Origin: Lactococcus allomyrinae
Lineage (GTDB): Bacteria; Bacillota; Bacilli; Lactobacillales; Streptococcaceae
Assembly (NCBI RefSeq): GCF_003627095.1
Contig: NZ_CP032627.1
Coordinates: 806,001-870,000, forward strand
DNA: 64,000 nt
Direction: 5' to 3'
Position numbers and translations under genes: made by a program. Position 1 is the stretch's first letter. Each line of letters begins with the position of its first letter. Shown piece by piece: positions 1 to 64,000 of the stretch. The notes beneath the pieces are model-generated. The model was not told the origin of the DNA. It was given only the letters and a program-made list of their open reading frames with translations, and ran no database searches.

Positions 1-1774
1 CAGCAGGTTCATCTTTGATTTGAATTTTTTCCATGCCCTGTTCTGCATTGTTAAGTTCTTTAGCAAATGGTTTATAAAACTGATCAACAACTTCAACCCA
101 TTTACGTTTGCCTTCCTCAACTTCATCAAGGTCTTTTTCCATTTCAGCAGTAAACTCAGTATTTACAATATTAGGGAAAAATTCAACAATAAGTTTATTT
201 ACAATTTCTCCTAATTCGGTAGGTTCAAAACGTTTTGTAACTAACCTTACGTAATATCGCTTCTGTATTGTTTCTAATGTTGGAGCATACGTCGATGGAC
301 GCCCGACACCATTTTCTTCTAATGTCTTAATTAAAGTAGCTTCAGAGTATCGTGCAGGGGGTTGCGTAAAATGTTGTTCAGGTTTTGTAGAAACTTTCTT
401 AACGGTTTCATTTTCTTCCATTTCAGGGAGCATATTTGACTTATCAGAGTCATTATAAATAGTGAGATAACCATCAAATTTTACTTGTGAACCATTAGCT
501 ACAAAAGTGACCCCGTTTTGTGATAAGTTCACTTTCATAGTGTCAAAAACAGCGGCTGTCATTTGACTAGCAACAAAACGATTCCAAATAAGTGTATAAA
601 GTTTGAGCTGATCTTTATCTAAATATTTAGCAATGAGTTCCGGTGTATTAAAAACATTTGATGGCCGAATTGCCTCATGAGCATCTTGTGCACCTGCAGC
701 ATTTTTAACTTTTGAACCATGCTTACTATATTTTTCACCGAATTTGTCAGCAATATAATTATGAGCAGCATTCTGAGCCACAGGAGAAATTCGAGTAGAA
801 TCCGTACGCATATAGGTAATCAGTCCTTGATGTCCTTGACTTCCTAGTGTGAGACCTTCATAGAGCTGTTGAGCGACCATCATTGTTTTTCGTGTTCGAA
901 AATTAATTTTATTTGCTGCATCTTGTTGCATAGACGAAGTTGTATAAGGAAGAGGTGCATTTCTTCTACGTTCTTTTCTCTCTACTTTGTCAACATTAAA
1001 GTCTGGACCATCCAAACGTTGCATCACTTCTATAACATCTTCATTGTTATCAAGCGCACGTTTCTTGCCATCAATTCCCCAAAATGATGCTTTAAATTTT
1101 TTAGTTCCTTTTTTAAACTCACCATCAATTGTCCAGTATTCTTGAGGAATAAAAGCATTGATTTCATTCTCTCGGTCTACAATAAGTTTTAGTGCAATGG
1201 ATTGGACACGTCCTGCGGACAACCCTTTTTTAACTTTCTTCCATAGGATTGGACTAATTGAATAACCAACCAGACGGTCAAGTACACGGCGTGCTTGCTG
1301 GGCATCAACAAGATCTACGTCAATTTGACGTGGTTCTTTAAAAGCATTTTTCACGGCATCTTTTGTAATTTCATTAAAGACGACACGATTTTTTTCTTCA
1401 AGTGGTAAGTCAAGAATATGTGCTAAATGCCATGAAATTGCCTCACCTTCACGGTCTGGGTCACTCGCGAGATAAACAGCTTTAGCCGCTTTAGCTTCTT
1501 TTTTGAGTGAATTTATTAGAGGGGCTTTCCCTCTGATATTGATATATTGTGGCTCATAGTCATGTTCAATATCAACAGACATTGAAGACTTTTTGAGGTC
1601 ACGAATATGTCCCACACTGGCTACAACTTTATAATTGCGACCAAGATATTTTTCAATTGTTTTAGCTTTGGCAGGGGACTCTACAATAACGAGATTTTTC
1701 CCTGGGGTAACTTTTTTTCTAGTTACCTTTTTCTTAGATGTAGTTTTTGTTTTATTTTTAATTGCTGTTGGCAT
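1..1774 (-). CDS. topA: DNA topoisomerase I (partial, C-terminus beyond window start)
   Basis: Type IA topoisomerase that relaxes negatively supercoiled DNA in the nucleoid. About 591 codons are visible; the zinc-binding C-terminal part lies outside the window. The N-terminus has a basic Lys/Thr-rich tail, then the TOPRIM domain (LVIVESPAKAKTIEKYLG near residue 20, DPDREGEAISWHL near 110) and, near residue 320, the active-site Tyr in GLITYMRTDSTRIS. The ATG at 1774 is preceded by AGGA about ten bases upstream and by a near-perfect sigma-A promoter. It follows dprA on the same strand, as dprA-topA does in many Firmicutes, but it has its own promoter. Confidence 0.96.
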   Translation of the reverse strand, partial: MPTAIKNKTKTTSKKKVTRKKVTPGKNLVIVESPAKAKTIEKYLGRNYKVVASVGHIRDLKKSSMSVDIEHDYEPQYINIRGKAPLINSLKKEAKAAKAVYLASDPDREGEAISWHLAHILDLPLEEKNRVVFNEITKDAVKNAFKEPRQIDVDLVDAQQARRVLDRLVGYSISPILWKKVKKGLSAGRVQSIALKLIVDRENEINAFIPQEYWTIDGEFKKGTKKFKASFWGIDGKKRALDNNEDVIEVMQRLDGPDFNVDKVERKERRRNAPLPYTTSSMQQDAANKINFRTRKTMMVAQQLYEGLTLGSQGHQGLITYMRTDSTRISPVAQNAAHNYIADKFGEKYSKHGSKVKNAAGAQDAHEAIRPSNVFNTPELIAKYLDKDQLKLYTLIWNRFVASQMTAAVFDTMKVNLSQNGVTFVANGSQVKFDGYLTIYNDSDKSNMLPEMEENETVKKVSTKPEQHFTQPPARYSEATLIKTLEENGVGRPSTYAPTLETIQKRYYVRLVTKRFEPTELGEIVNKLIVEFFPNIVNTEFTAEMEKDLDEVEEGKRKWVEVVDQFYKPFAKELNNAEQGMEKIQIKDEPA

Positions 1775-1809
1775 ATATTTATTCCTAATGAAAATTTGAT
1801 ACTTCCACC

Positions 1810-1838
1810 ATAATAAAGTGTTTTTTTCAATATGTCAA
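1810..1838 (-). promoter_or_regulatory. sigma-A promoter of topA
   Basis: Read on the minus strand: TTGACA at 1838-1833, a 17-base spacer, and TATTAT at 1815-1810. It lies about 35 bases before the topA ATG, in the dprA-topA gap, so topA can be transcribed independently of dprA. Confidence 0.8.
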
Positions 1839-1931
1839 GTTATTTCATTTTCTTATAGGAAAACTCATTATATATTTTATTTTAAAAAAGGGCATAATCT
1901 TCTGATATATAGATGTCTTAACGTTTTTTTA

Positions 1932-2777
1932 TTAATACATATATTCTCCTAAAATATCTTGTCCTTTAAAGACTAATTTAGCTCCCTGTTGAATAAGATA
2001 ATTACAGCCGTCAGAAAAACCATCAGAGATATTTCCAGGTACAGCAAAGACATCTCTTCCCTCTTCCAAAGCTCGTTCACACGTAATTAAACTACCACTT
2101 CTTAATTTTGCTTCGACAACTACTACACCTCTTGATAGACCTGCAATAATACGATTACGTTCGGGAAAATGATATTTGAGAGGTTTTTCTCCAGGTGCAT
2201 ACTCAGAAAGGATGAGTTGTTTTTTTGAGAGATATTCTTGTATTTTTCGATTCTCGGTAGGGTAAAAAATATCCAATCCTGTTCCTATGACGGCAATAGT
2301 TGATGTTTGATTTTTAATAGCAGAAATATGACTTGCAGCATCAATTCCTCTCGCTAACCCACTGACAATCGTGAAACTTTGATTGAGTTCCTTGATTAAT
2401 TTTTGAACAGCTTTAACACCGTTTGGTGTTGATTCGCGGCTTCCGACAAATGCAAGTTTAGGTGTTTTAAGCAATTCTATATTTCCTTGATAAAAAATTA
2501 AAACAGGAGGATTATAGATTTCTTTTAGTCTTTCTGGGTAATTTTCATCAAGAATAGAAAAAGATGAAAATTGCTTGTACCTCTCTCTTAGTTCTTTAAC
2601 ATTCTGATTTTTATAAGATTCAATGAAATTTGGGATAGATTTGATTTGTGCAACTTGTCCCATTTGACGTAAACTTATCTTCTTTTCATATCTTCTATAA
2701 AATTTTAGTAGCTTATTCACTCCTAAATTGGTCATTCCAGCATTTTTCCATCGAAATAAATCGAAATTTGTTATCAT
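1932..2777 (-). CDS. dprA: DNA processing protein DprA/Smf
   Basis: Loads RecA on incoming single-stranded DNA during natural transformation; cytoplasmic. The protein is 281 aa, the usual length for lactococci. The N-terminal SAM-like helical region is followed by the Rossmann-type DprA core with VGSRESTPNGV, SGLARGIDAASH, IGTGLDIFYPTENRKI and FPERNRIIAGLSRGVVVVEA. The ATG has GGAGG five bases upstream. I found no convincing ComX cin-box, so competence control is not shown here. It sits just upstream of topA and divergent from trhO. Confidence 0.95.
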   Translation of the reverse strand: MITNFDLFRWKNAGMTNLGVNKLLKFYRRYEKKISLRQMGQVAQIKSIPNFIESYKNQNVKELRERYKQFSSFSILDENYPERLKEIYNPPVLIFYQGNIELLKTPKLAFVGSRESTPNGVKAVQKLIKELNQSFTIVSGLARGIDAASHISAIKNQTSTIAVIGTGLDIFYPTENRKIQEYLSKKQLILSEYAPGEKPLKYHFPERNRIIAGLSRGVVVVEAKLRSGSLITCERALEEGRDVFAVPGNISDGFSDGCNYLIQQGAKLVFKGQDILGEYMY

Positions 2778-3074
2778 AGTTCCTCCAAATTTTTTATTAA
2801 CTAATTATGGTCAATATCAATCCTATTGGTTGATATAAACCCCTCACGAATTGTGAAGCGAGACTCGTATATTGTTATTTACGAAAAAATACTGATATTG
2901 TCACAATAAAAATTAATAATATGAGAATATTACCTGAGAATGAGAGGATAATACTACATCAAAAACTTTGTTAGCAAAGGCACAAGCATTTTCTTTGCTT
3001 TAGATTGAAGAAAAATGGTTAAATTGTATTTGGATTATATTGTAATCAATAAACCCCTAAGGAGAATAATAATA

Positions 3075-4028
3075 ATGACTCAAGATTATCGAGTACTACT
3101 ATATTATAAATACGTTCCAATTGAAGATGGCACAGTTTTTGCTGAACAACACTTATTAGAATGTAAAAAAATTGGTCTCAAAGGAAGGATTCTTGTTGCT
3201 GATGAAGGAATCAATGGAACGGTTTCAGGAACAGTTGAACAAACTGATGCTTATATGGAGCTTATGAACGCTGACTCTCGTTTTTCTAAAATGGTATTTA
3301 AAATTGACGAAGCTGAAGAACATGCTTTTAAGAAGATGCACGTCCGTTATAGGCCAGAACTTGTGAATTTAAGCCTTGAGGATGATATCAATCCTCTAGA
3401 TTTGACTGGTGACTATCTTACTCCAAAAGAGTTTCATGAAGCGATGTTAGCTGAAGATACAGTAGTTATTGATGCCAGAAATGATTATGAATTTGACCTC
3501 GGACATTTTCGAGGGGCTATTCGTCCTGAAATTCGTAATTTCCGTGAACTTCCTCAATGGATTCGTGATAATAAAGAACAATTTATGGAAAAACGTGTTT
3601 TAACTTATTGCACAGGTGGAATTCGATGTGAAAAGTTTTCTGGATGGCTCGTTAGAGAGGGATTTAAGGATGTAGGACAACTTCATGGTGGAATTGCTAC
3701 TTATGGTAAAGACCCTGAAGTTCAAGGAGACTTGTGGGATGGTCAGATGTATGTATTTGACAGTCGTATCGCTGTATCTATCAATCAAAAAGAACATATT
3801 ATCGTTGGACGTGACTGGTTTGATGGTAGCCCTTGTGAGCGTTATATCAACTGTGCCAATCCAGAATGTAATCGCCGTATTCTATCATCTGAGGAAAACG
3901 AAATAAAATACTTAGGAAGTTGCTCTCAGGAGTGTCGTATTCATCCTAATAACCGTTACATCGCTTCTCACCATTTGTCAGAAGATGAGGTAAATGCTGC
4001 ACTTGCGTTAATTGAAAAAGTTTCTTGA
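3075..4028 (+). CDS. trhO: tRNA uridine(34) hydroxylase TrhO (rhodanese family)
   Basis: Oxygen-dependent hydroxylase making ho5U at tRNA position 34 (family formerly YceA/YbfQ). An in-frame ATG exists at 3015, but the ATG at 3075 ([14 protein letters not shown]) follows AAGGAG at the right distance and matches the family's start, giving 317 aa. An N-terminal acylphosphatase-like domain is followed by a rhodanese domain with the catalytic Cys in [16 protein letters not shown], and a Cys-rich C-terminal tail ([18 protein letters not shown]). It is one of only two genes on the plus strand and has its own terminator. Confidence 0.93.
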
Positions 4029-4030
4029 TT

Positions 4031-4068
4031 AACTAAACCCCTCTTGAATATTCAAGAGGGGTTTAGTT
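4031..4068 (+). terminator. trhO terminator hairpin (perfect 19-bp inverted repeat)
   Basis: A perfect 19+19 base palindrome without a loop starts two bases after the trhO stop codon; its GC-rich core is CCCCTC/GAGGGG. The following T tract is weak, so it may also shield the convergent als transcript from the other side. Confidence 0.7.
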
Positions 4069-4074
4069 TAATAT

Positions 4075-4101
4075 AAAAAAGTCCTGAATGAACAGAACTT
4101 T
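4075..4101 (-). terminator. als intrinsic terminator
   Basis: On the minus strand a 9-bp stem (AAAGTTCTG/CAGGACTTT, one G-U pair) with loop TTCATT is followed by six Ts. It lies about 40 bases after the als stop codon. Confidence 0.75.
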
Positions 4102-4142
4102 TGATTTAGTAGTTTGACATTTTTCTATTATTTTTGGATGAA

Positions 4143-5807
4143 TCAATAGAATTCTTCAGGTAGCAATTTTTCAGCTAATTTGCTGTTATCTGAATAGTCA
4201 AGTGGAACATCAATTACAACAGGTCCAGTTGTATCAGGGATTGATTTAAGGATTTCAGTTAGTTCTTCTTTTGTATGCGCACGATATCCTTTGGCTCCCA
4301 TAGATTCTGCATATTTTACATAGTCAACGAAACCAAAATCAACTGCGGCTGAACGCCCATATTTCATTTCCTCTTGGAATTTAACCATGTCGTAATGGCC
4401 ATCATTCCAAATAATTTGAATGATTGGAAGATTTAAACGAACTGCTGTTTCAAGTTCTTGCCCTGTGAAAAGGAACCCACCATCACCCGAATGTGAGTAA
4501 ACTTTTTTCCCAGGACGCAGAAGAGCTGCAGTGATTGCCCAAGGAAGTGCTACTCCAAGAGTCTGCATTCCATTTGAGAAGAGTAAATGACGTGGTTCAT
4601 AAGATTTGAAATGACGCGCCATCCAGATATAGAGAGAACCTACGTCAACAGTGACGGTTTCATCATCTTTTACAATCTCTTGAAATGTTGTTACGAGGTC
4701 AAGTGGATGCATCCGACCTTCAACTGTATTTTCAGTGTCAAACTCGTGTTGTTCTGCCACTTCGTGCAAACCATCAAGGTATTCTTTAGTTCCTTCAGGA
4801 ATTTGATAGCCACGTACAGCTGGCAAAAGATTGTCAAGTGTTGCTGCGATATCGCCAATGAGCTCACGCTCTGGTTGGTAATAAGTATCAATCTCAGCAA
4901 TGGCATTGTCAATAACAATGATACGGCTATCAATTTCGGCGTTCCAGTTACGAGCCTCATACTCAATTGGGTCGTAACCTACTGCAATAACTAAATCTGA
5001 GCGTTTCAAAAGCATATCCCCAGGTTGATTGCGGAAAAGTCCAATCCGACCATAAAATGTATGTTCTAAGTCACGCGAAATGACACCTGCACCTTGGAAA
5101 GTTTCGACAACAGGAATATTTACATGAGTAAGTAAGTTACGTAATGATGAAGCTACTTTTGCATCTGAGGCACCCGCACCAACGAGAATAACAGGTAAAA
5201 CAGCATTTTTAATTGCTTGTGCAAGATAATTAATATCATCAATCGAAGCATTCCCCATTTTAGGGTCAGATAATGGTTTAATCGCTTTAAGTGTAACTTC
5301 TGAGTCTGTCACATCTTGTGGAATAGATAAGAATGTTGCACCTGGACGACCAGTTTTTGCAATCCGATAGGCATTTGCAATTGTTTCAGAGAGTGTCGTA
5401 GGGTCGAGAACTTCTGCCGAATACTTAGTGGCAGCCTGCATCATCGCTGCATTGTCCATTGATTGATGAGCGCGTTTCAGTCTATCACTACGTTTAACTT
5501 GCCCGCCGATAGCGAGGATTGCATCTCCTTCAGATGTGGCAGTCAATAGCGGAGTGGCAAGGTTTGAAACTCCTGGTCCACTAGTTACAACAGCTACTCC
5601 AGGCTCACCTGTAAGACGTCCTACAGCTTGTGCCATAAAGGCTGCCCCTTGTTCGTGACGAGTCACAACAAGTTTCGGTCCTTTTTCATTTTCTAACAGG
5701 TCAAAGACACGGTCAATTTTTGCTCCTGGGATACCAAAAACATATTTTACATTATGATTAATTAGACTATCTACAATTAAATCTGCGCCAAATTTTTTAT
5801 CAGACAT
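4143..5807 (-). CDS. als: alpha-acetolactate synthase, catabolic
   Basis: ThDP-dependent condensation of two pyruvates to alpha-acetolactate, the precursor of acetoin and diacetyl. This is the FAD-independent fermentative type rather than IlvB. The start at 5807 (MSDKKFGADLIVDSLINH) gives 554 aa, the length of lactococcal Als; GAGAG lies five bases upstream. An in-frame ATG four codons earlier has a poorer ribosome site. Visible motifs are the ThDP-activating Glu in RHEQGAAFMAQ, the central domain with LVGAGASDAKVASSLRNLL, and the ThDP/Mg site from GDGGFLFTGQEL to WNDGHYDM. It stands alone between terminators. Confidence 0.95.
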   Translation of the reverse strand: MSDKKFGADLIVDSLINHNVKYVFGIPGAKIDRVFDLLENEKGPKLVVTRHEQGAAFMAQAVGRLTGEPGVAVVTSGPGVSNLATPLLTATSEGDAILAIGGQVKRSDRLKRAHQSMDNAAMMQAATKYSAEVLDPTTLSETIANAYRIAKTGRPGATFLSIPQDVTDSEVTLKAIKPLSDPKMGNASIDDINYLAQAIKNAVLPVILVGAGASDAKVASSLRNLLTHVNIPVVETFQGAGVISRDLEHTFYGRIGLFRNQPGDMLLKRSDLVIAVGYDPIEYEARNWNAEIDSRIIVIDNAIAEIDTYYQPERELIGDIAATLDNLLPAVRGYQIPEGTKEYLDGLHEVAEQHEFDTENTVEGRMHPLDLVTTFQEIVKDDETVTVDVGSLYIWMARHFKSYEPRHLLFSNGMQTLGVALPWAITAALLRPGKKVYSHSGDGGFLFTGQELETAVRLNLPIIQIIWNDGHYDMVKFQEEMKYGRSAAVDFGFVDYVKYAESMGAKGYRAHTKEELTEILKSIPDTTGPVVIDVPLDYSDNSKLAEKLLPEEFY

Positions 5808-5921
5808 GACTTCTCTCATTCTTTATAAGTTTATATTATAATCATCAAATAATTTCAGACTATTTCATTTCAATTTTATCAGAACTTTTATGCTTTTACA
5901 ATTAATCGCGATTTAGTATAA

Positions 5922-5945
5922 AACCTGTCAGCGTGCTGACAGGTT
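5922..5945 (-). terminator. terminator of the TPR gene, built on a CTGTCAG palindrome
   Basis: An 11-bp stem AACCTGTCAGC/GCTGACAGGTT with a 2-base loop lies just after the TPR gene stop. On the minus strand it is followed by TTTTATAC. Its core is the CTGTCAG repeat found throughout the window. Confidence 0.75.
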
Positions 5946-5964
5946 ATTATTATACTGCTTCCTT

Positions 5965-7215
5965 TTATTCATAGTATTCAGAGAGTAATATTCTCATTTC
6001 TTCATCATCTGGAACTAAATCCAAGTATTGTGAAATGAGTGCTTTAGCTTTACCCGCTTTACCGCTTTCGCGTAAAAATTCGATATAGTCTGACAGAAAT
6101 TCAGGATTCTCTGACAGGTTAGTCAGCATTAATTCTTCGTATAATTTGCTTGCTTTTAGGTCTTTTTCAAGCGCTTTGTAACTACTTGCAAAAAGCCATT
6201 GAGCGAGTGGATGTTCTTCTTCTAATAATGATTGTAAATTTATAACAGCTTCAAAATCTTCTTCATTGAAATAGAGATTCGCGAGCAGAAAAACCGTTTC
6301 ATCGTGTAATTCAGGAAAGTTTAAACCTTCTATAAGATAATGTTCAGCTGCTTCATCATTTTTTAATTTAAAGCTTATCTTTGAAGCGAAATGTAAGAGT
6401 GGAACGGAGTTAGGATTTTTTTGCAATCCTTTTTCTGCCATATTTAACGCTTCTTCAAATTGCTGATTTTCTTCTAAAGTTTGAGCATAGGCAAGCTCGT
6501 AACTCAAAAAATCAACATCCATTTTCTCTAATTTTTTAAACACAGAAATTGCGCGTGATTCGTTATGAATTTCTCCGTATAAAAGTGCAATCTCGTATAG
6601 CGTTTCTGCTTTTTTATCAAACTCAAATGATTTTTCTAAGAAAGAAATAGCATTTTCAAAATTACCTAATTGGGCATATGAATCGCCTATTCTTTGATAA
6701 ATTGAAATTTTTGTATCATGTAAAATTTTACGTTCAGAAAGTTTAGCATATTCAGTGATTGCAGCTTGATAGTCTCCTTGAGAATAGTAAGATTCAGCAA
6801 GAGCAAAAGTAATCAATGGGGAATCTGAATATTCACGAGCTTCTTCTAGCTTGGAGATTGCTGTCTCAAAATCCCCATCAAATTGGTATAAATCAGCAAT
6901 TTTGACGAGAGCAGCAACATAATTTTCATCCTGTGAAGAAATTTGATAAAGATAACTTAGAGCCTCGTCTAAGTTACCATTATCTTCAGCGATTTCAGCG
7001 AGATTAATCAGGTAGTCTGTTGACTCTGGGTGATTTTGCATGATTTTATCATAAATTTGCTGACTTTCATCAATGAATCCCATCATCTGTAAGTATTCGG
7101 CAAGGTCTGAGAGGAGTTCATCATCGTCATTTTTTAGTGCTTTAGCAAGCGAATTTTGCATTCCAATCAAATCGCCTTGATGTAAAAAATCAATTGTATC
7201 TTCTGAATAAGACAT
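5965..7215 (-). CDS. tetratricopeptide repeat protein (YpiA-like)
   Basis: Cytoplasmic 416-aa protein made almost entirely of TPR helices; there is no signal peptide or enzymatic domain. Clear repeat units recur about every 34 residues, for example at residues 35-70, 70-100, 165-200 and 235-270, each with the A/G-x3-A/Y spacing of TPRs. It is acidic overall. The ATG follows AAAGGAAATCAG. It resembles the YpiA-type TPR proteins of Firmicutes, a probable protein-interaction scaffold; its partner is unknown. The AI-2E transporter gene ends about 60 bases upstream, so the two may share a transcript. Confidence 0.85.
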   Translation of the reverse strand: MSYSEDTIDFLHQGDLIGMQNSLAKALKNDDDELLSDLAEYLQMMGFIDESQQIYDKIMQNHPESTDYLINLAEIAEDNGNLDEALSYLYQISSQDENYVAALVKIADLYQFDGDFETAISKLEEAREYSDSPLITFALAESYYSQGDYQAAITEYAKLSERKILHDTKISIYQRIGDSYAQLGNFENAISFLEKSFEFDKKAETLYEIALLYGEIHNESRAISVFKKLEKMDVDFLSYELAYAQTLEENQQFEEALNMAEKGLQKNPNSVPLLHFASKISFKLKNDEAAEHYLIEGLNFPELHDETVFLLANLYFNEEDFEAVINLQSLLEEEHPLAQWLFASSYKALEKDLKASKLYEELMLTNLSENPEFLSDYIEFLRESGKAGKAKALISQYLDLVPDDEEMRILLSEYYE

Positions 7216-7277
7216 CTGATTTCCTTTCTTTTAAGTCTGTATATCTCAAGCTCCAAAAGTGGTTGACTTGAATCGTA

Positions 7278-8450
7278 TTAGTCTTCAAACTCTTCTTGAC
7301 CGACTTCTTCTCTATAAAGCACTGAAATTTCCCGATACCACCAATAAAAATGAACGACAATAACTTTTATTGCTGCATAGAATGGGATTCCGAGTAAAAC
7401 ACCCCAAACACCGAAAATTTTCCCTGCTGTAAGTAAGACAAATAAAATTGTAATAGGGTGGACAGCCAATTGTTTCCCAAGAATAAGCGGTGAAACAAAA
7501 CGTCCTTCAATTGTTTGCTCAATAACGATAACAATCAATACTTTTACTAACATGAAAGGTCCACCAATAGCTAAACCAACAATGAGCATCGGAATTGCTG
7601 CAAGAAACGATCCTAAAAACGGAACTAGATTTAGGAAACCTGCAGTGATAGCAAGTGGAATAGCATAGCGTAAACCTACGATAGGTAGACCAATCATAAA
7701 CATAATCGCCACGACAATCGCAACCAAAATTTGTCCGCGAACATAGTTTGACAACTGACTATTGATTTCATGTAACACTTTTGAGGTATCTTTACGCCAA
7801 TTATTAGGTAGAAGGTGAGTGACAAAGTGATTTAAGTTTTTCCCGTCTCGGAGGAGATAAAAGAGAACAAATGGGAAAATAATTAGAGAAATCAAAACAC
7901 TTGTCGTTTTTCCAATAATACTTGTCAGTGAAGTTACAGCTGTTGCGGAAAATGTCTTAGACCAGTCAATGAGCTGATTACCAATAGAATCTGCAAACTG
8001 ATCTGCTTGTGGGCGGAACTGTTTGAATCGTGGATTACGGAGTAAATTATTAACTTCATCTTGCGCAATGTTGACATAGTGAGGCACCGAAGAAGCAAAT
8101 TTTTCTACGCCGTCAATAATATTGGGGATTGCTACAATTAGTCCCCAGACAATTAACGCAATAATAATCACAAAAAGCACGATAATACTTGCTAAACGTG
8201 GAATTCTCCGTTTTTCAAAAAAATCAACAATAGGATTAAGAAGATAATAGAATACCGCTGCGAGAACCAAAGGAAGTGAGATAATCGTAATGAAGTCTCC
8301 AATAGGTCTAAACAGAAATCCAACTTTGTTAAGCAAAAATATATTTAATAGCAGGAGTAAAAAGATAGATAGTCCCGCAACAACTTTATTATTGATAAAC
8401 CACTTAAAAAACCAAGAGGCTTTGATATTTCTATGTTGTTCTTGTTCCAT
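7278..8450 (-). CDS. AI-2E family transporter (membrane exporter/permease)
   Basis: Integral membrane protein of 390 aa with about eight hydrophobic segments: a cluster of three at residues 25-115, a soluble loop near 120-165, then five more to about 370. The family motif region LNLVPFLGSFLAAIPMLIVG lies near residue 275. Members export small molecules or exchange Na+/H+; the AI-2 assignment holds for E. coli TqsA and cannot be inferred here. AGGAAG lies upstream of the ATG. Substrate unknown. Confidence 0.88.
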   Translation of the reverse strand: MEQEQHRNIKASWFFKWFINNKVVAGLSIFLLLLLNIFLLNKVGFLFRPIGDFITIISLPLVLAAVFYYLLNPIVDFFEKRRIPRLASIIVLFVIIIALIVWGLIVAIPNIIDGVEKFASSVPHYVNIAQDEVNNLLRNPRFKQFRPQADQFADSIGNQLIDWSKTFSATAVTSLTSIIGKTTSVLISLIIFPFVLFYLLRDGKNLNHFVTHLLPNNWRKDTSKVLHEINSQLSNYVRGQILVAIVVAIMFMIGLPIVGLRYAIPLAITAGFLNLVPFLGSFLAAIPMLIVGLAIGGPFMLVKVLIVIVIEQTIEGRFVSPLILGKQLAVHPITILFVLLTAGKIFGVWGVLLGIPFYAAIKVIVVHFYWWYREISVLYREEVGQEEFED

Positions 8451-8686
8451 AATTCTTCCTAAATTTTTCTTTTTCTATACTGGAATGACTGCTCGTTTTA
8501 TTAGTTATTCTGCAAGTTTTTTTGAAATTAAGGTGCTTTTTTATCAGTTGTTTCAGCAGTTAGAGAAAACAGACAGAGTGGTAGAGCAGTATGGGTTATA
8601 GCGTTATTGCTTACAAAAGTCACTGATGAACTTTTGAATTACTGACAGAATTCTATCAGTATTTTAAAAATGACAATCCAGTTCTG

Positions 8687-9307
8687 TCAGTGAATTTTTT
8701 CTAATTCATAATATTGAATTTGGAAGAAAATTTTCTTCCTATTGATTTTCCATCCGTTATTCTCAAAAAGTTTTGCTAACTCTTTTGGAGTGTAAACTTT
8801 CACATCTCCCTCAGTGGAAAAACGATTCAGTCGCCAATTATAAATTTTAGTGACAACAGGAATATGAATTTCTGCAATGACGAGACGTCCGTCAGCTGTC
8901 AGTAAGCGTGTTGCTTCTGACAAAAATCGCTTAGGATTCGGAAAATGATGAAAACTTGCTGAACAAATGAGTAAATCAAACGATGTACTTTCAAATGGAA
9001 TTTCCTCTGCGCTTCCTCGCTCAAAAGTAAAATTTGGATGAAGTTTTGTCGCTACTTTTACCATTTCGGATGAGATATCTAAACCATTTCCTAGAATAGC
9101 GTGTTTTTCATTCAACATACTGAGCAGAGTGCCATTCGCACAGCCCACATCTAAAATGCGACTTTGTTCAGAAAAGTCTAGATTTTTTTTGATAAATTTT
9201 TTAAAAAAATGAGCTAAAAAACCATCAAAAGTGTGTTCAAAATTATTCGCAATATGATCATAAAATTGTTCGGATTCACTTTCATAATCATGGTGTTTAT
9301 GTGCCAA
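8687..9307 (-). CDS. SAM-dependent class I methyltransferase
   Basis: About 206 aa, cytoplasmic. Motif I is ILDVGCANGTLLSML, motif II/III lies around LDISSEMVKVA, and motif post-I/IV is FDLLICSASFHHFPNP, so the fold is the UbiE/Methyltransf_11 type. I chose the TTG at 9307 (protein MAHKHHDYESESEQF) because GGAGG sits eight bases before it; upstream ATG codons at 9322 and beyond have no ribosome site. Its stop codon falls inside a CTGACAG repeat. Substrate not recognisable; small molecules are typical for the family. Confidence 0.82.
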   Translation of the reverse strand: MAHKHHDYESESEQFYDHIANNFEHTFDGFLAHFFKKFIKKNLDFSEQSRILDVGCANGTLLSMLNEKHAILGNGLDISSEMVKVATKLHPNFTFERGSAEEIPFESTSFDLLICSASFHHFPNPKRFLSEATRLLTADGRLVIAEIHIPVVTKIYNWRLNRFSTEGDVKVYTPKELAKLFENNGWKINRKKIFFQIQYYELEKIH

Positions 9308-9449
9308 AAAATATTCCTCCATTAAGATGTGAACTTTATAGATGTAGAGTAATAACAGCATGGTACGATAGCACAAAGAGCGTTCATAGAGCTATGCTGC
9401 TAGACTGTAACATCAATCCGTCATTGGTTTTACAACAGATTAATCATGC

Positions 9450-11051
9450 TTAAATTTCAGGAGGAACAAATTCTGAAATGAGTGCCTCTGCACATTTTAG
9501 ACCATCAATTGCAGCTGAAACAATACCACCTGCAAATCCTGCGCCTTCACCCGAAGGATAGATTCCTTTGGTGGATACAGATTGAAAACTTTCTTCATCT
9601 CGATTGATACGAACAGGTGAGGAAGAACGTGACTCTACCCCAGTCAACACAGCATCTGATAAAGCAAATCCATGTAATTTTTTATCTAAACCGATAATTG
9701 CTTCTTTCATTGGAGTCGTGATATATTCTGGAAAAAGTTGCTCTAAATCACTAGGAGTGACTCCTAGTGCATAACTTGGTTCCACCGTTCCCATTGCAGT
9801 TGAAGCTTTGCCATCAAGAAAGTCACCAACGAGTTGGGCAGGCGCTTTGTAAGAAGAACCTCCCAGTTCAAAAGCTTTCGCTTCTAATTCTCGTTGAAAC
9901 TCTACACCAGCCAAAGGATGAGTTGTCGGAAAATCTTCTGGAAAAACCTGAACAAGCAGTCCTGAATTTGCATTTTTTTGATTGCGCGCATGTTCTGACA
10001 TTCCATTTGTAACTAATCGTCCTGTTTCAGAGGAAGCAGGAACAACGAGACCTCCTGGACACATACAAAAAGTATAGACCCCTCGACCAGAAGAAGATTT
10101 ATAAGTGAGGCGGTATTCAGCAGCACCAAGCCTTTTATTTTCGGCAAATTCTTTATATTGTGCTTTATTAATTAGCTTTTGGGGATGTTCAATGCGCACG
10201 CCAACGGCAAAAGGTTTTGCTGTGATTTGAATTCCTTTGTCATAAAGTTCTGAGAAAGTATCACGTGCCGAATGTCCAATAGCTAATATGGCTTGATTAG
10301 CATTAATTACTGTTCCATCAACAAGTTTCACAGCAGTAAGGGCTTGATTTTCAATGATGAACTGCTCAACCTGTGCCTCAAAATGAACTTCTCCTCCAAG
10401 AGCAATAATTTGTTCACGGATTTTTTTGACAATATCTCGAAGTAAGTCTGTACCTACATGAGGATGCGCTTTATATAAAATATCTTCTGGCGCACCGGCA
10501 AGGACGAACTCTTCTAGGACTTTACGACCGCGTAAATCTCGCACACGACTGGTTAATTTTCCATCAGAAAAAGTTCCTGCGCCCCCTTCACCAAACTGGA
10601 CATTGGATTTGGGATTTAATTTTCCTTTTTTCCAAAATTCATCAATGGATTTTACACGTTCATCAACTGCTTCTCCACGTTCTAAAACAATAGGTTTATA
10701 GCCATTTTGCGCTAAAAGTAGAGCGGCAAACATCCCAGCAGGACCAAAGCCGATAACAAGTGGGCGATGCTGCATTTTTTTGATTCCGTGTTCAGGATTT
10801 TTGTAATCAAGCTTGGGAGCCAATGAAACATTTTTTAGATTTTTAGCCAATATCTTGCCCTCATTTTGCAGAGCAACATCAACGGTATAGATAAAGTCTA
10901 TTTCACCACGATGTCTAGCATCAATGGATTCTTTATAAATTCGATAATTTAAGAGTTCATGCTCAGAAATTTTGAGTTTTTTCAAAATGAGCGCTTTAAT
11001 TTTTGATACAGGCTCATCAATTGAAAGTTTAATTTGTGTGATACGAATCAT
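9450..11051 (-). CDS. NAD(P)/FAD-dependent dehydrogenase of the COG2509 family
   Basis: Flavoprotein of 533 aa. A small N-terminal domain (residues 1-90) precedes the FAD-binding Rossmann motif PLVIGFGPAGMFAALLLAQNG near residue 98. GEGGAGTFSDGKLTSRVRD and the C-terminal GIYPSGEGAGFAGGIVSAAIDGLKCAEAL complete the FAD site. This family is widespread and conserved but its reaction is not established. It begins four bases after the rlmCD stop codon, so the two are co-transcribed and this gene depends on the rlmCD promoter. Confidence 0.9.
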   Translation of the reverse strand: MIRITQIKLSIDEPVSKIKALILKKLKISEHELLNYRIYKESIDARHRGEIDFIYTVDVALQNEGKILAKNLKNVSLAPKLDYKNPEHGIKKMQHRPLVIGFGPAGMFAALLLAQNGYKPIVLERGEAVDERVKSIDEFWKKGKLNPKSNVQFGEGGAGTFSDGKLTSRVRDLRGRKVLEEFVLAGAPEDILYKAHPHVGTDLLRDIVKKIREQIIALGGEVHFEAQVEQFIIENQALTAVKLVDGTVINANQAILAIGHSARDTFSELYDKGIQITAKPFAVGVRIEHPQKLINKAQYKEFAENKRLGAAEYRLTYKSSSGRGVYTFCMCPGGLVVPASSETGRLVTNGMSEHARNQKNANSGLLVQVFPEDFPTTHPLAGVEFQRELEAKAFELGGSSYKAPAQLVGDFLDGKASTAMGTVEPSYALGVTPSDLEQLFPEYITTPMKEAIIGLDKKLHGFALSDAVLTGVESRSSSPVRINRDEESFQSVSTKGIYPSGEGAGFAGGIVSAAIDGLKCAEALISEFVPPEI

Positions 11052-11054
11052 GAA

Positions 11055-12419
11055 TTACTTTCTAATGAAATTTGCTACTAGTTCAATATGGTGAGTTTGT
11101 GGAAAAAGGTCAACAGGTTGAACTTTGTCTAATTGATAGCCTTGCTCCTCAAGCCGAACAACATCGCGTGCAAAGGTGGCAGGGTTACAAGAAATATAAA
11201 TAATTGCTCGTGCTTGAGTCTCAGAAGCCACCTTGATAAAAGTTTCATCAAGTCCTTTTCTGGGTGGATCAACAAAAACAAGGTCTGGTTTAATCCCCGA
11301 TTTGAGCCATTTTGGAAGAAGCGCTTCGGCCATTCCTACTTCGTAGTGAGTATTACTCAGATTATTGAGTCTGGCATTATGTTTTGCATCACTCACAGCT
11401 TCTGGAATCACTTCCATTCCGTAAACTTGGTGAACTTTATCTGCCATTCCAATCCCGATTGTTCCAATCCCTGAATAAGCATCAATAACAACATCTGTTG
11501 CTTTCAAGTCAGCAAAATCATAGGCAATTTGATACAGTTTTTCTGCTTGTTCCGTATTGACCTGATAAAAAGCTGGTGCTGAAATCTGAAAAGTTTTGCC
11601 AAGCATTGTATCAGTGATATATCCTTGACCGTAAAGCACTTTGAACCTTTTACCTAAAATGAAAGAACCCGTGTCAGCATTAATATTAAGTTGGACAGAT
11701 TTGATATTAGGAAATTTTTCTGTCAGTGCTGACAGAAGTCGGTCAGCATCTTTTGGTAATTTGTCAGAGGTTACAACAAGTGTAACCATTATCTCAGAGC
11801 TATGATACGCTTTTCTGACTACTATATTGCGCAGCCAGCCCTGACGTGTTTTTTCATCATAACTGCTGACAGCAATCTTGCGAAATTCATCACGTAAAAA
11901 TAAAATGATAGCATCGATTTCAGGCGTTTGGATATAAAAATTTTCAACTGGAATAAGCGTATGTGAATTTTTTCTGAAAAATCCTGTGGTCAACAGACCA
12001 TTAATATCGCGAACAGGCACCTGAGCTTTGTTACGATAAGCGAGTGTTCTGTCAGCAGGAATAACGTTGCTGACAGGAAAATCTTCCTTGTGCGCTGTTT
12101 TTGTCAGTAACTGACAGACTTGTTTTTGTTTAAATTTAAGTTGTTCTTCGTATGAAAGATGACCAAAATCAGCAATTCCTGTCCGCAAATAATCCAAATT
12201 AACACCGCTCACACGATGCTCACTTTGCGTTAAAAACTGCTCTACACGTCCGAAACCAAAAGATTTTCCGACTTTTAAGACACGCATCATAATGCGCTCG
12301 TCAGGAAGTGCATTATCTACAAAAAAAGGAAAATGCTCAATCTTAACTACACCCTGTCCTTCGTGAGTTAAGTCAATCACATCCGCCTCAAATATTTCAT
12401 TTTTTTTGAAATTTATCAT
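11055..12419 (-). CDS. rlmCD: 23S rRNA (uracil-C5)-methyltransferase, RlmCD/RumA family
   Basis: TRAM domain (residues 1-60) and a SAM-dependent RumA methyltransferase domain with DAYSGIGTIGIGMADKVHQV, FVDPPRKGLDE and the nucleophile Cys in YISCNPATFARDV. In Gram-positive bacteria this family methylates U747 and U1939 of 23S rRNA. The Cys cluster that ligates the 4Fe-4S centre in E. coli RlmD is gone: the matching stretch reads GIADFGHLSYEEQLKFK without cysteine. Two in-frame ATGs exist; I prefer 12419 because it coincides with the predicted transcription start (see promoter), giving 454 aa. It contains several CTGTCAG repeats inside the coding sequence. Confidence 0.9.
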   Translation of the reverse strand: MINFKKNEIFEADVIDLTHEGQGVVKIEHFPFFVDNALPDERIMMRVLKVGKSFGFGRVEQFLTQSEHRVSGVNLDYLRTGIADFGHLSYEEQLKFKQKQVCQLLTKTAHKEDFPVSNVIPADRTLAYRNKAQVPVRDINGLLTTGFFRKNSHTLIPVENFYIQTPEIDAIILFLRDEFRKIAVSSYDEKTRQGWLRNIVVRKAYHSSEIMVTLVVTSDKLPKDADRLLSALTEKFPNIKSVQLNINADTGSFILGKRFKVLYGQGYITDTMLGKTFQISAPAFYQVNTEQAEKLYQIAYDFADLKATDVVIDAYSGIGTIGIGMADKVHQVYGMEVIPEAVSDAKHNARLNNLSNTHYEVGMAEALLPKWLKSGIKPDLVFVDPPRKGLDETFIKVASETQARAIIYISCNPATFARDVVRLEEQGYQLDKVQPVDLFPQTHHIELVANFIRK

Positions 12420-12425
12420 GTCCAT

Positions 12426-12434
12426 ATTATAACA
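12426..12434 (-). promoter_or_regulatory. extended -10 promoter of rlmCD, leaderless
   Basis: Minus-strand TGTTATAAT is an extended -10 (TGnTATAAT) at 12434-12426. Six bases separate the hexamer from the ATG at 12419, so the A of ATG falls at +1. The -35 region is weak and there is no Shine-Dalgarno sequence, so a leaderless mRNA is predicted. Confidence 0.65.
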
Positions 12435-12580
12435 TAAAGCCCTTTGAATTTCTGCCCCAGAGCCGCTTATTTCCTCGTGAATAAAACGATATTTTTATAG
12501 CTGATTCTTTGTAATACTATTTGACTAGACCTCTCCCCTTAAATCCTTAGAGTAAGTCTAGTACCGTACTGACAAACAAA

Positions 12581-12615
12581 AAACATTACTGACAAATTTC
12601 CTGTCAGTAATGTTT
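12581..12615 (-). terminator. terminator of the ArsD-like gene
   Basis: A 14-bp perfect stem (12581-12594 with 12602-12615) and 7-base loop lies just after the stop codon; on the minus strand it runs into GTTTTTTTG. The stem contains ACTGACA/TGTCAGT, the recurrent repeat of this window. Confidence 0.82.
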
Positions 12616-12625
12616 TTATTTGCAA

Positions 12626-12958
12626 TCAATGACCACCACATGAACAATTTTCGCAATTATCACCACAACCACCGACGTTTTGAAAACTTATTCCTGTAAT
12701 TTCCGTCAAATCATCAATTGTTGGATACTCACCAATCAGCACAATCTCTCCGTCAACAAGCGTAAGTGGGAGCGTATCCTCTTTTTGCAACATTTGCATG
12801 ACTTGCGGATAACGAGTAAATGCTTCTGGCTGATTCATCAAATTATAACGTTTCATCGTTAGCTCATCACCATTTTGAAATGCAGCGAGAATTTGTGTCA
12901 ATCCCATCATTTCCATGTTAAAATCGGGAATTTTTGCTTCGAACAACTCTATTAACAT
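12626..12958 (-). CDS. ArsD-like thioredoxin-fold protein with Cys-rich tail
   Basis: Small cytoplasmic protein of 110 aa. The middle (KRYNLMNQPEAFTRYPQVM, then LPLTLVDGEIVLIGEYPTI) matches the ArsD core, where the family reads RFNL..QP.AF and LPL.L.DGE....GRYP. ArsD is an arsenic metallochaperone/repressor using vicinal Cys pairs. This protein lacks the N-terminal CC pair and instead ends in CGDNCENCSCGGH, five Cys and one His, a plausible metal or metalloid site. No other ars gene is nearby. It is monocistronic behind a leader with a terminator-like hairpin. The family call is by motif resemblance; function unknown. Confidence 0.65.
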   Translation of the reverse strand: MLIELFEAKIPDFNMEMMGLTQILAAFQNGDELTMKRYNLMNQPEAFTRYPQVMQMLQKEDTLPLTLVDGEIVLIGEYPTIDDLTEITGISFQNVGGCGDNCENCSCGGH

Positions 12959-12983
12959 CTATTTTTTTCCTAATCTTTTAGAT

Positions 12984-13017
12984 AAAAAACGCTATCCCCA
13001 ACCGAAGAGATAACGTT
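12984..13017 (-). promoter_or_regulatory. leader hairpin with T tract upstream of the ArsD-like gene (possible attenuator)
   Basis: On the minus strand, AACGTTATCTC pairs with the region ending GGATAGCGTT (about 11 bp with G-U pairs), followed directly by TTTTTT. It lies between a good promoter (13047-13075) and the start codon at 12958, so a transcript from that promoter would have to read through an intrinsic terminator. Confidence 0.55.
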
Positions 13018-13046
13018 GTGAAACCGTTTAAAATTTCTACAAATAG

Positions 13047-13075
13047 ATTGTATCACTATTTTACGAGCTTTGCAA
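13047..13075 (-). promoter_or_regulatory. sigma-A promoter of the ArsD-like gene
   Basis: Minus strand TTGCAA (13075-13070), 17-base spacer, TACAAT (13052-13047). Predicted start near 13040, giving a leader of about 80 bases before the ATG at 12958. Confidence 0.65.
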
Positions 13076-13155
13076 GATAAAACAATAAAGCAAAAAAACT
13101 TAGTCAGTATACTGACAATAATTCTGTCAGTGCTGACCAAGTTATAAAATCCCCT

Positions 13156-13926
13156 TTATATCTTTTGTGCTTCCACTTCTTGCATTGTATCCTTTGTAAA
13201 CCAAAGATACGCACCATAAAAGGCATTAACAAGCATTGCAATTTGAAGAATGAACATTCCCAAAAAAGAATTTCCTGAACTTTGCCAAGCATTAAACCAA
13301 ATCACCACATTAATCACATCAATCAAAATCCAGCCAAGCCACTGACTCCGATAACCATAAGTCATGAGAAGTTGACTAATAATCGCTAAAGGAAGCAAGG
13401 TAGCATCCAAGAAGATTTGTTGCCCTCCCAAATGATGGCTTGTCAAAAGAACAATACCATAAATCACTGCAAATCCACCAATGGCTAAAAGTGCTTTACC
13501 TCGAGTGATTTTTTTAGGCGTCACTTCTGTTCCATGCGTTTCAGACAAATCTTTTTGCCAAGCATAGATGCCAATAAACTGCATCACCAGATAATAACTT
13601 TGGGAAAACATATCTCCGACAAGACGAGCATGTGCAGCAACAATAAACCAGAAAATCGTAGCAATTAATCCGAAAGTATAATTTGTCAAACGCCCTCGAT
13701 TGACTAAAATCAAATTAACGATAGTAAACACCTCAACAATAAGTATAAGATTACTCATCAGATCAAAAGTTCCCGAAAAAAGATAAGCGACAATCTGTGA
13801 AAGGAGTAAAATTGCCAACAGGATATAATCTCTGATTGAGAGCGTCGTCAACTCTTTTATTATCACTTTAGGATTAAAACTATTGCTCATTCCCTGAGAT
13901 AAAATCTTTAATTTTGTATTCATCAT
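13156..13926 (-). CDS. pnuC: nicotinamide riboside transporter PnuC
   Basis: Integral membrane facilitator of 256 aa with seven or eight hydrophobic segments, the SWEET-like PnuC fold. The conserved stretch QSYYLVMQFIGIYAWQKD lies near residue 130 and RSQWLGWILIDVINVVIWF near residue 205. It imports nicotinamide riboside, which is trapped by phosphorylation by NadR. The nadR gene ends 18 bases upstream, so the two are one operon. The downstream hairpin at 12984-13017 could also stop this transcript. Confidence 0.9.
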   Translation of the reverse strand: MMNTKLKILSQGMSNSFNPKVIIKELTTLSIRDYILLAILLLSQIVAYLFSGTFDLMSNLILIVEVFTIVNLILVNRGRLTNYTFGLIATIFWFIVAAHARLVGDMFSQSYYLVMQFIGIYAWQKDLSETHGTEVTPKKITRGKALLAIGGFAVIYGIVLLTSHHLGGQQIFLDATLLPLAIISQLLMTYGYRSQWLGWILIDVINVVIWFNAWQSSGNSFLGMFILQIAMLVNAFYGAYLWFTKDTMQEVEAQKI

Positions 13927-13944
13927 ATTTTCCTCTGATATTTT

Positions 13945-15075
13945 CTATTTTAAATGTTCAATTTTTATATTTAAACGGACTTCTATTGCTTTAATGGCTT
14001 GCTGATAACGAAGATAAAATCCTTCCTGAGCATTTTTACCTTGTTTGTCTAGTAAAACAATCTTATCCTCAAAACCATACTGTTTGAAATACCATAATAA
14101 CGTATTGTGATATTCCATCCGACTTGTTTGCCACTCCATATTCCTAAAACCATCATCTACATAATTTGTTATAGGTGGTACAATCAAAATTAAATCAAAA
14201 TTCTCTTTAGCAATTGTAATATCAAATAAATCTTTCAGCCGTTCATTTTCTTCTTTTGAGAGGTAGAGAGCCGCATAAGTCTGTGTAACAATTGCATCTG
14301 TATCAAAGAAAGTAATGCCATTATTTGACGGACTGCAAATTTCCTTATAATTTGCCGCACTCTGTCCCAATATAAAATTAGCGTAATCAGTCGCTTTCAG
14401 TTCTTCATCAGTAATATTTGCCTCTTCTTCATAAAGTCTAGCATATTCCTCAGAGAAGGGAGCATTGATGGAGCGTGCTAAACGCCGAGTTAGCGTTGAT
14501 TTTCCTGTACTCGCAGAGCCAGCAATCAATACTTTTTTAGTAAAATGACGGCGAAAAACACGATTAATTTTGTCCCAATGTTTCATAGGATCTTTCCTAA
14601 TTTCAGTGGCTGATATCTCAATCATCTGTCGATCTTGTATTTCCACAGTAAAGTTTGACGGAAGATTTTTTTTGAGCTCATCAATATACTCAACTTCGCT
14701 CACATAAAGTGTGAAGCTAACGGATTCAAAATTCTCTACAATACTTTCTTCAACAATCGTTATCAAAGCCTTGCTCCATTCTTCCCAGCCCTTTGGATAT
14801 TCTGGTATTCCATTTTCATTTAACATGGCTACGCGTAGATTTAGTTCATCATTGTAAGCCTCACGAAGATAACGAAAACGTTTCTCCAATGAAAGACCTA
14901 TTTTATCACCTCTATCTCCGTCATAGCCTGTTACAATGACAAGTGCAGCATCATTATTCATTAAAGTCTTATAAATCAATTGCTGATGTCCAACATGAAG
15001 TGGAGCAAACGCTCCAAATGTTAATCCAATCTGTTTTCCTTTCAGTTTTTGTTTATTGATATTTTTAGTTTCCAA
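13945..15075 (-). CDS. nadR: bifunctional NMN adenylyltransferase / ribosylnicotinamide kinase
   Basis: The N-terminal nucleotidyltransferase domain has GLTFGAFAPLHVGHQ with the HxGH signature near residue 26; the C-terminal P-loop kinase has IAGSASTGKSTLTRRLA near residue 190. Together they convert nicotinamide riboside to NMN and then NAD. The start is a TTG at 15075: AAGGAG lies eight bases upstream, while the nearby ATG (out of frame) meets a stop at once. Length 376 aa. No helix-turn-helix precedes the first domain, unlike enterobacterial NadR, so repression is probably done by the adjacent Nudix regulator. It forms an operon with pnuC. Confidence 0.92.
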   Translation of the reverse strand: METKNINKQKLKGKQIGLTFGAFAPLHVGHQQLIYKTLMNNDAALVIVTGYDGDRGDKIGLSLEKRFRYLREAYNDELNLRVAMLNENGIPEYPKGWEEWSKALITIVEESIVENFESVSFTLYVSEVEYIDELKKNLPSNFTVEIQDRQMIEISATEIRKDPMKHWDKINRVFRRHFTKKVLIAGSASTGKSTLTRRLARSINAPFSEEYARLYEEEANITDEELKATDYANFILGQSAANYKEICSPSNNGITFFDTDAIVTQTYAALYLSKEENERLKDLFDITIAKENFDLILIVPPITNYVDDGFRNMEWQTSRMEYHNTLLWYFKQYGFEDKIVLLDKQGKNAQEGFYLRYQQAIKAIEVRLNIKIEHLK

Positions 15076-15091
15076 TATCCATTCTCCTTTT

Positions 15092-15106
15092 AGGTATTTT
15101 ATACTT
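15092..15106 (-). promoter_or_regulatory. candidate NrtR-type operator before nadR
   Basis: Minus strand AAGTATAAAATACCT closely matches the two palindromes in front of nrtR (AAGTATATCATACCT and AAGTATATTATACTT). It overlaps the likely -10 of nadR (TATAAA) and lies just before the AAGGAG ribosome site. Confidence 0.55.
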
Positions 15107-15149
15107 TTATTATTTCAAAGATGAAACGAGCGCATTGCACTCGCCATCC

Positions 15150-15934
15150 TTATTTCCTAAAACTTAAAATCTTTTTAGGTCTTCCTGGACTTTTAGGTTT
15201 TTTCCCAAATCGGCCTGTATCCATAAGGATAGGATTATTTTTCACGTAAATCTTCACAAAATTTCCTGTCGAATAACTTTCAAATTTTTCATCAAAGTAC
15301 TTTAAAACTTTTAAAGCATCCGTGGAAAGAAATTCCTCTCCTAAAACATGCAAAATATCAGGAGTGACATCTAAACTTTCTTTGATACGTTTGAAAGTAG
15401 TTAAAATAATATCTTTATGGTCAAAGGCTAAATCATCAAGAGATACGTACGCTTTGGGATGAAGAAACTCCAACTCTCCCTCTGAATTTCTATTTATTGT
15501 AAACCAACGTGCACTTCTTGCGTCATCACTAGCGATTGGAGTCACAAAAGGATATAGAAAAGTCGCATGAGCAACAGAGATTATCCATTGTCGCGGATCA
15601 CGGTTAGGATCAGTAAACGCTCCAATCTGCCACATTTGATTGTCCTGAGTAATTTCAACCCCCGTTTCTTCTTTGGTTTCACGTAAAGCCGCCTCTTTTG
15701 CAGATTCACTAGCATCTACGAATCCCCCACCAAAGCAAACTTTCCTTTGAAAGGGTGTGCTTTACGCTCAATTAACAAAATTTTTAATTGATTATCACTA
15801 GGGTCAAAACCAAAAATAACATTATCAATCGTCATAGCTGGTTTCTCATAGCTTTTCCAGTCCTGACTTTTATACCAAGCAAGATATTCTTTTTCACTTG
15901 CCTGTGTTTCGTAGTATTTTTTTTCTTCTTCCAT
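15150..15934 (-). pseudogene. nrtR: NrtR-type Nudix transcriptional regulator, one-base frameshift
   Basis: An N-terminal Nudix domain and a C-terminal winged-helix region (STDALKVLKYFDEKF ... GRFGKKPKSPGRPKK) form the architecture of NrtR, the ADP-ribose-sensing repressor of NAD genes. The frame breaks at a C run at 15724-15728: the coding strand has five Gs where six restore VGGFVDASESAKEAALRETK, a complete Nudix box (G-x5-E-x7-RE-x2-EE-x-G). With one base added the gene would encode about 260 aa. Its position before nadR-pnuC and the shared palindromes support NAD-salvage control. The ATG at 15934 lies six bases after a -10 box, predicting a leaderless mRNA. Genuine decay or sequencing error cannot be told apart here. 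Confidence 0.8.
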
Positions 15935-15939
15935 GATAA

Positions 15940-15954
15940 AAGTATATCATACCT
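15940..15954 (-). promoter_or_regulatory. operator palindrome 2 of nrtR
   Basis: AAGTATATCATACCT is an imperfect 15-bp palindrome overlapping the -10 of the nrtR promoter. It is centred 35 bases from a perfect copy at 15975-15989. Confidence 0.55.
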
Positions 15955-15969
15955 ATATCTTGCTGTCAA
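15941..15969 (-). promoter_or_regulatory. sigma-A promoter of nrtR, leaderless
   Basis: Minus strand TTGACA (15969-15964), 17-base spacer, TATACT (15946-15941), then six bases and the ATG at 15934. The A of ATG falls at the expected +1 and no ribosome site exists. Confidence 0.75.
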
Positions 15970-15974
15970 TAATT

Positions 15975-15989
15975 AAGTATATTATACTT
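15975..15989 (-). promoter_or_regulatory. operator palindrome 1 of nrtR
   Basis: AAGTATATTATACTT is a perfect 7+1+7 palindrome just upstream of the -35 box. With the copy over the -10 it brackets the promoter, as expected for autorepression by a dimeric regulator. Confidence 0.6.
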
Positions 15990-16001
15990 TTATATATTGT
16001 T

Positions 16002-16041
16002 GAAAAAGTCCACCTATCTTTTGATAGAATTGGACTTTTTC
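16002..16041 (-). terminator. terminator of the murB-pot operon
   Basis: A long interrupted stem (GAAAAAGTCCA...TGGACTTTTTC with an inner CTATC/GATAG stem) lies about 50 bases after the potD stop and ends in TTTTTC on the minus strand. Confidence 0.8.
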
Positions 16042-16089
16042 ACTATTTTTATAACAAAATGCTATATATTAAGTTCAATATTTAGTTTC

Positions 16090-17157
16090 TTATTTATGCA
16101 TTTTAAATTCCAAATACAAATCATTGTAAAAGCCTGTCCAATAAGGGCTTAAGTTTTTATAGGCTTCATCATCTTTAATGACAGATTCATCAGGATAAAA
16201 TTCTTTATCATTACGCACAGCCTTTGGCAATAGGGATTTAGCCTTCATATTTGGTGTAGAGTAGCCTACCCATTCTGCGTTTTGAGCTGCATTTTTAGGC
16301 TCTTGCATAAAATTGATAAAGGCATAGGCTCCTTTAACATTTTTAGCAGTTTTAGGAATAGCCAGATTATCATACCAAATATTTGTTCGCTCTGGAATGA
16401 CATAATGCAAATGACTGTTCTCTGAAGTCATTTCAGCTGCTTGCCCACTGTAGACTACTGCCATAGGCGTTTCATTGTTAATCATATAATTCATGATTTC
16501 ATCGCCTAAAATTGCTTTTACATTTGGTGTTAATTTAAGTAAATCTTTATAGGCAATATCAAGTTCCTTTTTATTAGTCGTATTGAGCGAATAGCCTTGT
16601 TTACTCAAAACCATTGCCATGACATCTCGGACGCTATCAGTCAACAAAATAGAGTTTTTATAAGCAGGTGACCAAATATCATTCCAAACTTTTGGAGGAT
16701 TTTTCACTGTTTTATCATTATAAACAATCCCTAAAGTTCCCCAAAAATAAGGCACAGAATATTGATTCCCAGGGTCAAAAGCAGGATTAAGTAACTTAGG
16801 GTCATCATCATTCAAGCCGTTGATTTTTTTATGGTCAAGCTTCATGAGCAGATGTTCTTTTGCCATTTTCTCAATCATATAGTCAGAAGGCACGACAATA
16901 TCATAAGCTGTTCCGCCTTGTTTCACTTTCGCGTACATCGCTTCATTTGAGTCAAAGGTCATGTAATTCACTTTATAACCGGTTTGCTTTTCAAACTTTG
17001 TAATCAAAGCAGGATCAATATATTCGCCCCAGTTAAAAATAGTTAGACTATTATTGGCTGTTTTTAGTCCATCTGCAGCTTTCATACGATTGGTTACAAA
17101 ACCAAGCAACACTGTAATCGCCACAATTCCTAAAAAGAAATAAAGTAATTTTTTCAA
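16090..17157 (-). CDS. potD: spermidine/putrescine ABC transporter, substrate-binding protein
   Basis: Extracytoplasmic polyamine-binding protein. It has an N-terminal hydrophobic anchor (LLYFFLGIVAITVLLGFV) without a lipobox Cys. Mature domain motifs are TIFNWGEYIDPALITKFEKQ, TFDSNEAMYAKVKQGGTAYDIVVPSDYM, and WYDNLAIPKTAKNVKGAYAFINF. Two in-frame TTG codons are possible; I chose 17157 (MKKLLYFF) because GGAG lies six bases upstream, giving 355 aa. The gene is last in murB-potABCD and follows potC after about 20 bases. Confidence 0.92.
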   Translation of the reverse strand: MKKLLYFFLGIVAITVLLGFVTNRMKAADGLKTANNSLTIFNWGEYIDPALITKFEKQTGYKVNYMTFDSNEAMYAKVKQGGTAYDIVVPSDYMIEKMAKEHLLMKLDHKKINGLNDDDPKLLNPAFDPGNQYSVPYFWGTLGIVYNDKTVKNPPKVWNDIWSPAYKNSILLTDSVRDVMAMVLSKQGYSLNTTNKKELDIAYKDLLKLTPNVKAILGDEIMNYMINNETPMAVVYSGQAAEMTSENSHLHYVIPERTNIWYDNLAIPKTAKNVKGAYAFINFMQEPKNAAQNAEWVGYSTPNMKAKSLLPKAVRNDKEFYPDESVIKDDEAYKNLSPYWTGFYNDLYLEFKMHK

Positions 17158-17177
17158 TTGATTCTCCAATCCATCTT

Positions 17178-17977
17178 TTAAGTCAAATTCGGAGATTTTC
17201 CGACTGTATCAGAGTCCCTCATAATAAAATAATACCCTATTACTAGCACAATTGAAAAGAGAAATACAATCGCAGATAAAGCATTGATTTCTAACGATAT
17301 TCCTGCGCGCGCACGAGAATAGATTTCAACAGACAACGTTGTAAAATCATTCCCTGTTACGAAGAATGTGACTGCAAAATCATCAAGTGAGTAAGTAAAG
17401 GCCATGAAGAATCCCGCAATAATCCCTGGAGTCAAATAAGGAAGCACAATTTCACGCAAAGTCTGTGAAGGAGTTGCCCCAAATCATTAGCTGCATCTAC
17501 CAGTGATTTGTCCATTTCTTGATAGAGTGGCATTACCATTAACACGACAATCGGAATGGAAAAGGCAATATGACTTAAAAGGACTGAAACAAAACCAAGT
17601 TGCATTCCAATCATTGTGAAGAGAATTAAGAAAGAGGCCCCAATGACAACATCTGGTGAGACCATTAAAACATTGTTTAAACCTAGTAAAACATCACGTC
17701 CCCTATCCTTCAATCTAACAATATACATTGCTCCAAATGTTCCAATCAAGGTAGCAATAAGCGAACTTAAAAAAGCTAGAAAGAAAGTTTGAACAACAAT
17801 CAAAATTAAACGTTGGTCGGCAAACAGTTCTTTAAAATTATCTAATGTAAAGCCTGTAAATTTACTCATATCACCGCCAGCATTGAAAGCATAGAAAATA
17901 AGATAAAAAATTGGAGCATACAAAAGGACGAGTACAAAAGCAAGGTAGATTTTTCCAATAGGACGTTTATTTTGCAT
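17178..17977 (-). pseudogene. potC: spermidine/putrescine permease PotC, one-base frameshift
   Basis: Second inner-membrane subunit of the polyamine importer, with six predicted membrane helices. The start at 17977 has GGAGG five bases upstream and overlaps the end of potB. The frame is lost at a C run at 17477-17480: the coding strand has four Gs, and a fifth restores DLGATPSQTLREIVLPYL, the EAA loop that contacts PotA. After the shift the true frame continues to residue ~266 with VKSPNL-type C-terminus. As read, the first frame ends in about 181 aa without the EAA loop, so PotABCD would be inactive unless the base call is wrong or slippage restores the frame. Confidence 0.85.
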
Positions 17978-18827
17978 GAGTTCCCTCCGTTTCTTTTATT
18001 GACTTAGCACTCCATTTTTTCTTCGACGGAGACGATGTGTGAATTCTTTTTTCTTTAGTCAGCCGCATGACAAGCAACATGGCAATAACAAGGACAACAG
18101 CAATAGTTGAACCCATTCCCCAATTTTGTGTTGTCAAAAAATGCTCTTCTACCGCTGTACCCAGTGTAATCACTTTATTACCACCAATCAGACGCGTTAA
18201 CATGAAGAGTGAAAGGCTGGGAATGAACACGGCTTGAACTCCAGCGCGTACACCATTGAGCGAAAGCGGCCAAATAATCTGAGTAAAGGTCTGTAACTTT
18301 GAAGCTCCTAAATCACTACTAGCTTTTACCAGATTTTCATCTAGGTCATTAAGTGCATTAAAAATAGGTAAAACCATGAATGGAATTGAAATATAGCTCG
18401 CAACAAGAATAAAACTTGCATCTGTAAATAGAAGCTGTGGACGTCCAAGACCAATAAAACTCAAAAATCCATCAACAGAGCCATATTTACCAAAAATTCC
18501 AATGAAGGCATAAGCTTTAAGCAAAAGATTAACCCATGTAGGTAAAATAATCAACATCAACCAAAATTGCTTCATTTTAAGTTTCGTCAATACATAGGCG
18601 GCGGGATAACTAATCACTAGTGTTACGACAGTGATAATCAAGGCATAAATGACTGAATTCCAAGTCATCATCAGGTAAGTCCCGCTCGTGAAATACAAGA
18701 TATAGTTTGCTAAAGTAAAATGACCATTCAAATCAAACAAAGACTGCCAAAACAGCATCACAAGAGGAACAATAACAAAAAGGAAAATCCAGAGAAAATA
18801 AGGAATAGAGTAGATACGCTTGGTCAT
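17967..18827 (-). CDS. potB: spermidine/putrescine permease PotB
   Basis: Binding-protein-dependent permease of 286 aa with six hydrophobic segments. The EAA loop reads [26 protein letters not shown] near residue 185. It pairs with PotC in the membrane; PotA drives transport. Its ATG overlaps the potA stop by four bases (ATGA), and its own end overlaps potC by 11 bases, so the pot genes are translationally coupled. The basic C-terminal tail ([18 protein letters not shown]) is cytoplasmic. Confidence 0.93.
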
Positions 18828-20158
18828 TGTGGCAACACCCCGCTATCTTCTACTCTATCATCTTTTGGGACTTGCGAGTTCTTATTTCCCGTTTGTTCTT
18901 GTTCATTTTCTACCTCTTGCTTATGTAGAATCTCATTGACCGTTTCAGCAAGTTCTGTGAGTTCCATCGTATTCTCTAATGCTTCTTTAACAGCTTCTTG
19001 AATAGCTGCCTCTTCCTCAGCATTCTCCTCTTCGACGGCATTGGCAAGTCCAATCGTTTGTTCTTCTTCCTCTACGTACTCTTCAATACGAGCGTCAAAT
19101 TCTTCTTCAGTTTCGTTGAGACGCATGATATGGATTGCTTCAGGTTCGAAATCAACACCAACGGTTTCACCTACAATGGCACGGTGCGTGGAATGGATGA
19201 GCCATTCATTGCCAAATAAATCATAGGCAACAATTTCGTAGTGAACACCACGGAAGAGCTGTGTATCAACTTTGACATTAAATTTGCCTTCGTCTGGCAG
19301 AGTAAACCAGATATCTTCTGGACGAATGACGACTTCAATCGCTTCATTTTTTCGCATCCCGCCATCAACAGCTTCAAATTGTTGTCCGTTGAACTCGACG
19401 AGGTAGTCTTTAATCATCTTACCATTTAAGATGTTGGACTCTCCAATAAAATCTGCAACGAAGTGATTGATTGGTTCGTCATAAATATCCGTTGGTGTAC
19501 CAGATTGGACGATTTCTCCCTCATTCATGATAAAAATCCAATCTGACATGGCAAGTGCTTCTTCTTGATCATGAGTAACGAAGATGAAAGTAATGCCCAA
19601 AGATTGCTGAAGTTCTCGCAGTTCATATTGCATATCTTTTCTTAGCTTCATGTCAAGTGCTGACAAGCTTTCATCAAGCAAGAGAACTTTGGGACGGTCG
19701 ATAATAGCGCGTGCAATGGCGACACGCTGCTTTTGACCACCAGAGAGTTTTGCAATGGAACGATTTTCGTAACCTTCCAGTTGTACCATTTTTAAGGCTT
19801 GCGAAACACGTGTCGCAATTTCTTTTTTATCTACACTTTTTATTTTGAGTGCAAAAGCAACGTTGTCAAAGACGTTCATATTTGGGAAGAGCGCATAACT
19901 TTGGAATATTGTATGAACATCTCGTTTGTTCGCCGGCAAATCATTGATTCGTTTGCCATCAAGAATGATATCGCCGGAAGTAGCATCCAAAAGTCCTGCA
20001 ATAATATTGAGGATGGTTGATTTTCCAGAACCAGATGCACCCAAAAGAGTGTAGAATTTACCTTCTTCAATCTCAAAAGAAACATTTTTTAGAACGGTAG
20101 TGTTACTATCTGCGTAAGTCTTTGTGACTTCTTTAAATTCGATGATGTTTTTTGTCAT
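18824..20158 (-). CDS. potA: spermidine/putrescine ABC transporter ATPase with long acidic tail
   Basis: ABC ATPase with Walker [12 protein letters not shown] near residue 40, signature [15 protein letters not shown] near 137, Walker [13 protein letters not shown] and a TOBE domain to about residue 350. The last roughly 90 residues are an acidic Glu-rich extension ([20 protein letters not shown] and onward), unusual for PotA. I chose ATG 20158 ([13 protein letters not shown]): upstream in-frame codons run through an intrinsic terminator (20189-20213). GGA lies 12 bases before this ATG, slightly far. Length 444 aa. It is preceded by a leader of about 430 bases and followed by potB with a 4-base overlap. 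Confidence 0.92.
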
Positions 20159-20188
20159 TTTATTAAATATTCCTTTGAAAATAATAAA

Positions 20189-20213
20189 AACCAAGTGCAA
20201 TACACACTTGGTT
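20189..20213 (-). terminator. intrinsic terminator inside the potA leader
   Basis: The stem AACCAAGTG/CACTTGGTT with a 7-base loop is followed on the minus strand by TTTTTATTATTTT, only about 30 bases before the potA ATG. It could attenuate pot expression or end a short upstream RNA. Confidence 0.7.
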
Positions 20214-20587
20214 AACATTCAATATTTAATAGCCAAAAAGGCATAAATTCCGAGTAGAATCTGTTTTGCAGAAGAACCTGAAATACTTTATTGATGCGCA
20301 CAAGCGTGTTTTTCTTGGGTGAGGCTTTTCATCCTCATAACTGAGTTTACAGTTAATCAATAAGGCAACAAAAGTCGCCAATTTCGGCTTTTGACCCGGC
20401 TGTCCGTCTGGCCTTGGCTCAAATTTACTGATAGACTATTGTTGTCAGTAAATTTTACTTCTGTCAGTATACTGACAAAATCATCAGTAAAACTGATAAT
20501 CCCTCCATTCGCAATTCAATATCCATTTTAATTGTATTGAACTGACAGAGTTTTATGAGCGGTCAAATCTTCTGTTTACACAGAACA
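20214..20587 (-). promoter_or_regulatory. long potA leader (no gene seen)
   Basis: About 370 bases between the promoter and the leader terminator. It contains CTGTCAG palindromes near 20461-20480, a GC-richer segment around 20394-20420 (GACCCGGCTGTCCGTCTGGC), and CTCAGTTATGAGGATGA, similar to a repeat in the ECF gene leader. No known riboswitch class was recognised. It lies downstream of murB. Confidence 0.45.
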
Positions 20588-20593
20588 GAATTA

Positions 20594-20622
20594 ATTATAG
20601 CTTAAAATTTATAATTTATCAA
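20594..20622 (-). promoter_or_regulatory. sigma-A promoter of potABCD
   Basis: Minus strand TTGATA (20622-20617), 17-base spacer, TATAAT (20599-20594). It is located just after the murB stop, so pot genes have a promoter separate from murB's. Confidence 0.75.
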
Positions 20623-20636
20623 GTTGAAAAATGAAC

Positions 20637-21536
20637 TTATTTTTCCCCGATAATTCGTACTTCTGGCTCAAGGATAATTCCTGAATGAGCGTGAACTTTT
20701 TCAATCACATATGTGATCAATTGCTCATAGTCTGTTGCTGTACCGGAGTTTACATTTACCATGAAGCCAGCGTGTTTTGTACTAACTTCTACACCTCCTA
20801 TACGCATTCCTTGCAACTTAGCTTCTTGAATCAATTGACCAGCAAAATGTCCTTCTGGTCGCTTAAAAACAGAGCCACAGCTTGGATATTCAAGCGGTTG
20901 TTTGCTTTCACGAAGGAAATTCAAACGATTCATCTCATTTTGTATCTGAGTAGGGTCTCCTGCTTGAAGTTCAAACTTGGCAGAAAGTACAATGAGATTT
21001 TTGTCTCGAATAATCGAATGACGATAACCAAACTTCATTTCATCAGCTGTCAGTACTGACAGATTTCCGTCAGTATCAATCACTTTGCAACTGACGAGAA
21101 CTTGTGAAATTTCACCACCGTAAGCACCAGCATTCATAAATACTGCACCACCGATTGAACCAGGAATACCACAAACAAACTCAAAGCCAGAAAGTGCATT
21201 TTGTTGTGCAATTTGAGTGACTTCTTTTAACGTACTACCTGCTTGTGCCTCAATTGTAAAACCTGCAACATTCACACGTTTTAGATTTTCAAGTAAGATA
21301 ACAATACCACGAATTCCACCATCTCGAACAATGAGATTAGAAGCATTCCCAAGCACAGTGATTGGTATACTCATCTGCTTTGCCAGTCGTAGTAATGTTG
21401 TCAGAGCCTCAATGCTAGAAGGGAAAGCTAAAATATCAGCTGGTCCTCCCACTTTAGTATAAGTATATTTTGACAGAGGTTCATCAAATTTAACCAGTAA
21501 ATCTGGAATTTTTTCAAGTTCTATTTGTTTTAACAT
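20637..21536 (-). CDS. murB: UDP-N-acetylenolpyruvoylglucosamine reductase
   Basis: Cytoplasmic FAD enzyme that reduces UDP-GlcNAc-enolpyruvate to UDP-MurNAc in peptidoglycan synthesis. 299 aa, type IIa/b length. Motifs are [64 protein letters not shown] and the C-terminal [10 protein letters not shown]. murB next to potABCD is the streptococcal/lactococcal arrangement. The ATG has no ribosome site and begins six bases after a -10 box, predicting a leaderless mRNA. A CTGTCAGTACTGACAG palindrome lies inside the coding sequence near 21050. Confidence 0.95.
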
Positions 21537-21542
21537 AGCATT

Positions 21543-21571
21543 ATTTTATCATTTTCTTGCGACATTGACAA
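21543..21571 (-). promoter_or_regulatory. sigma-A promoter of murB, leaderless
   Basis: Minus strand TTGTCA (21571-21566), 17-base spacer, TAAAAT (21548-21543) with an extended TG. Six bases follow to the ATG at 21536, placing its A at +1. Confidence 0.75.
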
Positions 21572-21608
21572 TTTGTCTTATGCTATGACCCATTCGTTAT
21601 AATATGGC

Positions 21609-22208
21609 TTAACTTTTCGCCTTGATTTTATTTTTCAGTAAAAATGGTTTTGCTCGGTCAAAAATATCAATTGGGAAAGCTTTGCTCAGCACATTACACA
21701 AGCCTAAAGCCAGATTGAAATCAATAAAACTATGAACTAATCCACCAAAACCAATCAATAGTAAAAAGTTGAAAAGCGCCTGTTGGTCAAGCGTTGCAAA
21801 ACCAAAAGCATAGAAAACGTAGACAATAAATGCTTCTAATCCTGCATGAAAAATGCCCAAAATAACATTAAAAACTTGAATTTTGACCTTCTGATGAATA
21901 ATTTCTGGATGTTTTTTTAAGAAATATGCACCTGCCGTCATTACGATAATATGCATTGCAGCACGCAACCAAATCGTTGGTACAGGTGTGCTAATCATGA
22001 ATCCAATCGTTGTTCCAATGGCAACAAACGCTGTCATCACAGGGCTGAAAAACATTGCAGCCATAACAGGAACATGTGATGCGAGTGTAAATGAGGCGGG
22101 GCCGATGATGATTTTTGCTGGCATTATTGCGGGGATTAAGATCCCCAGAGCAGTAAGCATCGCGGCAATAACCAGATTTCTTACTTTGACTTTACTTGTT
22201 TGATTCAT
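21609..22208 (-). CDS. ECF transporter S component (NiaX-like, substrate uncertain)
   Basis: Membrane protein of 199 aa with about six helices. The first helix carries the Ala-rich contact motif for the ECF T subunit (NLVIAAMLTALGILIPAIMP). The stretch KIIIGPASFTLASHVPVMAAMFFSPVMTAFVAIGTT resembles niacin-type S components (NiaX), but I cannot fix the substrate. It needs the shared EcfA-A'-T module, encoded elsewhere. The ATG follows AAAGGAG. It is expressed behind an unusually long leader with repeats, suggesting ligand- or regulator-controlled expression. Confidence 0.7.
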   Translation of the reverse strand: MNQTSKVKVRNLVIAAMLTALGILIPAIMPAKIIIGPASFTLASHVPVMAAMFFSPVMTAFVAIGTTIGFMISTPVPTIWLRAAMHIIVMTAGAYFLKKHPEIIHQKVKIQVFNVILGIFHAGLEAFIVYVFYAFGFATLDQQALFNFLLLIGFGGLVHSFIDFNLALGLCNVLSKAFPIDIFDRAKPFLLKNKIKAKS

Positions 22209-22327
22209 TAGTAAGCTCCTTTAAGATGTGAGTCCGACGGCTCTGAACGGTTGAAAAATAAGATAATGCGGAAATGGGCAAAGTCCATTGAATATTTTAC
22301 CTTTTTTCACACCTTTCAAGAAGGACG

Positions 22328-22347
22328 AACTCAGTTATAAGATGTGA
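22328..22347. repeat. 20-bp direct repeat, copy A
   Basis: AACTCAGTTATAAGATGTGA, identical to copy B, 119 bases away, in the ECF gene leader. Confidence 0.8.
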
Positions 22348-22446
22348 GGGGCGATCGTCCTGAAATTAGGAAAATTAGAAAATTACAGGTTCGTGCGAAA
22401 GTACGGTTCTGGAATTTGTCTATTTTCACTAATTTCAAGCACACCA

Positions 22447-22466
22447 AACTCAGTTATAAGATGTGA
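22447..22466. repeat. 20-bp direct repeat, copy B
   Basis: Identical to copy A at 22328-22347. The regular spacing between copies suggests binding sites for a regulator or alternative RNA pairings. Confidence 0.8.
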
Positions 22467-22675
22467 TTTGACACAACTTTTGCACCAAATCATATGCGGT
22501 TAATTTTTTATCTCAATACAAAATTTAAAATTTCAATCTAATGATAATATAGAAGCTGCTGAGATAAAAAATTATGAGGACGACAAAAGTTTCTCATTTA
22601 ATGCTCATAATTATAAAATAATATAAAATACTTTGTTATTGCTTTTTAATTATTTAAAAATTACAATGCGAAACC

Positions 22676-22720
22676 CTATATATACCAGAATAGAACAAAA
22701 GTTAGTGATATACTTCTCAT
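22676..22720 (-). CDS. possible 14-aa leader peptide
   Basis: MRSISLTFVLFWYI and a stop, starting with ATG behind AAAGGAAAAAGA, directly after the promoter at 22737-22766. It could be a translated attenuator peptide; it has no match that I recognise and may be coincidental. Confidence 0.25.
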   Translation of the reverse strand: MRSISLTFVLFWYI

Positions 22721-22736
22721 TCTTTTTCCTTTAATG

Positions 22737-22766
22737 ATTATATCATTTTATTTATAAAATAATCAA
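22737..22766 (-). promoter_or_regulatory. promoter of the ECF S-component transcript
   Basis: Minus strand TTGATT (22766-22761), 18-base spacer, TATAAT (22742-22737), immediately after the thrB terminator. Confidence 0.6.
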
Positions 22767-22767
22767 A

Positions 22768-22793
22768 AAAATCTGTATAAGAATACAGATTTT
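22768..22793 (-). terminator. terminator of hom-thrB
   Basis: Ten-base stem AAATCTGTAT/ATACAGATTT with a short loop, followed by TTTTGATT on the minus strand, five bases after the thrB stop. Confidence 0.85.
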
Positions 22794-22797
22794 TAAT

Positions 22798-23682
22798 TCA
22801 ATGTTCAGTTTTTAAGCCTATTTTGTCAATTTCAAGTGAATAAAGCTGTCCAGTCAGTTGCTTATCCTGATGAATTTGTTCTGTCAGTACTGACAGAACT
22901 TCGTCAGCACATAACATCATGATTGTCGGCCCAGCACCACTCAAATAGGTACCATAAGCACCGTGCGCCCTTCCAATTTTTCTTAAAATGGCTAACTCTG
23001 GAACAAGATTAGCTCGATAAGGTTCATGAAAACGGTCACGCTCCATTATTTTCCCTGCTGACAGCAAATCTCCTGTCAGAAGATTTGCTGTCAGCACATT
23101 AGCGATTGAGCTTGCACTAACAGCTTCTTTATAAGTCAATTGTTCAGGTAGCACTTTGCGACTATCCATCGTCTTCAATTCATAATTTGGCACAAAAGCC
23201 AAAAGTTTAGAGGCTGGAAATTGTGCACATACCGCATCAGTATGATGATTACTTGTTGTCGCAATGACAAGATTTCCCAAAAGTGCTGGCGCCACGTTAT
23301 CGGGATGACCTTCAATCTGAGTGGCAAGTTCTAACTTATCATCAATCGTCAGATTAAGCTGCGCCAATTGATTTGCCAATTCAATGCCTGCAATAATTAC
23401 TGAACTTGAAGAACCCAAACCGCGAGCTAATGGAATCTCAGACGTCATTTTTAAATGATATTTTTCTGATAAAACAACATTTTTTACTGACAGAACTTCT
23501 GTCAAAGTTGTCAGCAATAGATTTCGTTCGTCAGTTGGAATATTTTCACCTAAATCATGTTCAATGTACCAAGAATTAGAAATACCAAGAATCTCAACAG
23601 TAAGGTACAAATTTACTGCGATCCCGATAGAATCAAAACCGGCGCCCAAATTTGCTGAAGTTGCTGGAACAATAATTTTCAT
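22798..23682 (-). CDS. thrB: homoserine kinase
   Basis: GHMP-family kinase that phosphorylates homoserine in threonine synthesis; cytoplasmic, 294 aa. Motif 1 is VPATSANLGAGFDSIGIA, the ATP loop is IPLARGLGSSSSVIIAGIELA, and motif 3 is GAYGTYLSGAGPTIMML. AGGAAATTGAG precedes the ATG. It follows hom with a 35-base gap, forming the hom-thrB operon. CTGTCAG palindromes occur inside the gene near 22880 and 23060-23100. Confidence 0.95.
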   Translation of the reverse strand: MKIIVPATSANLGAGFDSIGIAVNLYLTVEILGISNSWYIEHDLGENIPTDERNLLLTTLTEVLSVKNVVLSEKYHLKMTSEIPLARGLGSSSSVIIAGIELANQLAQLNLTIDDKLELATQIEGHPDNVAPALLGNLVIATTSNHHTDAVCAQFPASKLLAFVPNYELKTMDSRKVLPEQLTYKEAVSASSIANVLTANLLTGDLLSAGKIMERDRFHEPYRANLVPELAILRKIGRAHGAYGTYLSGAGPTIMMLCADEVLSVLTEQIHQDKQLTGQLYSLEIDKIGLKTEH

Positions 23683-23717
23683 CTCAATTTCCTATCTCAT
23701 TAAACTTGCTCAAACCA

Positions 23718-25001
23718 TCAATAAATCACTTTTAAAGAATTAAGTAAAGAAAAATCTACTTCACGATTTAATTTCTCACGTATATTTTTCAACTGTACTT
23801 GATTTAGCGAATGACAAATAATAGCGACAATAGCACGTTTACCATCCCCTTTTTGCTGTAATACTTGTTCAAAAGAAGCATCTTCACTCGTGAAAATTTT
23901 AACTAATCTTAAAAATTGACCTGTAGAATCTGGTGTTTCAATTGAAAAATAATACTTATTTTTAACATCCTCAGGTCTGGCAAGCTTTGTTTCTCGTGAG
24001 TATTCATTAAAGCTTTTCCCAATCGTTCCATCATTCATCCGTTTTACCACTCGGATAATATCTGCTAAAACACTCGTAATCGTTGGTTTTTGCCCAGCGC
24101 CTGGGCCATAAAACATTGACTCACCAATTCCTAAAGACTCAATGAATACAGCATTCATCACTCCATTAACACTTGAAAGTGGATGAGTTTTCGGAATGAA
24201 CGTTGGGCTTACTTCTGCAAAAATCCCTGATTCAACTTCGACAATTTCACCTACAAGTTTAATGACATAACCTAACTGTTGTGCGATTTCTACATCACTC
24301 TTATCAATCTCACGAATCCCACTATGTTGAACTTCTGATGCCGAAAGCGACATCCCAAAAGCAAATTCACTCAAAATCGCTAATTTATAACCAGCATCTA
24401 TACCATCCACATCATTTGTTGGATCTGACTCAGCATAACCCAATTCCTGTGCCACTCGCAAAGCCTCATCATAAGACCATGACTCTTCTACCATTTTACT
24501 CATCATAAAATTACTTGTTCCATTTACAACGCCTAAAAGTCGAGTAATTTTATCGGAAGCATATGAATTAGCAAGAGTTCGCAATATTGGAATACCACCG
24601 GCAACTGCCGCCTCATAGTACAGAGCAACATGATTTTCTCTCGCCAAGGCGCGTAACTCTCTCCCATGAATCGCAAGTAAATCCTTATTTGCCGTCACCA
24701 CACTTTTTCCAGCAGAAAGTGCTTGTGAGATATAAGTTTTCGCAGGCTCCAAGCGTCCCATCAATTCGACGACAATAGAAATACTGTCATCTTGTAAAAT
24801 TTCATCCATAGACAAAACAAAAGGATAATCAAAACCATCTTTTTTCACTCGATTAATTGTCTCTTGATCTCTAAGCAAAATCTTAGAAATAACAATTTTC
24901 TGATTTAGAATCATTCCTAGCTTCTGTTGATTATCTAAAAGTAAGCCTGGCAAACCAGAACCTACAGTCCCAAATCCCAATAGCGCAATGTTTATTGTCA
25001 T
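23718..25001 (-). CDS. hom: homoserine dehydrogenase
   Basis: Reduces aspartate semialdehyde to homoserine, the branch point to threonine and methionine. 427 aa: an NAD(P) Rossmann domain ([17 protein letters not shown]), the catalytic domain with [16 protein letters not shown] and [23 protein letters not shown], and a C-terminal ACT domain ([19 protein letters not shown]) for feedback control. GAGGAATTG precedes the ATG. First gene of hom-thrB. Confidence 0.95.
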
Positions 25002-25032
25002 TTCAATTCCTCATCATAGTATAATTTATAAT

Positions 25033-25041
25033 ATTATATCA
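25033..25041 (-). promoter_or_regulatory. extended -10 promoter of hom
   Basis: Minus strand TGATATAAT (TGnTATAAT) at 25041-25033, about 30 bases before the hom ATG. The -35 region is poor. Confidence 0.55.
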
Positions 25042-25088
25042 TTTTATTCATAATTTTACCGAAAATTCTGTCAGAATCACTGTAAAAA

Positions 25089-25112
25089 AATCTGTCAGTA
25101 TACTGACAGATT
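25089..25112 (-). terminator. terminator of the deoxynucleoside kinase gene (CTGTCAG palindrome)
   Basis: Perfect 12+12 palindrome AATCTGTCAGTA/TACTGACAGATT followed by TTTTTTT on the minus strand. It overlaps the kinase stop codon. Confidence 0.85.
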
Positions 25113-25749
25113 ATAGTAAATCCAATTTTTTCAACTCATTATCGATTTGAGATAAAACATCATTCAAATCTTCCGGATTATTAACAAAATCAATTCGGTC
25201 ACCATCAATTCGTAATTTAGGAGATACATCATATTGATTGAACCAATCTGGATATTCTCCATGAACTTGATGATAATATTCCCTCAAAGCAGGTTGTCCA
25301 TCAATTTGTTCAAAAGAACGACCTCGCTGCGAAATACGTGACAACATTGTATCAAATGATACATCAATATAAACGAGTAAATCAGGACGCTTTTTAGGCA
25401 TTCCCTCTAACTCTTCAAGCATATTGGCAAGCAATTCTTTATAAATATCAAGCTCAGTCTTTGTCACGTTCCCATTTTTATAATTCAAAGTCAAAAATAA
25501 CTCATCTTCAAAAATCGAACGATCCAAAACATTATTATCCTCACGATAAGCCATTTTAATTGATTCAAATCGCTTATTTAAAAAGTAAATTTGCAACAAA
25601 AAAGCATACTTTTTAGGGTCTTGGTAGTAAAGGTCAAGTACAGGATTATTATCAACCGCTTCATAGAAAACATCCGTTTGTAAATGTTCTCCCAAAGCCT
25701 TTGCAAGACTTGATTTACCCGCTCCAATAGTACCTGCTAATACGATCAA
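25111..25749 (-). CDS. deoxynucleoside kinase (deoxyadenosine/deoxyguanosine kinase family)
   Basis: 212-aa P-loop kinase: IVLAGTIGAGKSSLAKALG at the N-terminus, the DRS motif in NVLDRSIFEDELF, and the lid Arg in SRISQRGRSFEQ. It phosphorylates deoxynucleosides for salvage; the exact base preference (dA, dG or dC) is not visible. The start is TTG at 25749 with GGAGG 11 bases upstream. Monocistronic, between hom and folC. Confidence 0.88.
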   Translation of the reverse strand: MIVLAGTIGAGKSSLAKALGEHLQTDVFYEAVDNNPVLDLYYQDPKKYAFLLQIYFLNKRFESIKMAYREDNNVLDRSIFEDELFLTLNYKNGNVTKTELDIYKELLANMLEELEGMPKKRPDLLVYIDVSFDTMLSRISQRGRSFEQIDGQPALREYYHQVHGEYPDWFNQYDVSPKLRIDGDRIDFVNNPEDLNDVLSQIDNELKKLDLL

Positions 25750-25923
25750 AATTCTATTTTCCTCCTCTTATGATTCATTAAATGAAAAATCATCCTCTCC
25801 AAAACATGAGATGCAAGAATCATATTTTATCCTTATTCAAAAATCATTTTGCTGACTCACTCATCTCATTAAAGTCAGCCTAATATATTATAGCTCAAAA
25901 TTCAACTTTTATGACATTCAAAG

Positions 25924-27204
25924 TTATCCATTCAATAAAAATTCTCGCACTTGTGACGAAAAGTAGAGAGAACCTGTAATAAGCAGCACCTCATCCTCTT
26001 TTAACATCTTCTTCATTCTCACCAAAGCAAGTTGCCAGCTTGGAGCCAACTCCACGTCATCATCCTCAAGATAGCGAAAATCTTCTAAATGCAATGCCTT
26101 TGGATAATCAAAAGTCGTCAAAATTAATCGAGAGTTTTCAACTGTTTGAAGCATCTTAACCATTTGTGCAATATCTTTTGTATTAATTGCAGAAAAGATA
26201 ATGGTAATCTTCTTACCACAAAATTCAGTTTTCAAATTTTGTAACAAACGTTCCATTGCATGGACATTATGCGCCCCATCTAGCAAAACAAGAGGATTTT
26301 CGCCTAATTTTTCCATACGCGCAGGCCAATATGCTTTCTTTATTCCTTCTCTAATTTGTTGTACTGTTAACGAAATTCCTACTTTATCAGCATAAACAAG
26401 TGATAATTCAATTGCCATCGCCGCGTTCTCAACCTGATGTAAGCCAGTCAACGATTTTTCAATATCCTCAATAATCTGTCCTGAAGAATAGAAATCAAAA
26501 TGCTCATTTTCTTCTAATTCTACTCGATAATCATATTTAAACTGATAAAGTCTAGCAACGTTTTTCCTAGCCGTTTCTAAAATAACCTGTAAAGCTTCAT
26601 GAACGACATTGCCAGTAACAACAGGAATACCAGGTTTGATAATTCCTGCTTTTTGCGCAGCAATCTCTTCTAAAGTCGAACCTAAAATATCAATATGATC
26701 TAACCCAATCGTCGTGATACCAGAAACAACAGGTGTAATCACATTTGTACTGTCTAACAAACCGCCCAAACCGACTTCGATAACTGCAACATCTACGCTC
26801 TCATCAGCAAAGTATTTAAAGGCCATTGCTGTAATAATTTCAAACTCTGTAATTCCAGATAATTGCTCATCAGTATCCAATTTCTCTACCAATGGCTTAA
26901 TCAACTTCACATAATAAACTAATTTATCATCAGGGATAGGTTGGGCATTTATGCTCATCCGTTCACCAAAAGTTTCTATAAAAGGACTAGTAAAAGACGC
27001 GACTTTAAGTCCTGCTTGCATAAAAATAGAGCGCGTAAATGCGACTGTAGACCCTTTCCCATTAGTTCCTGCAATATGAATCATTGATAATTCATTTTCA
27101 GGATTTCCAAGGAGTTTGAGCAATGCTGCAACCCTACTTAAACCTGGTCGAATATTAAATTTTAAACGGGAATGAATCCATTCCACTGCTTCTTCAACAA
27201 TCAT
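25924..27204 (-). CDS. folC: folylpolyglutamate synthase / dihydrofolate synthase
   Basis: Mur-ligase family enzyme of 426 aa. The P-loop is MIHIAGTNGKGSTVAFTRSI near residue 42, the metal site lies in VDVAVIEVGLGGLLDSTN, and the C-terminal domain has PLVLLDGAHNVHAMERL. It adds glutamate to dihydropteroate and folates. Last gene of the folate cluster, about 65 bases after folQ. Confidence 0.94.
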   Translation of the reverse strand: MIVEEAVEWIHSRLKFNIRPGLSRVAALLKLLGNPENELSMIHIAGTNGKGSTVAFTRSIFMQAGLKVASFTSPFIETFGERMSINAQPIPDDKLVYYVKLIKPLVEKLDTDEQLSGITEFEIITAMAFKYFADESVDVAVIEVGLGGLLDSTNVITPVVSGITTIGLDHIDILGSTLEEIAAQKAGIIKPGIPVVTGNVVHEALQVILETARKNVARLYQFKYDYRVELEENEHFDFYSSGQIIEDIEKSLTGLHQVENAAMAIELSLVYADKVGISLTVQQIREGIKKAYWPARMEKLGENPLVLLDGAHNVHAMERLLQNLKTEFCGKKITIIFSAINTKDIAQMVKMLQTVENSRLILTTFDYPKALHLEDFRYLEDDDVELAPSWQLALVRMKKMLKEDEVLLITGSLYFSSQVREFLLNG

Positions 27205-27268
27205 TTTAATCCTCTAAGTTGTAAAACACCCGTTCACACTGAAAAATAGGGTTTTCTATCTATTTTTA

Positions 27269-27784
27269 TCAAAGCAAGTCCATTTTACTATATTGATAAT
27301 ACTTTTTAAATTCCTCTGGAGCATCTTGCTGAGTGAGTAGAAATACTGGTAACTCAGCTCTACTTGCTTTTTTAATGCTCTTCTTCAAAAGATATCTAAA
27401 ATCAATATGTAAATGAGCTTTTTCATTTTTTATTCCATTGAATGGTATCTTAATAAGATTAACATCAACGAGAATACCATCCATTTCAGCATAAAATCCT
27501 GTTTCTTCATGAAATTCACGGATTGCTGTCTCTAACGGAAATTCGCCTAGTTCTACATGTCCAGCTGGAAGCAAAAGCTCTTTTTGATAAGGATGCTCAA
27601 TAAAATATAATTGCTCAGCTTGAAAGACAAGACTACTCGCAGAAAGTTGCAAGTCAAGATTTTTTTTCCCTCGAAGCTCTCCGTGTGTCACTCTTAATAA
27701 TTCAATAATTTCATCTATTTTTTTTGTATCTTCAAACTCTCGTAGCTTCTTGAGAGATGAGATTAATTTTTCGTTATTCATCAA
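27269..27784 (-). CDS. folQ: Nudix hydrolase, dihydroneopterin triphosphate pyrophosphohydrolase
   Basis: 171 aa with a full Nudix box [20 protein letters not shown]...G. The Nudix gene at this position of the lactococcal folate cluster (ylgG) was shown to remove pyrophosphate from dihydroneopterin triphosphate, the step between FolE and FolB. The assignment rests on that context and the motif. It overlaps the folP stop by four bases, so it is translationally coupled. Confidence 0.85.
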
Positions 27785-28854
27785 AAAGTTTTATAAAGTT
27801 CCACAGCATCAATTAAACGTTTTGTTTCCGCTACATCGTGTACCCGTAAAATCCTTCCACCTTCTAACATCATTTTTGCTTCAAACATTAAAGTAGAAAA
27901 TAAACGTTCATCGACATCTACACCAAAAATATTACCCATGAAAGATTTTCTTGAGATAGCAATCATGACAGGTAAACCTAAACGTGTTAGAATCTCAGTT
28001 GTATTAATGCGTTGAACACTATCTGAACCAGAAGGTCCAGTAAAAAATCCAACACCAGGATCAATGCAAATCTGCTCTCTTTTGAGTCCTAGTTGAGAAA
28101 GCTCCTCTGATTTCTTCAAGAAAAACTGAGAAAGTTCTTCATAAACATTGTCGGCATAAGAAAATCCAGCTCGTCCATTATTCATTGCTACCACAGTAGG
28201 ATGGTAATTTTCGACAACTTTAAGTTTATCAACGGTATCAAAACCATCAATATCATTAATAATATCAACTCCTATATCCAAAACACGTTCCATAACATAA
28301 GCTTCATCTGTATCAACAGCAAGGATAGCTTGAGGAAAGTTTCTCCTAATTTCCTTCAAAGGAGTTTCCAATCTCAACCATTCTTCTTTTGGTGTAATGT
28401 CTGAATAGCCTGGACGAGAAGACTTGCCTCCCAATTCAAGAACAGCAGCCCCATGATTAATATCTGACTCCGCTCGTTTTAAAATGTGGCTTAAAGTCAG
28501 ATTTTCAGGAGCACCATCATAAAACGAATCTGGCGTAATGTTCAAGATAGAATAAATAATTGATTTTTTAGTCAAATCAAAACTAAAATTATTTCCTGAC
28601 CAGATGAGTTGATGACGATGTAGAATGTTTTGAAGTTCCTGTTTATCAGAACTTGTCTGAAATGACTCTACAAATAATGAAAGCTCAAAAATATCAAAAG
28701 TTACAAGAATAGAGCACTCTGTAAGCTGCACTTTATTACCATTTCTATGTAACCTTTTCATCAACTCAGCTGCTTTTTTAGAACTTTCACATTCAAATTG
28801 TATCATGATATTTTTTAAAGAAAACTGATCTTGATTTAATTCTATAATTTTCAT
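27781..28854 (-). CDS. folP: dihydropteroate synthase with N-terminal extension
   Basis: Condenses pABA with the pterin pyrophosphate; sulfonamide target. 357 aa, about 80-100 residues longer than the usual enzyme because of an N-terminal domain (residues 1-100) of unknown role. The TIM-barrel core shows [60 protein letters not shown] and the C-terminal RVHDV. Sits six bases after folKE and overlaps folQ. Confidence 0.94.
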
Positions 28855-28860
28855 AAATTT

Positions 28861-29910
28861 TTAAGACAAACTTTCTAGGAATTCCATTCTTTTATCGACA
28901 CTCTCGTTAAATTCTCCAAGAAAATAAGAGGTTTTAGTAAGGGCGTTCTCTTTTTTAACACCGCGCATTTCGACACACAGATGCTGCGCCTCAACTACTA
29001 CTGCTACACCTTTAGGAGCCAAAATTTTCTCAAGGATTTCCGCAATATCCCGCGTTATATTTTCTTGGACAGATAATTTTCGGGAAACATAATTAACGAG
29101 TCTAGGAATTTTTGAAAGTCCAATAATATTTCCATCTTTTGGAATATAAGCAACGTGTGCTTTTCCAAAAAATGGGAGCATATGATGTTCACACATTGAA
29201 TAAAAAGAAATATCTTTGACCGTTACTATCGAATCTACTTTACTAGGGTCAATCTTAAAAAGCTTATATTCATCAAATTCGTTCAAACGTTGAGATGAAA
29301 GAACTTCTTCATACATCTTTGCCACACGTTTTGGTGTTTCAATCAGTCCTTCTCGTTCAGGATTCTCGCCAACTGCAAAAAGAATTTCACGAATAGCTCG
29401 CTCAATTCGAGTTTGTGGGGATTGTTCCTCATCAACCATTTTTACTTCCTGCTTAGTCTTATTGAGAAGGTTTATCGCATTTTTGATTTTTTCATTATAC
29501 TTAAAACTTTTATCCGTCAATTCTGACAATGGGATGAGGACAAAAAGACGATTAAAAACTTCCGGATGTGGGATAGTGAGCTGTAGTTCATCAACTTGTT
29601 GCTCCCCATAAAATAAGATGTCTATATCTATCGTTCGAGGTCCCCAATGTACTTTACGTTCACGATTTAATTTCGCTTCAATTTCATGAATAAAATCTAA
29701 CAAATCATTAGGAGAAAGCAAAGTTGAAATCTTTGCTGCAAGATTGATGAAAGAATTCTGTTCAACTCCTCCAACAGGAGAGGTTTCATAAAATTTTGAA
29801 TGATGCTCAAGCAAAATTTGTGGATGCTCGCCCAACAATCTTAATGCCTCATGTAAGTAGTATTGACGATCACCAATGTTGCTTCCTAAGCTTAAATAAA
29901 CAGTTTGCAT
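28861..29910 (-). CDS. folKE: bifunctional HPPK / GTP cyclohydrolase I
   Basis: Fusion of 6-hydroxymethyl-dihydropterin pyrophosphokinase (residues 1-150: [42 protein letters not shown]) with GTP cyclohydrolase I (residues 160-349: [45 protein letters not shown]). It therefore catalyses the first and a later step of folate synthesis. The fusion is a lactococcal hallmark. Cys/His zinc ligands of the cyclohydrolase are intact. Confidence 0.96.
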
Positions 29911-29929
29911 AAAACCTCCATATTATTTT

Positions 29930-30280
29930 CTAGCCTCTCATCTCAATTTCAACTGAATCAAAAATCCCTTCAATAGGAACAGCCAATTTTCTAAGATGAA
30001 CTTCAACCGCAGTAATCTTTGATGTTGTTGCTTTGATACTTTTGATAATATCAAATGCTAAACTTTCAATCAAATCAGCTTCAGATTGACTAATAATATT
30101 CTTAATAAGTTCATAAAAATCAACATAAGATAAAGTTTCAGTCAGCTCATCCTTACCTGAAAAATCAAAATTAGTTTCTACAATAATATCTATCTCAAGA
30201 TTTTGACCCAAAATTTTTTCTTCAGGAAGAACCCCGATATGAGCTCTAAATTTCATGTTATTTATTTTAATTTTATACAT
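29930..30280 (-). CDS. folB: dihydroneopterin aldolase
   Basis: 116-aa tunnelling-fold enzyme that cleaves dihydroneopterin to hydroxymethyl-dihydropterin and glycolaldehyde. Motifs are FRAHIGVLPEEKILGQNLEID, TLSYVDFYELIKNII and VEVHLRKLAVPIEGIFDSVEIE. First gene of the folate operon folB-folKE-folP-folQ-folC, driven by an extended -10 promoter at 30310-30318. Confidence 0.95.
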   Translation of the reverse strand: MYKIKINNMKFRAHIGVLPEEKILGQNLEIDIIVETNFDFSGKDELTETLSYVDFYELIKNIISQSEADLIESLAFDIIKSIKATTSKITAVEVHLRKLAVPIEGIFDSVEIEMRG

Positions 30281-30309
30281 TCTAACCCTATATCTTTAAT
30301 TTTTGAAAA

Positions 30310-30318
30310 ATTCTAACA
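30310..30318 (-). promoter_or_regulatory. extended -10 promoter of the folate operon
   Basis: Minus strand TGTTAGAAT (TGnTAnAAT) at 30318-30310, 30 bases before the folB ATG. Confidence 0.5.
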
Positions 30319-30366
30319 TAAACTGCACAAATGAAAAATTCGTTGTGATATTAATTTAATTGGCAG

Positions 30367-30396
30367 AAAATGCTATGAATCTCTTCATAGCATTTT
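30367..30396 (-). terminator. terminator of clpX-ysxC
   Basis: Thirteen-base stem (AAAATGCTATGAA/TTCATAGCATTTT) and 4-base loop directly after the ysxC stop, with TTTT following on the minus strand. Confidence 0.85.
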
Positions 30397-30398
30397 TT

Positions 30399-30986
30399 TC
30401 AGAGATATTTTAAAATAGCTTGCCAAGCTTCCTCAATCCCTGTTTTATCGGCTGATGAAAAAATAACGAAGTCATCTGTACTATCAAACTTGATAGATTT
30501 TTTTATGACAGATTCGTGCTTATTCCATTTTCCACGAGGGATTTTATCGGCTTTTGTCGCAACCAGTATAACGGGAATATGATAATATTTCAAAAATTCA
30601 TACATCATAATATCATCTTCAGACGGTTCATGTCGAATATCGACAAGACTCACTACTGCACGAAGATTTTCACGAGTTGTCAAATATTCTTCAATCATTT
30701 TGCCCCATTTTTCACGCTCTTTTTTAGAAACTCTAGCGTAACCATACCCTGGAACATCGACAAAATGAACTTGGTCATCAATATTGTAAAAATTTAAAAG
30801 CTGTGTTTTACCTGGTTGTCCAGAAGTTCTGGCAAAATTTTTACGGTTAAGTAAAGTATTGATAAAACTAGATTTTCCCACATTAGAGCGACCTGCAAGA
30901 GCTATTTCAGGCCAATCATTTTCTGGATATTGCTTTTTCGAAGCGGCAGAAATTGTTAGTTTTAGATTATTCGTATTAATCGCCAT
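30399..30986 (-). CDS. ysxC: ribosome biogenesis GTP-binding protein YsxC/EngB
   Basis: 195-aa TrmE-Era-EngA-EngB family GTPase needed for 50S assembly. G1 is [19 protein letters not shown]3 is [14 protein letters not shown]4 is [13 protein letters not shown] and G5 is FSSADKTG. The ATG overlaps the clpX stop region by one base, so it is co-translated with clpX, the usual Firmicutes pairing. Confidence 0.96.
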
Positions 30987-32218
30987 TATTCACCAGTTTC
31001 TCTTATCATTTTAGGTTCTTGTGTTCCCTCAACGACTGCTTGATTGATGACTACCTTTTTAATGTCCTCATGGCTTGGAACTTCAAACATAACATCCATC
31101 ATTACTTCTTCAATAATAGAACGTAAACCACGTGCTCCAGTTTTGCGTTCTATCGCTTTTTGGGCAATCGCACGAAGCGCCTCTTCTTCAAATTTTAACT
31201 TGACATCATCAAAGGACAACAATCGTTTGTATTGTTTAATCAAAGCGTTCTTTGGCTCGGTTAAAATACGAATTAAATCATCTTCTGTCAAACGCTCCAG
31301 AGCCGCAACAATAGGAAGACGTCCAATAAATTCTGGAATCAGTCCGAATTTTTGGATATCTTCTGCAATGATTTCTTGCATATAAGAATCCCCCTCATCG
31401 AGTTTCTTATTATTTGCTCCAAAACCAATAATTTTTTCGCCTAATCTTTGTTTAACGATTTCTTCAATACCATCAAAAGCTCCACCTACGATGAAGAGGA
31501 TATTTTTAGTATCAATTTGAATCATTTCTTGGTTAGGGTGCTTGCGTCCACCTTGTGGCGGAACACTTGCAACAGTCCCTTCAATGATTTTTAAAAGAGC
31601 TTGTTGTACCCCTTCTCCTGATACATCGCGTGTAATGGAAACATTCTCTGACTTTTTGGCAATTTTATCGATTTCATCAATGTAGATAATTCCTCGTTGA
31701 GCGCGCTCAATATTGAAATCGCTTGCTTGGAGAAGTTTTAGGAGAATATTTTCTACATCTTCTCCAACATAGCCTGCTTCAGTTAGGCTTGTTGCATCCG
31801 CGATAGCAAAAGGTACATTGAGTGATTTTGCTAATGTTTGGGCAAGAAAGGTTTTACCTGAACCTGTAGGTCCAATAAGAAGAATATTTGATTTTTGAAG
31901 TTCAATGTCATCATTCTCTTTACTGCCTGCAAAGTTAATTCGTTTGTAATGATTATATACGGCTACGGCAAGCGCACGTTTTGCGCGTTCTTGTCCAATG
32001 ACGTATGCGTTCAACTGTTCCAGCATTTGCTGCGGTGTTTTAATTTCAAGCATTTCAGAGGCCAGTTCTTCACGTGTTTCTTCTTCCAGAATACGTGTTG
32101 ATAACTCAATACATTCATTGCAGATATAAACATCTGAGCCTGCAATCATCTTTTTTACATCATCTTGGTTTTTCCCACAAAATGAACAATAAATATTTGG
32201 AGTTTGTGTATTTGACAT
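30986..32218 (-). CDS. clpX: ATP-dependent Clp protease ATP-binding subunit ClpX
   Basis: AAA+ unfoldase of 410 aa that feeds ClpP. It has the N-terminal zinc finger (CSFCGKNQ and YICNECIEL), Walker [19 protein letters not shown], the pore loop [10 protein letters not shown], the ClpP-binding IGFG loop ([10 protein letters not shown]), and sensor 2 in [13 protein letters not shown]. The Shine-Dalgarno region is weak. It is followed by ysxC with a one-base overlap; folA lies upstream. Confidence 0.97.
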
Positions 32219-32294
32219 GGTGTTATTCGTTTCTATAGCTGTTTGTTATACTTTCCAGTAAAGTAAAATAATCTTAATATGGAAACTCTGTTTC

Positions 32295-32465
32295 TTAAAA
32301 TAGAGTTCCAAAAAAAGCATGGATAGAATTCACTAAATTAGTGAAAGCATTAAGGAGAAAGAGCGTTCCTAACCCCCATCGCTTTTTTCTAAAACATTGA
32401 ATGGAAATAACGACACAGATCCAACAGAGGATAGCTGTGAAGAGTCCAAAGATTGATTTTGTCAT
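32295..32465 (-). CDS. small two-helix membrane protein
   Basis: About 56 aa: MTKSIFGLFTAILCWICVVI, a basic turn (QCFRKKRWG) and a second hydrophobic segment ending in ...HAFFGTLF. An in-frame GTG lies four codons upstream, but the ATG at 32465 with GTGAG before it is preferred. It lies between folA and clpX on the same strand and could be part of that transcript. No known domain; function unknown. Confidence 0.6.
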   Translation of the reverse strand: MTKSIFGLFTAILCWICVVISIQCFRKKRWGLGTLFLLNAFTNLVNSIHAFFGTLF

Positions 32466-32611
32466 ATTTGAGCTCACTTTTTATACTATGGCCAATTTAT
32501 CGTAAGAAATGATGATATATTGGCATTATTATGAAACTTTGTAATGCTATCTGTTGTTTTTCCCAAAGTCGCATAACATTGTTTTAAGAGCAAATTTTAG
32601 ATTAGCTGCTC

Positions 32612-33112
32612 TTAATTCACCTTTTCATATTTTTTGATTATAAAGTCATAGGGATTTTTTGCATCTTTCTCATACATTTTCTTTGATATTTCAGTAAATT
32701 TGCTAAAATCAAAACTGCTTGGAAAGTAAGCATCACCCTCAAATACGCCCTGAACAATTGTACGATAGATCTGTTCAAGGTCTGATTCAAAGAGTTTCAG
32801 AATTTCCGCTCCACCAGTAATAAATAAAGATTTGTTTTGTGCTTTATACCACTTGAGAACATCTTCTTTACTGTTCATGATGATTACATTTGGATTTTCT
32901 GACACATAGTTTTTGTCGCGAGTAAGAACGATACTAATCCGACCTGGTAAAGCACGTTTTTTCATACCATCAAAGGTTTTACGCCCCATCAGGATAACCT
33001 GTCCCATCGTAGTCTCTTTAAAATGTTGCTGCTCTGCGGGTAAATGCCAAGGCATTTTTTCTTCTTTTCCAATGAGACCGTGTTCGTCTTCTGCCCATAT
33101 TCCGATAATCAT
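32612..33112 (-). CDS. folA: dihydrofolate reductase
   Basis: Reduces dihydrofolate to tetrahydrofolate; trimethoprim target. 166 aa with IGIWAEDEHGLIGKEEKMPWHLPAE at the N-terminus, VILMGRKTFDGM and LFITGGAEIL. AGAAAGGG precedes the ATG. It is separate from the folate operon but close to it, upstream of the small membrane protein and clpX. An 18-bp palindrome overlies its -10 region. Confidence 0.96.
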   Translation of the reverse strand: MIIGIWAEDEHGLIGKEEKMPWHLPAEQQHFKETTMGQVILMGRKTFDGMKKRALPGRISIVLTRDKNYVSENPNVIIMNSKEDVLKWYKAQNKSLFITGGAEILKLFESDLEQIYRTIVQGVFEGDAYFPSSFDFSKFTEISKKMYEKDAKNPYDFIIKKYEKVN

Positions 33113-33146
33113 AGCATACCCTTTCTCTAAAAATTCGCTCCTATCA

Positions 33147-33164
33147 TTATAGCAAAAATTTGCT
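33147..33164 (-). promoter_or_regulatory. palindrome over the folA promoter
   Basis: ATAGCAAAAATTTGCTAT (8+2+8) covers the upstream half of the folA -10 region (TATAAT on the minus strand). It has the form of an operator; the regulator is unknown. Confidence 0.45.
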
Positions 33165-33281
33165 ATTTTCGCTGAATATAATGCTAGGTGTATAAAATTA
33201 CAATACTAGTTTTTATTTTAATTCATTAGTATTTTTTACTGACGAATAGATACCTTTTTTGTTAAAAATATATGTTTTTTC

Positions 33282-33310
33282 TTTACAAATTAAAAGATAA
33301 GTGTTATCAT
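33282..33310 (+). promoter_or_regulatory. sigma-A promoter upstream of trmL
   Basis: TTTACA (33282-33287), 17-base spacer, TATCAT (33305-33310). The start of transcription would be near 33317, leaving a leader of about 150 bases that contains a terminator-like hairpin. Confidence 0.6.
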
Positions 33311-33369
33311 AATAGACATATTAATTTGTTTCAATCTTGCCTGTTATGATTAAAGCAAATTAGTCCCCC

Positions 33370-33415
33370 AACTAGACCTCTTGCTGAGATTGACTCCGAG
33401 GGGCCTAGTTTTTTT
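33370..33415 (+). terminator. terminator-like hairpin in the trmL leader (possible attenuator)
   Basis: AACTAG-A-CCTC pairs with GAGG-GGC-CTAGTT across a 17-base loop and is followed by a 7-T run. It lies between promoter and gene, about 60 bases before the trmL ATG, so it may be an attenuator or the end of a short RNA of about 95 bases. Confidence 0.6.
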
Positions 33416-33471
33416 ATTTTTATAATAGAAATTTCTGTCAGTACTGACAAACTATGAGAAAGTGTGACTTT

Positions 33472-33981
33472 ATGAATCATATTGCTCTTTTTGAACCTCG
33501 TATTCATTTTAACACAGGTAATATTGCAAGAACTTGCGCAGCCACAAACACAGTGCTTCACTTGATTGAACCATTTGGATTTGAAATTTCAGACAAGCAT
33601 TTGAAACGGGCTGGTTTGGATTATTGGGATAAGGTAAATATTGTTTACCATAAAAGTTTGGAAGCGTTTATGTCTTCTATTACTGACGGAAGTCAACTGT
33701 ATCTTGTCAGTAAATTTGCAGAACATGTTTATTCTGATGTCGATTATTCTGATGATGGTCTTGACCATTATTTTCTGTTTGGTCGTGAGGACACAGGATT
33801 ACCCAAAGCATTTATGAATGAACATCGTGATGAATGTATCCGAATTCCAATGAATGACGAGCATGTCCGCTCTTTGAACTTATCAAATTGTGCCTGCATG
33901 ATTGTCTATGAAGCGCTAAGGCAGCAAGATTTTCGTGGATTGGAACTCATTCACACGTATGAAAAAGATAAGTTAAAATAG
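33472..33981 (+). CDS. trmL: tRNA (cytidine/uridine-2'-O)-methyltransferase TrmL
   Basis: SPOUT-class enzyme methylating the 2'-OH of the wobble base in tRNA-Leu. About 169 aa from the ATG at 33472 ([17 protein letters not shown]); an in-frame ATG six codons earlier is less like the family. Motifs are [39 protein letters not shown] and [27 protein letters not shown], the trefoil-knot SAM site. It is one of two plus-strand genes and shares its terminator with pbuX. Confidence 0.93.
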
Positions 33982-34005
33982 CTATCAGTAAAGCAAATAA
34001 ATAAA

Positions 34006-34033
34006 AAAACTCTGTCAGTACTGACAGAGTTTT
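34006..34033. terminator. bidirectional terminator between trmL and pbuX (CTGTCAG palindrome)
   Basis: A perfect 14+14 palindrome whose core is CTCTGTCAGTACTGACAGAG, flanked by A and T runs, serves convergent trmL and pbuX. Confidence 0.88.
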
Positions 34034-35340
34034 TATTTTGCAAGTTTAACTTCTTTCTTTACTTTTGAAGACGTTTCTGACTTTTTATGATTAAAAACAA
34101 GATTTAAGATAATCGCTGAAGCGGTGCTCATTACAATCCCATTCGATACGAACGGTTGGATAAAATTCGGAAGAGCGGAAAATAAATTAGTTGAGTTGAA
34201 CCCTACCCCCATTGCTACTGATACTGCCGCAATAAGAAGATTTTGATTCCCGTCAAAATTGACTTTACCAAGCATTCGCACACCTTGAGTAGCAACCATG
34301 CCAAACATCACGAGCATTGCACCACCCAATACTGGAGTAGGAATTAATTGAGCAATTGCTGCAAACTTTGGAATTAATCCAAGAATCACTAAAAATGTTG
34401 CTGTAAAATAAAGAGGTTTACGAGTTTTTATTCCTGATAATTGGACTAATCCAACATTTTGAGAAAATCCAGTATACGGAAAAGTATTGAAAATACCGCC
34501 CAAAAATACTGCGAATCCTTCAGCACGATATCCATTACGAAGACGTTTTTCATCAAGATTTTCCCCTGTAATATCTGCTAATGCAAGATAAACACCAGTT
34601 GATTCAACAAGTGAAACAACTGCAATGATCATCATCATTAAACAATCTCCCAAATAAAATTTAGGAGCAGCAAAAAAGAAAGGTTGGGGCAGATGAGCCC
34701 AAGGTGCTTGAGCAACAGCGTTGACATCAACTAATCCCATTACTGAAGCAAGTAATGTACCAGCCACTAACCCAATTAAAATCGCAATAGAACGAATGAA
34801 ACCTGTCGCAAAAATATTAATAAGTAAGATAACAATAATAGTAAAAACAGCAAGAATCAAGCTTTGCGTTGTTGGCTTTGCCACATTATTTCCCATATTT
34901 CCAATAGCAACAGGAATCAAGCTTAAACCAATTGTTGTGATTACTGATCCAGTTACAATCGGTGGAAAAAGCTTACGAATCTTTGAAAATATGCCAGAAA
35001 TCAAAAGAACAAAAATTCCAGAAACAATCAGTGATCCAAACATAGCACCTGGACCATGATTATGCCCAATAATAATCAACGGAGCAACCGACTGGAAAGC
35101 AACCCCTAAAACAACTGGCAAGCCTACACCAAATTGTTTACGAAGCTGAAGTTGCAGGAAAGTGGCCAGACCACACATGAAAATATCTGTAGAAATAAGA
35201 TAAGTAAGTTGAGCTGCAGAATAATGCAAAGCTCCTGCAATCATGATAGGAACCAAAATAGAACCTGAATACATTGCCAAAAGATGTTGAAGCCCTAATA
35301 CTGCGGCTTTAGAATTGTTTTGTTTATTTTTTTGAAACAT
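34033..35340 (-). CDS. pbuX: xanthine permease (NCS2 family)
   Basis: Membrane symporter of 435 aa with about 12-14 helices. The family signature region reads GVAFQSVAPLIIIGHNHG and SVITTIGLSLIPVAIGNMG, and the motif NTFPYTGFSQNVGLVQLSGI is typical of NCS2 purine permeases. It follows xpt after about 75 bases; the xpt-pbuX operon is controlled by the upstream guanine-type riboswitch, as in Bacillus. Confidence 0.94.
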   Translation of the reverse strand: MFQKNKQNNSKAAVLGLQHLLAMYSGSILVPIMIAGALHYSAAQLTYLISTDIFMCGLATFLQLQLRKQFGVGLPVVLGVAFQSVAPLIIIGHNHGPGAMFGSLIVSGIFVLLISGIFSKIRKLFPPIVTGSVITTIGLSLIPVAIGNMGNNVAKPTTQSLILAVFTIIVILLINIFATGFIRSIAILIGLVAGTLLASVMGLVDVNAVAQAPWAHLPQPFFFAAPKFYLGDCLMMMIIAVVSLVESTGVYLALADITGENLDEKRLRNGYRAEGFAVFLGGIFNTFPYTGFSQNVGLVQLSGIKTRKPLYFTATFLVILGLIPKFAAIAQLIPTPVLGGAMLVMFGMVATQGVRMLGKVNFDGNQNLLIAAVSVAMGVGFNSTNLFSALPNFIQPFVSNGIVMSTASAIILNLVFNHKKSETSSKVKKEVKLAK

Positions 35341-35414
35341 TTTTTTGATTGTCCCTCTTTGTGGTTTCGACTATACCTGATTTTACAACGGTAAAACCAG
35401 ATTATTTATCCATG

Positions 35415-36011
35415 CTATTCGTCGAATGATGAGTCATCTGCTTTAGCAAAAACTACTTCACCTTTTTCGAATTTCTCAATACGAGCAAGACTAACTAACT
35501 TTAGTCCCTTATCCAGAAGCTGTTTACGCCCGTCTTGAAAAGATTTTTCGATGACCATTCCTAATCCAACAACTTCTGAATTAGCTTGCTCCATAAGTTT
35601 TATCAAACCTAAGGCTGCTTGCCCATTAGCTAGAAAATCGTCAATAATAAGAACTTTATCATTTTCTTCAATAAATTTTTTAGAAATCTGTACTGTTGAA
35701 GTCATTTTTTTAGTAAATGAATAAACTTCTGTGGTTAAAAGCTCATCATTCATCGTGATATTTTTGGCTTTCTTAGCAAAAACCATTGGTACATCAAGTG
35801 CTTCTGCTGCATAGATTGCTGGAGCGATTCCACTAGCTTCAATTGTAATAACTTTTGTTACTCCTGAATCGGCAAATACATCCGCAAATCTTTTTCCGAT
35901 TGCTTTCATTAACTTGTAATCAATTTGATGGGTCAAAAAGCGATCAACTTTAAGAATATCATTCCCCAATACACGACCCTCTAAATGAATACGGTCTTCT
36001 AATAATTTCAT
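35415..36011 (-). CDS. xpt: xanthine phosphoribosyltransferase
   Basis: Converts xanthine and PRPP to XMP. 198 aa from the ATG at 36011 ([12 protein letters not shown]), which has GGGAGAA upstream; an ATG eight codons earlier lacks this. Motifs are [18 protein letters not shown] and the PRPP loop [16 protein letters not shown]. First gene of xpt-pbuX. Confidence 0.95.
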
Positions 36012-36197
36012 TATTTCTCCCTTATACTTGGCCACTTCTAAACGAATATATCATCGAATCCAGTGGACTACAGCTATATTATTTTACATTTATACCTAAC
36101 ACAACCTGTATCAGTTGAGAATTTTTATTTCTAAAATCACCTGTTTCAAGGTCAAAATTGACTCGGAACATTGAAAATAAGATGAAGTTTTAACAAA

Positions 36198-36228
36198 TAA
36201 AAAAACACCCTATCAGCTGATAGAGCGT
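36198..36228 (-). terminator. riboswitch terminator of xpt-pbuX
   Basis: Stem with core CTATCAGCTGATAG and flanking ACGCT/GGGTGT pairs, then seven Ts on the minus strand, between the purine aptamer and xpt. Confidence 0.82.
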
Positions 36229-36275
36229 TTCAAACATACAAAAAAGAATCAAATTTAATTAAAAAATTGAGTTCT

Positions 36276-36338
36276 CTTATTGTCTCGCATTTACGGTACG
36301 AGGTAGAAACGCCCAGCCATATTCTAGGTATAAATAAG
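36276..36338 (-). ncRNA. purine riboswitch aptamer, guanine type
   Basis: Minus strand shows P1 CTTATT/AATAAG (36338-36333 with 36281-36276), the J/loop elements ATATGGCTGGGCGTTTCTACC and the P3 loop ACCGTAAAT closed by CTCG/CGAG. The base after P3 that reads the ligand is C (GAGACAATAAG), which specifies guanine/hypoxanthine/xanthine rather than adenine. It precedes a terminator and xpt-pbuX, so purine excess should stop transcription. Confidence 0.92.
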
Positions 36339-36371
36339 ATTAGATTTTTGAGTCATTTAAACTCAATATGA

Positions 36372-36377
36372 ATTATA
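36372..36377 (-). promoter_or_regulatory. -10 box of the xpt-pbuX promoter
   Basis: TATAAT on the minus strand, about 33 bases before the aptamer; the -35 (TCTTTA at 36400-36395) is weak. Confidence 0.5.
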
Positions 36378-36598
36378 TTCTAACATAAAAATGATAAAGA
36401 ATCTATCAAAAAGAGCAGATTTTCAACTCTTTATATTTGATATCTAAAGATATGAATAATCTCTCTCATCCCATAAAAACAGAAAAACTTCAACAAACAT
36501 ATGGTATATGCTAAACTTGTTATGAAGACGTTTTTCAAAATAATATTTTTCTTTTTAGTAGATCTAATCTTTAATATTCTCATATCTATCTTTAAAGT

Positions 36599-36637
36599 AA
36601 AAGAATGAAAAATCAAACATTGATTTTTCATTCTTTT
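36599..36637 (-). terminator. terminator of the YDG/MBG-repeat protein gene
   Basis: A 16-bp perfect stem (36601-36616 with 36620-36635) and 3-base loop, with A/T tracts on both sides, right after the stop codon. The stretch 36378-36598 between it and the xpt promoter holds no gene I can support. Confidence 0.85.
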
Positions 36638-36639
36638 AT

Positions 36640-39450
36640 TTATTGTTTATATTTTTTTAACCATGCTACTAACACCATAAATAGAACTCCTACTAAACTA
36701 AATCCAGGAGCCGAATCTCCCAGATTACCAATGATTCCTTTGGTTTCAGCTGATTGTTGTTTTTGTTCGTTCTTCTCCTGCTCTGATGAATCATTTGCTT
36801 CACTTTTCAAAGTATAAACAGGAAGAATCGTTGGATTTCCCTCAAAAAAGTTTCGACTTTCTATGACATAAGAATAAATGTAATATTTACTATTAGGGGT
36901 CAACTTTGTAAAATTTGGTGTTTTTTGCCAAATTAATTGATGATATGCCGAATCAGCTTCTGTACTGATTGCATAAATTGCTGTATGGGGGCCATCTATA
37001 GTTCGTAAAAGTGGTCGGAACCACTCATGTTTATCAATGATAGTTGAATCAATATTTAGAGTTGTTGCTGTAATTTTATTAACGATCAACTCTACAGAAG
37101 GTCCTGGAGCTTTAGTAATTTCACTATTTACTATTAAATTTTCTACTAAATAATAATTATCAGCTTGAGCACCTTCAAGTTTAGCAACATAATTATCATC
37201 AACAAGAAGTACCCCTGAACCTGAGTTTCCTGATATCTTACCATCTTCATTGCTCAGATGTTCTCCTTTTAGATTAGCCACTGTTTGAATTAACTCATCC
37301 CCTGGCAACACACCAGTAAAATTTGATTCATTGCCTTTATCAATAGAGAAAAGATGTTTACTATTTCGCTCATCAAAATTAGATAACCCATCAAAAACTT
37401 TTTTGGCAGTAATTTTGGAAACAAAAGTCACAGGTAAAGGTAAGATTTTTGCTTCTTCAAAGCTTGGTTGAAATTCAGTTGGTTCTCCATCAATCATACG
37501 AATCCCTTCAGTGTCACTATCAACAGAATCTACAAGAAGATAGTTACTGATGACATTCTTATTTATTTCACTGACACTCCAGCCTGTGGCAAAAATTTGC
37601 TGAGGAAGAATCTCTTGATTAATACCTCTTGAAACATTGCTACTTGCGAACTCTAGTGTTCCTTTATTTATACTAAGGTATACTTTATCATCTGGAATGA
37701 GATTAGCAAGCTCTGGGCACTCAAGAATGGTATTCAAGTCAATATTTTTACTTTGGTTATAGGGTTTATCATCAATTTTCCCCTTAGTCCAAGCCACTTT
37801 ACGTGGAAGGATTGTACCAGAAAATAGTGAGGATAGGAATTCTCTTTTGTCTTCTTCTCTTAGTGCATATTGATTTCCCTCTTCATCTTCGATATGGACA
37901 TCATTTATTGTCAAAGGAACATTATCAATAATCCCTGTTGGATACCAGTTGACATCAATATCATTGAAATTCCATTCTCCATCATCAACACTTACTTTGA
38001 GAACAATTGGAGAAACGGAGTTGACTGTAATTTGAGGTGCTTTTGTAATATTAGCATTTTCTCTTGTTAAGCTTTTTGTTCCATCGTAAACTTTCTCTAC
38101 ATGACCTGCTATAACATCAATATCTTCGAGCCAGAGTTCCTCTGGGTTAAATCTCATAATTTCAGCTTTTTTAAAACTTGGCTGACTCCTTACAGAATAG
38201 TTACTATTTTCAGGTGGGGATTGATTAGAAGTTGATTCAAACAACCAATCAGCCTCAATGTCCCAAACACCCACTGAAGAATCTACAAACTGGTGATTAG
38301 AAAAACTAGTCGTCAAATTAGTATTTTCTTGATTTTCCCCTTCAACAAATCCTGTCAATATTGGATTTTGAATGACTTGTTTTACCTCTGTCGTCCCATC
38401 GTATCTCTTATCCTTTACCTCTCCTGATATCCAATTTAAGGCACGTTTTGAAATACTCGCTGGTCTTACCCGATGAGTAGCTATATAATTTTCAAGTGGC
38501 TCCCAATCATAGTTGTAATATGAATCTCCCTGCCTATTCATCGCACCTTCAAAGTCAGTGCCTGAACCTGAATAATAAGGAGTGAGTTTGATGCTATCTA
38601 CATGAACTTCTAAACCATTCCCCACATCTTTCTGGAGAAATCTTGAACCGACGACATCGTTCGAGTAGATATACATATAGAACATATAGAACTGTGCCGT
38701 AAAAGGAGTATTTCCCAAATTCATACTAACAGATGCATTTGTGTTAGAAGGAGTAGCAGAGTGACTTCCATCATAAACCTTACTACTATGTCTCACATAT
38801 AGGGTTCCAAGATTAATATGTTCTTCTGTAATCTTAAAGGGGTTGATTCTTCCAGTATAAAGCTGTGTGATTATTTTTTCCCTTTCTTCCGAAGTAAGCT
38901 CAATCTCTGTATTTACTAGTTTAAAATCTGTAACATTGACTGGTTTATCAACGACATTTCCTGAACTATCGCGTTCAACACTTTGATGAGAGAAAGCAAC
39001 AGTAGCCGAGTATTCCACTGATACATCATCAATCATAATCTTAGCACGAGTATGAGTTGCAGAAGAAATTGAACTACTTCTATCGAAAATTTTTTCTATA
39101 CGCCCTGGTAGGACAGTGATATTTTTTATATCCAACAATGCAGGACTAATTTGTTTGGATAGTTCTTGTGTAGGACCAAATTCTGGGACTTGAAGTGGTA
39201 ACTGAATTTGAGGTAAGCTGGTCTCTGAATTTCTACCAGCTTTTATAGCTCTCTCTTCTTCCGTTCGAGTGCTAGGTTCCTCCTCAGAAACAATTGTTTC
39301 TGGGATTATCTTACCCTCTGTGGTTTCTGTAATTTGGAAATTATGTGAAATTTCATCATGGACGGTTGCAAGTACTGGTGAAGTTTCTGCTACTAATAAT
39401 ATTATAATCATTAACAATACTTTCACAGATTTTCCATTAAAATTATTCAT
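36640..39450 (-). CDS. secreted surface protein with YDG/MBG-type repeats
   Basis: 936 aa. A signal peptide (VLLMIIILLVAETSPVLA, cleavage after about residue 28) leads a large extracellular region with YDG-type units marked by K-x-Y/F-D-G or similar: KIFDR, KVYDGSHS, KRYDGTTE, KVYDGTKS, KVFDGLSN, spaced roughly 100-120 residues. Such beta domains occur in adhesins. The C-terminus is a hydrophobic segment plus basic tail (FSLVGVLFMVLVAWLKKYKQ) without LPxTG, so anchoring is by membrane span or an atypical signal. Accessory gene; no CTGTCAG repeat occurs in it. Exact ligand unknown. Confidence 0.75.
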   Translation of the reverse strand: MNNFNGKSVKVLLMIIILLVAETSPVLATVHDEISHNFQITETTEGKIIPETIVSEEEPSTRTEEERAIKAGRNSETSLPQIQLPLQVPEFGPTQELSKQISPALLDIKNITVLPGRIEKIFDRSSSISSATHTRAKIMIDDVSVEYSATVAFSHQSVERDSSGNVVDKPVNVTDFKLVNTEIELTSEEREKIITQLYTGRINPFKITEEHINLGTLYVRHSSKVYDGSHSATPSNTNASVSMNLGNTPFTAQFYMFYMYIYSNDVVGSRFLQKDVGNGLEVHVDSIKLTPYYSGSGTDFEGAMNRQGDSYYNYDWEPLENYIATHRVRPASISKRALNWISGEVKDKRYDGTTEVKQVIQNPILTGFVEGENQENTNLTTSFSNHQFVDSSVGVWDIEADWLFESTSNQSPPENSNYSVRSQPSFKKAEIMRFNPEELWLEDIDVIAGHVEKVYDGTKSLTRENANITKAPQITVNSVSPIVLKVSVDDGEWNFNDIDVNWYPTGIIDNVPLTINDVHIEDEEGNQYALREEDKREFLSSLFSGTILPRKVAWTKGKIDDKPYNQSKNIDLNTILECPELANLIPDDKVYLSINKGTLEFASSNVSRGINQEILPQQIFATGWSVSEINKNVISNYLLVDSVDSDTEGIRMIDGEPTEFQPSFEEAKILPLPVTFVSKITAKKVFDGLSNFDERNSKHLFSIDKGNESNFTGVLPGDELIQTVANLKGEHLSNEDGKISGNSGSGVLLVDDNYVAKLEGAQADNYYLVENLIVNSEITKAPGPSVELIVNKITATTLNIDSTIIDKHEWFRPLLRTIDGPHTAIYAISTEADSAYHQLIWQKTPNFTKLTPNSKYYIYSYVIESRNFFEGNPTILPVYTLKSEANDSSEQEKNEQKQQSAETKGIIGNLGDSAPGFSLVGVLFMVLVAWLKKYKQ

Positions 39451-39671
39451 ATTTTCTCCTTCCTTAGCTAATAGATCTTTTACAATTTATATAGTCAATT
39501 GATACCGGTATTTGATTTAGTAGTTTAGAAATCTTATAAAACAAGACATTGGAAGTAAACATTTTTTGTTTAAAATATATGAATTTGTACTTTAAATATA
39601 TCATAAAGAAATCTATTTCCTTTAAAATCATAAAAAAAAACCAAATCTTTTATATTTAGTTTTTTTATGTG

Positions 39672-40388
39672 TTATATTTTACAAAATGTTAAAAAGAGAG
39701 AATACATAATAATCATAATTGGGGTTTTATCCGTTACATCATAATCATTTATCTTATGCTTTTTCGTATAACAGTATAGTGAAACATCTGAAATTTTAGA
39801 TAAAGTATTATCAGATAAATCTGTCAAACTTATAACTTTATGATTATTATTTTTCGCATATTTAGCAAGTTCAATAATATATTGATTTTCACCTGTAAGT
39901 GATACGAAGAAAAATATTTCATCGGAGTTCAATTTTATTCGCGTTTCAATTTCATTTTGATATTCAAAAATTTGAAATTTGCTTTCCCAAACGTAAAAAT
40001 TATTCACACTGACCTTCAGTAGTAACCCTGTTTGCTCTAAGGCATAAAAGTTGACTGCTCGTGCTTTTGCCATCATATCGGCAACTTTCTTTTCTCGAAC
40101 TGCGTCAATTAGATCAAAATTTTTGTTTAAAATATATCTTTGTCCTCTTGATATATTATCCTCTGTTTCGTATTTCAAACATAATTTTAATTCTGAAAAA
40201 TTTTCATAGCCTAGTTTAGCGCAAAATCGAGTAATTGTATTTGGAGCGATGCATAATTCATTTGCTAGTGTAATGATCTTCATTTGAGAAACAGATTGTA
40301 TATTCTTTTTTATATAGTCTGTTAATTCTTCTTCGTTAAGTGTCATTTTGTATTTTATGTTTTGTACTCTATCATCGAAATTAAGCAT
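39672..40388 (-). CDS. MurR/RpiR-family transcriptional regulator
   Basis: 238 aa. The N-terminal HTH_6 region has IITLANELCIAPNTITRFCAKLGYENFSELK near residue 37-67. A degenerate SIS-like sugar-phosphate domain follows, with FFFVSLTGENQYIIELAKYA and HKVISLTDLSDNTLSKISD. GGAGGTGGAGT precedes the ATG. The family senses phosphosugars. It lies alone between the surface protein and the lipase operon; which of them it controls is not shown. The 220 bases downstream are AT-rich with no gene. Confidence 0.85.
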   Translation of the reverse strand: MLNFDDRVQNIKYKMTLNEEELTDYIKKNIQSVSQMKIITLANELCIAPNTITRFCAKLGYENFSELKLCLKYETEDNISRGQRYILNKNFDLIDAVREKKVADMMAKARAVNFYALEQTGLLLKVSVNNFYVWESKFQIFEYQNEIETRIKLNSDEIFFFVSLTGENQYIIELAKYAKNNNHKVISLTDLSDNTLSKISDVSLYCYTKKHKINDYDVTDKTPIMIIMYSLFLTFCKI

Positions 40389-40597
40389 TACTCCACCTCC
40401 CGTGAAATTATGTAAAACTAAATACTAGTATGCACCCACTCCGCTCTTTGTTGATTATAACATAATGTCAGTTTCTAACAAAAAGAAATGCAAAATGAAA
40501 GTTTTACTGTCTTCTCCTGAAGGAGCTTAAAACGATGCAATGATATAATTGATAAATATTATTAAAGAACTTTAAAAATTACTAAATAAAATCAAAA

Positions 40598-40900
40598 TTA
40601 ATTATCTAACTTACGGTTAAAATCTCGTTGTTCTTCGTCACGCGCTTCTTCGATTTGCTGCTGTTTTTTTCGAAGTTCCCAATTGTATTCTTCTACAGTC
40701 TGTTCAAAGTTTCTGTAAAAAGAATTTGACGAAGTATTGGGCAGATGATGATAAAAATTAGACACAAAATCAGAAAGTTTAGCGGTTTCTTGATAGAAGC
40801 GTTGACGATAATCATCTAACCTCTCTTCTGCTTCATTAAGCGCTCTCATTGCCACATCATGAGCTTCTTCAATCTTCCATTTTTCATTATTATTCATCAC
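40598..40900 (-). CDS. small helical protein, candidate T7SS targeting partner 2
   Basis: 100 aa, nearly all helix and charged (RALNEAEERLDDYRQRFYQE; KKQQQIEEARDEEQRDF), no signal peptide. Its ATG overlaps the preceding gene's stop by four bases. Size, charge pattern and position fit the small WXG100/Lap-like helical partners (DUF3958/DUF5344 type) that bind the helical domain of LXG or TslA-type toxins and dock them on the type VII machine. Assignment is by context and composition, not by a diagnostic motif. Confidence 0.6.
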   Translation of the reverse strand: MMNNNEKWKIEEAHDVAMRALNEAEERLDDYRQRFYQETAKLSDFVSNFYHHLPNTSSNSFYRNFEQTVEEYNWELRKKQQQIEEARDEEQRDFNRKLDN

Positions 40901-41205
40901 TCCGCTCCTTCGATTGGACTTTTGAGCTTAGGTTTTTTCAAGGTATGACTGAGATATTCATTAGCAGCATCTGCTCCTTTACCTTCTAGCCCAGATTTTA
41001 AATGTGAAACTAGACGATTAGAGGTAAAATCTTTCATTTCTGATGATTGCTGAGTCAGTTTTTGAGATAATTCTATGTTTTCATTCGATATTTCCGCTTT
41101 TTTCGCTGATAAAATAGCAAGTATAGCTGTACGTTCTTGTTCTTTCATCGCCGCAGAAAATTGATTATCCAACCAGTCGGTGTCTAAGTAAGGATTATTT
41201 GTCAT
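40897..41205 (-). CDS. small helical protein, candidate T7SS targeting partner 1
   Basis: 102 aa from ATG 41205 (MTNNPYLDTDWLDNQFSAAMK); another ATG four codons upstream (41217) has GGGGGAAATAGG before it and cannot be excluded. Two long amphipathic helices are predicted around LSAKKAEISNENIELSQKL, followed by a basic C-terminus. It begins within a few bases of the lipase stop and overlaps the next gene, so the three are co-translated. Proposed role: heterodimer with the downstream 100-aa protein binding the lipase C-terminal domain. Confidence 0.6.
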   Translation of the reverse strand: MTNNPYLDTDWLDNQFSAAMKEQERTAILAILSAKKAEISNENIELSQKLTQQSSEMKDFTSNRLVSHLKSGLEGKGADAANEYLSHTLKKPKLKSPIEGAE

Positions 41206-41218
41206 TGCTTCCCACATC

Positions 41219-42880
41219 CTATTTCCCCCAATTCGTTTGAACTTTTGCTAACATATCGTTGAAACCAGCGGCACCTTCTTTATCCGTTTCCTGAATTTTT
41301 TGAGAGATACTCATCAAAGTTTCGGAAAATTGCTCAAGGTTCATTTGAAATTTTGATGCCGCTCTATTTGTATCATCTTCTAGACTCTCATCCCAAAAAT
41401 TATTCATCTGAAAGTCAGAAAGGAGCATTTCAATTTCGTAAAACTCTAAATAATGTGCAATATTGAAAGCAGATTCTCTCCCTGTAGAAATAGAGTTTTG
41501 AACTTTTTCTTTTGAAGTTGAAAGGGTACTTTTGATTTTTGTGACATAATCTTCTGCGGAGAGAACTGCATCTTGAGCTACCGTTTGTAAAAGCTCGGCT
41601 CGCAAGACTACTTTTTGACTACTACTAGCACTTTGAATTTGACTTTGAAGTTTGGGAATAGCTTGCTCGTCCCATTTTTTAGCTTCTTTCTTAGCCTTTT
41701 TTACGATTTCTTTGTAAGAATTATCAAATTCATCATAAATTTCCTTAGCTTGAGCAGCTGTCATACCTAGCGCCATTAATCCAGTCACACCTCCAGAAAG
41801 TGCCGTTAATAGAAGTGTTGTGGGAACACTTACAGCCACTAGGCCTTTAAGTTTACTCAATGTTGTATCAATAAGCGAGGCAAGATTATGACCTGCAACT
41901 AACATTTCGGGATGAAAGCTGGCTGAAGCAACTAGAGGGAACCCATTTGCACCCATCTGAAATTCTCCAAAATCATGAGCACTTGATTTATCAAATGTGG
42001 TCGTAAAATTAAGCGGAACGATAATGTTGACATGACCAAACTGTTCTTTCAGAGGAGCTGTCCGATTGAGCATACTCACTATGTCCAGCGGATTAACATA
42101 GTAGGTTGTTTTATCGCCCAATGCCCTAATCTGTTGGTCAGAAAGTCCCATATTTTTTAAACTTTGTGTGACATCTGGTCCATCAAAGAGAACGATGTTT
42201 CCTAAGCGGTTAATTGCGCTTGGGTCATCTTTAATCAGCTGGGCAGCTCCTTGTGCTGAAACCATTGTTCCAAGTGAATGACCTGTGATATTCAATTTGA
42301 CATTTGGAGCTTGCGCGGATAATTCTGCAATTTTTTCTTTCATTGCAGTTGTTGCGAGTTTAGCTTGAGGAATATGAGCATTATTTAAAGCAAAATTTCC
42401 ATCATTGTATACCCAGTCGTTAAGATTTTCGACACTTATGGCATCACTACCACGGATGGCAAGATAGGCTTTCTTAGTTTCTTGATTTACAGTTGACGTA
42501 TCAGTCAGGAAATAAGCATTGAACCCAGCTTTTTCATCCGTAAGTAATCCTTTTTGATAGGTACTCGTAGTATAACTTTCGGTATGATATCCACCATTTG
42601 GATTGGGAATACTTAGGCTTGTTTTCACATCAACTGTATGCACTGTGGGATCTGGTTGGAGGTAGACTATACCATTATTAGGAAGTTTTTCTCCGCCTTG
42701 AGTTGTCTGATAAACTGGTTTTTCTTTTGTACCAATATTTGTAGTTTTAGACTTGGAAAAATTAAAATATTGTGAAGTATCTTTATTACTTTTTGGAGGA
42801 AAATTATTAGGTCTATTACCTGTATATGCAGATTCCGCTAAATCTGCATAAATATTATTAAAGTTTTCTAAATTACTCAT
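41219..42880 (-). CDS. lipase with C-terminal helical domain, candidate T7SS effector (TslA-like)
   Basis: 553 aa from ATG 42880. The N-terminal half is an alpha/beta hydrolase of the lipase-3 type: AYLAIRGSDAISVENLNDWVYN near residue 140, nucleophile elbow ITGHSLGTMVS with Ser202, and a likely catalytic Asp in NIVLFDGPDV or YVNPLDIVS. A hydrophobic stretch (residues ~345-380) joins a coiled, charged C-terminal half that ends in MLAKVQTNWGK. No signal peptide. This order, enzyme first and helical secretion domain last, is that of the S. aureus T7SS lipase TslA. The ATG overlaps the stop of the upstream membrane protein by eight bases; two small helical genes follow. Confidence 0.7.
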   Translation of the reverse strand: MSNLENFNNIYADLAESAYTGNRPNNFPPKSNKDTSQYFNFSKSKTTNIGTKEKPVYQTTQGGEKLPNNGIVYLQPDPTVHTVDVKTSLSIPNPNGGYHTESYTTSTYQKGLLTDEKAGFNAYFLTDTSTVNQETKKAYLAIRGSDAISVENLNDWVYNDGNFALNNAHIPQAKLATTAMKEKIAELSAQAPNVKLNITGHSLGTMVSAQGAAQLIKDDPSAINRLGNIVLFDGPDVTQSLKNMGLSDQQIRALGDKTTYYVNPLDIVSMLNRTAPLKEQFGHVNIIVPLNFTTTFDKSSAHDFGEFQMGANGFPLVASASFHPEMLVAGHNLASLIDTTLSKLKGLVAVSVPTTLLLTALSGGVTGLMALGMTAAQAKEIYDEFDNSYKEIVKKAKKEAKKWDEQAIPKLQSQIQSASSSQKVVLRAELLQTVAQDAVLSAEDYVTKIKSTLSTSKEKVQNSISTGRESAFNIAHYLEFYEIEMLLSDFQMNNFWDESLEDDTNRAASKFQMNLEQFSETLMSISQKIQETDKEGAAGFNDMLAKVQTNWGK

Positions 42881-43325
42881 ACCCTTTCTGACCTCCATCT
42901 ACTGTAAAAGATTGAGATAAATCAACGGCTTTTATACTAGGTATATCATTAGTATTGTCTAAAGTGAAATCTAATGAAAAGTTTGAATCCTTTATATGAT
43001 TGAATCCTCCAGAAATTGTTAACCATGTGCTAGAACTGATGGGACCTCCTCCTTCTTGTACTTGAATAGACTCCCAATCCCACTGAATACTTTTAATTTG
43101 ATGTTCAGAACTTTGAGTCTTGTTTTGACTCATGACAAATTCCGTCATTTCTTTTTCATGTTTTTTAAGATAATCAACTTGCATTTGTCGAGTGCTCTCT
43201 TTTGATTGTGCTGTAAAGTTTTTTGTTAAAAAAAGATCGAAAGGTGTTTGTGTCATGATGATTCCTCCTGCGATTAAAATGACTGGGATAGTAACTCCTA
43301 ATATTATTTTATTTCGTTTTTTCAT
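42873..43325 (-). CDS. membrane-anchored small protein, candidate lipase immunity protein
   Basis: 150 aa from ATG 43325, with GGAGAGAG upstream. One N-terminal transmembrane segment (IILGVTIPVILIAGGIIM) and an extracellular domain of about 120 residues. It lacks a lipobox Cys, so it is not a lipoprotein. First in the lipase operon and overlapping the lipase start. A surface-exposed product next to a secreted lipase is the usual arrangement of immunity proteins (the S. aureus TilA is a lipoprotein). Function inferred from position only. Confidence 0.55.
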   Translation of the reverse strand: MKKRNKIILGVTIPVILIAGGIIMTQTPFDLFLTKNFTAQSKESTRQMQVDYLKKHEKEMTEFVMSQNKTQSSEHQIKSIQWDWESIQVQEGGGPISSSTWLTISGGFNHIKDSNFSLDFTLDNTNDIPSIKAVDLSQSFTVDGGQKGYE

Positions 43326-43375
43326 AACTCTCTCCATGTCTGTTTTTAACAACTTGTTGTTTTATAATTACATTC

Positions 43376-43404
43376 ATTTTACATTGTTTTTTTTGATTTT
43401 TCAA
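43376..43404 (-). promoter_or_regulatory. sigma-A promoter of the lipase operon
   Basis: Minus strand TTGAAA (43404-43399), 17-base spacer, TAAAAT (43381-43376), 50 bases before the first gene. Confidence 0.7.
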
Positions 43405-43442
43405 TAAATAGTGGCATATTAACTAATCTAAATTGAGATATA

Positions 43443-43472
43443 AAAAAGTTACTCCTATTTAGAGTAACTTTT
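43443..43472 (-). terminator. guaC terminator
   Basis: AAAAGTTACTC pairs with GAGTAACTTTT across a short AT loop, running into TTTTTTA on the minus strand, about 140 bases after guaC. Confidence 0.82.
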
Positions 43473-43614
43473 CATTTTGATATTTAAAATTTAACCACCT
43501 ATATTTATACTCTTTTGTATCACAATTATTCATCAAAAGATATTTCAAAGTCGATATAATTTAATTTTCAAGGATAAGTTTAAGAAGCTTTGAACACTGA
43601 TTTTAAATAATGTT

Positions 43615-44604
43615 TTAAATCGTATCACCATTCCAAATCGAATTTTTGACTACAACATAATCCACTTTTGTCAAGGCACTCAAATCTCGTCCGCCAGCGT
43701 AGGAAATCGAGCTTTGCAAATCTTCTTGCATTTCTTTCAAGGTGTCTTTTAGTGAACCTTTATGTGGCAATAGAATTTTCTTTCCTTCGACATTTTTGTG
43801 CTCACCTTTTTGATATTCAGAAGCTGAACCAAAGTATTCTTTGAAAAGTTGACCATCTTTTTCTACTGTTTTTCCCGGAGACTCTTCATGAGCAGCAAAG
43901 AGAGAACCAATCATTACCATCGTTGCCCCCATGCGAACTGATTTTGCAATATCTCCATTTGTACGAATGCCACCGTCCGCAATGATTGGCTTGCTTGCAG
44001 CTTTTGCACACCATCTTACCGCAGCAAGCTGCCAGCCCCCTGTACCAAAACCAGTTTTGACTTTTGTGATACAAACTTTACCTGGGCCAATTCCAACTTT
44101 GGTCGCATCTGCTCCTGCATTTTCGAGTTCACGCACAGCCTCTGGTGTACCAACATTTCCAGCAATGACAAAAGATTGTGGCATTAGGCGTTTAATGAGT
44201 CGAATTGTTTTGATGACACTCTCGGCATGACCATGCGCAATATCAATCGTGATGTATTCTGGAATCACTGCTTGTGCTGACATTTCACGAATAAAGGCGT
44301 GTTCTTCTGCTTTCACGCCAACTGAAATTGAGGCAATGAGTCCTTGTCCATGCATTTTTTTGATGAATGCTAAACGATTTTCTGCTTCAAAACGGTGCAT
44401 GATGTAAAAGTAGCCTTCTTTTGCTAACATTTCCGCTATTTTATCATCAATAATTGTTTGCATATTTGCAGGCACTACAGGGAGTTTGAAAGTAAATTTC
44501 CCAAGAGTTACAGATGTATCAGCTTCTGAACGACTGTTGATGACACATTTGTTCGGAATAAGCTGAATATCCTCGTAATCAAATACTGAGTTTAAACTAT
44601 TCAT
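43615..44604 (-). CDS. guaC: GMP reductase
   Basis: NADPH-dependent deamination of GMP to IMP in purine salvage; IMPDH/GMPR TIM barrel of 329 aa. The catalytic Cys lies in [22 protein letters not shown] near residue 175; [22 protein letters not shown] and [12 protein letters not shown] follow. There are no CBS domains, distinguishing it from IMPDH. GGAGAAC precedes the ATG. Alone between terminator and its own promoter. Confidence 0.95.
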
Positions 44605-44672
44605 ATTTTGTTCTCCATAAATGAAAGATTTACAGAAAGACCGACCAAGCCTGTGGCTTCGCTAGTTGAGTG

Positions 44673-44701
44673 ATTTTATATTAACTTAATGAATTTTTCA
44701 A
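44673..44701 (-). promoter_or_regulatory. sigma-A promoter of guaC
   Basis: Minus strand TTGAAA (44701-44696), 17-base spacer, TAAAAT (44678-44673). The short leader contains a small AAGCC-ACA-GGCTT hairpin. Confidence 0.7.
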
Positions 44702-44840
44702 GCTCAAAAGTTATAAAAATAAAATCTCTGCCACTCAACTTTCCTTATTCATTTTACCTTAAACAATCGGTTTTTTCTATTTATTTTATTGTTTTCATTA
44801 TATATTGGCAAAAATAATTCGTCATTTCCGAACTTTTTAT

Positions 44841-44867
44841 AAAAAATACTGACAGAAAGCTGTCAGT
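44841..44867 (-). terminator. terminator of lit (CTGTCAG palindrome)
   Basis: ACTGACAG-cttt-CTGTCAGT stem followed by ATTTTTT on the minus strand, immediately after the stop codon at 44869. Confidence 0.85.
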
Positions 44868-44868
44868 G

Positions 44869-45534
44869 CTATTTTTTTCTGAAATTAAATCCTCGTCGAT
44901 AGATGATAAAGAATAGGAGTTCATAAACGAGAATGAAAATCAAAAAAGTGTGCATAAAAAATTGTTCTGGTAAAACATTGATAATCGGGTCAGTTGAAGG
45001 ATCAAATAACCAACTGTTATCACGAAATAGGACTTCGTGAAAAATGACAAAAAACTGGTCAAAGCCGATGAGCAGGGCAAATAATCCAGCAACAATAGGT
45101 AAGCCCATGACAATTCTCAAACCATTATGGAAAAAGAGTGAGAGATTTTCTTTCACAAAAATGACAAAAGCTGGAATCAGAACAATTGTCAAACTTAGCG
45201 TCAGCATAAACAACATTTTGACTTCCGCAAAATGCTCAAGACCACTCGCTGATGAAGGAAAATCGGGCATATGGAGCTGACCAATAAATGGATTGAGAAG
45301 GTAATTCATCAGCACAAGAAAATTATGCCACAAGCGCATAGCTGACATTTGTGCCAAATCAGCAAGGTGATACCATGACATTTCTAAGGCAAATAACGGA
45401 ATGGAGAGGATAATCGTTAATGTAACTGACAGGGCAATAATCCATAACACACTTAGCCCAAAAATAAATTTATCTCGCATATATTTCTTATATTTTCTTC
45501 TGATCATCTTGTCAGTATGCTGACAGAAGTTCAT
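44869..45534 (-). CDS. lit: lipoprotein intramolecular transacylase family protein (DUF1461/TIGR01906)
   Basis: Integral membrane protein of up to 221 aa with about five helices. Family-typical stretches are the extracellular loop around SAMRLWHNFLVLMNYLLNPF, GLEHFAEVKMLF with a conserved His and Lys, and FVIFHEVLFRDNSWLFDPSTD with its His. Lit enzymes move an acyl chain onto the N-terminal Cys of lipoproteins to give the lyso form. The start is uncertain: ATG at 45534 has AGAAG upstream, but a later ATG at 45480 (MRDKFIFGLS) is possible, and the extra N-terminus is encoded by a CTGTCAG repeat. Upstream nagD-like gene may be co-transcribed. Confidence 0.75.
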   Translation of the reverse strand: MNFCQHTDKMIRRKYKKYMRDKFIFGLSVLWIIALSVTLTIILSIPLFALEMSWYHLADLAQMSAMRLWHNFLVLMNYLLNPFIGQLHMPDFPSSASGLEHFAEVKMLFMLTLSLTIVLIPAFVIFVKENLSLFFHNGLRIVMGLPIVAGLFALLIGFDQFFVIFHEVLFRDNSWLFDPSTDPIINVLPEQFFMHTFLIFILVYELLFFIIYRRGFNFRKK

Positions 45535-45548
45535 TTTCTTCTAATAAT

Positions 45549-45570
45549 TTCTGTCAGTACACTGACAGAA
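45549..45570. repeat. CTGTCAG palindrome between nagD-like gene and lit
   Basis: TTCTGTCAGTACACTGACAGAA with a second, similar palindrome at about 45509-45528 inside the lit N-terminus. T tracts are short, so termination here would be weak. Confidence 0.6.
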
Positions 45571-45622
45571 GTTCATGATTATATTTAGAGCTTATCCTTA
45601 AACTGATGGAAACTCTTGCGGG

Positions 45623-46396
45623 TCAAACGTCCCATTCATCAAGATTTGAAACAACATAAGTTGGCGCAATTGGAAGTTCTGGCACTTCTTCTGGTTTAGT
45701 AAAACCTGTCGTAACAAGCAAACTATCAATACCGTTGTTAATCCCTGTACGAATGTCTGTCAAATAGTTATCACCAACCATCAGAATATCTGATTTTTCA
45801 AACCCTAATTTGCTGACTGCTTTTTCGGTAATGATTGCTTCTGGTTTTCCGATAATCGTTGCTTTGACACGTGTGGCAGCCTCAATCATCTTGATCAAAG
45901 CTCCTGCTCCAGGAGTCAAACCTCGCTCACTTGGCAAATTCAAGTCAGGATTTGTCCCGATAAATGTTGCTCCATTATGAATGGCAAGCGTCGCTAAAAC
46001 CAACATCTCATAGGTCAGATCTGTATCAAGCGCAACAACGACATAGGCAGGATTTTCACGTTCTTTTTTGTATCCCGCCTCATAGATTGCTTCTTTTAAA
46101 CCATCTTCACCAATGATATAAACCGTTTTTTCTAATCCCAAATCATTCATATAATCAACTGTTGCAAGACTTGCTGTATAAATACTTGAAAGAGCTGTAT
46201 CAATGTTAAACTTGTCATGCAGTCGTTTTTGAACAACTCGAGGTGTTTTTGTCGTGTTATTTGTCAACAGAAGATAGGGAATTCCCGCCGCTTGCAAACG
46301 ATGAATAAAATTTTCACCAGCAGGAATCCGTTCATTACCAAGATAAATTGTGCCATCAAGGTCAATCAAATAACCTTTATACTTTTTATTTGTCAT
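45623..46396 (-). CDS. HAD-superfamily phosphatase, NagD/AraL type
   Basis: 257 aa, class IIA HAD hydrolase (TIGR01457 type). The Asp nucleophile is in [32 protein letters not shown] and [25 protein letters not shown] complete the active site. It dephosphorylates sugar phosphates or nucleotides; the true substrate is unknown. It starts 20 bases after the thioesterase gene, so they are an operon. Confidence 0.92.
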
Positions 46397-46416
46397 TTTA
46401 ATTTCTTTCTCATTTT

Positions 46417-47169
46417 TTATTTACTGACAGAATTTTTGTCAGTAACTTCTGACCAATGAATCTCAATTTGAGTGCTTCCGTCATTAAAATTATGGTGACT
46501 TACTAATCCATCCCAACTCATCAGTGCTTGGATTTTCTCACCATAGAGTACCTCATGATTATATTTAATAAATAATTTTGTTGGCTGATGTGATTTGCGG
46601 AAATCAAAGTCAATCATATCAGCCGCCCAATCATAATATTTAGCATTATTGACATGACCATTCATATCAAGGGCGGAAAATCGTACAGGATAGACTGCCT
46701 GTTCGCATTGCTCAAAATGCTCTAGCTTGTTAAACTTATGAGGACGTAAAATTTTAGAAATCTTCTCCGAGTCATACGGAGCAACGATTTCGTCTAACAC
46801 CCGTTCAATTTTGCGTGAACTTTTACTCATCAAAACCCATGTCGAATGAATCTCAACCAGTTGATTACCTGCTTCATCTTTAAAATAAAAATTTCGATAG
46901 CAAAAAAACTTATTGTAACTTGTGGCTTCTGTTTCAATCATGATTTGCTCATTGAACTCTGGTAACCGTGTAATCTTGACTTCATATTCAATCACAGCCC
47001 AAAAAAGATTAAATCGTTCACTCACCCAAACGTCCGAACGTCCAAGCAGCGTTGATTGCTCACCAGAAATTTGTAAAGCTACAGCAAGAATACTTGACAT
47101 TCTCATTTTCTTAAAAGCATCACTTTCATAGAAAGGCACGCGGTAATTTTGTTGATATTTTAAACCCAT
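46417..47169 (-). CDS. acyl-ACP thioesterase
   Basis: About 250 aa from ATG 47169 (GAGG nine bases upstream), double hotdog fold. The N-terminal half has [20 protein letters not shown] and a catalytic-site stretch [19 protein letters not shown]; the C-terminal half has [22 protein letters not shown], the Asn/His signature of FatA-like thioesterases. Releases free fatty acids from ACP. First gene of the nagD-like operon. Confidence 0.92.
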
Positions 47170-47292
47170 TATTGATAACCTCATAAAGTATAGAGCACTA
47201 TTTTGCTCATACGTTGCAAATCATTATATCTTTTACAGCAAAATTAGCCTCAGTAGAACATGAAATGCAACCACATCTATTTTAACAAAAAA

Positions 47293-47319
47293 ATGAGTAA
47301 CTTTCATAAAGTCGCTCAT
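47293..47319 (-). terminator. comEB terminator
   Basis: Imperfect 12-bp stem (ATGAG..ACTTT/AAAGT..CTCAT) followed by seven Ts on the minus strand, about 20 bases after the stop. Confidence 0.75.
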
Positions 47320-47339
47320 CTTTTATGCATCCGCTACTT

Positions 47340-47780
47340 TCAAATTTGTTGACATTCAATTGACAAAGTGTCAAGCAAAAATTCTTCGTAAGGGTCTTTG
47401 GCATGATATTCTTCAATATACTTGATTTCCTTTACACCAGCCGCAACCACGAGTTTTAAACAGGCCAAACAGGGGAAAAGTGTAGTATATAAAATTGCTC
47501 CTTCAGGTGAAACACCATGCTTTGCTGCTTGTGCAATTGCATTTTGCTCCGCATGAACTGTTGCAACACAATGTCCATATTTATCTTCTGTGCAACCAAC
47601 ATCTGTGCAATGTGGCATCCCAGACACCGCACCATTGTAGCCTGTTGAAAGCAATTGTCCGCTCGGGCTCACCAAAAGCGCCCCGACTTGCGCATGAGTA
47701 CAGGTCGAGCGTTTAGCAACAACTTGCACAATTTCCTTAAAATACTCATCTTTACTTGGTCTAGTAAATTTTTCAGTCAT
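47340..47780 (-). CDS. comEB: dCMP deaminase (ComEB family)
   Basis: 146-aa zinc deaminase converting dCMP to dUMP for thymidylate supply. Zn/catalytic motifs are TVHAEQNAIAQAAK and TLFPCLACLKLV; the allosteric-site Cys-rich loop is GMPHCTDVGC. Monocistronic. The name comes from Bacillus com loci; a role in competence is not implied. Confidence 0.92.
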   Translation of the reverse strand: MTEKFTRPSKDEYFKEIVQVVAKRSTCTHAQVGALLVSPSGQLLSTGYNGAVSGMPHCTDVGCTEDKYGHCVATVHAEQNAIAQAAKHGVSPEGAILYTTLFPCLACLKLVVAAGVKEIKYIEEYHAKDPYEEFLLDTLSIECQQI

Positions 47781-47964
47781 GATTAATCATCCTTCAAGTT
47801 TTAGATTTATTATATCAAGATGTGCGCAACACCGTCAAGAAGCGTAGAGAAATAGAAAAATATGCTTCTACTCAGAGCAGGTTTCATTTTGCCTTTTCCC
47901 TCCAGCTTCTTGTGTTGCAAATTCAGTTATAACATAACTCAAGAAAAGCTGCAAATTGTCAGTA

Positions 47965-48918
47965 CTATTGTGCTACTGACAGAAACTCAAAAACATTCTC
48001 ACGCGTCAAATTTCCAAGAAATTGCTCATTTTCATCAAAAATTGCAATGCTGTCAGTACTGACAAGATGTTCATAAGCCACTGATAAATCTGTCAGCACT
48101 GACAGAGCAAGCTCTGTAGGTTGCTTAGTATTGACAAGACTGATTTTACTTAACACATCACGCAAAGTGTACTTTTGAGAAAAGTTCGCTGCGCTAAAGA
48201 ATGATTTGACAAACTCAGTCGCTGGATTGTTCTTGATGGCTTCGGGTGTATCGAGCTGGGCAATCGTACCGTCCGTGACCACAGCAATCCGTGTGCCAAC
48301 TTTTAACGCCTCGTTCATGTCGTGCGTCACAAAGACAATCGTTGTTCCAAGCTCATCATGAATGTCAAGAATCAAATCCTGCAATGCCGTCCTCGAAATC
48401 GGATCAAGCGCTGAGAACGGCTCGTCCATCAGAATCAAATCAGGCTCCGCTGCAATCGCACGCAAAATGCCAATCCGCTGCTGCTCACCACCAGAAAGCT
48501 CATGCGGATAACGCCCTCTATATTTATCCGCCTCCAACCCGACTTTGTTCAGCAAATAATCTGTCCGCTCATGGCGTTTTGCCTTATCCCAACCGCGTAA
48601 CTCTGGAATCAGCTCAATGTTTTGCTGCACCGTCATATTAGGAAATAATGCGATTTGTTGCAAAACATAACCAATCCTCAGACGCAAATTTTGTAAATCA
48701 TAATCTTTAATCCGCTTACCCGAAAAATAAATATCTCCATCGGTTGGTACAACCAGTGCGTTAATCATTTTTAGCGTGCTGGTCTTACCACCACCTGACG
48801 GTCCTACGAGGACAAAAATTTCACCATTCTCAATCTTAAAATCAAGCCCCTGCACGACTTTTTTGTCGCCATAAGAAAGCCCAACGCCTTTAAACTCAAT
48901 AATTGCTTCTGTCATCAT
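47965..48918 (-). CDS. egtV: ABC transporter ATPase, OpuCA/EgtV type
   Basis: 317 aa. Walker A VLVGPSGGGKTSTLKMI, signature HELSGGEQQRIGILRAI, Walker B LILMDEPFSALDP, then a C-terminal CBS-like region (residues 255-317) as in OpuCA. Commonly annotated as choline/betaine ATPase (choQ). The partner permease overlaps its start (ATGATG). Given the adjacent lyase/hydratase/DUF917 genes I propose ergothioneine uptake (EgtV), since EgtV and OpuCA cannot be told apart by motif. Its last codons form a CTGTCAG repeat. Confidence 0.6.
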   Translation of the reverse strand: MMTEAIIEFKGVGLSYGDKKVVQGLDFKIENGEIFVLVGPSGGGKTSTLKMINALVVPTDGDIYFSGKRIKDYDLQNLRLRIGYVLQQIALFPNMTVQQNIELIPELRGWDKAKRHERTDYLLNKVGLEADKYRGRYPHELSGGEQQRIGILRAIAAEPDLILMDEPFSALDPISRTALQDLILDIHDELGTTIVFVTHDMNEALKVGTRIAVVTDGTIAQLDTPEAIKNNPATEFVKSFFSAANFSQKYTLRDVLSKISLVNTKQPTELALSVLTDLSVAYEHLVSTDSIAIFDENEQFLGNLTRENVFEFLSVAQ

Positions 48919-50459
48919 TTCACCAATCCTTCCGATTTCAGAAATTGCGTGGCAACTTCTTGCGCCGTCTTGTGCTGAACATCGACCTGATAATTCATCG
49001 TTCTCATTTGTTCATCGGTCAATTTTCCGTTCAACTTATTTAAAATATTGACAATCTCTGGGTTTTTATCCGCAAAACTCGTTTTCATAAGTGGTGCTGC
49101 CTGATATTTTGGAAAGAGATGTTTGCTATCTGTCAGCACGGTCAAGCCATAGCGCTTAATTCCAGAATCCGTTGAATAGACATCAATAATGTCTGCTTTC
49201 CCAGAATTAATCGCAGGATAAGCAAGCGAATTATCCACCGTTGAAACCTTGCTAAAATCTAAGCCATAGGTTGATTTTAGACCAGCAAATCCATCACTTC
49301 GTGCCATAAATTCTGCATCAAAAGCGACTTTTGCCGTATCTTCAACCTTTGCTAAATCCGCAATCGTCTTAAGATGATATTTTTTGGCAAATGATGTTTT
49401 GACAGCAATCGCATAAGTATCTTGAAACTCTGACGGCTTGCTGTAAGTCATGTCAAACTGCTCTGACAACAACTTTTTACCATTTTCATAAGTTTCATTT
49501 GCTGACAGATTTTTGTCAGCAATTGATTTTGGCGTTTTGACCAAAGATTCAAGCACCGTTCCTGTAAATTCAGGATAAATATCAACTTTTCCGTCTTTTA
49601 AAGCACTAAATAAGAAAGTCGTGTTTCCCAAATTTTCTTTCAAAGTGACTTTAACATTAGGGTCATATTCCTTAATCAAGCCAGCGTAAATATTATCCAA
49701 AATATTAGGCTCTGTTCCTAATTTTCCAGAAATCACGATGGTTTCTTTTGACTTTGCAGAAGAATCAAATAGGTCTGACTGTGCCAAATTAACCCCGCCA
49801 ATTACCAAAGCAAGCAAGACTAAAATTCCAATCGCAACACGTGGACGACGCTTCGACAAATAACCTAAAAGACTTGAAAATACAATCGCCAAAAGCGCAG
49901 AGCCAAGCGCCCCAATCAAAACAAGATTATAATTATAGTTGGTCAGCCCAGACATGATAAAAGTTCCGAGACCCCCAGCACCAATCAAACCACCAAGTGT
50001 AGCAGTACCTATGATAAAGACGAGTGCTGTACGAATACCAGAAATAATCACAGGTAACGCCAGAGGCAGCTCAACACGAATCAAGCGCTGATAACGCCTC
50101 ATGCCAAAAGCATCTGCCGCCTCCAGAAGCGCTGGATCAATCTCCGCCAACCCGACATAAGTATTTTGAAAAATAGGCAGAAGCGCATAAACAATCAGCG
50201 CAATAATAGTTGGCACAACACCAATCCCCACAAAAGGAATCAAAAGTCCCAAAATAGCAAGTGAAGGAATAGTTTGAAAAACACCCGTCACCTGAAGCAA
50301 AATCCCTGCCGCACGTCGCCTATGTGCCACTAAAATCGCTAAGGGGATAGCAATAAGTACAGCAATCAATAAGGCAAGTAAAGACATTGACAAATGCTCA
50401 AAAATAGCCTGTAAGATCTCTCCTTTTTGCTGTGATACTGTTTGTAAAAATTGATTCAT
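48915..50459 (-). CDS. egtU: ABC permease fused to substrate-binding domain, OpuC/EgtU type
   Basis: 514 aa from ATG 50459 (AGGAG upstream). Residues 1-215 are a MetI-like permease with about six helices and the EAA loop ADAFGMRRYQRLIRVELPLAL; residues 250-514 are an OpuAC-type binding domain (ETIVISGKLGTEPNILDNIY ... VDIYPEFTGTVLESLVKTP). Fused permease-binder proteins of this kind include ChoS, OpuFB and the ergothioneine transporter EgtU of pneumococci. The surrounding genes favour a quaternary-amine thiol-histidine such as ergothioneine over choline, but ligand residues need modelling. Downstream of the lyase after a 260-base gap. Confidence 0.6.
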   Translation of the reverse strand: MNQFLQTVSQQKGEILQAIFEHLSMSLLALLIAVLIAIPLAILVAHRRRAAGILLQVTGVFQTIPSLAILGLLIPFVGIGVVPTIIALIVYALLPIFQNTYVGLAEIDPALLEAADAFGMRRYQRLIRVELPLALPVIISGIRTALVFIIGTATLGGLIGAGGLGTFIMSGLTNYNYNLVLIGALGSALLAIVFSSLLGYLSKRRPRVAIGILVLLALVIGGVNLAQSDLFDSSAKSKETIVISGKLGTEPNILDNIYAGLIKEYDPNVKVTLKENLGNTTFLFSALKDGKVDIYPEFTGTVLESLVKTPKSIADKNLSANETYENGKKLLSEQFDMTYSKPSEFQDTYAIAVKTSFAKKYHLKTIADLAKVEDTAKVAFDAEFMARSDGFAGLKSTYGLDFSKVSTVDNSLAYPAINSGKADIIDVYSTDSGIKRYGLTVLTDSKHLFPKYQAAPLMKTSFADKNPEIVNILNKLNGKLTDEQMRTMNYQVDVQHKTAQEVATQFLKSEGLVK

Positions 50460-50559
50460 AAATTCTCCTATCAATAAAATCAAGACCTATTCGATGAACT
50501 GCAATACTCCACCACACTATAAACACCAAGTGCAAAACGCGGTTTATAGAATATAAATC

Positions 50560-50588
50560 TAACATTTAAACGACACATTTAAATGTTA
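50560..50588. other. 11-bp inverted repeat in the lyase-permease gap
   Basis: TAACATTTAAA and TTTAAATGTTA separated by seven bases, midway between the lyase terminator-like hairpin and egtU. It is a possible operator or RNA stem. Confidence 0.4.
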
Positions 50589-50686
50589 AGCAGCACTAAT
50601 AAGTCAAAGAACCGACATACAGATTTCAAACCACTACTTTAATAAAATAAGGTATATTAAGTGTATGTTTTAAAATTAAAAATATC

Positions 50687-50707
50687 AAGAAAAAGCATCT
50701 TTTTCTT
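50687..50707 (-). terminator. hairpin after the lyase gene
   Basis: AAGAAAAAG-cat-CTTTTTCTT followed by GATATTTTTAATTTT, just after the lyase stop. A partial terminator would lower transporter expression relative to the enzymes. Confidence 0.6.
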
Positions 50708-50719
50708 TAAAATAATATC

Positions 50720-52240
50720 CTATAATTGCGCTGCGCCAAATGAAGCAGCAATACCCAAAGTATTTCCAATCAACTCAGAAGCAATTTTCTCAACCAATTC
50801 TGATAGATTATAATCTCGATCAAGAAATGGAACAAGTGTTCTAAATTTACTATAAAGCTGTTGACTTGCGGCACCAAGTCGTTTGACATGACGTAAATCA
50901 ATCGCTTGCGCTGCTGACAGCCCCTCAATCGCTAAAATATAATTAAAATAAGAAAGAATTTGTGCATTTTTTGACAAAATCAGAAGTAAATTTGTTGCAT
51001 AATCCTCAATCCCAGAAGAAATCGGATAAAAATTATTAATCGTTGTATTGGTTAAATCATTGATTTGTACTTCTAATCGCACAGCTGTTTTTTGCAAGGT
51101 TTGAAATCCCAGCATTTGTTCATTTGCTGCCAAAAATCGTGGCAAATCAGTAAAACTTGAATCCCCCAACTTGATGATTCTGAAAACACTCATTCGTGCA
51201 AGCTGTGACAGTGCAGTGTTTACCATTTCGAGAGCTAGTGCGACTGATGTCGTATCATAATTGCTCGTTGATAATATTTCCTCACGTTCCAAATCAACAT
51301 AAGGATTTTCATCAGAAACCGTCAAATTTGTCGAAACAATCGTTGACAAATAAGCCAAAGCATCATAAAGACTTGCCACAACACTAGGAAAATTTCTAAA
51401 AGAAAGTGGGTCTTGCATTGACTTACGCTGATGATTTTCAAGCAAATAAGAATCTGTCAAGTTTGTCAAAATTTTCTCAGCAGCAAGCCGATAACCACTT
51501 CCCTCAGGAGCCGTCTTACGATAATACAAAAATGGCGTAATATTTCCATCAACAGCTTCCAAAGTCAGCGAATAAATCAATTCCATATTTGATAAAAGCC
51601 GCCTCATCTCATCAATCGCAAAAATAGATAAAGCTTGCGAATAAGCGTTAGAAGATACAATAGATAAGCCATCTTTTACACCCAATACCACCGCTTTTAG
51701 GTCCTCTTTCTCAAAGACTTCTGCTGTTTTCAAAATCCTCCCTTGATAATAAACCTCGCCTTCTCCCATCAAAACAAGACCAAGAAAAGCCAGCGTTCCT
51801 AAATCTGCTTCTCCGATTGACGATGTTGCCTTCATCACAGGAGTGATATGACGATTAAGCAATTCCTTTAAAAGAAAGATGATTTCCTCGCCGACACCAG
51901 CATTGCCACGTAAAAACGAATGGAGCTTTATCAAGACAACAGCACGCGCTTGAACTTCTGGAACCAACTCGCCAATCGCCACTAAGTGAGAATAAATCAA
52001 ATTCCGATTGAAATTTTCAAAAGAATCTAAAGCGATGAGTTGATCTTTATTTTGCCCGACACCCGTGTTTAAGCCATAAATTCTTTCTGTTCCATTTGCT
52101 TTTTTAAGCACAATTTGCCGTGCTTTTCGAACATTTTGCATAGACTTTGAATCAAGTTCAATCACATAATCTTCGCGGGCAATTCTTAACACATCGACGA
52201 TTTGAAGGTCAAATCCTGTCAAAATAATTTTATGTGCCAT
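50720..52240 (-). CDS. HAL/PAL-superfamily lyase lacking the MIO motif (ergothionase-like)
   Basis: 506 aa with the fold motifs of histidine ammonia-lyase: IYGLNTGVGQNKDQ near residue 54, LIYSHLVAIGE near 81, VMKATSSIGEADLGTLAFLG near 136, and GEGEVYY. The self-processing Ala-Ser-Gly that forms the MIO electrophile reads Gly143-Glu144-Ala145, so classical histidine deamination is not expected. Ergothionase, which eliminates trimethylamine from ergothioneine by acid/base catalysis, is a MIO-free lyase and fits better. No hutI or hutG is present. Starts ~60 bases after the binding-protein gene. Confidence 0.72.
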   Translation of the reverse strand: MAHKIILTGFDLQIVDVLRIAREDYVIELDSKSMQNVRKARQIVLKKANGTERIYGLNTGVGQNKDQLIALDSFENFNRNLIYSHLVAIGELVPEVQARAVVLIKLHSFLRGNAGVGEEIIFLLKELLNRHITPVMKATSSIGEADLGTLAFLGLVLMGEGEVYYQGRILKTAEVFEKEDLKAVVLGVKDGLSIVSSNAYSQALSIFAIDEMRRLLSNMELIYSLTLEAVDGNITPFLYYRKTAPEGSGYRLAAEKILTNLTDSYLLENHQRKSMQDPLSFRNFPSVVASLYDALAYLSTIVSTNLTVSDENPYVDLEREEILSTSNYDTTSVALALEMVNTALSQLARMSVFRIIKLGDSSFTDLPRFLAANEQMLGFQTLQKTAVRLEVQINDLTNTTINNFYPISSGIEDYATNLLLILSKNAQILSYFNYILAIEGLSAAQAIDLRHVKRLGAASQQLYSKFRTLVPFLDRDYNLSELVEKIASELIGNTLGIAASFGAAQL

Positions 52241-52302
52241 AAAACTCCTTTCTTAGCCTATCATTTATGATAACTAATATCAGCCTCTTTAACCACTCCC
52301 CT

Positions 52303-53172
52303 TTAGTTTGCTGTCTTGAATTTCCAAGCTGGCAACAATTCTCCATTTGAATAATTCTTTTTTACCGCAGTAGCTACTTCAGGAGAATGAAGTGCTTTAA
52401 TCACATCTTCATAAGTTTTATTATGTTCATATTTTTTATTTGCAGCAACCAAGCTCACCCACTGCTTAGAATAATTTTTTAGTGGTTCAGAAAAAATAGC
52501 TTCTGATAGTGGAATTTTTGCAGTATCCGCAAAGTTTCTCGTGATTACTGCAGCATCTATAGAGCCAAGAGCATGTGCTGTCTGCGCCGCATCTAACTCC
52601 TTTATTTTCAGATGTCTTGGATTATCAGAAATATTTTGAATGGTCGCTAGCGCAGAATCCGATACATTCAACTTAATCAATCCAGCAACTTCCAAAAGAT
52701 GAAGGGCATGGCTTTCATTTGAAGTATCATTAGGTACAGCAATTGTTGCTCCATCTTGTAAATCAGAGACTGATTTAACTTTCTCAGAGAACAAATGCAA
52801 AGGTGTAATCCATAAATCTCCTATTGAGACCAATTTAGAATGATGTGCCTTATTCCAGTTATCCAAAAAAGCATAAATCTGAAAAGCATCTAAATCAATG
52901 CTTCCATTCGATAAAGCCACATTTGGCTGAGAATAATCAGTAAAAAATTTATATTTCAAACTGATTCCATATTTTTCTTTTGCCTGCTTTGTAACTACTT
53001 CCCATATGGCATCGTCTTTTTTCGTTCCTGCGATTCTCCCAATAATCACCACTTTTTGATGCGAACTTGCCGACACTTTTTTATTATGATTTTTCCAACT
53101 TAATCCCCCAATCAAACTAATCACAATTAGAAGTAAAAGAGCAAAAAATAAATTTCTTCTTCTTGGATTCAC
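52303..53172 (-). CDS. NlpA/MetQ-family substrate-binding protein
   Basis: 289 aa. N-terminal membrane anchor (RNLFFALLLLIVISLIGGLSW) without a lipobox Cys, then the MetQ fold (VVIIGRIAGTKKDDAIWEVV, LDAFQIYAFLDNWNKAH, IAVPNDTSNESHALHLLEVAGLI). It starts at GTG 53172 overlapping the DUF917 stop. No MetN/MetI genes are nearby; it may use a permease elsewhere. Substrate unknown, plausibly a thio- or S-methyl-imidazole compound from context. Confidence 0.8.
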   Translation of the reverse strand: MNPRRRNLFFALLLLIVISLIGGLSWKNHNKKVSASSHQKVVIIGRIAGTKKDDAIWEVVTKQAKEKYGISLKYKFFTDYSQPNVALSNGSIDLDAFQIYAFLDNWNKAHHSKLVSIGDLWITPLHLFSEKVKSVSDLQDGATIAVPNDTSNESHALHLLEVAGLIKLNVSDSALATIQNISDNPRHLKIKELDAAQTAHALGSIDAAVITRNFADTAKIPLSEAIFSEPLKNYSKQWVSLVAANKKYEHNKTYEDVIKALHSPEVATAVKKNYSNGELLPAWKFKTAN

Positions 53173-54296
53173 TATTCTTCTCCCCCAGTATTTTCATCAT
53201 TTGGAAATGAATATTTGTAAAGCTCAATCCCTAATGCTTTTTCTACATCTGGATATACTCCAGCGTCTTTTACACCAGTTGAAAGTTGAAAATGAGATTT
53301 ATCAATCTTGAATAACACTACTTCTTGTCCTTTTTCAATTTCATTAGTGGATAATGGGAAAGCATCTTCCGCACGAAAAATCGTTTGAACGTCAGGATAA
53401 GTAGAAATTCTTTCTCCGTTTTCATTTTCAATCGCCATGAACTCATTCTGCGCATAAACTGTGTACCGATGCCCATTATCACTGACAATTTGAATTTTCC
53501 CAATATCAAAGGCTTCAGTAGTATATGACATTTCTTTTGATACAACGCACCCCGTAGTAATCACCTCTCCTTGCGTTGCGTGAGCAATATTGTTAATAAC
53601 AGTTTTTGCACCTGTTCCTTCAGCCGCAAGAATACGATATCCTAGATTAATTGCCTTCGATAAGCCACCAATCACTGCATTTTCTTTAACATATTTCACA
53701 GGCAAAGGATGTCTCGCTGTCGCAATAAAGCCACCAGCTTGGTCAGAAGCTGCGCGCAATATCTTTGATGTCGTTTTTGAAGCTCCTTTGACTACCACTT
53801 CAACATACTTTCCTGTTTCATGCTTACCTCCAACTGCCGCCTGAGTTGTGATATAGTCTGCTCTAGAGTTTACCCCAATATCTCCCATTTCTCCAGTAGG
53901 ATGAGCTCGAATATCTCCCGTCACATCAACAATATATAAACCCAAAGCAGCAGCTGTTATCCATCCATTTGTTGATGAGGACTTCCCATTTTGTGGTGTC
54001 CACAAACCGACAATTTTTTCAGATATTTGTTCCTGAACTAACTGGACTGCTTTGATATAGTCCTTCCCTTGCATTTGCCAATCCGTAGTTCCAGCAGGTG
54101 CACCAATCGCCGTTTGAGTCAATAAAGTGGCATCATCAGGCAACTCATCAATCGAAATGAGATTAACATCTCCTAAAGCCAAAGCAGCATATCCCATCTT
54201 AAGTCCATGCTCATAAAACGCCCCACCACCAGAAGCAAAAACTGCGCCACCTTTTACCGCTGCCAATACATCTTTTTTCGTTAATTTTCTAACCAT
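53172..54296 (-). CDS. DUF917 protein, S-methyl thiohydantoin desulfurase family
   Basis: 374 aa. The N-terminal GGAVFASGGGAFYEHGLKMG, the middle TAIGAPAGTTDWQMQGKD, the D/H-rich stretch VDVTGDIRAHPTGEMGDIGV and the C-terminal GVKDAGVYPDVEKALGIELY are those of the DUF917 (S-Me-THD) family. That family includes a desulfurase acting on the thiohydantoin formed during ergothioneine breakdown. Its ATG overlaps the stop of the hydratase gene (TAATG) and its stop overlaps the next start (TAGTG), so the three are obligatorily coupled. Confidence 0.8.
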   Translation of the reverse strand: MVRKLTKKDVLAAVKGGAVFASGGGAFYEHGLKMGYAALALGDVNLISIDELPDDATLLTQTAIGAPAGTTDWQMQGKDYIKAVQLVQEQISEKIVGLWTPQNGKSSSTNGWITAAALGLYIVDVTGDIRAHPTGEMGDIGVNSRADYITTQAAVGGKHETGKYVEVVVKGASKTTSKILRAASDQAGGFIATARHPLPVKYVKENAVIGGLSKAINLGYRILAAEGTGAKTVINNIAHATQGEVITTGCVVSKEMSYTTEAFDIGKIQIVSDNGHRYTVYAQNEFMAIENENGERISTYPDVQTIFRAEDAFPLSTNEIEKGQEVVLFKIDKSHFQLSTGVKDAGVYPDVEKALGIELYKYSFPNDENTGGEE

Positions 54297-55930
54297 TAGA
54301 GTTCTACCCTCCGAATTCCCTTTTTCTTCACTTCATCTAATGCATTTTCATAGCCTGCGTCCGCATAACGCAGAACACCAAGACTCGTATCATTGTCCAA
54401 AGCCAACTTCAAACGTTCAGCCGCCTCTGATGTGCCATCTGCGACAATTGTTAATCCTGCGGACTGCATATAACCAGCGTAGCCACCACCTCCAGCATGA
54501 ATAGCAACCAAATCTGCTTTTGAACTACTTGCCACCATTGCATTGATTAACGGCCAGTCAGAAATTGCATCTGAGCCATCTTTGAGATGTTCAGTCATAA
54601 TATTAGGATGTGTCATCGCTCCAGCATCTAAGTGATCTCTCGTAAAGGCCACAGGTGCTTTTAATCTTCCTTCTGCGACAAGCTGATTGACCGCTAAAGC
54701 TAACTTCGTGCGCTCTCCATGCCCTAGCCAGCTGATTCTAGCAGGCAAGCCCTGTACGGGAACATATTTCCCAGCTAATTTTATCCAATTTGTCACGATT
54801 TCATTATCTGAGAAATTTTTGAGCAAATATTCATCAATCAACTCAATATCCTGTACCTCACCAGATAGAGCAATCCATCGGAACGGGCCGATTGCCCTTT
54901 CAAACAGTGGGCGTAAGAATGCTTCTGTAAAAATAGGAATCTCAAAGGCATTTTCTACACCATAAGCCTTAGCTTGAGTTCGGATATTATTTCCATTATC
55001 AAATACGATGGCTCCCTGCTCCTTAAAATCCAAAATCGCACGAACTTCTTTAGCAAGACTCTTACCGGCTTTATCAATCACTTCTTCTGGATTGGTTTTG
55101 CGTAATGCTGCAAGCTCAGACAGCCCAACATCCTCTGGGACATAACCATAGAGCAAATCATGTGCTGCCGTCTGGTCACTAACAATATCAGGGATAATGC
55201 CACGATTAAGCAGTTCAGGATAGATTGTTGCTGCATTAGCGATTAAGCCAATAGAAAGTGGCTTTTTAGTGCTTAATGCCTCATCAACCCAAGCCAAAGC
55301 TTCCTCCAAATCATACGTCTTTCTTTGTAAAAAGCCTGTCGCAATCCTCTTATCTGCCTTAGTCTCATCCACATCGACATCTAATATCACGGCGCCAGCC
55401 ATCACACCAGCCAAGGGCTGTGAACCCGACATTCCACCCAAACCTGCCGTTAGTATAAATCTCCCTGCAAGATCCCCCTCAAAATGTTCTCTTGCGATGG
55501 CTTGAAAGATTTCGTAAGTCCCCTGAATCACTCCCTGAGAGCCAATGTATTGCCAATCTCCTGCAGTCAATCCTCCCCACATCGTCAGATTTTGGTCATA
55601 GAGCTTATAAAATTCTTCACTGTTTGCCCAATGACCAACTAAATTACTGGATGCCATGATGACAAGTGGAGCATCTTTGTGAGTTTTTAGGAGACCAATC
55701 GGCTTGCCAGATTGAATAATCAGAGTTTCATCTTCTTCAATCTGCTTTAAAATATCTACAATCGCATGATAGCTTGGCCAATCACGCGCTGCCTTCCCGA
55801 TTGAGCCATAAACCACCAAATTTTCTGGGTCTTCCCCATTTTCAAGATTGTTTTCCAATAATCTCAGAAGCGCTTCTTGTCGCCACCCTTTTGCTCGGAG
55901 TTCATTTCCACGTTGTGCAGTAATTGTCAT
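54296..55930 (-). CDS. urocanase-family hydratase with altered active site (thiourocanate hydratase-like)
   Basis: 544 aa. NAD+ Rossmann motif FILTAGLGGMSGSQPLAGVM near residue 158 (canonical urocanases read GGMGGAQ). In the PROSITE urocanase signature FQGLPARICW, this protein reads VQGLPARISW: the signature Cys is Ser400. The C-terminal NAD-contact loop HHGGGVGMG is IHAGGGGYAG. These changes argue against ordinary urocanate and for a relative such as thiourocanate. First gene of the operon; a promoter is likely near 56033-56041. Confidence 0.8.
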   Translation of the reverse strand: MTITAQRGNELRAKGWRQEALLRLLENNLENGEDPENLVVYGSIGKAARDWPSYHAIVDILKQIEEDETLIIQSGKPIGLLKTHKDAPLVIMASSNLVGHWANSEEFYKLYDQNLTMWGGLTAGDWQYIGSQGVIQGTYEIFQAIAREHFEGDLAGRFILTAGLGGMSGSQPLAGVMAGAVILDVDVDETKADKRIATGFLQRKTYDLEEALAWVDEALSTKKPLSIGLIANAATIYPELLNRGIIPDIVSDQTAAHDLLYGYVPEDVGLSELAALRKTNPEEVIDKAGKSLAKEVRAILDFKEQGAIVFDNGNNIRTQAKAYGVENAFEIPIFTEAFLRPLFERAIGPFRWIALSGEVQDIELIDEYLLKNFSDNEIVTNWIKLAGKYVPVQGLPARISWLGHGERTKLALAVNQLVAEGRLKAPVAFTRDHLDAGAMTHPNIMTEHLKDGSDAISDWPLINAMVASSSKADLVAIHAGGGGYAGYMQSAGLTIVADGTSEAAERLKLALDNDTSLGVLRYADAGYENALDEVKKKGIRRVEL

Positions 55931-56032
55931 ATCTTTACCTGATTTCCATTAACTTAATTAGTGCTACTAACATTTCTGGCACAAAACATTCCCACTGATG
56001 AAAGTAATCACTTTAATTTTTATATATTCAAA

Positions 56033-56041
56033 ATTTTAACA
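56033..56041 (-). promoter_or_regulatory. extended -10 box upstream of the hydratase-lyase operon
   Basis: Minus strand TGTTAAAAT, about 100 bases before the first gene of the operon. No clear -35. Confidence 0.35.
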
Positions 56042-56109
56042 TGAAAAAAATGTCTAAGACATCAGATTTTTTGAAACTTGTGATAATTTTTAACTATTGA
56101 GAAAATAAA

Positions 56110-56136
56110 AAAAACAAGAAATCATTTCTTGTTTTT
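56110..56136 (-). terminator. lysozyme gene terminator overlapping its stop codon
   Basis: AAAAACAAGAAAT/ATTTCTTGTTTTT with a one-base loop, the stop codon at 56122 lying in the stem, and an A/T-rich tail. Confidence 0.8.
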
Positions 56137-56934
56137 AAAAAGTTTATTATAACTTTCCTGATTAAGCACCATGTTCAAATCAAGATTTCCCTTGTAACCA
56201 GGTAAACTTCCCTTATCAGTATATTGCTGTATACCATAATCTAAACTTGTTTCTGGCGATGCATCCCACACACCTGTATTACGTCCATAAGCTGCAATCC
56301 AAATTGCATCAAACTTGCCTACATTTATTTGGTTTGCTTTTAAAAACCAATCTTGAGCGTAGATTCCAATGTTTTTTGCCCCTTGCTTTTGCAATTCTGA
56401 ACGAAAGGCTTCAATTCCTTCATTCATATTTTTCATATTCGTAACTTCAACATCAAGCCAGTAATAGGTTGGATGATAAACACTTGCTCTTTGATAAAAA
56501 TCTTTCGCTTGCTTTTTCATCTCAGCTTCTGTTTTTCCTGTAACAAATGCATATACTGCCACAGGAATTCCTCGCTCTTGAAGTTGTTTAATATGGGTTT
56601 GGTATGCAGTATCTTCTCCGTGTTTATTTGCAGAGTTATCTGCCTGCCCATAGGAACCGTTAACACGAATAATTGCACCAATAATGTGTTGACTCAGTGT
56701 ATTATAATCAATTTCATTAGGAGGTTGCCAGCCTGATAAATCAACTACTGGTTTATTCAAATCTAGAATTTTTTCATTTAGAATATCGCTCATTACAATT
56801 TTAGGATCGGACAACTTGGAAATAGAAATAGGACGTATCCTGACTAAACCAAGTAACGCAATAACTCCAACCATGATTGCTAAGAAAAAAAATGCTCCTA
56901 ACGCTTTCAGTTTACGTCTCATTTTAGGTTTCAT
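56122..56934 (-). CDS. GH25 lysozyme, membrane-anchored
   Basis: 270 aa. N-terminal membrane segment (ALGAFFFLAIMVGVIALLGL), then a GH25 muramidase barrel from residue 60: KPVVDLSGWQPPNEIDYNTL, GAIIRVNGSYGQADNS and the catalytic Asp/Glu pair in YYWLDVEVTNMKNMN near residue 158. It cleaves MurNAc-GlcNAc bonds of the cell wall from the outer membrane face. Follows hemW after 35 bases. No cell-wall binding repeats. Confidence 0.9.
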   Translation of the reverse strand: MKPKMRRKLKALGAFFFLAIMVGVIALLGLVRIRPISISKLSDPKIVMSDILNEKILDLNKPVVDLSGWQPPNEIDYNTLSQHIIGAIIRVNGSYGQADNSANKHGEDTAYQTHIKQLQERGIPVAVYAFVTGKTEAEMKKQAKDFYQRASVYHPTYYWLDVEVTNMKNMNEGIEAFRSELQKQGAKNIGIYAQDWFLKANQINVGKFDAIWIAAYGRNTGVWDASPETSLDYGIQQYTDKGSLPGYKGNLDLNMVLNQESYNKLFKNKK

Positions 56935-56969
56935 TAACTATATTGTAACAAAAGTTTCATCAAATGTCA

Positions 56970-58103
56970 TCAAAACTCTCCAGATTCAAGAAGGAACGCC
57001 TCAAAAACATTGTTCCCTAATTCAAAACCTTTATCTGTCATACGAATTTGTTCATGGTCATCATAAAGAAGCCCTTGATTAATTAATGTTTGCACTTGTT
57101 TACCATAGAGTTCTTCAAAAGATAAAGAAAATTTTGATTCAAATTTCGTTACAGAAACACCTGTTTTCTTTCGTAAACCAAGGAACATTTCTTCTTCAAT
57201 CTTTGATTTCTTTGACAAAACTTCTTCACTAACTCTCTTATTAGTTGCCTCAAGATAATGGTGAACAGGTCCATGATTTTTGTAACGAATCCCCTCTAAA
57301 TATCCTGAAGCACCAGCACCAACACCATAATATTCAGCATTATCCCAATAAGTAAGATTATGCTGACTTTCAAAACCAGACTTTCCAAAATTAGACACTT
57401 CATAATGATTGTAGCCATTTTGCGCCAAGATATCCATGATATATTCATACATGTCGGCGTTTTTATCTTCATTTGGTAATCGCAAAAGTCCTCTACGCTG
57501 CCTATTCATAAATACCGTGTGATCTTCTAAGATTAAACTATAGAGTGCAACATGTGGTAAATTTAATGCAAGAAATTTTTCAACATCAGTTTTAACCATG
57601 TCCATTGTCTGATTTGGAAGCGCATAAATCAAATCAATTGTGATATTTTCAAAACCGGCATTTCTCAATTTTTTTATGGATTCATAAACTTGTGCTTCAG
57701 TATGAGTTCTTCCAATTTTTTTGAGTAGTTTATTATCAAAAGTTTGAACGCCCAACGAAATTCGATTAACTTTTGATTGAGCAAGAACCTCGATAATTTC
57801 CTCAGATAAATCACCCGGATTAGCTTCCACAGTAAACTCTTCTAAAACTTCAAGATTTAGATGCTCCGTAAGTTTTGAGAGAAGTTTATCTAACTGTTGT
57901 GCCGAAAGAACTGTTGGAGTTCCTCCACCAATATACAGTGTTTTTAATTCTTTGATATCATAAGCTTGATATTCTGCAATAAGTGCATCAATATAATCAT
58001 CAACAGGCTGTCCTTCCATCAACACTTTTGCGAAATCACAGTAATAACAAATATGTGAGCAAAATGGGATATGAACATAAGCGGCTAGAGGTTTTTCAGA
58101 CAT
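56970..58103 (-). CDS. hemW: heme chaperone HemW (radical SAM, HemN-like)
   Basis: 377 aa. Radical SAM Cys motif CSHICYYCDF near residue 15, then LKTLYIGGGTPTVLS, VEANPGDLSEE and the C-terminal HemN domain. The lactococcal protein was long called HemN, but it lacks coproporphyrinogen oxidase activity and binds heme, in keeping with a heme-trafficking role in a bacterium without heme synthesis. Eight-base overlap with the upstream membrane protein gene. Confidence 0.93.
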   Translation of the reverse strand: MSEKPLAAYVHIPFCSHICYYCDFAKVLMEGQPVDDYIDALIAEYQAYDIKELKTLYIGGGTPTVLSAQQLDKLLSKLTEHLNLEVLEEFTVEANPGDLSEEIIEVLAQSKVNRISLGVQTFDNKLLKKIGRTHTEAQVYESIKKLRNAGFENITIDLIYALPNQTMDMVKTDVEKFLALNLPHVALYSLILEDHTVFMNRQRRGLLRLPNEDKNADMYEYIMDILAQNGYNHYEVSNFGKSGFESQHNLTYWDNAEYYGVGAGASGYLEGIRYKNHGPVHHYLEATNKRVSEEVLSKKSKIEEEMFLGLRKKTGVSVTKFESKFSLSFEELYGKQVQTLINQGLLYDDHEQIRMTDKGFELGNNVFEAFLLESGEF

Positions 58104-58680
58104 TTACTTTCCCTTTCCAAATTTTCTTCCGTAAAATGATTAACGCAAGTATTCCGTTAATAATAACTAAATAAATTGGAAATGCCAAACTTGTAAAAGT
58201 CCAAATCGTCATCGCAAAAAATCCTGTCCCTGCATTAAATACTCCCGCAGCAAAGGGCTCCCATGTCTCTGTTTCAGGATAATGCCATGCTTTTATCGCT
58301 GTGGGAATCGCTGCCATTATATCTGACAAAATTGCAAAACAAATCGCAAGATTAGGATTACTCGTCACTCCCCATACTAATAATGCCAAAACTGACACAG
58401 CACCACACATAATGTCAAAACGTTCAATCGCCCAGTAAGATTTTCTATTAATAAAGGAACATATAAAAATTAATGCCGTTGTTGAGAAAGAAATCAAGAC
58501 AGGAAATTGTCCCCAAGTCCACCCTTTTGAAAGTGCAGCAAAAAAGCCGATTGCAGGGGCAATCGTCCATAAGAGCCAAGACACTTTATTAGGTCTTACA
58601 CGACCAGTAATAGTTGCCCAGGCATAAGGAATGTTAAAAACCAGCGATACCGCCGCTCCAATAAATATCAAAAATTGCAT
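58096..58680 (-). CDS. paralogous six/seven-helix membrane protein 1
   Basis: 194 aa, about seven hydrophobic segments. Conserved blocks shared with the 60258-60848 gene are GRVRPNKVSWLLWTIAP (residues 26-42), SYWAIERFDIMCG (80-92) and AILSDIMAAIPTAIKAWHYPETE (114-136). No established domain recognised; size and internal symmetry recall PnuC/SWEET-like carriers. It overlaps hemW, so it is co-transcribed with hemW and the lysozyme. Confidence 0.75.
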   Translation of the reverse strand: MQFLIFIGAAVSLVFNIPYAWATITGRVRPNKVSWLLWTIAPAIGFFAALSKGWTWGQFPVLISFSTTALIFICSFINRKSYWAIERFDIMCGAVSVLALLVWGVTSNPNLAICFAILSDIMAAIPTAIKAWHYPETETWEPFAAGVFNAGTGFFAMTIWTFTSLAFPIYLVIINGILALIILRKKIWKGKVNV

Positions 58681-58782
58681 AAGTTCATTATAACAGAAAA
58701 TCAGGTTTAAATGATTCTTTAAAAATTTAATAATACTGTAAACAGGTTTTAGATAGTGGGGGTTACTTTTTATTGAACACTA

Positions 58783-60171
58783 TTACTTTGTTATTTTGCT
58801 TAATTTTGAATGCTTATAGCCATATAGAAAATAGATAATAGTGATTATAACTAATAAAATAAGCAAGGTTAGCCAAGTTGTCCAGTGATATTGGATGATT
58901 AAAACTGAACTTATCAGAAAAGATAGGGCAGGGAGTATCGGAACAAAAGGAACCTTAAACTCCCCCTTATCAGGTGTTCCAAAATCACGACGTAACTTAA
59001 TAATTCCTAAAGAAAGCATCATCAAATAAATGAGAGTACTTAAATTTAGAAATTCTGATAGTTTACCGATTGGGAAAAGACCTGAACTAAGCATTGCTCC
59101 TATCCCCATTAGTAAAGTCGCATTTTGGGGAACTTTATATTTTCCAGATATCTTACTTAAACGCTTTGGTAAAAGCCCATCCCGACTAATACTATAGATT
59201 ATCCGTACCAAAGCATACGCCATAGAAATTCCTACAGTAATCAAGGTAAGCATAACAACAACAGAGATAAGATTTGCCACCCATGTTAACCCCACCGAGC
59301 GCAAAGCAAACGCTAAGACATCTGGAACATCTAACTTAGTGTAATTTATCATCCCCGTCAACACTACTGTGACTAAAATATATAAAGTTGCTGTAACAAA
59401 TAAAGCACCCAATATTCCTTGAGGCATCGTCTTTTTCGGATATCGTGCTTCATCGGCTGAGGCGGATACTGTTTCAAAACCGAGAAATGCCATAAACATT
59501 AAAGCTGCACCTGCTGTTACACCATTACCACTAAGAAGATCTAACCAACCAAAAGGTGCAAAATTATTCCAATTATCCAGATTCAAATGGAAAACTCCAA
59601 TGACAATAAAAACAATCAACGCAGTCAATTTTAAAATCACTAGAATATTATTGAAACGCAACATCGCTCTAGCACTTAAAAATCCTAAAGCTGTTATTAT
59701 TGCAATGACCAACATTGGAATCAAATCAATTGAAAAATGCTGACTTGACCCTAACGGTCCATTAAAAACTGTCGGTAATTTCAAACCAAACAAGCTTTTA
59801 ATATATCCTCCCCGTCCACTTGCTGTAATTGAAATAGCTGTGAAAAATTCTCCAATTAATAAACACCCTGCAATCCAAGCAGGAAATTCTCCAAACACAA
59901 CATAAAGATAGCCGTACGGTCCACCTTGAGTTGGAATTCGAGATGAGAATTCTGAGAAAATCAAGGCAGATAATGCTACTGCAATTGCTGCAATAACAAT
60001 CGAAATCATCAAAGCAGGTCCTGCAACTTTAGCAATGGTAGGACCTACTATGGTAAAAATACCCGTCCCTACCATACTTCCGAGTCCTAATAGAACTAAG
60101 TCCATGCTGTTCAAACTACGTTCAAGTTCGGTTTTTTCTAGCCCAATTTTCTTTTTTCTGAATAAATCCAT
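58783..60171 (-). CDS. amino acid permease (APC superfamily)
   Basis: 462 aa, 12 helices. Helix 1 LVLLGLGSMVGTGIFTIVGP and the basic N-terminus (MDLFRKKKIGLEK) match cationic amino acid transporters of the YfnA/CAT type; GFETVSASADEARYPKKTMPQG follows near residue 240. Substrate not fixed. It lies between the two paralogous membrane protein genes, without a strong terminator on either side. Confidence 0.88.
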   Translation of the reverse strand: MDLFRKKKIGLEKTELERSLNSMDLVLLGLGSMVGTGIFTIVGPTIAKVAGPALMISIVIAAIAVALSALIFSEFSSRIPTQGGPYGYLYVVFGEFPAWIAGCLLIGEFFTAISITASGRGGYIKSLFGLKLPTVFNGPLGSSQHFSIDLIPMLVIAIITALGFLSARAMLRFNNILVILKLTALIVFIVIGVFHLNLDNWNNFAPFGWLDLLSGNGVTAGAALMFMAFLGFETVSASADEARYPKKTMPQGILGALFVTATLYILVTVVLTGMINYTKLDVPDVLAFALRSVGLTWVANLISVVVMLTLITVGISMAYALVRIIYSISRDGLLPKRLSKISGKYKVPQNATLLMGIGAMLSSGLFPIGKLSEFLNLSTLIYLMMLSLGIIKLRRDFGTPDKGEFKVPFVPILPALSFLISSVLIIQYHWTTWLTLLILLVIITIIYFLYGYKHSKLSKITK

Positions 60172-60257
60172 AGCACCCCTATATCAATGACATTAAATTT
60201 CAATCATGTTACTTTTCAATGTTATTGTATCATATTATTCGCTTTTCTCAAAGGTAT

Positions 60258-60848
60258 TCATTGTGCGCCACGGTGCTTTTTTAGATATCTTCTTCTGCCC
60301 TCTATGACGATAAAAAAGCTTAAACTAAGTAGGATAAGATAAGTTGGAAAAGCAACTTCTGCTAAATTCCAATTTTTGATTTCAGTAAAAGTTGTACTTG
60401 CTGAAAAAAGTGTTCCTAGATAAAGAAAACCATTTTCTGTTTCTGGATAGCGCCAACCTTTAAACAAAGTTGGTAACCCTGCTAACACATCAGATAAGAT
60501 AGCAAGTATAATTGCTACACTAGGATCTTTCGTGAGGTACCAAGCAATTAATGCTAAAATCGAAACGAAACCGCAAATATAGTCAAAACGCTCAATTCCC
60601 CAATAAGCTTCTTTTTTTAAAAAAGAGGCTGTAAAAACAAGTGTAGGACCAAAGCCTGACATAAAAACAGGCAAAACTGCCCAAGTCACACCGCTAGAAA
60701 TCGCCGCCGCGGCACTAATAAGAGGAGCAATCGCCCAAATAAGCCACGTTACCCGATTAGGTTTCACTCTTCCTCGTATAATGGCAATGACTGTTGAAAT
60801 TGAAAAGGACAGCGAAATAAGTGCCCCTAAAATTACAAATAAATGCAT
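60258..60848 (-). CDS. paralogous six/seven-helix membrane protein 2
   Basis: 196 aa. Same family as 58096-58680: GRVKPNRVTWLIWAIAP, AYWGIERFDYICG and AILSDVLAGLPTLFKGWRYPETE. The C-terminus is basic (GRRRYLKKHRGAQ). Duplication around the permease suggests a linked function. No known domain. Confidence 0.75.
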   Translation of the reverse strand: MHLFVILGALISLSFSISTVIAIIRGRVKPNRVTWLIWAIAPLISAAAAISSGVTWAVLPVFMSGFGPTLVFTASFLKKEAYWGIERFDYICGFVSILALIAWYLTKDPSVAIILAILSDVLAGLPTLFKGWRYPETENGFLYLGTLFSASTTFTEIKNWNLAEVAFPTYLILLSLSFFIVIEGRRRYLKKHRGAQ

Positions 60849-60905
60849 GATAAATCCTAATTTTCTATTTTAAAACTTCAAGTTTTCTGACTACCTTTAT
60901 TTTAT

Positions 60906-61799
60906 CTATTCTGGAAAACGATAGCTTGTAATACTCAAATCATTATACCGTTGCAAGTAAAGTCTACGACTTGTGACATCTACTGCACTTCGATAGACAG
61001 TATAGGTATCTGAGCGACCATCTGATTTTGGTACAGTCACACCATTCAAAATATGCCAAGTTTCAATTACATTTTCTTGTTCATTTGTAGGTAATATCGC
61101 TCTTTCTTTAAAAATAGCAGCACGAATAAACCGAGAAGTTGGTGTGAATCCTCCCGGAAATACTGGTTTACCACTGAAATTTCCTGTAGAAATGTGATTT
61201 AAACCGACAGCCTGCTCTGATAAGTCCATATAGGTAGCCAATTTCTCAACTTCACGCTCAAACTTTGGAGCATTAGTCACCACACCGATTGGATTATCAA
61301 TAATCACTAACTTTCCTTCTCTAGGTTCAATATTTATCATTTGTCCAGTTGGGTCAGTCGCTGAAAAATGTAAATCATTACGTCCATACTTCATTTTTGC
61401 ATGGTCATCTGTCATAAGTTGGACATTTTTGATTTTTTCTCGAATATCAGCTACTGACTGACAATTTCCCAATATCCACATGACAAATTCGAAAGCTGCA
61501 AGTTGAATTTTATTTCTGTCAGCACTGACAGAATACTCCGAATGATTAGAGAATGTTAATTTTTGTGCTGCTAGACCAAATTCATTGATTCCATCAGAAA
61601 TATCCGCATGATGCTCTGGTGAATCACGGCCCACACCTAAAATCGTATATAAATTTGTAATCAGATTTCCATCATACACTGCTCTCCATGTATAGTTTTT
61701 AGGTAAAACAAGCGGTTCAGCACTAAAAGTATGCCAATCCATAGTTCTTGCAAAAAGTAAGCTTCCATCACTTGATTTCATTTGAAAACTAGTACACAT
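60906..61799 (-). CDS. choloylglycine hydrolase / penicillin V acylase family enzyme
   Basis: Ntn amidase of about 297 aa. The ATG at 61799 has GGGAG upstream and exposes Cys2 after Met removal. MCTSFQMKSSDGSLLFARTMDW places Cys2, Arg18 and Asp21 at the family's catalytic positions; the oxyanion Asn lies in GVVTNAPKFER. Members hydrolyse bile salts, penicillin V or acyl-homoserine lactones; substrate unknown here. A CTGTCAG palindrome occurs inside the gene at about 61515-61530. Confidence 0.85.
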   Translation of the reverse strand: MCTSFQMKSSDGSLLFARTMDWHTFSAEPLVLPKNYTWRAVYDGNLITNLYTILGVGRDSPEHHADISDGINEFGLAAQKLTFSNHSEYSVSADRNKIQLAAFEFVMWILGNCQSVADIREKIKNVQLMTDDHAKMKYGRNDLHFSATDPTGQMINIEPREGKLVIIDNPIGVVTNAPKFEREVEKLATYMDLSEQAVGLNHISTGNFSGKPVFPGGFTPTSRFIRAAIFKERAILPTNEQENVIETWHILNGVTVPKSDGRSDTYTVYRSAVDVTSRRLYLQRYNDLSITSYRFPE

Positions 61800-61984
61800 A
61801 ATTGTTCTCCCCATATTATTTCTATTTTTGTCCCGTATCTTCCATACTATCAAAAAACTTCACTTTTTGCTTACTGACAGATTTCTGTCAGCACCCTAGT
61901 TTTAAAATAATGGTGCAATTCAATTTCACAGCACACAATCACTTTCATGACTCGCTAATTCAACTGCTGATAGAGCAGAATTAA

Positions 61985-62018
61985 TATAAAAAAGTCTGTC
62001 AGTATACTGACAGACTTT
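61985..62018 (-). terminator. tpiA terminator (CTGTCAG palindrome)
   Basis: Perfect palindrome 61991-62018 with core GTCTGTCAGTATACTGACAG, followed by a T run on the minus strand. Confidence 0.88.
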
Positions 62019-62043
62019 ACTAATCCGAAACGAAATTTCCAGA

Positions 62044-62802
62044 TTACATATACATTTTAAGCAAAGCAAGGAATGAATCGGCTTCAAGTGACGCACCACC
62101 TACAAGCGCTCCGTCAATATTTTCTTTGCTCATTAATTCTTCGACTGTTTCTGGTTTTACAGAGCCACCATATTGAATACGAACGGCTTCTGAAACTTCT
62201 TTACCATAAAGTTTTTCAACTGTCGAACGGACAACACCACAAGTTTCATCAGCGATCTCAGCTGTTGCAGTTTTACCTGTACCAATTGCCCAAATTGGTT
62301 CATAAGCGATAACCATGTTAGCAACATCTTTACCGTCAATGCCAGCAAGACCAGCTTCGATTTGACCTGAAACCCATTCAGCTGTTTTGCCAGCTTCAAA
62401 TGTTTCCAAAGTTTCACCACAGCAAAGAATTGGTGTCACGCCTGCAGCAATAAGAGCTTTAGCTTTTTTGTTGATATCTTCATCAGTTTCATGGAAATAT
62501 TCACGACGTTCTGAGTGACCGATAATTGCATATTCAATCCCTTCAGCAGCGAGCATTGCAGGTGAAATTTCGCCTGTAAATGCACCCGAATTTTCAAAGT
62601 AAACATTTTCAGCTGAAACTTTAAGTGGATTTTTTCCACGATGATGAACAAGTGGTACAAGGTACATTGCAGGGGCAGCCACAGCTACTTCTACTTTATC
62701 TTCCGATGGTAATTTGCCATCAATATTAGCCATGAATGCAAAAACTTCTTTAAGGTTTTTGTTCATTTTCCAGTTACCAGCGATAATTGGTTTGCGTGAC
62801 AT
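62044..62802 (-). CDS. tpiA: triosephosphate isomerase
   Basis: Interconverts DHAP and glyceraldehyde-3-phosphate in glycolysis. 252 aa from ATG 62802, behind AAGGAG. Catalytic Lys in [11 protein letters not shown], His in [14 protein letters not shown], Glu in [13 protein letters not shown] and phosphate loop GGSVKPETV. Monocistronic. Confidence 0.97.
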
Positions 62803-62853
62803 TTTATTTCTCCTTTGAGGCTCTGTTTCGTTTACCACAGATACCTTAAATTT

Positions 62854-62869
62854 TGAACTATATAGTTCA
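62854..62869 (-). promoter_or_regulatory. 16-bp palindrome in the tpiA leader
   Basis: TGAACTATATAGTTCA lies downstream of the likely tpiA -10 (TGATAAAAT near 62890). It could be an operator; regulator unknown. Confidence 0.4.
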
Positions 62870-62992
62870 TCTTTACATGATTAATTTTATCACAAAGTTA
62901 AATTTTTTGCAGAAATCAACTCAGAATGAAATTTGTCTATTTTTCATAAAATACTCAGCAGCATTTTCAAATATGGTATCCTTTATTATCTC

Positions 62993-64000
62993 TTAACTCT
63001 TGATAAATTGTCGAGAAATCAACTTTTCAACTTCAACGAGCACAAACAAGATAAGGCCAGCTAAGAAAGCATAATTCAAATTATGCAATCCGATATTCAT
63101 CGTTCCTAGTGCATTACTAACTACTGGGACGTAAATAATCATCAGCTGTAAAACTGCCAATATTACCAAAGATATCCAAAGTACATGATTTTTCAACATA
63201 TCTTTATCAATAGAGAAGTTGTGAATGCTACGACAATTTATCATATAAAATACTTGACCAAAGACAATAGTCATCAACAGTGTCGTCTGAGCCACTGCAG
63301 TTGGAACACCTTCAGATATCACTATATTATTTACTAAGAAACCTAGGAAAGCCAATACAATTGATACATAAATCGTTCTAAAAATCGCATACCTATCTAA
63401 AATATTTTCATTTGGATTACGCGGTGAACGATGCATCACATCTTTTGCCTCATGTTCAAAACCTAAGGCAAAGGATAATGTAATTGTTGTTACCATGTTT
63501 AACCACAAAATCTGAACTGAAGTCAGTGGGAGAGGTCTATCAATCAATATTGACACTACAACTAACAGCCCCTGAGCAAAAGCGGTCGGTAGTGAAAAAT
63601 AAATCGTCTTTTTCAAATTATCATAGACACGACGCCCTTCACGAACAGCCTCTGCAATAGTTGCAAAATTATCATCTGCTAACACCATATCTGCGGCATC
63701 TTTTGTGACTTGTGTCCCCTTTTGTCCCATCGCAATCCCAATGTCAGCCTTTTTCAATGCTGGGGCATCATTGACACCATCGCCAGTCATTCCCACAATT
63801 TGTCCATTGGACTTAATAGCACTTACCAAGCGTAATTTATGTTCAGGAGTTGTTCGTGCAAAAACATCATGATTCATCACGATATTCGATAATTCTGTAT
63901 CAGACATCATCTCAATTTCTTGTCCAGTCACAGCTCTATCAGTATTTTTTAAACCAATTTCTTTGGCAATAGCGACAGCTGTATCCTTATGATCTCCTGT
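62993..64000 (-). CDS. cation-transporting P-type ATPase, C-terminal part
   Basis: Partial at the window end; 335 codons visible. It has the hinge motif MTGDGVNDAPALKKADIGIAMG and the upstream TGDHKDTAVAIAKEIGL of the P domain, then four to five C-terminal membrane helices (IQILWLNMVTTITLSFALGFE and others), typical of Ca2+-type (type II) P-ATPases. The phosphorylation Asp lies outside the window. Substrate probably Ca2+ or another cation. Confidence 0.88.
   Translation of the reverse strand, partial: TGDHKDTAVAIAKEIGLKNTDRAVTGQEIEMMSDTELSNIVMNHDVFARTTPEHKLRLVSAIKSNGQIVGMTGDGVNDAPALKKADIGIAMGQKGTQVTKDAADMVLADDNFATIAEAVREGRRVYDNLKKTIYFSLPTAFAQGLLVVVSILIDRPLPLTSVQILWLNMVTTITLSFALGFEHEAKDVMHRSPRNPNENILDRYAIFRTIYVSIVLAFLGFLVNNIVISEGVPTAVAQTTLLMTIVFGQVFYMINCRSIHNFSIDKDMLKNHVLWISLVILAVLQLMIIYVPVVSNALGTMNIGLHNLNYAFLAGLILFVLVEVEKLISRQFIKS

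Follow-up and report, generated by a model that had tools for sequence, protein, structure and literature searches.

A predicted cluster for ergothioneine uptake and degradation in Lactococcus allomyrinae that looks like a truncated form of the known pathway

Ergothioneine is a mushroom and fungal antioxidant that is valued in the diet. Bacteria catabolize it to glutamate in five steps, through ergothionase, thiourocanate hydratase, thiohydantoin desulfurase, the hydantoin-5-propionate amidohydrolase ErtD and the N-carbamyl-glutamate amidohydrolase ErtE; the five-step scheme reportedly goes back to Beliaeva et al. in 2021. The NCBIfam models NF058530, NF058529, NF058538/9 and NF058540 represent this pathway. 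For uptake, the closest described system is EgtUV of Streptococcus pneumoniae, a fused permease-binder with an ATPase (PMC9732360, in the part available). In the literature searched, lactococci figure solely for having an EgtU-type transporter (PMC9732360, same part). A 2026 study found ergothionase restricted to a few genera by BLAST with a Burkholderia sequence, and cautioned that divergent homologues might escape such a search (PMC13405746, in the part available).

The window analyzed here is a stretch of 64,000 nucleotides of the L. allomyrinae genome. It contains a run of six minus-strand open reading frames, whose coordinates and transcription order agree with those given by a sequence-only reading of the same DNA:

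54296..55930, minus strand: predicted thiourocanate hydratase of the urocanase family, 544 residues (NF058530, PDB match, tree)
53172..54296, minus strand: predicted thiohydantoin desulfurase of the DUF917/S-Me-THD family, 374 residues (NF058529, PF06032, PF20906)
52303..53172, minus strand: NlpA/MetQ-type substrate-binding protein, accessory, 289 residues (PF03180)
50720..52240, minus strand: MIO-less aromatic amino acid lyase family protein, ergothionase-type, 506 residues (6s7j, motif, residues, trees)
48915..50459, minus strand: EgtU-like fused permease and substrate-binding domain (EgtUC match, pocket positions)
47965..48918, minus strand: EgtV-like ABC transporter ATPase, 317 residues (PF00005, TIGR01186)
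55931..56121, minus strand: intergenic stretch preceding the cluster, carrying a conserved block of putative function (upstream alignment)

That reading assigned the run to the uptake and breakdown of ergothioneine and not to the metabolism of histidine or choline. The family models agree with it, as do the solved relatives, the trees and the signature residues, and the cluster very probably serves ergothioneine uptake and a three-step breakdown. The one-base overlaps it described are real, hydratase with desulfurase at 54296 and desulfurase with the NlpA-type gene at 53172. The permease-binder frame was listed as 48915–50483 with a TTG start; an ATG at 50459 preceded by AGGAG is the better start, so that the gene is probably 48915–50459, and it overlaps the ATPase gene by four bases. 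The lyase and transporter genes are separated by about 260 bases (50460–50719), and thus a single transcript for all six genes is not necessary. No Rfam family reached the gathering threshold within 44000–60000, the region upstream of the cluster included.

The best PDB match of the lyase is 6s7j, the ergothionase of Treponema denticola, with 332 bits against 182 for the next, and the two proteins align nearly end to end (38% identity across 484 positions). The sequence-only reading had called the lyase MIO-less, and the Ala-Ser-Gly triad that forms MIO is indeed missing: the lyase reads SSIGEA-DLG where all 30 HutH rows, the best-scoring loci of the search, read GSLGASGDLA. The T. denticola enzyme is likewise MIO-less and shares the group-specific residues, nine positions being invariant in 14/14 ergothionase-type rows and differently invariant in 30/30 HutH. 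The hutH equivalog model is not passed (276 bits, cut-off 539), and no NCBIfam match names the protein ergothionase, the best there being HutH models far under their cut-offs. In a tree of 53 rows, built quickly and flagged for long branches, the lyase grouped with ergothionase and outside the MIO-bearing HutH (SH-aLRT 100). In a 33-row tree the ergothionase side held 22 rows (100/100), and three other MIO-less lyases from Bacilli (L241, L243 and L245) fell on the HutH side. The second, independent loss of MIO that this suggested was dropped after a 28-row tree with two added references, one of them an outgroup, gathered all 18 MIO-less rows on one side (90/86, unstarred), with the window lyase and 6s7j in an inner group of 15 (100/100). 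Thus, although in the same family as HutH, the protein belongs to a separate clade; it is itself a predicted ergothionase and looks like a divergent homologue of the kind of which the available part of PMC13405746 warned.

The two enzymes encoded upstream are consistent with this assignment. The hydratase passes the thiourocanate hydratase model NF058530 (980 bits, cut-off 930) and fails its S-methyl counterpart NF058531 (765 bits, cut-off 880). Its best PDB chain is 7ned with 849 bits, the next having 618, and in the tree both lie in a ten-row group apart from HutU (100/99), a separate clade of the same family. The chain 8q9u, which we take to be an S-methyl enzyme, stands outside that group on a long branch. 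A position of the lyase or the hydratase within genuine HutH/HutU clades would have spoken against the sequence-only reading; the trees did not give this result. The hydratase also passes the hutU model TIGR01228 (714 bits, cut-off 375), a model that fails to separate the two kinds. The DUF917 protein carries Pfam domains PF06032 and PF20906. Its earlier naming as an S-methyl thiohydantoin desulfurase family member holds for DUF917 but not for the S-methyl part, since it passes the thiohydantoin desulfurase model NF058529 (560 bits, cut-off 440) and fails the S-methyl model NF058532 (270 bits, cut-off 450).

The transporter resembles EgtUV in its fused architecture, and the binding domain matches 7txl, the EgtUC of S. 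pneumoniae, with 257 bits. Among the 14 pocket positions published in the available part of PMC9732360, ten are identical: Lys242, Gly244, Thr275, Phe293, Thr296, Tyr341, Glu375, Arg379, Tyr419 and Tyr443. The other four differ, I243L, T274N, Y337F and N339D from pneumococcus to window; that source excepts Thr274 from the strong conservation of the pocket. Phe337 is found in 18/18 and Asp339 in 16/18 genomes of the genus. The two residues were considered as a signature of the degradative cluster and rejected, both being genus-wide; given their departure from the pneumococcal Tyr and Asn, the ligand range could be broader. EgtU does not mark the cluster: all 18 genus genomes carry an EgtU-like gene, 13 of them without a desulfurase. 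The linkage to degradative genes sets the lactococcal transporter apart from the pneumococcal one as described in that part of PMC9732360. Of the five genus genomes with a desulfurase, four have their sole EgtU-like gene (E up to 1e-30) beside the degradative genes. The ATPase matches PF00005 and scores 315 bits on the betaine/proline/choline family TIGR01186, just below the cut-off of 326.6.

The NlpA-type protein (PF03180, 4e-77) is indeed a member of the run, as read earlier, but it is a MetQ paralogue and accessory, since a MetQ-type gene occurs in only two of six streptococcal clusters. Two MetQ-type paralogues, 51% and 46% identical to it, are encoded elsewhere in the genome, and after them comes a gene for a MetN-like ATPase (331 bits, below its cut-off of 500).

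The six streptococcal genomes compared were those of the window, G011, L. hircilactis, L. nasutitermitis, a MAG and Pseudolactococcus insecticola. In all six the genes for the three enzymes lie together, and that they do so in the five genomes other than that of the window indicates that the gene run is not due to chance; the EgtUV genes adjoin them in five, the exception being L. nasutitermitis. The hydratase frame of L. hircilactis ends 40 codons early. The distribution is patchy, with 5/18 genus genomes and four sites. The genes flanking the window cluster are directly adjacent, without the cluster, in six genomes; judged by this comparison, the cluster is an insertion at this site. Among the 20 largest of 47 repeat families, none gave convincing direct repeats at the two ends of the cluster.

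The locus thus shares with the five-step pathway the first three enzymes, clustered and with uptake genes beside them, and it adds a MetQ-type protein. The statement that all roles are represented does not hold for ErtD and ErtE, of which no homologue was found. Of the NF058538/9 pair, NF058538 (cut-off 600) served for the genome-wide scan for ErtD and was passed in 0/18 genus genomes, and an ErtD homologue occurs in 0/6 streptococcal clusters. ErtE was sought genome-wide through the carbamoylase model TIGR01879; ErtE proteins score 392–408 on it, and its cut-off was passed in 0/18 genus genomes, with 48 bits the best score. Clusters of other Bacilli differ from the lactococcal one also in uptake, 7/8 having separate permease and binding-protein genes in place of the EgtU-type fusion. 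The cluster looks, from these comparisons, like a variant of known ergothioneine catabolism without its last two steps.

In the pathway that we propose, EgtUV would import ergothioneine, and the MIO-less lyase would convert it to thiourocanate and trimethylamine. The urocanase-like hydratase would turn thiourocanate into thiohydantoin propionate, from which the DUF917 enzyme would remove sulfur as sulfide, giving hydantoin-5-propionate. The lactococcal pathway thus looks truncated, with ergothioneine entering and trimethylamine, sulfide and hydantoin-5-propionate leaving. The sulfide may be captured by cysteine synthase in the window genome, which has cysK (394 bits over 351), or by the O-acetylhomoserine (OAH) sulfhydrylase whose gene (630 bits over 495) lies within the L. 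hircilactis cluster, a further difference from the five-step system; trimethylamine and hydantoin-5-propionate would be discarded.

A link to sulfur control was sought upstream. The cluster is preceded by a block of putative function, TAAAAATTATCACAA..TTCAAAAAA..TGATGTCTT, which G011 and L. hircilactis share, and a putative extended -10-like sequence, TGTTAAAAT, lies in 55931..56121. A box with one mismatch to TWAAAAATTNNTA, which we take to be the CmbR consensus, is present upstream of the cluster in the window and likewise in G011 and L. hircilactis. A matrix was built from 12 training sites, hand-picked with that consensus from genus promoters of metC and plp, presumably CmbR targets; promoters were ranked by it at three pseudocounts, and tandem 13-base boxes were sought. 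The window promoter ranks 20, 15 and 14 of 57, which is not significant, and the conserved block is 360th of 127,926 positions; therefore CmbR regulation of the window cluster, which the one-mismatch box had made promising, is not claimed. The L. hircilactis site is not supported either (13/14/12 of 17). The remaining promoters rank 3/1/1 of 16 in G011, 1/1/1 of 13 in the MAG, 2/2/2 of 18 in L. nasutitermitis and 1/1/1 of 12 in P. insecticola. The P. insecticola hydratase has an upstream CmbR-like tandem box scoring 21.5, against -3.3 for the next promoter; in the comparison with the training sites it scores 20.5, slightly under the lowest of them (22.7).

As no ErtD or ErtE homologue was found in the cluster or the genome, sulfur is the most likely gain. 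We tentatively favor, at somewhat below even chances, a truncated pathway kept by certain lactococci and a pseudolactococcus for sulfur, whose sulfide would feed cysteine or homocysteine synthesis; it would tie in with the methionine/cysteine network through the MetQ-type protein, the OAH sulfhydrylase and the CmbR box of one relative, and would have moved between genomic sites. A rather unlikely alternative is complete catabolism through unrecognized hydrolases, in which ergothioneine would supply nitrogen or carbon by way of glutamate and ammonia. Where other Bacilli encode these first enzymes, they do have an adjoining ErtD homologue (5/8 clusters) and ErtE over its cut-off (4/4 loci scanned), and 17/18 genus genomes, all but G014, encode an amidohydrolase scoring 129–145 bits on the ErtD model. 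However, a true ErtD homologue scores 488, itself under the cut-off of 600; the amidohydrolase also occurs in cluster-free genomes and is most likely dihydroorotase, and the best carbamoylase score in the genus is far below that of ErtE proteins. A hydantoinase of an unrecognized kind could exist in these genomes.

Import for redox protection, with the enzymes clearing damaged or excess ergothioneine, is improbable. The EgtU-like genes of the 13 genus genomes without desulfurase do indicate another use of uptake in the genus, but in most desulfurase-bearing genomes the only such gene sits with the degradative genes, and three steps ending in desulfuration would exceed the needs of clearance. 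Still less probable is S-methyl-ergothioneine or another thio- or methyl-imidazole as the substrate: the DUF917 and urocanase families contain S-methyl enzymes and the EgtU pocket departs at two cage positions, yet both enzymes pass the ergothioneine-type cut-offs and fail the S-methyl ones, and 8q9u lies outside the hydratase group. Ordinary histidine utilization by HutH and HutU next to a choline/betaine transporter is scarcely credible. Superfamily membership and the passed hutU model speak for it; the missing MIO triad, the failed hutH cut-off, the trees and the group-specific residues speak against it, and the cluster includes a desulfurase, an enzyme that is not known to act in histidine breakdown. 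On cut-offs, pocket, motif, trees and residues, we set aside histidine use, the catabolism of S-methyl-ergothioneine and a plain choline transporter.

If the cluster does break down ergothioneine, some lactococci would reduce the availability of ergothioneine and give off trimethylamine and sulfide, which would bear on food flavor and gut chemistry. The truncation would also let the purpose of bacterial ergothioneine degradation, sulfur or nitrogen, be tested directly.

The cluster lies on the minus strand at 47965–55930, and its six genes are where the sequence-only reading had placed them. From 5′ to 3′ they encode:

thiourocanate hydratase
thiohydantoin desulfurase
MetQ-type binding protein
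MIO-less lyase
EgtU-like permease-binder
ATPase

Neighbouring genes among the first three share one base, and the permease-binder and ATPase genes share four. The ATG at 50459, rather than the TTG at 50483, is the most likely start of the permease-binder. A block 5′ of the hydratase gene (56020–56100) is kept in the sister genome and in L. hircilactis, and partly in a MAG.

Sequence comparison makes ergothioneine uptake and breakdown very likely the function of this cluster. The hydratase passes the NCBIfam equivalog model for thiourocanate hydratase (980 bits, cut-off 930) and fails that for S-methyl thiourocanate hydratase (765 bits, cut-off 880). The desulfurase passes the thiohydantoin desulfurase model (560 bits, cut-off 440) and fails its S-methyl counterpart (270 bits, cut-off 450).

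The alternative, that the hydratase and lyase are the HutU and HutH of histidine degradation, was examined in trees. Among 32 hydratase rows, the window protein and its best PDB chain, 7ned, lie inside a ten-row group (100/99) separate from HutU; 8q9u, an S-methyl enzyme, adjoins this group on a long branch. No NCBIfam match gives the lyase the name ergothionase. Its closest solved relative is the Treponema denticola ergothionase 6s7j, at 332 bits (next chain, 182) and 38% identity across 484 positions. The MIO triad is gone from the lyase, which reads GEA-D, one residue shorter, versus ASGD in 30/30 Bacilli HutH rows, these being the best 30 loci of a survey that found HutH over cut-off in 62 of 121 genomes. 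Nine aligned positions are invariant in 14 ergothionase-type rows and invariant but different in the 30 HutH rows: Val61, Asn78, Ile194, Val195, Ser196, Asn198, Leu279, Lys384 and Asn417 in window numbering. Leu279 and Ser196 seem equivalent to Tyr280 and Asn195, which are catalytic in the HutH of Pseudomonas.

A quick tree of 53 rows, which carried long-branch warnings and left out 16 of the 30 HutH loci, separates the 21 MIO-less rows from the others at a branch with SH-aLRT 100. When eight Bacilli lyases were added (33 rows), the window lyase and 6s7j fell in a 22-row side (100/100), but three of the newly added MIO-less lyases landed on the HutH side. After addition of two references, one as outgroup (28 rows), all 18 MIO-less rows group together (90/86), and an inner 15 including the window and 6s7j reach 100/100. 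The window lyase stands with ergothionase and outside MIO-bearing HutH, as had been proposed from the sequence.

In three Bacilli ergothioneine clusters (L241, L243, L245) the usual ergothionase is replaced by a distinct MIO-less lyase (GSLGVGDL), which branches deeply and whose tree position varies between the 33-row and 28-row sets. MIO-less lyases on the ergothionase side also occur in loci with no desulfurase match, in Bordetella (L042, L045, L050) and Achromobacter (L043, L044, L046, L048, L049). Those of Bordetella adjoin a hydratase grouping on the HutU side. The substrate of these lyases may be another histidine betaine, for example hercynine.

The transporter fits an uptake role for ergothioneine. 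The available part of PMC9732360 gives 14 pocket positions of S. pneumoniae EgtUC and counts L. lactis among EgtU carriers. By alignment, 10/14 are identical in the window EgtU, including Lys242, Gly244, Glu375 and Arg379; the differences are Ile243 to Leu, Thr274 to Asn, Tyr337 to Phe and Asn339 to Asp. Because Phe337 occurs in 18/18 and Asp339 in 16/18 genus genomes, these two are traits of the genus and not of the cluster. An EgtU-like gene is present in 18/18 genus genomes, and in G000, G005, G011 and G015 the cluster's EgtU is the only match at E ≤1e-30. The L. nasutitermitis cluster (L073, 7784–12250) has its hydratase gene inverted, divergent from the desulfurase and lyase genes; it is without EgtUV, and a 53% identical EgtU-like gene lies about 9 kb off on the same contig.

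Two further enzymes, which NCBIfam names ErtD (hydantoin-5-propionate amidohydrolase) and ErtE (N-carbamyl-L-glutamate amidohydrolase), finish the five-step pathway to glutamate. By tblastn, an ErtD homologue lies within 15–19 kb in 5/8 other Bacilli clusters (L240, L241, L243, L244, L245) and was not found in the fetched loci L242, L246 and L247; the Sporolactobacillus locus has a further one at its edge. Scanning one of the Bacilli homologues gave its best scores with the ErtD models, under their cut-offs (536 vs 650; 488 vs 600), and the ErtD of A. pestifer passes (698 vs 600). ErtE exceeded its cut-off in 4/4 Bacilli loci scanned. No ErtD homologue was found in any of the six streptococcal clusters (matches of at least 100 bits being considered in the window). 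Genome-wide, the three models used, for ErtD (NF058538), carbamoylase (TIGR01879) and D-hydantoinase (TIGR02033), each gave 0/18 over cut-off in the genus, NF058539 and NF058540 being left out. Every genus genome except G014 has one amidohydrolase at 129–145 bits to ErtD, probably dihydroorotase, and the top carbamoylase score is 48 bits vs 392–408 for four ErtE proteins. At these cut-offs, the predicted pathway of the lactococcal cluster looks truncated, without the ErtD and ErtE steps.

Two DUF427-type genes lie beside or near the hydratase–desulfurase pair in each of the loci L246, L247 and L040. An NtaA/DmoA-type FMN monooxygenase (TIGR03860, 533 bits) is encoded in L247 as well, with a similar ORF in L246. 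These genes possibly serve another ergothioneine or sulfur step.

The three encoded steps would finish with removal of the sulfur atom. That sulfur is the purpose of the cluster has about an even chance, or slightly under. Between its hydratase and desulfurase genes, L. hircilactis has one for an O-acetylhomoserine sulfhydrylase (630 bits, cut-off 495). The sulfhydrylase is over cut-off in 5/18 genus genomes and was not found over cut-off in the window's genome, where a cysteine synthase gene (394 vs cut-off 351) lies behind that for cystathionine gamma-synthase. Two paralogues of the MetQ-type gene occur elsewhere in this genome, next to a gene for a MetN-like ATPase (331 bits, below its cut-off of 500), and genes for a MetQ-type protein and an ATPase lie close to the Sporolactobacillus cluster. 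Sites for the sulfur regulator CmbR were scored on an assumed box consensus, with metC and plp as presumed targets. Pseudolactococcus insecticola has a tandem CmbR-like site 5′ of the hydratase gene, ranking first among 42,812 positions (score 20.5, next −1.8) and slightly below the lowest training site (22.7). The promoters of the window and L. hircilactis clusters fail the same test, which counts against sulfur as the purpose. According to the available part of PMC5131005, the CmbR sites of L. lactis are paired 13-base boxes, 46–53 bases before the transcription start.

The desulfurase exceeds its cut-off in 5/18 genus genomes, in the window's genome alone among 395 genomes sampled from the order, and in nine of 398 sampled Bacilli genomes, the window's included in each. 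The named loci are those of L. hircilactis, L. nasutitermitis, a MAG and L. insecticola (now P. insecticola). In L. hircilactis (L075, 15679–17310) the hydratase frame meets a stop about 40 codons before the usual end and the alignment runs on past it, by either decay or sequencing error.

The GH25 and dCMP deaminase genes that flank the cluster here adjoin, about 85–315 bases apart, in G016, G001, G007, G009, G015 and G017, and are about 840 bases apart in G012; in the other nine of 18 genus genomes the fetched flank does not contain the deaminase gene. G009 and G015 have this empty site, yet carry the cluster at another place, and the G005 cluster has yet other flanking genes. Judging by these flanks, the cluster has evidently moved between genomic sites. 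Its G+C content is 39.8% vs 36.0% for the window, at the top of the range among the window's 8-kb stretches. Only the window and L. hircilactis, two of the six streptococcal clusters, have the MetQ-type gene; the sister genome G011 lacks it, with flanking genes as in the window. Between G011 and the window, the hydratase, lyase and permease are 95–98% identical and the ATPase 93%. The desulfurase is only 86% identical, which suggests a local exchange around the desulfurase and MetQ-type genes. The locus L228 (G000 contig C3, 8.3 kb) holds a stretch 97–98% identical to Bsp6I-type restriction-modification genes of Lactococcus and Enterococcus plasmids.

Two of the enzymes are already covered by NCBIfam equivalog models, so the chemistry is not new. 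The available part of PMC13405746 describes ergothionase as definitively found in few organisms, without mention of Lactococcus, and cites work on an ergothioneine-splitting gut bacterium (C. symbiosum) and on a thiourocanate desulfhydrase. Among the matches listed, judged on title and abstract opening with subscription literature mostly outside, none concerned ergothioneine breakdown by Lactococcus or Pseudolactococcus. As far as these literature searches tell, what is new here is the genus, the truncation of the pathway and the links to sulfur assimilation.
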